DNA of 18,854 bases, taken from contig JAUVUO010000006.1 of assembly GCA_030601015.1 (NCBI GenBank), positions 1 to 18,854 of the forward strand, in the 5' to 3' direction. The notes below the pieces were generated by a model. It did no database searches, was not told the DNA's origin, and saw only the letters and a program-made list of their open reading frames with translations. Source of the stretch: Candidatus Omnitrophota bacterium. Lineage in GTDB: Bacteria; Omnitrophota; Gorgyraeia; Duberdicusellales; 4484-171. The position numbers were made by a program, and so were the translations under genes. Shown one piece after another: positions 1 to 18,854 of this stretch (the stretch's first letter is position 1; every line of letters starts with the position of its first letter).

Positions 1-87
1 ATTGTTATCCCGCCAGCAAATAATCATCTACCGAAAAGATCTATGTTACAAGAATGACAAAGCGAGAACAAATACCCCACACCTGTC

Positions 88-107
88 ATCCCAGCGGATG
101 CTGGGAT
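88..107. repeat. Short palindromic repeat, gctgggat type
   Basis: Perfect 8-base arms, atcccagc (88-95) and gctgggat (100-107), flank a four-base loop. It follows tgtc and resembles the small dispersed palindromes that are common in intergenic DNA of several bacterial lineages. Only one copy is visible here, so its dispersal in the genome is inferred from its form. Confidence 0.55.
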
Positions 108-172
108 CCCGAATAAATCATAATACCTATTATTATGTTTACATGTTAACGAATAAAAGAAGAAAAGAAGAG

Positions 173-216
173 ATTCCTGCTAGCCTAAAGGCTAGATCTT
201 CGACATGCGCAGGAAT
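173..216. repeat. Nested palindromic repeat, attcctgc/gcaggaat type
   Basis: Outer arms attcctgc (173-180) and gcaggaat (209-216) enclose an inner perfect stem, tagcc (181-185) and ggcta (190-194), with a taaa loop. A further copy of the half-site, ggcaggaat, lies near 228-236. This looks like a MITE-like or REP-like small repeat. It has no coding capacity of its own. Confidence 0.55.
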
Positions 217-371
217 GACAAAGGGGCGGCAGGAATACAAAGACACTCGTCTTGACTGTGGATACAGAAGATATTTTTGACAGAGCCCGATGTTGGAAAT
301 GACAACGTGGTTTTTAGTCAGCGTCTCTTGTCCAAGCGAGAGAAACGAGCTGTCGGTTTTTCGTCTCTTGT

Positions 372-2036
372 TTAACTATTAGCCCGGGCTATCATATCTT
401 TGGCGTGTTTAATCGCGATTTGGCTTTCTTTTTCTCCGCTCATCATTTTTGCCAACTCTTTTATTCTGGTATCAGTATTTAATAAATCTACCTTGGTAAT
501 GGTGCGGTTGTTTTCAATAGATTTTAAGACTTTAAAGTGATAATCACCGAAAGAAGCTATTTGAGGAAGGTGAGTTATAAGTATTACTTGTCTGTCATGG
601 GATAATTCATTAAGTTTTTGCCCCGTAATAGTTCCTAGCCGTCCGCCTATTTGAGCATCAATTTCGTCGAAAATAAGCACAGGGATAGGGTCAACTTTAG
701 TTAAAGCTTTTTTTAAGGCAAGCATCAACCTTGCGGCTTCTCCTGATGATACTATTTCAGCTAACGGTTTCAACCCTTCTCCCTCATTTGGACTTATATA
801 AAAAGTAACTTTATCTTGGCCTTGTGAATTTATTTCCGTCTCTTCTATTCGGCATTCAAATTGAACATGCTTAATCCCTAATTCTTTAAGTTCTACTTCA
901 ATAGTTTCTTTTAAAATTTTTGCTGTTTTTTTTCTTTTGTCAGAAAGTATTCTTGCTATGTTTTTTAAATCAGTCAGTAATATATTAAGAGATTTCTTAA
1001 GCTGTAGGTCTGTATTCTCAAGATTTATAATGGTGTCGTATTTTTGTTTAGAAACAGTATAAAATTTTTTTACATCTTCTAATGCCGGCCCGTATTTTTT
1101 TAGGATGTTATAATAGATGTCATAGCGTCTATTTATGTCTTCTGCCATTCCCGGATCGAAAGAAATAGATTCCATATAATTATGGAGATTGAATAGCAGG
1201 GCGGAAGTATCTTCTTGGATACGGCATAATATGTCTGTAAAATTAGAAGTTGTTTCATCAATTCGATTTAACGATTTCAAGGGAGGAAAGACTTTTATTA
1301 TAGTATTGCTTAAATCGGAGTTATCGTTTTCAATAATATTAATAACTTCTCTCGCATACTCAAAAAGTTCTCCTGTATTATTAAGGCGTTGGCGTTTCCT
1401 GAGAAGTTCTTGGTATTCATTTTCGTCAAAAGAAATTTGTTCGATTTCTTTTAATTGATGTTCTAAAATATCTTGTTCTATTTCACGGTTTTTTGATATC
1501 GACCAAAGTTTATTTAGGTCTTTTTGGGCTTTTAAATATTTTTGGTATTTCATATCATAACCGTCTTTTTGGTCAACCATATCGCAAAGACGGTTGAGCA
1601 TAGCTATATGGTTTTCTTGCGATAAAAGCATTTGATGGTCATGGGGGCCGTGAAAATCAATTAGATGGTTACCGATTTCTTTTAGTTGAGAAACTGTTAA
1701 AGAAAATCCGTTTATTTTTATTTTATTTCTTCCATCAGGCAGACAAGACCGGTGTATTATCAATGTAGGATCTTCTTTAGAGATGTAATCAGAAAATATG
1801 GGTAATTCTTTTAATTGGCGAGAGCATATGTATAGTTCTATCTCAACTACGCAGGCTTGTTCGGGATCACGCATTTGGTTTTTGTTTAAACGGTTTCCTA
1901 AACAAAAACGTAAGGCATCTATTAATATAGATTTTCCTACTCCGGTTTCTCCGGTAAATACGTTAAGGCCTTTACAGAATTCAAAAGATATTTTATCGAT
2001 AAGCCCGAAATTTATAATTGTTATTTGAGAAATCAT
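372..2036 (-). CDS. recN: DNA repair protein RecN
   Basis: RecN is an SMC-like ATPase acting in recombinational repair of double-strand breaks in the cytoplasm. The 554-residue length matches the family. The N-terminal half of the ATPase opens with the usual start (residues 1-20) and Walker A GETGVGKS at 29-36. A long charged, coiled-coil middle follows (about 150-400). The C-terminal half carries an ABC signature SSGE at 430-433, Walker B VLIFDE at 453-458 within the RecN hallmark DEIDxxIGG, and the H-loop LITHLPQIA around 487-494. The family signature usually reads ASGGE; here the first Gly is Ser. The ATG at 2034-2036 starts directly on the conserved N-terminus. No clear ribosome binding site precedes it. 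A TATAAT-like box lies at 2061-2066 on the minus strand, with no good -35. The gene stands alone and diverges from the cluster at 2742. Confidence 0.95.
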   Translation of the reverse strand: MISQITIINFGLIDKISFEFCKGLNVFTGETGVGKSILIDALRFCLGNRLNKNQMRDPEQACVVEIELYICSRQLKELPIFSDYISKEDPTLIIHRSCLPDGRNKIKINGFSLTVSQLKEIGNHLIDFHGPHDHQMLLSQENHIAMLNRLCDMVDQKDGYDMKYQKYLKAQKDLNKLWSISKNREIEQDILEHQLKEIEQISFDENEYQELLRKRQRLNNTGELFEYAREVINIIENDNSDLSNTIIKVFPPLKSLNRIDETTSNFTDILCRIQEDTSALLFNLHNYMESISFDPGMAEDINRRYDIYYNILKKYGPALEDVKKFYTVSKQKYDTIINLENTDLQLKKSLNILLTDLKNIARILSDKRKKTAKILKETIEVELKELGIKHVQFECRIEETEINSQGQDKVTFYISPNEGEGLKPLAEIVSSGEAARLMLALKKALTKVDPIPVLIFDEIDAQIGGRLGTITGQKLNELSHDRQVILITHLPQIASFGDYHFKVLKSIENNRTITKVDLLNTDTRIKELAKMMSGEKESQIAIKHAKDMIARANS

Positions 2037-2276
2037 AGGATTAGGGTGTTATGGCCAATTATTATATAATTCATATTTTAACATTTGTTTTAAAATTTAC
2101 AATTGGAGAAAAGGATAGCGGGGGGGGAAGCGTAACGATGTAACGAGGTGAAATTTAAGTAAAAAGGAAAAAGGTTGAAGGGAAAAGGAATACTGAGAAC
2201 GAAAAGAAGTAGCGATGAGAAGAAAAAAAACAATTCAAAAAATAAAATATCGTAATGGGTACGCTTGTCCCGGCCC

Positions 2277-2640
2277 GATACTGTACCAGAAAAAATACCA
2301 AAAATAAATATTAACCAATATGGTAAAATTGTATGTGAAGAATGGAAAAATACCCAATGTTTAAGAAATAATGTTAAATTGGATGAATTTGTAATAATGC
2401 ACATGGAATAATAATTTTAAATTACACGGGCACAGCACGCTGTGCCCCTACAGAATTGGTGAAATGCCCGGTTTCTGGATCTTTATCTGCAATTATCGTT
2501 CTTTTAAATCTGCGGTCACAAAACGTATTAATGAATTACGGCAAACAACGACATCACCTATCTGGCAACCTAATTATTAATCAAATTATAACGGACGGAC
2601 ACGCCCCTACTTATGACGAATTATTTCTGGCAAATGTTTT
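2277..2640 (+). pseudogene. Decayed REP-associated tyrosine transposase (Y1/IS200-like)
   Basis: Several plus-strand frames, read in order, rebuild the family's conserved blocks. Frame one (2277-2410) gives QYGKIVCEEW and, further on, LDEFVIM, the stretch leading into the HUH motif. The expected VIMPNHxHG is damaged (VIMHM then stop), so a metal-binding His and its Pro-Asn context are lost. After a shift, the next frame gives IIILN and then PVSGSLSAII (about 2468-2497). A one-base shift at 2497 leads to RSFKSAVTKRINELRQ, ending in IWQPNY, the hallmark C-terminal block. Another one-base loss near 2573 would be needed to continue as YNQIITDG. The N-terminal block and the tail (EYIxNNP type) are missing. 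This is known family sequence with at least three frameshifts, so it is not functional. The embedded palindrome at 2428-2447 falls inside the coding region. Confidence 0.8.
2428..2447. repeat. REP-like palindrome inside transposase remnant
   Basis: Perfect 9-base arms, gggcacagc (2428-2436) and gctgtgccc (2439-2447), are separated by two bases and followed by cctac. In the transposase frame it would encode GTARCAPT. Palindromes of this kind occur as dispersed repeats and are typical partners of REP-associated transposases. A related fragment, ggacacgcccctac, occurs near 2597-2610 at the end of the remnant. Confidence 0.65.
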
Positions 2641-2674
2641 TTTAAAATGATAAACTATAAGATAAAGTTAAAAT

Positions 2675-2703
2675 TTGTAATATATATATGCAAAAAAGAT
2701 AAT
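2675..2703 (+). promoter_or_regulatory. Likely sigma-70 promoter of the TfuA-YcaO gene
   Basis: A -35 box TTGTAA (2675-2680) and a -10 box GATAAT (2698-2703) are separated by exactly 17 bases, followed by AT-rich DNA and an AAAGAG ribosome site 7 bases before the ATG at 2742. The local DNA is very AT-rich, so chance matches are possible. Confidence 0.45.
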
Positions 2704-2741
2704 TTTAAAAACATATCATTTTTCCTTTAAAGAGTTAAAAT

Positions 2742-5432
2742 ATGAACATTTTTTTTCAGAGATTGTTTGATAAGTATGAAATAAACGAAGGCCGGATCGT
2801 AGCATATAATTATGATATTTTTAATGATAATGAGATTATAAAATTATTTAAAGAGTTTGCTCTATTCAATAACCCTTCCCTCATACCTTTAAGAGAAATA
2901 TGTATTAATAGAACGGTAACTCTTATTGATTCCTTTTCTTCTATTTCTGAAACAATCAAGGCCAATTTAGAGAATATATTGCTTTTTAAAAATAAATATA
3001 ATATTTCTGTTGGCCTTGATATTCATCTTTTGTCATTTGATGCAAGCGAAGGATTAACCCTTTGTTCTTTTTTACGAGATATTCAGATAGATTTTATAAA
3101 TTTTATCTTTGATTTCCCTGAAATTAGTGAAGAAAAAACGAATTCATTAATTTTTCATCTTCAGAGATTTTGTTCCGATCCACTAGTTACGAATTCAAAA
3201 ATTTGTTTTAAAAATTTCCCTTTTTGTTTTATACCCCCCCATAGGTTTAGATTTTTGTATCAAGGCCTAATAAAGGAGTTAAAAGGGAATGTATTTTATC
3301 AGCGCCATATTATTAAAGAGTTAGAAAAGAGAAACCCAAAGTTTTTTAGGAAATGTGGGAAGTGTAGATGTAGAATTATTTGTTATGCTTGTTCAGATGT
3401 GCAAGAATTTCCAGATTATGAATTTTTTCTTTCTCCTAAGACGCAAAGCACAGTTGTATTTGTGAGTAGTAGCTTGAAAGTCAAAAGTTTGACAGGAGAT
3501 GAGGATATTCTTTGTATGCCCCCATCAGAACAAGGAGATATGTTTATGTCTATCCTGGAGGGGTTTAAAAATATTTTAATTATAGATGGGTGTCTTTATA
3601 AGAAGTTTCCATGCACGACATTTGAGGTAATGCTTGTACTTGAAAAGGGTATAAATGTTTTTGGTTCTTCAAATATTGGAGCATTGTGGGCTGTTGAATT
3701 AGATAAATATGGAATGAATGGGTTGGGGTATGTATATAATTATCTGAAGAAGCAATTTATTAAACCTTATCATATTGTCGCTCAAATATACAACGAAGAG
3801 GATAATACCCTATCAACATCATTGGTAAGCATTATATATTTTCTTGAATCCTGTCTGAATGAAGGAGGCATTAGTGAAGATGATTTTAAAAGATGTTTTG
3901 AAACCGCTAATGATATTCATTTTATGGAGTTGTCCTTTAAGTTTTTTTTTAACAAGCTAAACGTGTTAAAAATAATCTCCAAGGAGAGTCTTTTGAAATT
4001 GAAAGATTTTTTCTTTTTTAGGGGAGAGGAATATTGGGATATTAAAAAAAAGGATGCTCAACTCCTTGCTATGGAATTTAAAGGTATTTTAAAGGAGAGA
4101 GGCAAAAATTATGTTAATGAAGCGTTTAGCCGGACTAAAGAAAAGTGTTTAAAAGCGCTTCATGCAAAGTACTCTCTCAGTAGAGACTTATCTTTGCCAA
4201 AAAACTGGGCTTCTACCAGGGGAAAAGTGGATAATAAAACAGAATTATGGTCAAGAGATAACAGGGAGCTACCTGTTAAAGAAACCCTTAATTTGGCAGA
4301 AATATTTTTTAATGACTTGGATATAGTTGTTGCAGATACAATTAAGTTTGATTCAACAAGTAATATTATAATTAATATATTTTTTATGCCTTTTTATTTT
4401 TTAGAACGAAATGTATCCTCTTCTACCGGAAACGGGAATAATATAAAAGAAGTGTTAGTTTCGGCATATATGGAATTGTTAGAAAGAATACCTATGTATG
4501 AATTCAGCTCAGTTTTATCTGATTCAGGAAAAAATAATGGCGATATTTTTCTTTATACCGATTTACCTCAGGTTTATAATTGGGATGAAAAAGAAAAGGA
4601 GAAGATGCGATTTATAAAGGATATGGGTTATGTAAAGGTAACTAATATTTTAACAGGCAACAATGTTCTTATTCCGGGATATGCGGCCTTTTCAATAAAT
4701 TCCGGATCTGACGGGAATGCATCGGGCAATTCCCTATCGGAAGCTGTGCTATATGGTATCTATGAACTTATTGAAAGAGATGTTTGCAAGGTTTATGATT
4801 CTATAGATTTGAAACTTAAGAGGGAACTTGTTATAAATAACATGAACATTAAAGATGAAAAGTGTGCTTCTTTGATTAAATTTTTTGAAGTTAAAGGGTG
4901 TAAACCGATATTTTATAATTTTATTAATATTTATAATATTCCATGTGTGAGGTGTGAAGTCTATGATGTGAAGAATAAAATAAAACGTCATGGGGGGACA
5001 GCAGTTAGATCAGACATGAATTCCGCTCTTTTTAACGCCTTATCTGAAGCATACATGGGATATATTATAGATTTTATGGGCATTAAAGATGACAAATGGT
5101 CTATTTTTGATTTCAAGAAGAATCCGGCAGCTTATTTAAATCAAGAAAAGGCGATCCTTTCGGGGAATTTTAAGCCTAATCAAACAATTTTTTCATTTAG
5201 TGGTTTTGATTCTATATTTGAAGAAGTAAATTTTGTTGTTGAAAAACTTATGAATGCCGGAGTCAAAGATATTCTTGTTGTTAATAACAGCCCATTGAAG
5301 AAATTCAAACTTAAAAGTGTGAAGGTTATTATTCCAAATTTAGAATTAGTTTCTATTAAACCTTACAAACCATCGCGTTTATATGAGGCAAAAGTAAAGC
5401 AAACTCGTTTCATGATATCTTGTTTAACTTGA
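2742..5432 (+). CDS. TfuA-YcaO fusion with Cys-rich N-terminal domain
   Basis: This 896-residue protein has three parts. Residues 1-230 look like the C-terminal half of a radical-SAM-type barrel: a PFCFIP motif at 160-165, then a cysteine cluster C205, C208, C210, C214, C217 that could hold a metal or Fe-S centre. No CxxxCxxC is present. Residues about 237-400 match TfuA: PPSEQGD (260-266), ILIIDG (278-283), VFGSSNIGALWAVELDKYGM (306-325). Residues about 520-890 are a YcaO domain, with the ATP-site blocks SAYMELLER (574-582), SLSEAVLYGIYELIER (664-679), GGTAVRSD (751-758) and SEAY (768-771). The tail lacks the PxPxP ending of azoline-forming YcaO proteins. TfuA partners with YcaO in ATP-dependent peptide backbone thioamidation, so thioamide formation is the best guess. 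The substrate is unknown. It heads the five-gene cluster but is separated from the next gene by 100 bases. Confidence 0.85.
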   Translation: MNIFFQRLFDKYEINEGRIVAYNYDIFNDNEIIKLFKEFALFNNPSLIPLREICINRTVTLIDSFSSISETIKANLENILLFKNKYNISVGLDIHLLSFDASEGLTLCSFLRDIQIDFINFIFDFPEISEEKTNSLIFHLQRFCSDPLVTNSKICFKNFPFCFIPPHRFRFLYQGLIKELKGNVFYQRHIIKELEKRNPKFFRKCGKCRCRIICYACSDVQEFPDYEFFLSPKTQSTVVFVSSSLKVKSLTGDEDILCMPPSEQGDMFMSILEGFKNILIIDGCLYKKFPCTTFEVMLVLEKGINVFGSSNIGALWAVELDKYGMNGLGYVYNYLKKQFIKPYHIVAQIYNEEDNTLSTSLVSIIYFLESCLNEGGISEDDFKRCFETANDIHFMELSFKFFFNKLNVLKIISKESLLKLKDFFFFRGEEYWDIKKKDAQLLAMEFKGILKERGKNYVNEAFSRTKEKCLKALHAKYSLSRDLSLPKNWASTRGKVDNKTELWSRDNRELPVKETLNLAEIFFNDLDIVVADTIKFDSTSNIIINIFFMPFYFLERNVSSSTGNGNNIKEVLVSAYMELLERIPMYEFSSVLSDSGKNNGDIFLYTDLPQVYNWDEKEKEKMRFIKDMGYVKVTNILTGNNVLIPGYAAFSINSGSDGNASGNSLSEAVLYGIYELIERDVCKVYDSIDLKLKRELVINNMNIKDEKCASLIKFFEVKGCKPIFYNFINIYNIPCVRCEVYDVKNKIKRHGGTAVRSDMNSALFNALSEAYMGYIIDFMGIKDDKWSIFDFKKNPAAYLNQEKAILSGNFKPNQTIFSFSGFDSIFEEVNFVVEKLMNAGVKDILVVNNSPLKKFKLKSVKVIIPNLELVSIKPYKPSRLYEAKVKQTRFMISCLT

Positions 5433-5521
5433 GAGTAGAGAATTGTTGGAAAATGGAAAATTTTAGGAGCATTTTTATTTTTATATTATTTGGCTTTTTT
5501 TAGGAATAAAATAAATTTTTT

Positions 5522-5535
5522 AGGAGGTTTATATG
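5522..5535 (+). promoter_or_regulatory. Strong ribosome binding site for the SecA-like gene
   Basis: AGGAGG at 5522-5527 stands 5 bases before the ATG at 5533. It is the best Shine-Dalgarno site in the cluster and fixes the start. The 100 bases before it carry repeated T-runs followed by taggag or taggaa, but no clear promoter, terminator or small peptide gene. Confidence 0.7.
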
Positions 5536-7005
5536 AGCATTCTTTCAGAGTGGAAAAGTCTTAAAAAAATAAAAAAAATGGGAATTAACCAAGTGATTCC
5601 TTTTTATGAAAGTTTGTTGAGAGCAGGTGCTATTAATTTTCGTAATATTGACTTTTTGTCCCAAATTAATCCTAAACAAAAAAAAGTTTTTTTAAAAAGT
5701 TTAAGGGTTATTTTGGAAGGCAATATTGTGGAGGTTGGATGTCTGCCTCAATTAGGAATGGCTTTACTTGCCAGCTTATATTTTATTTTAAATGGCAAAC
5801 GGGTTATTTGTATATTTAGTAATATTCTTGAATTTAATTCTTATTCGGAATTATTAAAGATTTATAAGGAAGAACTCGGAATTGATATAGGGGTTAAAGA
5901 AAATGAGGCATCTGAGGAAAAAGATAACTCATACACTAAAGATATTGTTCTTGTTGAGTATGTTAGATTTATTAAGGATTTTTATGCTGACAGGGATTTA
6001 ATAAAGATAAGGCCGACAGTAGCTATTATAACAGAAGTTGATTTGTGTCTTTATGATAGAAGACTTTTTCTTTTTAGGAAAAAAAATTTAACAGCTATAG
6101 CTGCTGTTTATCAAACTAGAAACAATAAAAAATCTTGGCAAGATCAGAAAGAAGTTTTAGACTTTAAGGAGACGGCCCTTTTATTTGATCAGGTTTGCGG
6201 CTTATGCAGTTTAATCACACGTCAAGTTACAAAAGAAATAACAAAGACTTATAAGATTAGTGTGAAAAGTATAGCTAAATTTAATATGGATGCCAGCTTG
6301 CAGACATTAGTTTTTAAGAGCCGGAAAGAAAAGTTTGATGTTTTAGCTGATGATGCGGCAAAAGAAAAAAATGATATTTTAATTGTTTATTATTCTCAGG
6401 AAGGATATCATTCTCTAATTGAAAAATTTAAGGGTTTAAAGAAAAGTGTTGTACTCACTATAAACAACGACAGTGATCTTAATAAATTCTTGAATATGAC
6501 AGGAGATAAAAAGGTTATAGGTTTAGTTCAAGGAACTCTCGGCCTTGACCTTTTGGCATTTTTTAGAGAAAAGAAAGTAAAATTTATTTTGGCAGAACAC
6601 GCGCTATTTTTGCATCATCATATAAAATTTAAGATTTTTTCTAAAAAAAAGTTGGGGGTTCAAGTTAAACCATTGTTATATATTTCTCTGGATGATGAGG
6701 TTGCGAAAATTTATACAGCAGGTGCCGATTTTGCCCAACCATTTAATTTAATAGAATTTATTGAACAGAAATATTCAACCAGATGGATGCGTGAATTAAT
6801 AGCTAGGGGTATTCTACGAAAAATTTATCGATTGCGGTCTGTTTTTTGGGATGAGAATAATCCTCTTTTTACAGAGATTTTTACGCCTTCCTTGGCGGAA
6901 GGTAATAAAATAAATAAAATGAATAAAGAAATGAATAAGCATATTTCAGGTCTTTGCTTTTGCGGGAGCGGGAAAAAATTTAAAGATTGTCACGGGAAAA
7001 TATAA
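5533..7005 (+). CDS. Degenerate SecA-like protein with SEC-C zinc motif
   Basis: The order of SecA landmarks is kept in 490 residues. Residues 63-95 align with the Walker A region, but the GKT triplet position reads GMA (75-77). Residues 161-177 (PTVAIITEVDLCLYDRR) align with the SecA Walker B block, with the first Asp of DEVD changed to Thr167. NBD2 starts near 230: TLVFKSRKEKFDVL (258-271), LVQGTLGLDL (331-340) in place of the GRGTD finger, and PLLYISLDDEVAKIY (380-394), matching SecA FYLSLEDDL. The arginine-rich motif VI is replaced by His/Lys/Phe. The end, CFCGSGKKFKDCHGK (475-489), is a complete SEC-C zinc motif. SecA is usually 800-900 residues. Here only about 60 residues separate Walker B from NBD2, so the preprotein cross-linking domain is absent, and the helical scaffold is cut to about 60 residues. 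It is probably an ATPase-dead adaptor or targeting protein. The function is inferred. Confidence 0.75.
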   Translation: MSILSEWKSLKKIKKMGINQVIPFYESLLRAGAINFRNIDFLSQINPKQKKVFLKSLRVILEGNIVEVGCLPQLGMALLASLYFILNGKRVICIFSNILEFNSYSELLKIYKEELGIDIGVKENEASEEKDNSYTKDIVLVEYVRFIKDFYADRDLIKIRPTVAIITEVDLCLYDRRLFLFRKKNLTAIAAVYQTRNNKKSWQDQKEVLDFKETALLFDQVCGLCSLITRQVTKEITKTYKISVKSIAKFNMDASLQTLVFKSRKEKFDVLADDAAKEKNDILIVYYSQEGYHSLIEKFKGLKKSVVLTINNDSDLNKFLNMTGDKKVIGLVQGTLGLDLLAFFREKKVKFILAEHALFLHHHIKFKIFSKKKLGVQVKPLLYISLDDEVAKIYTAGADFAQPFNLIEFIEQKYSTRWMRELIARGILRKIYRLRSVFWDENNPLFTEIFTPSLAEGNKINKMNKEMNKHISGLCFCGSGKKFKDCHGKI

Positions 7006-7926
7006 ATGTTAGAAGTCTTTGCAACATATAAAAATAGTTTGCTATTTCCGGATCAAGTTGAAGGGGCATCTGCGGATATGCCACTAGACAGGTTTTCTTT
7101 TATACTCGATTTTCTTATTTCCTGCGGATATGATTGTTGTGTTCTAACTGGTAATGAAGTGTTGCGGCATCCTGAGTTAAATGATTTTTTGCTGGTTGCT
7201 GAAAGAAAAAAAATGTCTATAATTATTGAGACGTCAGGATTTCCGAACGGTAAAATAAATGAAATCGCCTCTAGACATAAAATTGCTATTAAGTGGAAGA
7301 TATATCATCCAACAGTTTATAGGCAAGGCCAATATGAACAGTTACTCGGTAATTTGGATATAGTTACCAAAAGGTATAAAATTTTTACAGAGGCCGTTAT
7401 AGTCGTTCACGATTTATCTTTAGATTATAGCTTTATTGCGGATTTTATCAGGGAACAATCAGTTAACAACCTTTATTTAGATATTCTTTGTAAAGCTTTT
7501 GATAGAAGAAAAGAAGAACAATTAAACAGATTACAAAAAATAAATTCCAATTTTTTTGTTTTAATTAAACAGGCTTTTGAAGAAGGGATAAAAACTACTA
7601 TCGGATGCGTTAATGTCCCTTGTGGATTTTCAGATTCCGAGTTTGGAGCTTTGATTAAGATGGGCACTATGATGAAAAAGTGTTTACCTTATCCGGGAGT
7701 TCTGCCTGATCTTAAGGTGTATCATTGTAGGGCATTAATTAATGAGTCTGAAAGGAATTTGGCGAGTTTTAAAAATTGGGAAGGATTATTAGAATATTTT
7801 TTTAAAAGGTATGGGGAAATTCAGGTTAAGACTTTATTTTTTGAACAATGTGAAAGTTGTCTAAGCCGTAGAGCTGAAGTTTGTTTCGGCGGATGTCTTT
7901 TGTTAAAAACAAAGAGTAAAAGATAG
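7006..7926 (+). CDS. Radical-SAM-like protein lacking CxxxCxxC, SPASM-type C-terminus
   Basis: The fold pattern of radical SAM proteins is recognisable: FSFILDFLISCGYDCCVLTGNEVLRHPEL aligns with the usual helix followed by LTGGEPxLHPEL (motif here at 47-58), then IIIETSGF (72-79) for the next strand. The region that should carry CxxxCxxC (about residues 8-25) has no cysteine, so the SAM-binding [4Fe-4S] cluster cannot form in the normal way. The C-terminal cysteines are plentiful: C201, C206, C226, C241, then C282-x2-C285-x7-C293-x3-C297, as in SPASM/twitch auxiliary cluster domains. The start codon abuts the stop of the SecA-like gene (TAA then ATG), which rules out a longer N-terminus in this frame and implies translational coupling. 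It may be a substrate-binding or Fe-S scaffold protein. Residual homology to SPASM proteins is visible; the catalytic role is unknown. Confidence 0.7.
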   Translation: MLEVFATYKNSLLFPDQVEGASADMPLDRFSFILDFLISCGYDCCVLTGNEVLRHPELNDFLLVAERKKMSIIIETSGFPNGKINEIASRHKIAIKWKIYHPTVYRQGQYEQLLGNLDIVTKRYKIFTEAVIVVHDLSLDYSFIADFIREQSVNNLYLDILCKAFDRRKEEQLNRLQKINSNFFVLIKQAFEEGIKTTIGCVNVPCGFSDSEFGALIKMGTMMKKCLPYPGVLPDLKVYHCRALINESERNLASFKNWEGLLEYFFKRYGEIQVKTLFFEQCESCLSRRAEVCFGGCLLLKTKSKR

Positions 7927-7932
7927 AGATAT

Positions 7933-9021
7933 ATGAAAATAATCCTTGGGTTAGATTCTGGTGATACTTCTGAAATTATAGATTCTTATATAAAAGATGG
8001 GGCGGATGAATTTTTTTTAGGGTTTGTCCCTTGCGAGTGGTACAATTATTACGGATGGGAAATAAGCCCAAATCGTAGGACTTATGGACATTCTAGCCAA
8101 TTTACCGAATACGAAAGTTTAGAAAAAACAATTTCCTTGGTACATCAACGAAACAAAAAAATATTTATTGTTTTTAATGCTCATCAATATAATTTTAAGC
8201 AAAGCACTTTACTCAAACAAATAATTTGTAAAATTGAAGAGTTTAACCCTGATGGCTATATTGTGGCTGATCCGGCTTTAATGATTTTATTAAGAGAATT
8301 GGGTATTAAGAGAGCTTTACATTTGAGCACAGGGGCAGCTTGCTATAATAGTGCGGCTATAAAATATTATTCTAAACGATTAGGAATAGACAGAGTAGTT
8401 CTTCCAAGAAAGATGAGTCTTAAGGAAATAGATGGTTTGACCAAGAAGTGTGGTAGTTTGAAAATTGAATTTGAGGCCATGGTAATTTATTATAGGTGTT
8501 ATTTCAATGATGAACATTGTTTCACCTGGCATTCAGGAAAAGAGCAAAATTTTTGTTCTTATTTTGTAGAAACGGAAAAACAAATAAATAAATTGTTTCC
8601 CGAGGATTGGAAAGAGACATTTAATAAAATTTTACAAACTCCTTTAGCTCAATTCGAAGAAGGAAGTTTATTGGATGAGTTTATTAAGGAAAATCACAGC
8701 AAGTTTGTTCCTAATTTTAAAGGGGAAAAATTTTTGCAATCTATTTATCGGCCGGAGAAAGCCAAAGGGATTAGCTCTAGGTTAACAGAATTATTTTTTA
8801 TAAATTGCGGCCTCTGTGCTATTTCAGAATTGAAAAAGTCCGGAGTGACAGTTCTTAAGATTCCTGTTAGAGGGGAACCCCTGAAGAAGAGGAAATTTTT
8901 ACGTATAGTAAAAAAAGTACTTAATAATCGAAATCCTACGAGAGAATTTTGTAGGAGTTTAATAAATAGTCCTGATTTTTGTTTAAAACCGGGCAAATGT
9001 TACTACAATATGGGAGATTGA
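7933..9021 (+). CDS. Peptidase U32 family protein, UbiU-like
   Basis: U32 family barrel of 362 residues. Signs are DGADEFFLG (22-30), the strand FIVFNAHQY (78-86), DGYIVADPALMILLRELG (107-124), LHLSTGAACYNSAAIKYY (129-146) in place of the usual HASTQMNVxN, and RVVLPRKMSLKEI (154-166), corresponding to RVVLARELSLEEI. Cysteines C189, C196, C208 and C292/C295 are placed much as in UbiU and other Fe-S U32 proteins, with C189 and C196 seven residues apart as in UbiU C169/C176. The GLCAISELKKSGVTVLKI block (293-310) matches the family's C-terminal LCxxxxxxELxxAGVxxxKIEGR element. U32 members are either collagenase-like proteases or oxygen-independent RNA/quinone hydroxylases. The cysteines favour the Fe-S class. 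Six bases separate it from the upstream gene, and it pairs with the UbiV-like gene that follows. Confidence 0.8.
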   Translation: MKIILGLDSGDTSEIIDSYIKDGADEFFLGFVPCEWYNYYGWEISPNRRTYGHSSQFTEYESLEKTISLVHQRNKKIFIVFNAHQYNFKQSTLLKQIICKIEEFNPDGYIVADPALMILLRELGIKRALHLSTGAACYNSAAIKYYSKRLGIDRVVLPRKMSLKEIDGLTKKCGSLKIEFEAMVIYYRCYFNDEHCFTWHSGKEQNFCSYFVETEKQINKLFPEDWKETFNKILQTPLAQFEEGSLLDEFIKENHSKFVPNFKGEKFLQSIYRPEKAKGISSRLTELFFINCGLCAISELKKSGVTVLKIPVRGEPLKKRKFLRIVKKVLNNRNPTREFCRSLINSPDFCLKPGKCYYNMGD

Positions 9022-9030
9022 TTTTAGATT

Positions 9031-10005
9031 ATGGAGTTCGCGTTTTATTTATCAACAATTTCAGATTTTAAAAAAATTGCGGATATCTTATGTCCTGTTG
9101 ATTGTACTAAAGCCTCCGCTGAAATAATTCAGGCTTTTTTTGGAGATATATATCAAAGAGAGCATTACGGTAATCTTATTGGTTTGGAGACTTTGCAAAG
9201 GAGTATGTTAAAAAACGAAAAATTTTCACGCTTATATTTTGGGCAGGAGTTTTGTGAGTTTCTTATTCCTAATTTGGAAGAATTAAAAAAAGCCTATTAT
9301 ATTAGCCGACAATTGGATTGGGATTTTAGTTATACTACCGGTTGCCTTACTGAAAATAGTATAGAAAAAGTAAAAAAAAATTTAGACTTTTTGGCTCAGG
9401 AAAAAAAAGAGATAGAAGTGGTTGTTAATGATATAGGTTTACTTTCTTTGATAGCTGAAGAATTTACCTCTTTGCGGCCGGTGTTAGGAAGGTTATTGAT
9501 TAAACAGAAGCGTTTAGATAGTTATTCTTCTTCCTTGAGGCAGATAAATATGGAAGGTATAGATAATTCATATGAGAAAATAGTAAATAATCAAACAGAA
9601 TCACTTAAGACATTAAATCTGTCTATATCGGGTTATAGACAGGAACTTAAAAAATTAGGAATAAATAGGGTAGATATTGATATTGTTTCACAAGGTGTAT
9701 ATTTAGAGCCGGAAGCGTGGAATATTTCTTTCAGCTGTTATTACCCCTGGGCTTATATAACCGGTGGTAGAACTTGTCCAACAGCAGCTATTGCCGACCC
9801 GATTCGTGAATTTGTTGTTGTTGATAAGTCTTGTTCTAAATTGTGCCGAGAGATGAATAGATCTGTTTCGGACAGCCAATTTTTTAAACCAGTGGTTCAA
9901 AGAGGTAATACTGTTTTTATTTTTGTTAATGATTATTCAAGCCCTTATCTTTCAGGGGACATACCGGTGGATAGAATTATTTTTGAACCCGTAATTCCTA
10001 TTTGA
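9031..10005 (+). CDS. U32-related protein, UbiV-like
   Basis: This 324-residue protein is a more divergent U32 relative. The clearest block is EVVVNDIGLLSLIAEEF (129-145) followed by LRPVLGRLLIKQKR (148-161), which follows the UbiV-type pattern of VNDxGxL and PVLGRLLNRQKR. It also shows YYPWAYITGGRTCPTA (237-252), with C249 at the place of the UbiV mid-protein cysteine, and then C268-x3-C272, the same CxxxC spacing as UbiV C193/C197. An additional cysteine (C21, C25 or C75) could complete a four-Cys [4Fe-4S] site. UbiV works as a heterodimer with UbiU, and the gene here follows a UbiU-like gene by nine bases, so a heterodimer is the simplest reading. The substrate is unlikely to be ubiquinone precursors, since no ubiquinone genes are nearby. 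The ATG at 9031 has a weak upstream purine tract. Confidence 0.7.
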   Translation: MEFAFYLSTISDFKKIADILCPVDCTKASAEIIQAFFGDIYQREHYGNLIGLETLQRSMLKNEKFSRLYFGQEFCEFLIPNLEELKKAYYISRQLDWDFSYTTGCLTENSIEKVKKNLDFLAQEKKEIEVVVNDIGLLSLIAEEFTSLRPVLGRLLIKQKRLDSYSSSLRQINMEGIDNSYEKIVNNQTESLKTLNLSISGYRQELKKLGINRVDIDIVSQGVYLEPEAWNISFSCYYPWAYITGGRTCPTAAIADPIREFVVVDKSCSKLCREMNRSVSDSQFFKPVVQRGNTVFIFVNDYSSPYLSGDIPVDRIIFEPVIPI

Positions 10006-10019
10006 ACTAGATAATTGGT

Positions 10020-10048
10020 TTGCATAAAATTTTTTTTTAAGTTATAGT
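10020..10048 (+). promoter_or_regulatory. Likely sigma-70 promoter of the secretion/pilus operon
   Basis: TTGCAT (10020-10025) and TATAGT (10043-10048) are separated by exactly 17 bases that include a run of nine T. The first prepilin gene begins 17 bases after the -10 box, with AGGA at 10055-10058 as its ribosome site. This suggests that the pilus operon is transcribed separately from the upstream cluster. Confidence 0.55.
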
Positions 10049-10064
10049 CTAGTTAGGATAATAT

Positions 10065-10532
10065 ATGAATTTAAATAAAAAGAAAACGTTTACAATGATT
10101 GAAATGATGGTTGTTTTAGTTATTATGGCGGTCTTGACAACCGGAGCAGTAGTATCTTTTGGTATGCTTACTCCAAAAAGAGTAGAAAAGGATGCAAGGA
10201 TGCTTATAGCGAATTTGAATTGGGCAAGAGAAAAAGCGATGAATACACATATTCATTATGGTATTAATTTTGATGATGCTAATAAAGAGTATACAATTTA
10301 TGAATCACCCAATGCGAGCGCCGCTCTTGATTTTACGATAGTTAATCAGAAGAAAATAGTGTCTTTGGAGTCAAATATTTCCTTAACCCCATCGGGTTCG
10401 CCTAATCTTTGGTTTTATTCCCCGGCTATAGAAGACAGGAGTTCTAATTCGTTAACAATAATTTTAGATAAAGATACTGCCGTTAAAAATGTGGTTATTT
10501 TTAATGAAACGGGGTTTGTGAAAATATTGTAA
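10065..10532 (+). CDS. Prepilin/pseudopilin, GspH-like
   Basis: A 155-residue type IV pilin-like protein. A short basic leader (residues 1-8) is followed by FTMIEMMVVLVIMAVLTTGAV (9-29), the hydrophobic helix with Glu at +5 (E13) that marks substrates of the prepilin peptidase PilD/GspO. The residue before the cleavage site is Thr8 rather than the usual Gly. The globular part contains DARMLIANLNWAREKAMNTH (39-58), typical of GspH/FimT-like minor pseudopilins, which pack at the tip of the pseudopilus. It is first in an operon with two more prepilins, a GspK/PilX-like protein, GspF, GspL and GspM-like proteins, so it belongs to a secretion or pilus machine in the inner membrane. Whether the machine is T2SS or type IV pilus cannot be decided from this window, which lacks the ATPases, secretin and major pilin. 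Confidence 0.85.
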   Translation: MNLNKKKTFTMIEMMVVLVIMAVLTTGAVVSFGMLTPKRVEKDARMLIANLNWAREKAMNTHIHYGINFDDANKEYTIYESPNASAALDFTIVNQKKIVSLESNISLTPSGSPNLWFYSPAIEDRSSNSLTIILDKDTAVKNVVIFNETGFVKIL

Positions 10533-10560
10533 CCAAAATTGGCGGATTTTATAAAAAGTT

Positions 10561-11010
10561 ATGAGAAGAGGGATTAATAGAAAAAGTTTAAGTTTAATTG
10601 AAGTATCAATCGCAATGATTATATTTGCTATTGTTTCCGGGCAGATGTTTAGGGTTTTCCATGAAGGATTTAAGGTAGGCAGAAAATCTGAGGAAAGAAC
10701 TTTAGCTTATAGTTTAGCAAGAGAGGAAATAGAGGGACTATTTTTTTTGGGCCCTAATTTGTTTTTGGCCAATAATATTTGTACTCGCCCCGGTTGTTCT
10801 GACTCTTATTGCCCTTGTCAAATAACAAGTTTGGTTATTCCCCCTGATGAAGCTAGGGTGGTAGTTGCCGGGTTTGCTGGTATTGAAAGAGAAGTTGATG
10901 TTGTTCATCCTTATTTAACTATTAACGGATTGTCTCATATCAAGGTGACTGTTTGGTGGGACAATAGAAAGGAGTATGAATTTTTTGAAACCTTAAAGGC
11001 TAATTACTGA
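10561..11010 (+). CDS. Minor pseudopilin, GspI-like
   Basis: A 149-residue prepilin with leader MRRGINRKS and helix LSLIEVSIAMIIFAIVSG (10-27). Glu14 is at +5 and Ser9 stands at -1 instead of Gly. The SLIEVxIAMxIFA pattern and the following block ending in SLAREEIEGL (51-60) resemble GspI/PilV-type minor pseudopilins. Four cysteines, C74, C79, C84 and C86, lie close together and could form disulfides outside the inner membrane. The start has almost no ribosome binding site; 28 bases separate it from the previous gene, so translation may depend on the upstream gene. GspI normally nucleates the pseudopilus tip together with GspJ and GspK. Confidence 0.75.
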   Translation: MRRGINRKSLSLIEVSIAMIIFAIVSGQMFRVFHEGFKVGRKSEERTLAYSLAREEIEGLFFLGPNLFLANNICTRPGCSDSYCPCQITSLVIPPDEARVVVAGFAGIEREVDVVHPYLTINGLSHIKVTVWWDNRKEYEFFETLKANY

Positions 11011-11045
11011 TAAATTTTAATTAGGTGTTATAATTGTGGTAAATA

Positions 11046-11630
11046 ATGGATAAAATTAAAGGCAAACAGCTAAAGGAAAGTTTTACTCTCATAGAGATGA
11101 TTGTTTCGATTGCTGTTTTTTCTATTTTAGCTGTAAGTGCGGGCGGTACATTTATTTCAATGAGTGAGTCTTGGAATAGACAAAAAAATAAAGTTTATTT
11201 GATCCAAGGGGTAAGATGGGCTATGGATTCTATTAGCAGGGAGGTAAGAGAATCTGCAGAAAGTGGCTTGGGCCGTCTCAAGGTTAGCGGAGGGGGAGAT
11301 CGTTTGAAGTTTGGTAAGGACAGGGATGGAGACGGTGATTTTGATAATTCCGACAGGCCTTTCATATATTATTGGATTGGAAATGGAGGGGTTTGGGGTG
11401 ATTCTGATAAGTTATACAGAGGAGAAGGTAATAATAGGCCACAAGCAAATGCTAATCGTCAGGAAGCAGTTAATTTTCTTGTTGATCCCAATCCCAGCGG
11501 AAATTATATTTTTGATTTAAGTTCAGGTGTCTTGACTATTGAGTTGACGGTTAGGCCGGATCCGGATAATCCTCCAGATGGAGGGAATCAAGATTATACC
11601 TTGAGGTCAAAGATGCGGCCGAGGAATTAA
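11046..11630 (+). CDS. Minor pseudopilin, GspJ/PilW-like, with EF-hand-like loop
   Basis: A 194-residue prepilin. The leader ends at Ser12 and the helix FTLIEMIVSIAVFSILAV (13-30) has Glu17 at +5. The block VRWAMDSISREVRES (56-70) is typical of GspJ/PilW proteins. Residues 92-103 read DRDGDGDFDNSD, with Asp at loop positions 1, 3, 5 and 12 and Gly at 6, the pattern of an EF-hand or dockerin calcium loop. Calcium binding would be consistent with the Ca-dependent stability known for some pseudopilins, but it is inferred here. The C-terminal part is rich in Asp, Asn, Pro and Gly. The start is preceded by ggtaaata, a poor ribosome site. Confidence 0.75.
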   Translation: MDKIKGKQLKESFTLIEMIVSIAVFSILAVSAGGTFISMSESWNRQKNKVYLIQGVRWAMDSISREVRESAESGLGRLKVSGGGDRLKFGKDRDGDGDFDNSDRPFIYYWIGNGGVWGDSDKLYRGEGNNRPQANANRQEAVNFLVDPNPSGNYIFDLSSGVLTIELTVRPDPDNPPDGGNQDYTLRSKMRPRN

Positions 11631-11688
11631 TTTAAATATTATTTTGTAGATAGTAAACGGTGAATTAATATTGAAAGATTAAGAAATC

Positions 11689-12159
11689 ATGAAAAAAGTT
11701 AAAAGGAATAATTATAGGTCGGCACAAGTCATATTATTTGTTTTCTTTTTACTTATTCTTTCCGGAATTCTAGTTATGGGCCTGCAAAATATGTGGCAGT
11801 CAGAAATACAAACCAGAACTCAGGGGAGAGAGGGCCTGAAGGCTTTTTATATAGCTCAGGCAGGGGTTGAGTACGCAAAAATGAGATTGGCAAACCAGGA
11901 ATCCTGGGTAGGCGGCGGCCCGTTTTCATTTGGGGATGGAACTTTTAATGTGGCAGTTAGAATTGAGCCTTGCCCTGTTGGCTGCGGTTGCTCCGAGTGT
12001 CGGAACATTGAGTCTACAGGGAAAGTATACGATTCTCAGGGAGCACAAATTGCTGAGAGAAAAATATCTGTTAATATTACATTGGACAAAAATCCAAATG
12101 ACCCGCCGGATACCCTTGGTGACGAACAACAACTTGTTTGGAGTTGGCAAGAATTTTAA
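11689..12159 (+). CDS. GspK/PilX-like pilus or secretion component
   Basis: A 156-residue protein with a basic N-terminus and one hydrophobic segment (about 12-32, VILFVFFLLILSGILVMGL), then KAFYIAQAGVEYAKMRL (51-67), the conserved block after the helix in PilX and GspK proteins. It lacks the +5 Glu of ordinary prepilins, as GspK also does. At 156 residues it is about half the length of GspK, so PilX-like is equally possible. A cysteine cluster C95, C99, C101 and C104 is present, similar in spirit to that in the GspI-like neighbour. Its position after the GspH/I/J-like genes fits the usual tip-complex order H-I-J-K. Confidence 0.7.
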   Translation: MKKVKRNNYRSAQVILFVFFLLILSGILVMGLQNMWQSEIQTRTQGREGLKAFYIAQAGVEYAKMRLANQESWVGGGPFSFGDGTFNVAVRIEPCPVGCGCSECRNIESTGKVYDSQGAQIAERKISVNITLDKNPNDPPDTLGDEQQLVWSWQEF

Positions 12160-12192
12160 ATAAGAATTTAAATGAAATATATTTTTTAAAAT

Positions 12193-13413
12193 ATGCAAAG
12201 GTATAATTATACTGCCAGAGATCAGACAGGAAAGATTATCAGAGGCAAGATAATGGCCGAAGATGATGTGGATTTAGCTCATAAGATTTCCAGTTTGGGA
12301 TATTTTCTTACAAATTTTAAAATAGTTTCAGAAGATAGAAATGCTACTCAAGGCAAAATTAAGACAAAAGGCCTTAAAATGAAGCCCAGAGAATTGCTTC
12401 AGTTTACTTATCAAATTTCTACATTAATAGATGCCGGATTGCCCTTATTGAATGGATTAAATGAGTTGGTAAATCAATCTTCCAACGAAACTGTTAGAGG
12501 TATTCTTAGTGATGTTAGATATAGAATAGAGAGTGGGGGGTCGCTAAAAAATGCTTTAGCAGCTTATCCTAAAACTTTTACTCCGATTTATCAAGCTGTT
12601 ATAGGTGCAGGTGAAGCTGCCGGTAAATTGCCGCAGGCGTTAACGGATTTAGCTTATTTATTAGAGTGGCAGCAAGATTTAAAAGCCAAGATTAAAGAAG
12701 CGGCTATGTATCCAATTATACTTTTTGTTGTGCTCACATTTGTGGTTGCAATTTTGGTAGTAAAAGTTATTCCGATTTTTGAACCAATGTTTGAGGCTCA
12801 AGGCCAGGATTTGCCGTTACCTACACAAATTGTTTTAAATGTAAGTAGTTTTGTCCGTAGTTTTTGGTATTTAATGATTGGGAGTGGTGGTTTGTTATTT
12901 GGAGTATATAAGGCGTATTATTCGACTGAAAACGGTAGATATATTATTGATAGCATAAAATTAAAAATGCCTATAGTTGGAGATTTGATTCGGAAAACAG
13001 TCCTTTCTCGATTTTCTCATATTTTTGCGTTAAGTTTTAAATCAGGAATAAATCTTTTAACTTGTTTGGATACAGCTAAAGATGCTTGTGCTAATGAACG
13101 GATAGAGAGGGCTATCGAGAAAGTTAGAAATTCAGTTAATGTTGGGGAAAGATTAGCGGATTCTTTAAAAGCCAGTAATGAATTTCCAAATATGGTTGTC
13201 AGCATAATTAGCGCGGGAGAACAGTCAGGAGCTTTAGCGGAAACATTAAATAAGGTTGCGAGTTTTTATGATAAAGAAGTAGAAGTTACGACTAAAAGAA
13301 TTTTTGTTTTAATGGAACCAATAATGATAGTTATAATGGGCATAGTAGTTGGCGGTATAGCGGTAGCTATATTCTTACCAATGTTTCAAATGGGGGACAT
13401 GATAGGAGGTTAG
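12193..13413 (+). CDS. gspF: Type II secretion/type IV pilus inner-membrane protein GspF/PilC
   Basis: This 406-residue polytopic inner-membrane protein is the platform that couples the assembly ATPase to the pseudopilus. The N-terminal YNYTARDQTGKIIRGKI (4-20) is characteristic. Two T2SSF domains follow: one at about 68-190 (FTYQISTLIDAGLPLLNGL at 76-94, then GAGEAAGKLPQALTDLA) and one at about 270-395 (FALSFKSGINLLTCLD, SAGEQSGALAETLNKVASFYD). Transmembrane segments lie near 172-195, 223-243 and 373-398. The ATG at 12193 has no recognisable ribosome binding site in the AT-rich stretch before it, 33 bases after the preceding gene. Both GspF and PilC names apply; the operon context with GspH-K-like and GspL/M-like genes tips the choice to GspF. 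Confidence 0.92.
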   Translation: MQRYNYTARDQTGKIIRGKIMAEDDVDLAHKISSLGYFLTNFKIVSEDRNATQGKIKTKGLKMKPRELLQFTYQISTLIDAGLPLLNGLNELVNQSSNETVRGILSDVRYRIESGGSLKNALAAYPKTFTPIYQAVIGAGEAAGKLPQALTDLAYLLEWQQDLKAKIKEAAMYPIILFVVLTFVVAILVVKVIPIFEPMFEAQGQDLPLPTQIVLNVSSFVRSFWYLMIGSGGLLFGVYKAYYSTENGRYIIDSIKLKMPIVGDLIRKTVLSRFSHIFALSFKSGINLLTCLDTAKDACANERIERAIEKVRNSVNVGERLADSLKASNEFPNMVVSIISAGEQSGALAETLNKVASFYDKEVEVTTKRIFVLMEPIMIVIMGIVVGGIAVAIFLPMFQMGDMIGG

Positions 13414-13419
13414 GTTTTG
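13404..13419 (+). promoter_or_regulatory. Strong ribosome binding site supporting a TTG start
   Basis: AGGAGGT at 13404-13410, overlapping the last codons of gspF, stands six bases before TTG at 13417-13419. The TTG begins SNFIGIDIGT, the exact N-terminus expected of a PilM-type actin-like fold, so TTG is the true start. Confidence 0.8.
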
Positions 13420-15264
13420 TCAAATTTTATAGGTATAGATATTGGAACTGTTTTTACTAAGGTAGCTGTCTTAAGCAAAAAAAACTATATTAAAAAGATA
13501 TTTTTTTTTATGACTCCTTATGGAAATAGAGAAGGATTGAACAGCATAGATAAGGATATATTTGTAAAAAAAATAACTGAAAATATTTCTAAAGGGGATT
13601 TGATAACTTCTTCAATTGTTATGAATGTTCCTTCTTCTTCTATCTTTGTTATGATTGTTGACTTGCCGAAGATGTCAAAAAAAGAACTGGGAGTAGCGGC
13701 TGTTTCTGAAGTAAAGAGAAAAATGGTACCGCCTCCGACATCCAATAGCGTTTTTGAATACAAAATTATGGGGGAAAAAGTTGTAGAGGATGTTTCATTT
13801 GTAGAAGTTTTAGTTATAAAAACGGAGAGTGAGTATGTAAATAATCTTTTAAGCCTTTTTTTAACGATTAAAGGAAAGTACCCTGATATAATTATACCCA
13901 ACTCTGTTGTTATCGCGAAAAATTTAAGAAATTCACTTAGAGATAAATTTTGCGCTATCGTTGATATTGGCTATGAATCTACAAATATTTCTGTGGTTAA
14001 TAAAAATAATTTGTATTTTTCTAGAGATATAAAATTTGGATTAAAGAGTCTTTATGAACATTTCGCGGGGGTTGTTAACGTTTCTATTGGTGAAATGGAG
14101 GCTATTATTCAGAAAGAAGGTGTGCCTTTTGTAGATTTTGATATAAGGGATAAAGTGAGGGTTGCTGAAGAAATAATGCGTCAAAAATATGAAGATTCTT
14201 TAAAAGGAAATGAACAAAAAATAAATCTTTTGGAATTACGAATGCTGTGGGAGGAAGTTCTTCAAAGAATGAGTAGTGAGATTAGAAGAAGTGTATCTTT
14301 TTATAAACAGCAGTACAGAGGAGAGGGAATTGAAAATTTTATATTTTTTGGAGGCGGATCCTCAATAAAAGGTTTAGTGAGCGAGATAGGCAAATCTTTA
14401 GAAGGAGAGTGTGAGGTTAGTGATGTTTTTAAAGGTATAAGCTGGGAGACAGGTAATGAGGATATGATAAATAGATTTGGCCCATTATTGGCGCCGTCAG
14501 TTTATCTTGCGATGAGTGTTTCTGAAGTATCTCGAAAAGAAGATGCTATTAATTTTATTCCTAAAAAAATTAAGAGGCGAAAAAATATAATTAAACGTCA
14601 ATTTTTTATATTTTTGCTAATTGTTGGTTTGATTCTTATTAATTGTTTAGCCGGATATATCATGGTTAGGAGCTGCAAGAAAAAAGAGAGGATTCTAAAA
14701 AATATTGAAGCTGGAATAAGAAAATTTGAGAATGCTGTTAATGTTTTAAATATACTTGAAAAGGATAAAGTTGATTTTAACAATAAAGTTAAAGAAATGA
14801 ATAGGATTATCAGTAAACGAGTGATAAATTCAGAGATATTAAAACAGATTTTTAATTGTATCCCTAAAGAGGCAGTTCTTTTGAGCCTTAAAATGAATAA
14901 GAAAATTCAAGATGAAGATAGCGAAGGATTAATGGACGGAGGAATGAATAGTGAAGAAGGGGCAGGGCTTATGATGAATAGTGAAGAGGGGGCAGGGCTT
15001 ATGATAAATAGAGGAACAGGAGAAGAGCTTTTTGGTGTATATCAAGTGCGTATTGAAACATTAATATTTAATGAGTATGAGAAATCAAAGAAAATTATGG
15101 AGGGATTTAGTGAAAGATTGCGGAACTGTAAACAGTTTACAAATACTAAACTTGTACTTCCTGTCCAAGAGGAATTGAAGCCCCGGTTTGAAGGAGGCGG
15201 ATTTATTTCTTTATCCATTAAGAAGGAAAGAAAGTTTATAATAACAGCAGATATTAGAAGATGA
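13417..15264 (+). CDS. PilM-PilN fusion (GspL-type) inner-membrane assembly protein
   Basis: A 615-residue protein. Residues 1-370 form a PilM-like actin fold: FIGIDIGTVFTKVAVL (4-19) is the phosphate-1 motif, AIVDIGYESTNISVV (about 180-195) the phosphate-2 motif, and FFGGGSSIKGL (about 309-319) the adenosine motif. NFIPKKIKRRK (about 379-389) is the equivalent of the PilN 'INLLP' start, followed by one membrane helix (about 391-414), a coiled coil and a ferredoxin-like periplasmic part. GspL of T2SS has this same architecture, so the protein is either GspL or a PilM-PilN fusion. It recruits the assembly ATPase to GspF. Residues 510-529 are a perfect two-copy repeat, MNSEEGAGLM, followed by a diverged third. 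Translation starts at TTG and the end overlaps the next gene by four bases. Confidence 0.85.
   Translation: MSNFIGIDIGTVFTKVAVLSKKNYIKKIFFFMTPYGNREGLNSIDKDIFVKKITENISKGDLITSSIVMNVPSSSIFVMIVDLPKMSKKELGVAAVSEVKRKMVPPPTSNSVFEYKIMGEKVVEDVSFVEVLVIKTESEYVNNLLSLFLTIKGKYPDIIIPNSVVIAKNLRNSLRDKFCAIVDIGYESTNISVVNKNNLYFSRDIKFGLKSLYEHFAGVVNVSIGEMEAIIQKEGVPFVDFDIRDKVRVAEEIMRQKYEDSLKGNEQKINLLELRMLWEEVLQRMSSEIRRSVSFYKQQYRGEGIENFIFFGGGSSIKGLVSEIGKSLEGECEVSDVFKGISWETGNEDMINRFGPLLAPSVYLAMSVSEVSRKEDAINFIPKKIKRRKNIIKRQFFIFLLIVGLILINCLAGYIMVRSCKKKERILKNIEAGIRKFENAVNVLNILEKDKVDFNNKVKEMNRIISKRVINSEILKQIFNCIPKEAVLLSLKMNKKIQDEDSEGLMDGGMNSEEGAGLMMNSEEGAGLMINRGTGEELFGVYQVRIETLIFNEYEKSKKIMEGFSERLRNCKQFTNTKLVLPVQEELKPRFEGGGFISLSIKKERKFIITADIRR
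14944..15003 (+). repeat. In-frame tandem repeat, 30 bases x 2
   Basis: Two adjacent 30-base units (14944-14973 and 14974-15003) differ at a single base and each encodes MNSEEGAGLM. A shortened, diverged third unit follows to about 15030 (INRGTGEEL). The repeat keeps the frame and falls in the linker of the periplasmic part of the PilM-PilN protein. Such a repeat can change copy number by slippage. Confidence 0.85.
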
Positions 15265-15902
15265 AAGGATTTAAATATATTGTAATCATAGGTATTATTT
15301 TATGGATAGGGAGTACAGTAGCCGTTATTCTTCCATTGAAGAATAGTATTGAGTTGAAAAAAGATTTAATTAGTAAAGAAAAGGATTTAGAAAGAGGAGT
15401 TAATGCAAATAAAGAAATAGGAAGAATACAAAAAAATGTTTTTAACCAAAAATTGGAAACATTAATAATTGAAGAAAAAATACCTAAAAATGAAAAAAGC
15501 CAAGTTGATCTAATTAAAATGCTGTCATCTGTTGCCCAAAAGGCTGGATTTCAAAACATAGCGTTTACCATTGAAAAGAATAAGAAGAGTCAAGACGATA
15601 TGTTTATGGGAAATATTTCACTATCTAATGGCGGAAGCGGGACGGTCAGCGATGATTTTTCTTCTTTCTCTGAAAATGGGGGGCAGAGTGATTCAGGGGG
15701 AGGCAATGTTTCTTTGGTAGAACCCAGCATATTTATATTAGAGGGGGAAATTAAATCCCAGTTAATTTTTTCTTTTTTAGAAGAGGTGTTGAATTTAAAA
15801 CGTTTGATAACTATAGAATCAATTGAGATTGAGCAGTCATCTGAAATATCCCCGAGGCAGAAGGTGAAAATAACACTTGTCTCTTATTCTTTTCTGAATT
15901 AA
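15261..15902 (+). CDS. PilO/GspM-like inner-membrane assembly protein
   Basis: A 213-residue bitopic protein: short cytoplasmic start, one membrane helix (about 5-25, YIVIIGIILWIGSTVAVILP), then a charged coiled coil (27-60), and two segments compatible with the PilO/GspM ferredoxin-like fold, KSQVDLIKMLSSVAQKAGF (79-97) and IFSFLEEVLNLKRLITIESI (about 168-187). They are separated by a Gly/Ser-rich insertion at about 118-150 that is probably disordered. The ATG overlaps the stop of the PilM-PilN gene (ATGA), so the two are translationally coupled, as expected for partners that heterodimerise around the assembly platform. Sequence conservation is low for this family, so the call relies on topology, length and position. 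Confidence 0.75.
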   Translation: MKGFKYIVIIGIILWIGSTVAVILPLKNSIELKKDLISKEKDLERGVNANKEIGRIQKNVFNQKLETLIIEEKIPKNEKSQVDLIKMLSSVAQKAGFQNIAFTIEKNKKSQDDMFMGNISLSNGGSGTVSDDFSSFSENGGQSDSGGGNVSLVEPSIFILEGEIKSQLIFSFLEEVLNLKRLITIESIEIEQSSEISPRQKVKITLVSYSFLN

Positions 15903-15942
15903 AAAGAGTCTATAGGGAATACTGCATTTCGCAACAGTCCCA

Positions 15943-16551
15943 TTAATTGGCAGGTTGCGATTTAGATATTTTTTCAATGCGTTGGATGGTAAGTTCAATA
16001 ATGGATTTAAGCCGGATAATTTCTTGTTCTTTGGCCTTAAGTTTATTTATGAAAAATTTTTCATTTTTAAACCGTTCAAGAATTTTTAGAGAGACGTTTT
16101 CTTTGTTTTTTTTAAGCATAGACAGCTCTTCAGTCAGCCTTAAAATCTTTTCATCTTTATTGTTAGAATCATCTTTTGTTTTATCAATTTGTTGTTGATT
16201 AGCGGAAAGCTGTTTTTTTATAAAATTAAGAGAGTTAATTTTATCATCCAGTTGAGAATTTTTAGTTGATAATTGGCTGTTAAGTCTGTCAATTATAGCA
16301 TTCTTAACTTTAGCATCATTTAGCAAATTTTTTACTTGCTTATTTATTGACGTATTGGATAAACTTCGGCCTTTTATTTTAGAAGTTGTATCCGATAGTA
16401 GTTTGTCTTTAATTTCAATTTGAGTTTGGCATTTTTGAAGCTCCAAGAGTTGTTTAGAATAGTCCGATCTAAGTGCGAATAATTTAGACTTATATATACT
16501 TGTTTTACTTAATAATGATTCTAAGGTGGCAATTTGTCTTTTTCTATCCAA
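15943..16551 (-). CDS. Coiled-coil protein, C-terminal part after an in-frame stop
   Basis: Residues are almost entirely heptad-like: Lys, Glu, Gln, Ser and Asn with regularly spaced Leu and Ile, without any recognised domain. The only available start is a TTG at 16549-16551 with no ribosome binding site. The frame is open upstream to a TAA at 16597-16599, and that same frame is the coding frame of the exported coiled-coil protein at 16597-17043. The 15 codons between (SINNSDKINELTSEI) are also coiled-coil in character. It is therefore best read as the second part of one interrupted gene of about 366 codons. It may be silent, translated by readthrough, or separately initiated. It ends 40 bases from the PilO-like gene in convergent orientation, with only a weak imperfect hairpin in between. 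Confidence 0.55.
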   Translation of the reverse strand: MDRKRQIATLESLLSKTSIYKSKLFALRSDYSKQLLELQKCQTQIEIKDKLLSDTTSKIKGRSLSNTSINKQVKNLLNDAKVKNAIIDRLNSQLSTKNSQLDDKINSLNFIKKQLSANQQQIDKTKDDSNNKDEKILRLTEELSMLKKNKENVSLKILERFKNEKFFINKLKAKEQEIIRLKSIIELTIQRIEKISKSQPAN

Positions 16552-16596
16552 TATTTCAGAGGTTAATTCATTAATTTTATCTGAATTGTTAATTGA

Positions 16597-17043
16597 TTAT
16601 TTGCTCGTTTGAGATATTTTTTTATAACATTTATTGAGCTGCTTTTCTAGGTTTTTTATTGAATTATCTTTTTTATCAAGTTCGGCCAAAAGGGATTGTT
16701 TTTCGCTTTCAGAAGTTTGCAGTTTGGTATTTAAATCCTTCAAATCTTTTTTATAAGTAGAAGATGTCTTTGCGGATTGTGATAATTTTTCAAAACATTC
16801 GTCGAGTTCATCTTTTAAAATTTTTAAAGTTTCATCTTTCTCTTTGAGGTTTTTTTTAAGTATTTCTTTTTCTTTTTGTTGGCTAGCTATGGTATTCGCA
16901 AAGTTTTCTATACGATTATTTTCATGTTCTATAGATTTTTCTAAACTTCTAATCTGTTTTTCTACTTTATCTTCAAGAGTCTCTGAATAGGCATGTGTAG
17001 ATAGCAAAAGCAATATTATTATCGTAATTATTCTTTTTTTCAT
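16597..17043 (-). CDS. Exported coiled-coil protein of unknown function
   Basis: A 148-residue protein with a clear Sec signal peptide: basic MKKR, hydrophobic IITIIILLLLS, and an AYS-E cleavage site near residue 20. The rest is a continuous charged coiled coil with Leu/Ile heptads. No known domain was recognised. Two cysteines (in DELDECFEKL and LNKCYKKI) are regularly placed in the heptads. The gene has a near-consensus promoter so close to the ATG that the mRNA would be almost leaderless, and no ribosome binding site precedes the ATG. The stop at 16597-16599 is followed in the same frame by another 217 coiled-coil codons, so this may be the truncated N-terminal part of a longer envelope protein. 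The family is unknown. A periplasmic spacer, or a partner for the adjacent secretion/pilus machine, is only a guess. Confidence 0.7.
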   Translation of the reverse strand: MKKRIITIIILLLLSTHAYSETLEDKVEKQIRSLEKSIEHENNRIENFANTIASQQKEKEILKKNLKEKDETLKILKDELDECFEKLSQSAKTSSTYKKDLKDLNTKLQTSESEKQSLLAELDKKDNSIKNLEKQLNKCYKKISQTSK

Positions 17044-17052
17044 TTGATAAAA

Positions 17053-17080
17053 ATTATACCTTTTTGGATTTTGTTGTCAA
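17053..17080 (-). promoter_or_regulatory. Near-consensus sigma-70 promoter, probably leaderless
   Basis: On the minus strand, TTGACA (17080-17075) and TATAAT (17058-17053) are both perfect hexamers, 16 bases apart. Only nine bases lie between the -10 box and the ATG at 17043, so transcription would start one to three bases before the start codon. Confidence 0.8.
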
Positions 17081-17199
17081 ATGGTTTTTTGTTTAGAAAG
17101 CTTATACGAGTTTTAAAGAGTAAATGCAATGTCAAAAATTTAATCAATGTTAGGAAGGAAATCGATTTTTAAACGTTTATTTTGCATCTTTAGAATTTG

Positions 17200-17235
17200 C
17201 GAATAAATCTTGACACTACTCGAATAAATTTTGAC
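17200..17235 (+). repeat. Two 15-base direct repeats spaced 21 bases apart
   Basis: cgaataaatcttgac (17200-17214) and cgaataaattttgac (17221-17235) differ at one base. The start-to-start distance is 21 bases, about two turns of the helix, so both copies face the same side of the DNA. The second copy ends immediately before the candidate -35 box at 17236, a position typical of an activator site. Confidence 0.7.
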
Positions 17236-17264
17236 TTGTAGGCTAGCTGCTTTAATGGTATATT
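17236..17264 (+). promoter_or_regulatory. Candidate promoter of the CheC-like pair
   Basis: TTGTAG (17236-17241) and TATATT (17259-17264) are separated by 17 bases. The -35 box is weak and directly follows the direct repeats, consistent with an activated promoter. An alternative -35, TTGACT at 17231, would need a 22-base spacer and is less likely. The ribosome site AAGGAGA (17376-17382) lies four bases before the ATG at 17387. Confidence 0.45.
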
Positions 17265-17386
17265 AATTTAAATCCTCAAGAAGGTAAAAGTACATTGTTA
17301 TTAAAATTTTATTATATAGAGATCGTTTTAAATAGCCGAAATAACCAATGTTAATGTAGACTTTTTATTGAAAATAAGGAGACGGC

Positions 17387-17995
17387 ATGAAAGATGAGAT
17401 GGATATCTTGAGAGAGGTGGGAACTATTGCAGCAGCCCACGCAAGCACTGCTCTTTCGACAGTTTTAGGGAAGAAGATCGATTTGTACTTACCTACTATG
17501 GAAATTTTGTCGGCAGAGGATATAGGCTCTGCGATGGGTAGGAAAGATATGAAGTTTGTTATAGAAAATGAGATTCTTTCGGGAATTGAAGGTAAGATTG
17601 TATTTATACTTACTGAAAAAGATGCATATAAATTTATAAATTCTTGTTGCCAATTGCCGGGGGATGGAGGGAAAGGTGATTTGACAGAAATGTGTATATC
17701 GTTACTCAAAGAAATTGATAATATTATTGTATCAAGCTATTCAAATGCTCTGAGTTCTCTTTTAAATAAAATAATTATTCCCTCCTTGCCGGTATTGATC
17801 AATGCGCCGTATGAAACAATGGCCAGATTACTTATTAACGATTATCGAAAAGAGAAATATATTATAAGTATCAGCACGGTTTTTGAACAAAAGGAAGAAA
17901 AGATAAAAGGATGTTTTTGGGTTTTATTGACTCCGAAGTCTGTTGAAGAAATTAAATTGGGATGTAGAGAAATCCTCGAAAGTGTCAAGAAGTAG
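17387..17995 (+). CDS. CheC-like protein, first of a tandem pair
   Basis: A 202-residue cytoplasmic protein of the CheC/FliY/CheX phosphatase group, which dephosphorylates CheY-type receivers. CheC carries two copies of a D/S-x3-E-x2-N-x22-P motif. The second copy is perfect: S105, E109, N112 and P135, within SLLKEIDNIIVSSYSNALS. The first copy reads D6, E10, T13 and P36 within DILREVGTIAAAHASTALS: everything fits except that Asn is replaced by Thr, so this site is probably inactive. The gene is followed 61 bases later by a paralogue and then by a receiver-like protein, which may be its substrate. No flagellar or other chemotaxis genes are in the window, so the output could be twitching or another two-component circuit. 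Confidence 0.8.
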   Translation: MKDEMDILREVGTIAAAHASTALSTVLGKKIDLYLPTMEILSAEDIGSAMGRKDMKFVIENEILSGIEGKIVFILTEKDAYKFINSCCQLPGDGGKGDLTEMCISLLKEIDNIIVSSYSNALSSLLNKIIIPSLPVLINAPYETMARLLINDYRKEKYIISISTVFEQKEEKIKGCFWVLLTPKSVEEIKLGCREILESVKK

Positions 17996-18059
17996 AAAAT
18001 AAAAAGTTTAATTAATTTTTATATATAGGTAATATGTATTAAGAGAAAAGGGGAAAATG

Positions 18060-18674
18060 ATGAAAGAAGAGATGGATATACTGAGAGAAGTCGGTACTAC
18101 AGCTGCAGCACATGCCAGCACAGCATTATCTTCCGTATTAGGTGAAAAAATTAATATATATTTACCTGAAGTAGAAATTGTTTCGGTGGATGAGGTAAAA
18201 AATAAAATCCATAGTAAAGATGTACAATGCATTATTGAGAATAAAATTTTGTCGGGATTAGACGGTAAAGTGATTTTTATTTTACAAGAAAAGGATGCTT
18301 ATAAATTTATAAATATGTGCTATACAATGAAAGGCGAGATTAGTAAGGGCGCAGTAACAGAAATCAGTATATCTTTGCTGAAAGAGATAGATAATATAAT
18401 AGTTTCGAGTTATTCCAGTTCTTTAGGTAAGCTTTTAAATAGAATTATAATCCCTTCACTTCCAGTTTTTATAAATGCTCCATTTGACAGGGCTTTAGAA
18501 TTGTTGTTACGGGATTATGATAATCAAAAGTATGTTATGAGTATTACAACTGTTTTTGAGCAGATGGAATTAGATATAAAAGGATGTTTTTGGATTTTGC
18601 TCACTCAAGCTTCCGTAGATGATATTAGGCAAGCTTGCTTAAATATGATTAACGGGATAAAAAATTGTAAATAA
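18060..18674 (+). CDS. CheC-like protein, second of a tandem pair
   Basis: This is a paralogue of the preceding gene, aligned without gaps over nearly the full length: MKEEMDILREVGTTAAAHAS against MKDEMDILREVGTIAAAHAS at the start, and SLLKEIDNIIVSSYSSSLGKLL in the second site. The second CheC motif is intact (S105, E109, N112, P135), while the first again has Thr13 in place of Asn. An ATG three bases upstream (18057) is also possible, but the ATG at 18060 aligns with the paralogue and is six bases from the AAGGGG ribosome site, better than the three bases for 18057. The middle region (about 41-60 and 88-98) and the tail are the most diverged, suggesting distinct partners. It is probably co-transcribed with its neighbour. 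Confidence 0.8.
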   Translation: MKEEMDILREVGTTAAAHASTALSSVLGEKINIYLPEVEIVSVDEVKNKIHSKDVQCIIENKILSGLDGKVIFILQEKDAYKFINMCYTMKGEISKGAVTEISISLLKEIDNIIVSSYSSSLGKLLNRIIIPSLPVFINAPFDRALELLLRDYDNQKYVMSITTVFEQMELDIKGCFWILLTQASVDDIRQACLNMINGIKNCK

Positions 18675-18686
18675 ATTTCTGTTTAA

Positions 18687-18854
18687 ATGGAAGAAAATAT
18701 ACCTACAAGTATCCTTGTATTTACAAAAAATTTAGAGATTCGAAATTTTCTTAAGACTCTTTTGGAACTTGAAGGATATAAGATTTATTTTTCAAATAAC
18801 ATAAAGTCTTTATGGGAGGAATTGAACCATAGAAATATTGGTTTTTTGATTATA
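18687..18854 (+). CDS. Receiver-like (CheY-fold) protein, cut by the window end
   Basis: Only the first 56 codons are in the window. SILVFTKNLEIRNFLKTLLELEGYKI (residues 8-33) follows the beta1-alpha1-beta2 pattern of receiver domains, as in ILVVDDExxIRxxLxxxLxxxGY, and GFLII at the edge would be the third strand, just before the expected phospho-acceptor Asp. The acidic pair normally at the end of beta1 (DD or ED) reads TK here, so the magnesium pocket is damaged, at least in this region. It begins 12 bases after the second CheC-like gene and is probably in the same operon. It could be a degenerate response regulator or the front of a larger protein. The start has no strong ribosome site. 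Confidence 0.55.
   Translation, partial: MEENIPTSILVFTKNLEIRNFLKTLLELEGYKIYFSNNIKSLWEELNHRNIGFLII

What the first reader, a model, noticed from the sequence alone, without database searches (positions are those of the whole stretch)
2742..10005. Five-gene cluster: TfuA-YcaO, SecA-like, radical-SAM-like and a UbiU/UbiV-like pair
Five consecutive same-strand genes, the last four within 0-9 bases of each other, combine a likely peptide-thioamidating fusion enzyme, an inactive-looking SecA relative, an inactive-looking radical SAM/SPASM relative and two Fe-S-type U32 proteins. I know of no described system with this set. Thioamide formation plus anaerobic hydroxylation on a protein or peptide that is then handed to export would be one reading. 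It is an inference.
Basis: partly seen in the sequence, partly recalled or inferred. Interest (0 to 1): 0.9.

Follow-up and report, generated by a model that had tools for sequence, protein, structure and literature searches.

The report
Iron-sulfur hydroxylase pair with dead partners
Four of these five genes belong together in distantly related bacteria and look like an oxygen-free hydroxylating enzyme pair that works with two enzyme relatives which have lost their own activity, while the fifth gene, a likely sulfur-inserting enzyme, is a neighbour seen with them only here.

Summary
The five genes are real and placed as described. Gene 1 is an N-domain+TfuA+YcaO fusion. Genes 2, 4 and 5 (SecA-like, UbiU-like, UbiV-like) form a conserved cassette: of 18 SecA-like-positive genomes of a distant class (probably Lentisphaeria), 16 show all three in window order on one contig, one is split over two contig ends, one is cut off. 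Gene 3 (radical-SAM/SPASM-like) occurs full-length in 15 of those 18, nearly always at another locus, against one partial hit in 21 SecA-like-negative genomes. The SecA-like family lacks a Walker A (18 of 18), the rSAM-like family lacks CxxxCxxC (15 of 15), while the U32 pair keeps its cysteines. Gene 1 is undetected in all 18, and gene 2 in four other genomes with gene 1. Best reading: a four-part O2-independent Fe-S hydroxylase system with two catalytically dead partner subunits, substrate unknown; thioamidation is a local neighbour, not core. The five-gene thioamidation/export idea is only partly supported.

The parts
2742..5432 (+). Gene 1: fusion of an N-terminal domain (about 230 aa), TfuA and YcaO; likely thioamide synthetase; neighbour, not core of the module
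   Evidence: Pfam over cut-off; TfuA and YcaO structures matched at 4.2e-34 and 5.6e-30; 33 whole-length relatives
5533..7005 (+). Gene 2 (SecAl): SecA-derived protein without Walker A, SEC-C zinc-type tail kept
   Evidence: found in 18 of 197 genomes of a distant class
7006..7926 (+). Gene 3 (rSAMl): radical-SAM/SPASM-derived protein without CxxxCxxC
7933..9021 (+). Gene 4 (U32a): UbiU/TrhP-like U32 protein with E181-x7-C189-x6-C196
9031..10005 (+). Gene 5 (U32b): UbiV-like by motif, C75 ... C249-x18-C268-x3-C272
   Evidence: no significant family match

Best explanation
Genes 2-5 encode a conserved four-part system. The adjacent U32a/U32b pair is most likely an O2-independent hydroxylase heterodimer of the UbiU-UbiV/TrhP type, each subunit with a [4Fe-4S] cluster, the oxygen perhaps coming from a shikimate-pathway metabolite such as prephenate. 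The SecA-derived protein (no ATPase, SEC-C tail kept) and the radical-SAM/SPASM-derived protein (no SAM cluster motif, SPASM-type cysteines kept, TPR repeats added in other genomes) are non-catalytic partners that bind and present the substrate or hold the complex together. Shown: families, motifs, losses, gene order, co-occurrence. Inferred: hydroxylation, heterodimer, partner role. The substrate is unknown; I saw no linked precursor or recurrent exporter in the loci read, which favours a standing cellular target (RNA, ribosome or a conserved protein) over a RiPP. The TfuA-YcaO fusion upstream is probably a thioamide synthetase encoded next door in this lineage.
For: SecAl-U32a-U32b in the same order and strand: 16 of 18 SecAl-positive genomes on one contig, 1 split over two contig ends, 1 cut off. 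rSAMl full-length in 15 of 18 against 1 (partial) of 21 SecAl-negative genomes, Fisher p 4.6e-7 without correction for kinship; in G788 its ORF ends about 140 bases from U32b. UbiU model matched by 17 of 17 U32a; E-x7-C-x6-C invariant in 17 of 17, the residues essential in TrhP (PMC6599085, passages). Four U32b cysteines in 34 of 34 long and 26 of 27 mixed members, like the UbiV pattern (PMC6747719, passages). No Walker A in 18 of 18 SecAl, no CxxxCxxC in 15 of 15 rSAMl. A shikimate kinase/dehydroquinate synthase gene lies beside rSAMl in 5 of 15 fetched loci.
Against: No biochemical data and no structure. U32a is far under the UbiU cut-off (66.8 vs 440 bits) and lacks UbiU's CX16CX38C spacing; U32b has no significant family match. 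rSAMl is away from the cassette in 14 of the 15 genomes and undetected in three (G512, G797, G799). SecAl-positive genomes may be kin, which inflates counts. Short U32 pairs live without SecAl in Omnitrophota and L123 has a pair without SecAl, so the partners are not always needed. The shikimate neighbours come from two groups of kin.
Confidence: 0.5

Rival explanations
1. All five genes act on one protein or peptide: TfuA-YcaO makes a backbone thioamide and the U32 pair hydroxylates nearby, an anaerobic parallel to E. coli uL16 (Met82 thioamide next to hydroxylated Arg81); the SecA-like and rSAM-like proteins present the substrate.
For: Adjacency and strand in the window; no terminator-like site listed between genes 1 and 2; G077 has a short U32 pair near a YcaO-TPR gene; uL16 precedent (PMC13063428, passages).
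Against: Fusion undetected in 18 of 18 SecAl-positive genomes, SecAl undetected in 4 of 4 other fusion genomes, no shared contig lengths but the window's; gap of 100 bases after gene 1.
Confidence: 0.2
2. The module is a tRNA or rRNA hydroxylase of the TrhP/RlhA kind, with SecAl as a dead helicase-like RNA or ribosome binder.
For: TrhP is the best NCBIfam match of gene 4; E-x7-C-x6-C kept; tandem U32 pair YrrN/YrrO modifies tRNA in B. subtilis (PMC6599085, passages); a MiaB-type gene (UPF0004, Radical_SAM, TRAM) lies next to the cassette in 5 loci checked; SecAl also weakly matches DEAD-box helicases (E about 0.02).
Against: MiaB neighbours come from one part of the SecAl tree and are missing in others such as L151; no RNA-binding domain seen; DEAD-box matches are weak.
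Confidence: 0.25
3. The pair hydroxylates a quinone or other lipid, as UbiU-UbiV does.
For: UbiU model matched by 17 of 17 U32a; UbiV-like cysteines in U32b.
Against: Far under the UbiU cut-off; no SCP2 (UbiT-type) domain or quinone gene among the 18 window proteins or fragments scanned.
Confidence: 0.1
4. The cluster modifies the pseudopilins encoded 60 bases downstream.
For: Same strand and closeness: gene 5 ends at 10005, the pilus block starts at 10065.
Against: The pilus block is present without the cluster in L050 and L051; no pilus genes were noted at the cassette in the distant class.
Confidence: 0.05

Closest known systems
UbiU-UbiV(-UbiT) O2-independent ubiquinone hydroxylase (PMC6747719)
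   Same: two adjacent U32-type genes; CX6C in U32a; UbiV-like CXnCXnCX3C in U32b
   Different: scores far under the equivalog cut-off, other cysteine spacing, no UbiT seen, SecA-like and rSAM-like partners instead
TrhP (and YrrN/YrrO), prephenate-dependent tRNA hydroxylases (PMC6599085)
   Same: E-x7-C-x6-C kept; tandem U32 genes occur in B. subtilis
   Different: U32b is not recognised by U32 models; dead partner proteins; substrate unknown
SecA
   Same: second motor domain region and SEC-C tail
   Different: no Walker A, regions between motor pieces and before the tail much shorter
Radical SAM/SPASM enzymes, and pseudo-SAM/SPASM proteins (TIGR04347)
   Same: members match PqqE 1.1e-5 and TIGR04347 1.7e-4; SPASM-type cysteines
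   Different: no CxxxCxxC in 15 of 15; tied to SecAl and a U32 pair
TfuA-YcaO thioamide synthetases, including fused tfuA-ycaO of Burkholderia thailandensis (PMC8120280)
   Same: both domains over the Pfam cut-offs; one homologue (L006) is followed by ThiS and ThiF
   Different: extra conserved N-terminal domain; under the McrA-type equivalog cut-off (114 vs 235 bits)

Membership tests
UbiU-UbiV | U32 domain (PF01136) in both subunits | tested here: inconclusive
   U32a over cut-off, U32b no match
UbiU-UbiV | UbiU cysteines CX6CX16CX38C | tested here: not met
   CX6C kept, further invariant cysteines C292, C295, C350, C356 at other spacing
UbiU-UbiV | UbiV cysteines CXnCX12CX3C | tested here: inconclusive
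   four cysteines in 34 of 34 and 26 of 27, but middle spacer 9-18
UbiU-UbiV | equivalog score cut-off | tested here: not met
   66.8 vs 440 bits
UbiU-UbiV | heterodimer with two [4Fe-4S] clusters | not testable with these tools
   gene adjacency only
TrhP-type U32 hydroxylase | essential E-x7-C-x6-C | tested here: met
   17 of 17 U32a (PMC6599085)
TrhP-type U32 hydroxylase | prephenate dependence | not testable with these tools
   only a shikimate-gene neighbour of rSAMl in 5 of 15 loci
SecA translocase | Walker A / ATPase motif | tested here: not met
   no G-x-GK[TS] in 18 of 18
SecA translocase | SEC-C tail and second motor domain | tested here: met
   SEC-C in 12 of 12; motor region, whole-sequence E 1.8e-9; first motor part aligned by position only (1.2 bits)
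Radical SAM | CxxxCxxC cluster motif | tested here: not met
   0 of 15
Radical SAM | superfamily and SPASM similarity | tested here: met
   PqqE 1.1e-5, TIGR04133 1.2e-5
TfuA-YcaO thioamide synthetase | TfuA and YcaO domains | tested here: met
   over Pfam cut-offs, 33 of 33 relatives
TfuA-YcaO thioamide synthetase | thioamide product | not testable with these tools
   indirect: ThiS and ThiF beside one homologue
RiPP gene cluster | precursor peptide gene and exporter | tested here: inconclusive
   no convincing small ORF at 2037-2741 by my reading; no ABC exporter among 18 window proteins or fragments scanned; short peptides can be missed

The most novel reading that the evidence does not exclude
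A new kind of anaerobic modification machine: a UbiU/UbiV-like Fe-S hydroxylase whose regular subunits are a dead SecA motor (zinc-type tail kept) and a dead radical-SAM/SPASM protein, recruiting ribosomes or new polypeptides; in this Omnitrophota lineage it is joined by a TfuA-YcaO thioamide synthetase, an oxygen-free counterpart to the paired hydroxylation and thioamidation of uL16.
Probability: 0.12. Interest if true: 0.9.

Novelty: new variant of a known kind. Interest (0 to 1): 0.7.

Why it matters
U32 hydroxylases are a young class with few known substrates (quinones, tRNA, 23S rRNA). A module in which such a pair is tied to two dead enzymes, in distant bacteria, would show how O2-independent hydroxylation is aimed at a target, would give SecA and radical-SAM folds new non-catalytic jobs, and offers a defined gene set to knock out or co-purify in search of a new anaerobic modification.

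Tried and rejected
Five-gene system: tested by genome-level co-occurrence in both directions and not supported. Pilus substrate: the downstream block stands without the cluster in two relatives. Viral origin: no relative of the fusion or of SecAl confirmed in IMG/VR. N-domain of the fusion as a U32 or rSAM piece: no Pfam family but TfuA and YcaO matched more than one of 33 members; profile comparison with rSAMl gave probability 14% one way and 0.8% the other, with U32a and U32b 1.1% or less. The first SecAl protein search returned 3 proteins from 7999 scored candidates, perhaps swamped by SEC-C words. SecAl was in 1 of 58 relatives, the window's own. The neighbour tally around Omnitrophota pairs used 96 of 114 candidate ORFs (ORFs with N were left out before that count): 4 at stretch ends and 14 others were dropped. 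Two of 17 rSAMl sequences, L191 (near-identical to L187) and L197 (cut by a contig end), were left out of A10 and A12. My gene calls are longest-ORF picks and hid some true genes (seen by comparing), so neighbour lists are incomplete.
Full report
Place. The window is contig C56 of a 1.47 Mb, 241-contig, 80.7% complete genome. A same-class genome (G077) has a U32b protein that is recorded as from Candidatus Kaelpia imicola on a contig of the same length, 81,601 bases, so the phylum is Candidatus Omnitrophota. The pilus block behind the cluster has orthologues in the same family and order (GspF 48-51% identity), so the contig is at home in that lineage; in those two loci the block stands without the cluster.

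The five genes. Coordinates, strand and gaps are as reported. Gene 1 has TfuA and YcaO domains over the Pfam cut-offs and matches TfuA (E 4.2e-34) and YcaO (5.6e-30) structures. Its N-terminal region of about 230 residues is conserved: 33 proteins were found including the window's own, the others at 32-56% identity, one of them (P0021) without this region. Only TfuA and YcaO among Pfam families match more than one of the 33. Fused tfuA-ycaO genes are known in Burkholderia thailandensis (PMC8120280, passages); the extra domain is the unusual part. In GTDB genomes four long homologues were found among 24 loci (L003-L006): L006 is followed by ThiS and ThiF genes, L003 and L004 by a second YcaO and a radical SAM protein with a B12-type domain. 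ThiS-like carriers with TfuA are described as sulfur suppliers (PMC13063428, passages).

The conserved cassette. A profile of the long form of gene 5 (A5, 34 proteins) hit 10 of 288 genomes of the phylum of a Lentisphaerae genome; in nine of the ten, SecAl, U32a and U32b lie side by side in window order, and the tenth (L123) has the pair without SecAl. Of the 18, 16 show the three genes on one contig in the same order and strand (in G512 SecAl itself runs off the contig), G804 is split over two contig ends, and G797 is cut by the contig end. A metagenome contig of 48,760 bases is also listed for both a SecAl (P0003) and a U32b protein (P0117). In a tree of 18 SecAl proteins the window groups with P0002, P0003, G512 and G788 (95/94; the program warns of long branches that meet).

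Gene 3 belongs to it. In G788 a gene 3 homologue faces the cassette with about 140 bases between the ORF ends. A profile of window and G788 sequences was run over 60 chosen genomes. SecAl-positive genomes: 15 of 18 (G788, which helped build the profile, included) have a full-length match at 7.2e-36 or better; not G512, G797 and G799. SecAl-negative: 20 of the 179 (those it listed) plus G612; one of 21, G792, has a match of 7.6e-29 that starts at a contig end, so a homologue without detected SecAl exists. Omnitrophota with short U32 pairs: 6 of 20 have weak matches (best 2.0e-8), as do unrelated second loci of some positives, so these look like ordinary radical SAM proteins. Fisher p for 15/18 against 1/21 is 4.6e-7, not corrected for kinship. 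Outside G788 and the window the homologues lie on other contigs, or 2.5 Mb away on the same contig in G481, and most carry TPR repeats that the window protein lacks. In 5 of 15 fetched loci the neighbour is a shikimate kinase/3-dehydroquinate synthase gene; the carriers fall in two groups of kin, so this is only a lead.

Dead and living enzymes. SecAl matches SecA through the second motor region and the SEC-C tail (whole-sequence E 1.8e-9; 1.2e-4 for chains matched only in the motor region, similar in 93); the first motor part is aligned by position only (1.2 bits). The Walker A position reads for example GCLPQ or GSGPQ, and no G-x-GK[TS] occurs in 18 of 18. In the same alignment the stretch between the motor parts (46 against about 150 residues) and before the tail (55 against about 246) is much shorter than in SecA. 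rSAMl has no CxxxCxxC in 15 of 15, GNE in place of GGE in 14 of 15, and seven invariant cysteines; some members match SPASM enzymes, best 1.1e-5, while the window protein alone reaches only 0.007. U32a keeps E181-x7-C189-x6-C196 in 17 of 17, the residues found essential in TrhP (PMC6599085, passages). U32b keeps four cysteines in 34 of 34 long and 26 of 27 mixed members, in a UbiV-like pattern with a middle spacer of 9-18 instead of 12 (PMC6747719, passages), but has no significant U32 family match.

Gene 1 is not part of the cassette elsewhere. The fusion profile finds nothing at E 0.001 in the 18 SecAl-positive genomes (9, 9); a SecAl profile finds nothing in the four other genomes with the fusion. 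At E 1e-20 only the window genome of 384 in its phylum has the fusion, the other match being a YcaO-TPR protein of G077; at 1e-40 only the centre genome of 387 in a second phylum has it. By eye, contig lengths of the 33 fusions and of the 120 listed of 406 U32b homologues coincide only for the window. Against this, G077 has a short U32 pair close to its YcaO gene, so YcaO and a U32 pair stand together in at least two genomes of this class.

Wider view. At 1e-8, 29 of 384 genomes of the phylum, the window's included, have a U32b match. In 20 loci read from 19 of these genomes, U32a and U32b touch in 17, are one to a few ORFs apart in two, and one locus (L101) is cut with no U32a match; no SecAl was found. 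Of 96 scanned neighbours within three genes, 37 match Radical_SAM and 10 B12-binding; no background rate was measured. The pair thus looks like a reusable unit often kept near radical SAM proteins, and the window module is a version with a dead one.

Literature. U32 peptidase + radical SAM + YcaO and Lentisphaer + U32 + SecA returned no paper of the held library. Listings only were seen for YcaO + TfuA + thioamid (22 papers), UbiU + UbiV + U32 (6), Omnitrophota + RiPP (6), TrhP (5) and SEC-C (1). PMC5589413, PMC8120280, PMC13063428, PMC6747719 and PMC6599085 were seen in passages. The library is partial, so absence is weak.

Limits. No structures could be predicted; draft genomes make absences uncertain; kinship inflates counts; chemistry and substrate are inferred. 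That SecA's SEC-C tail binds SecB and ribosomes, and the naming of MiaB from its domains, are recalled.

Noticed in passing
L052:3373-9784 (G077, Ca. Kaelpia imicola): Short U32a/U32b pair, a U32-like TPR protein and, divergent, a YcaO-TPR protein; further on a nucleotidyltransferase (PF14907) and a weakly HprK/AAA-like gene.
   Followed up: partly
L084-L103: Adjacent short U32a/U32b genes in Omnitrophota with 37 of 96 scanned neighbours matching Radical_SAM and 10 B12-binding.
   Followed up: partly
L006:12589-13727; L003:4662-8014; L004:13669-16766: Fusion homologues followed by ThiS+ThiF (L006) or by a second YcaO and a B12-type radical SAM gene (L003, L004).
   Followed up: partly
L187, L188, L190, L191, L193: Fused shikimate kinase/3-dehydroquinate synthase gene next to the rSAM-like gene; the pathway leads to prephenate, which TrhP needs.
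   Followed up: partly
L116, L117, L121, L145, L147: MiaB-type gene (UPF0004, Radical_SAM, TRAM) next to U32b.
   Followed up: partly
L149:5800-9875: Two U32a-U32b pairs in tandem behind one SecA-like gene.
   Followed up: no
window 10065-15902: Three N-methylation-motif pseudopilin genes, a small gene, GspF, PilM-like and PilO-like genes; orthologous block in two relatives without the cluster.
   Followed up: yes
window 17387-18674: Two CheC-like genes in tandem.
   Followed up: no
window 2428-2606: Two G+C-rich hairpins and an ORF fragment that reads like a REP-associated transposase remnant (recalled motif; no Pfam match) upstream of gene 1, perhaps an old insertion edge.
   Followed up: no
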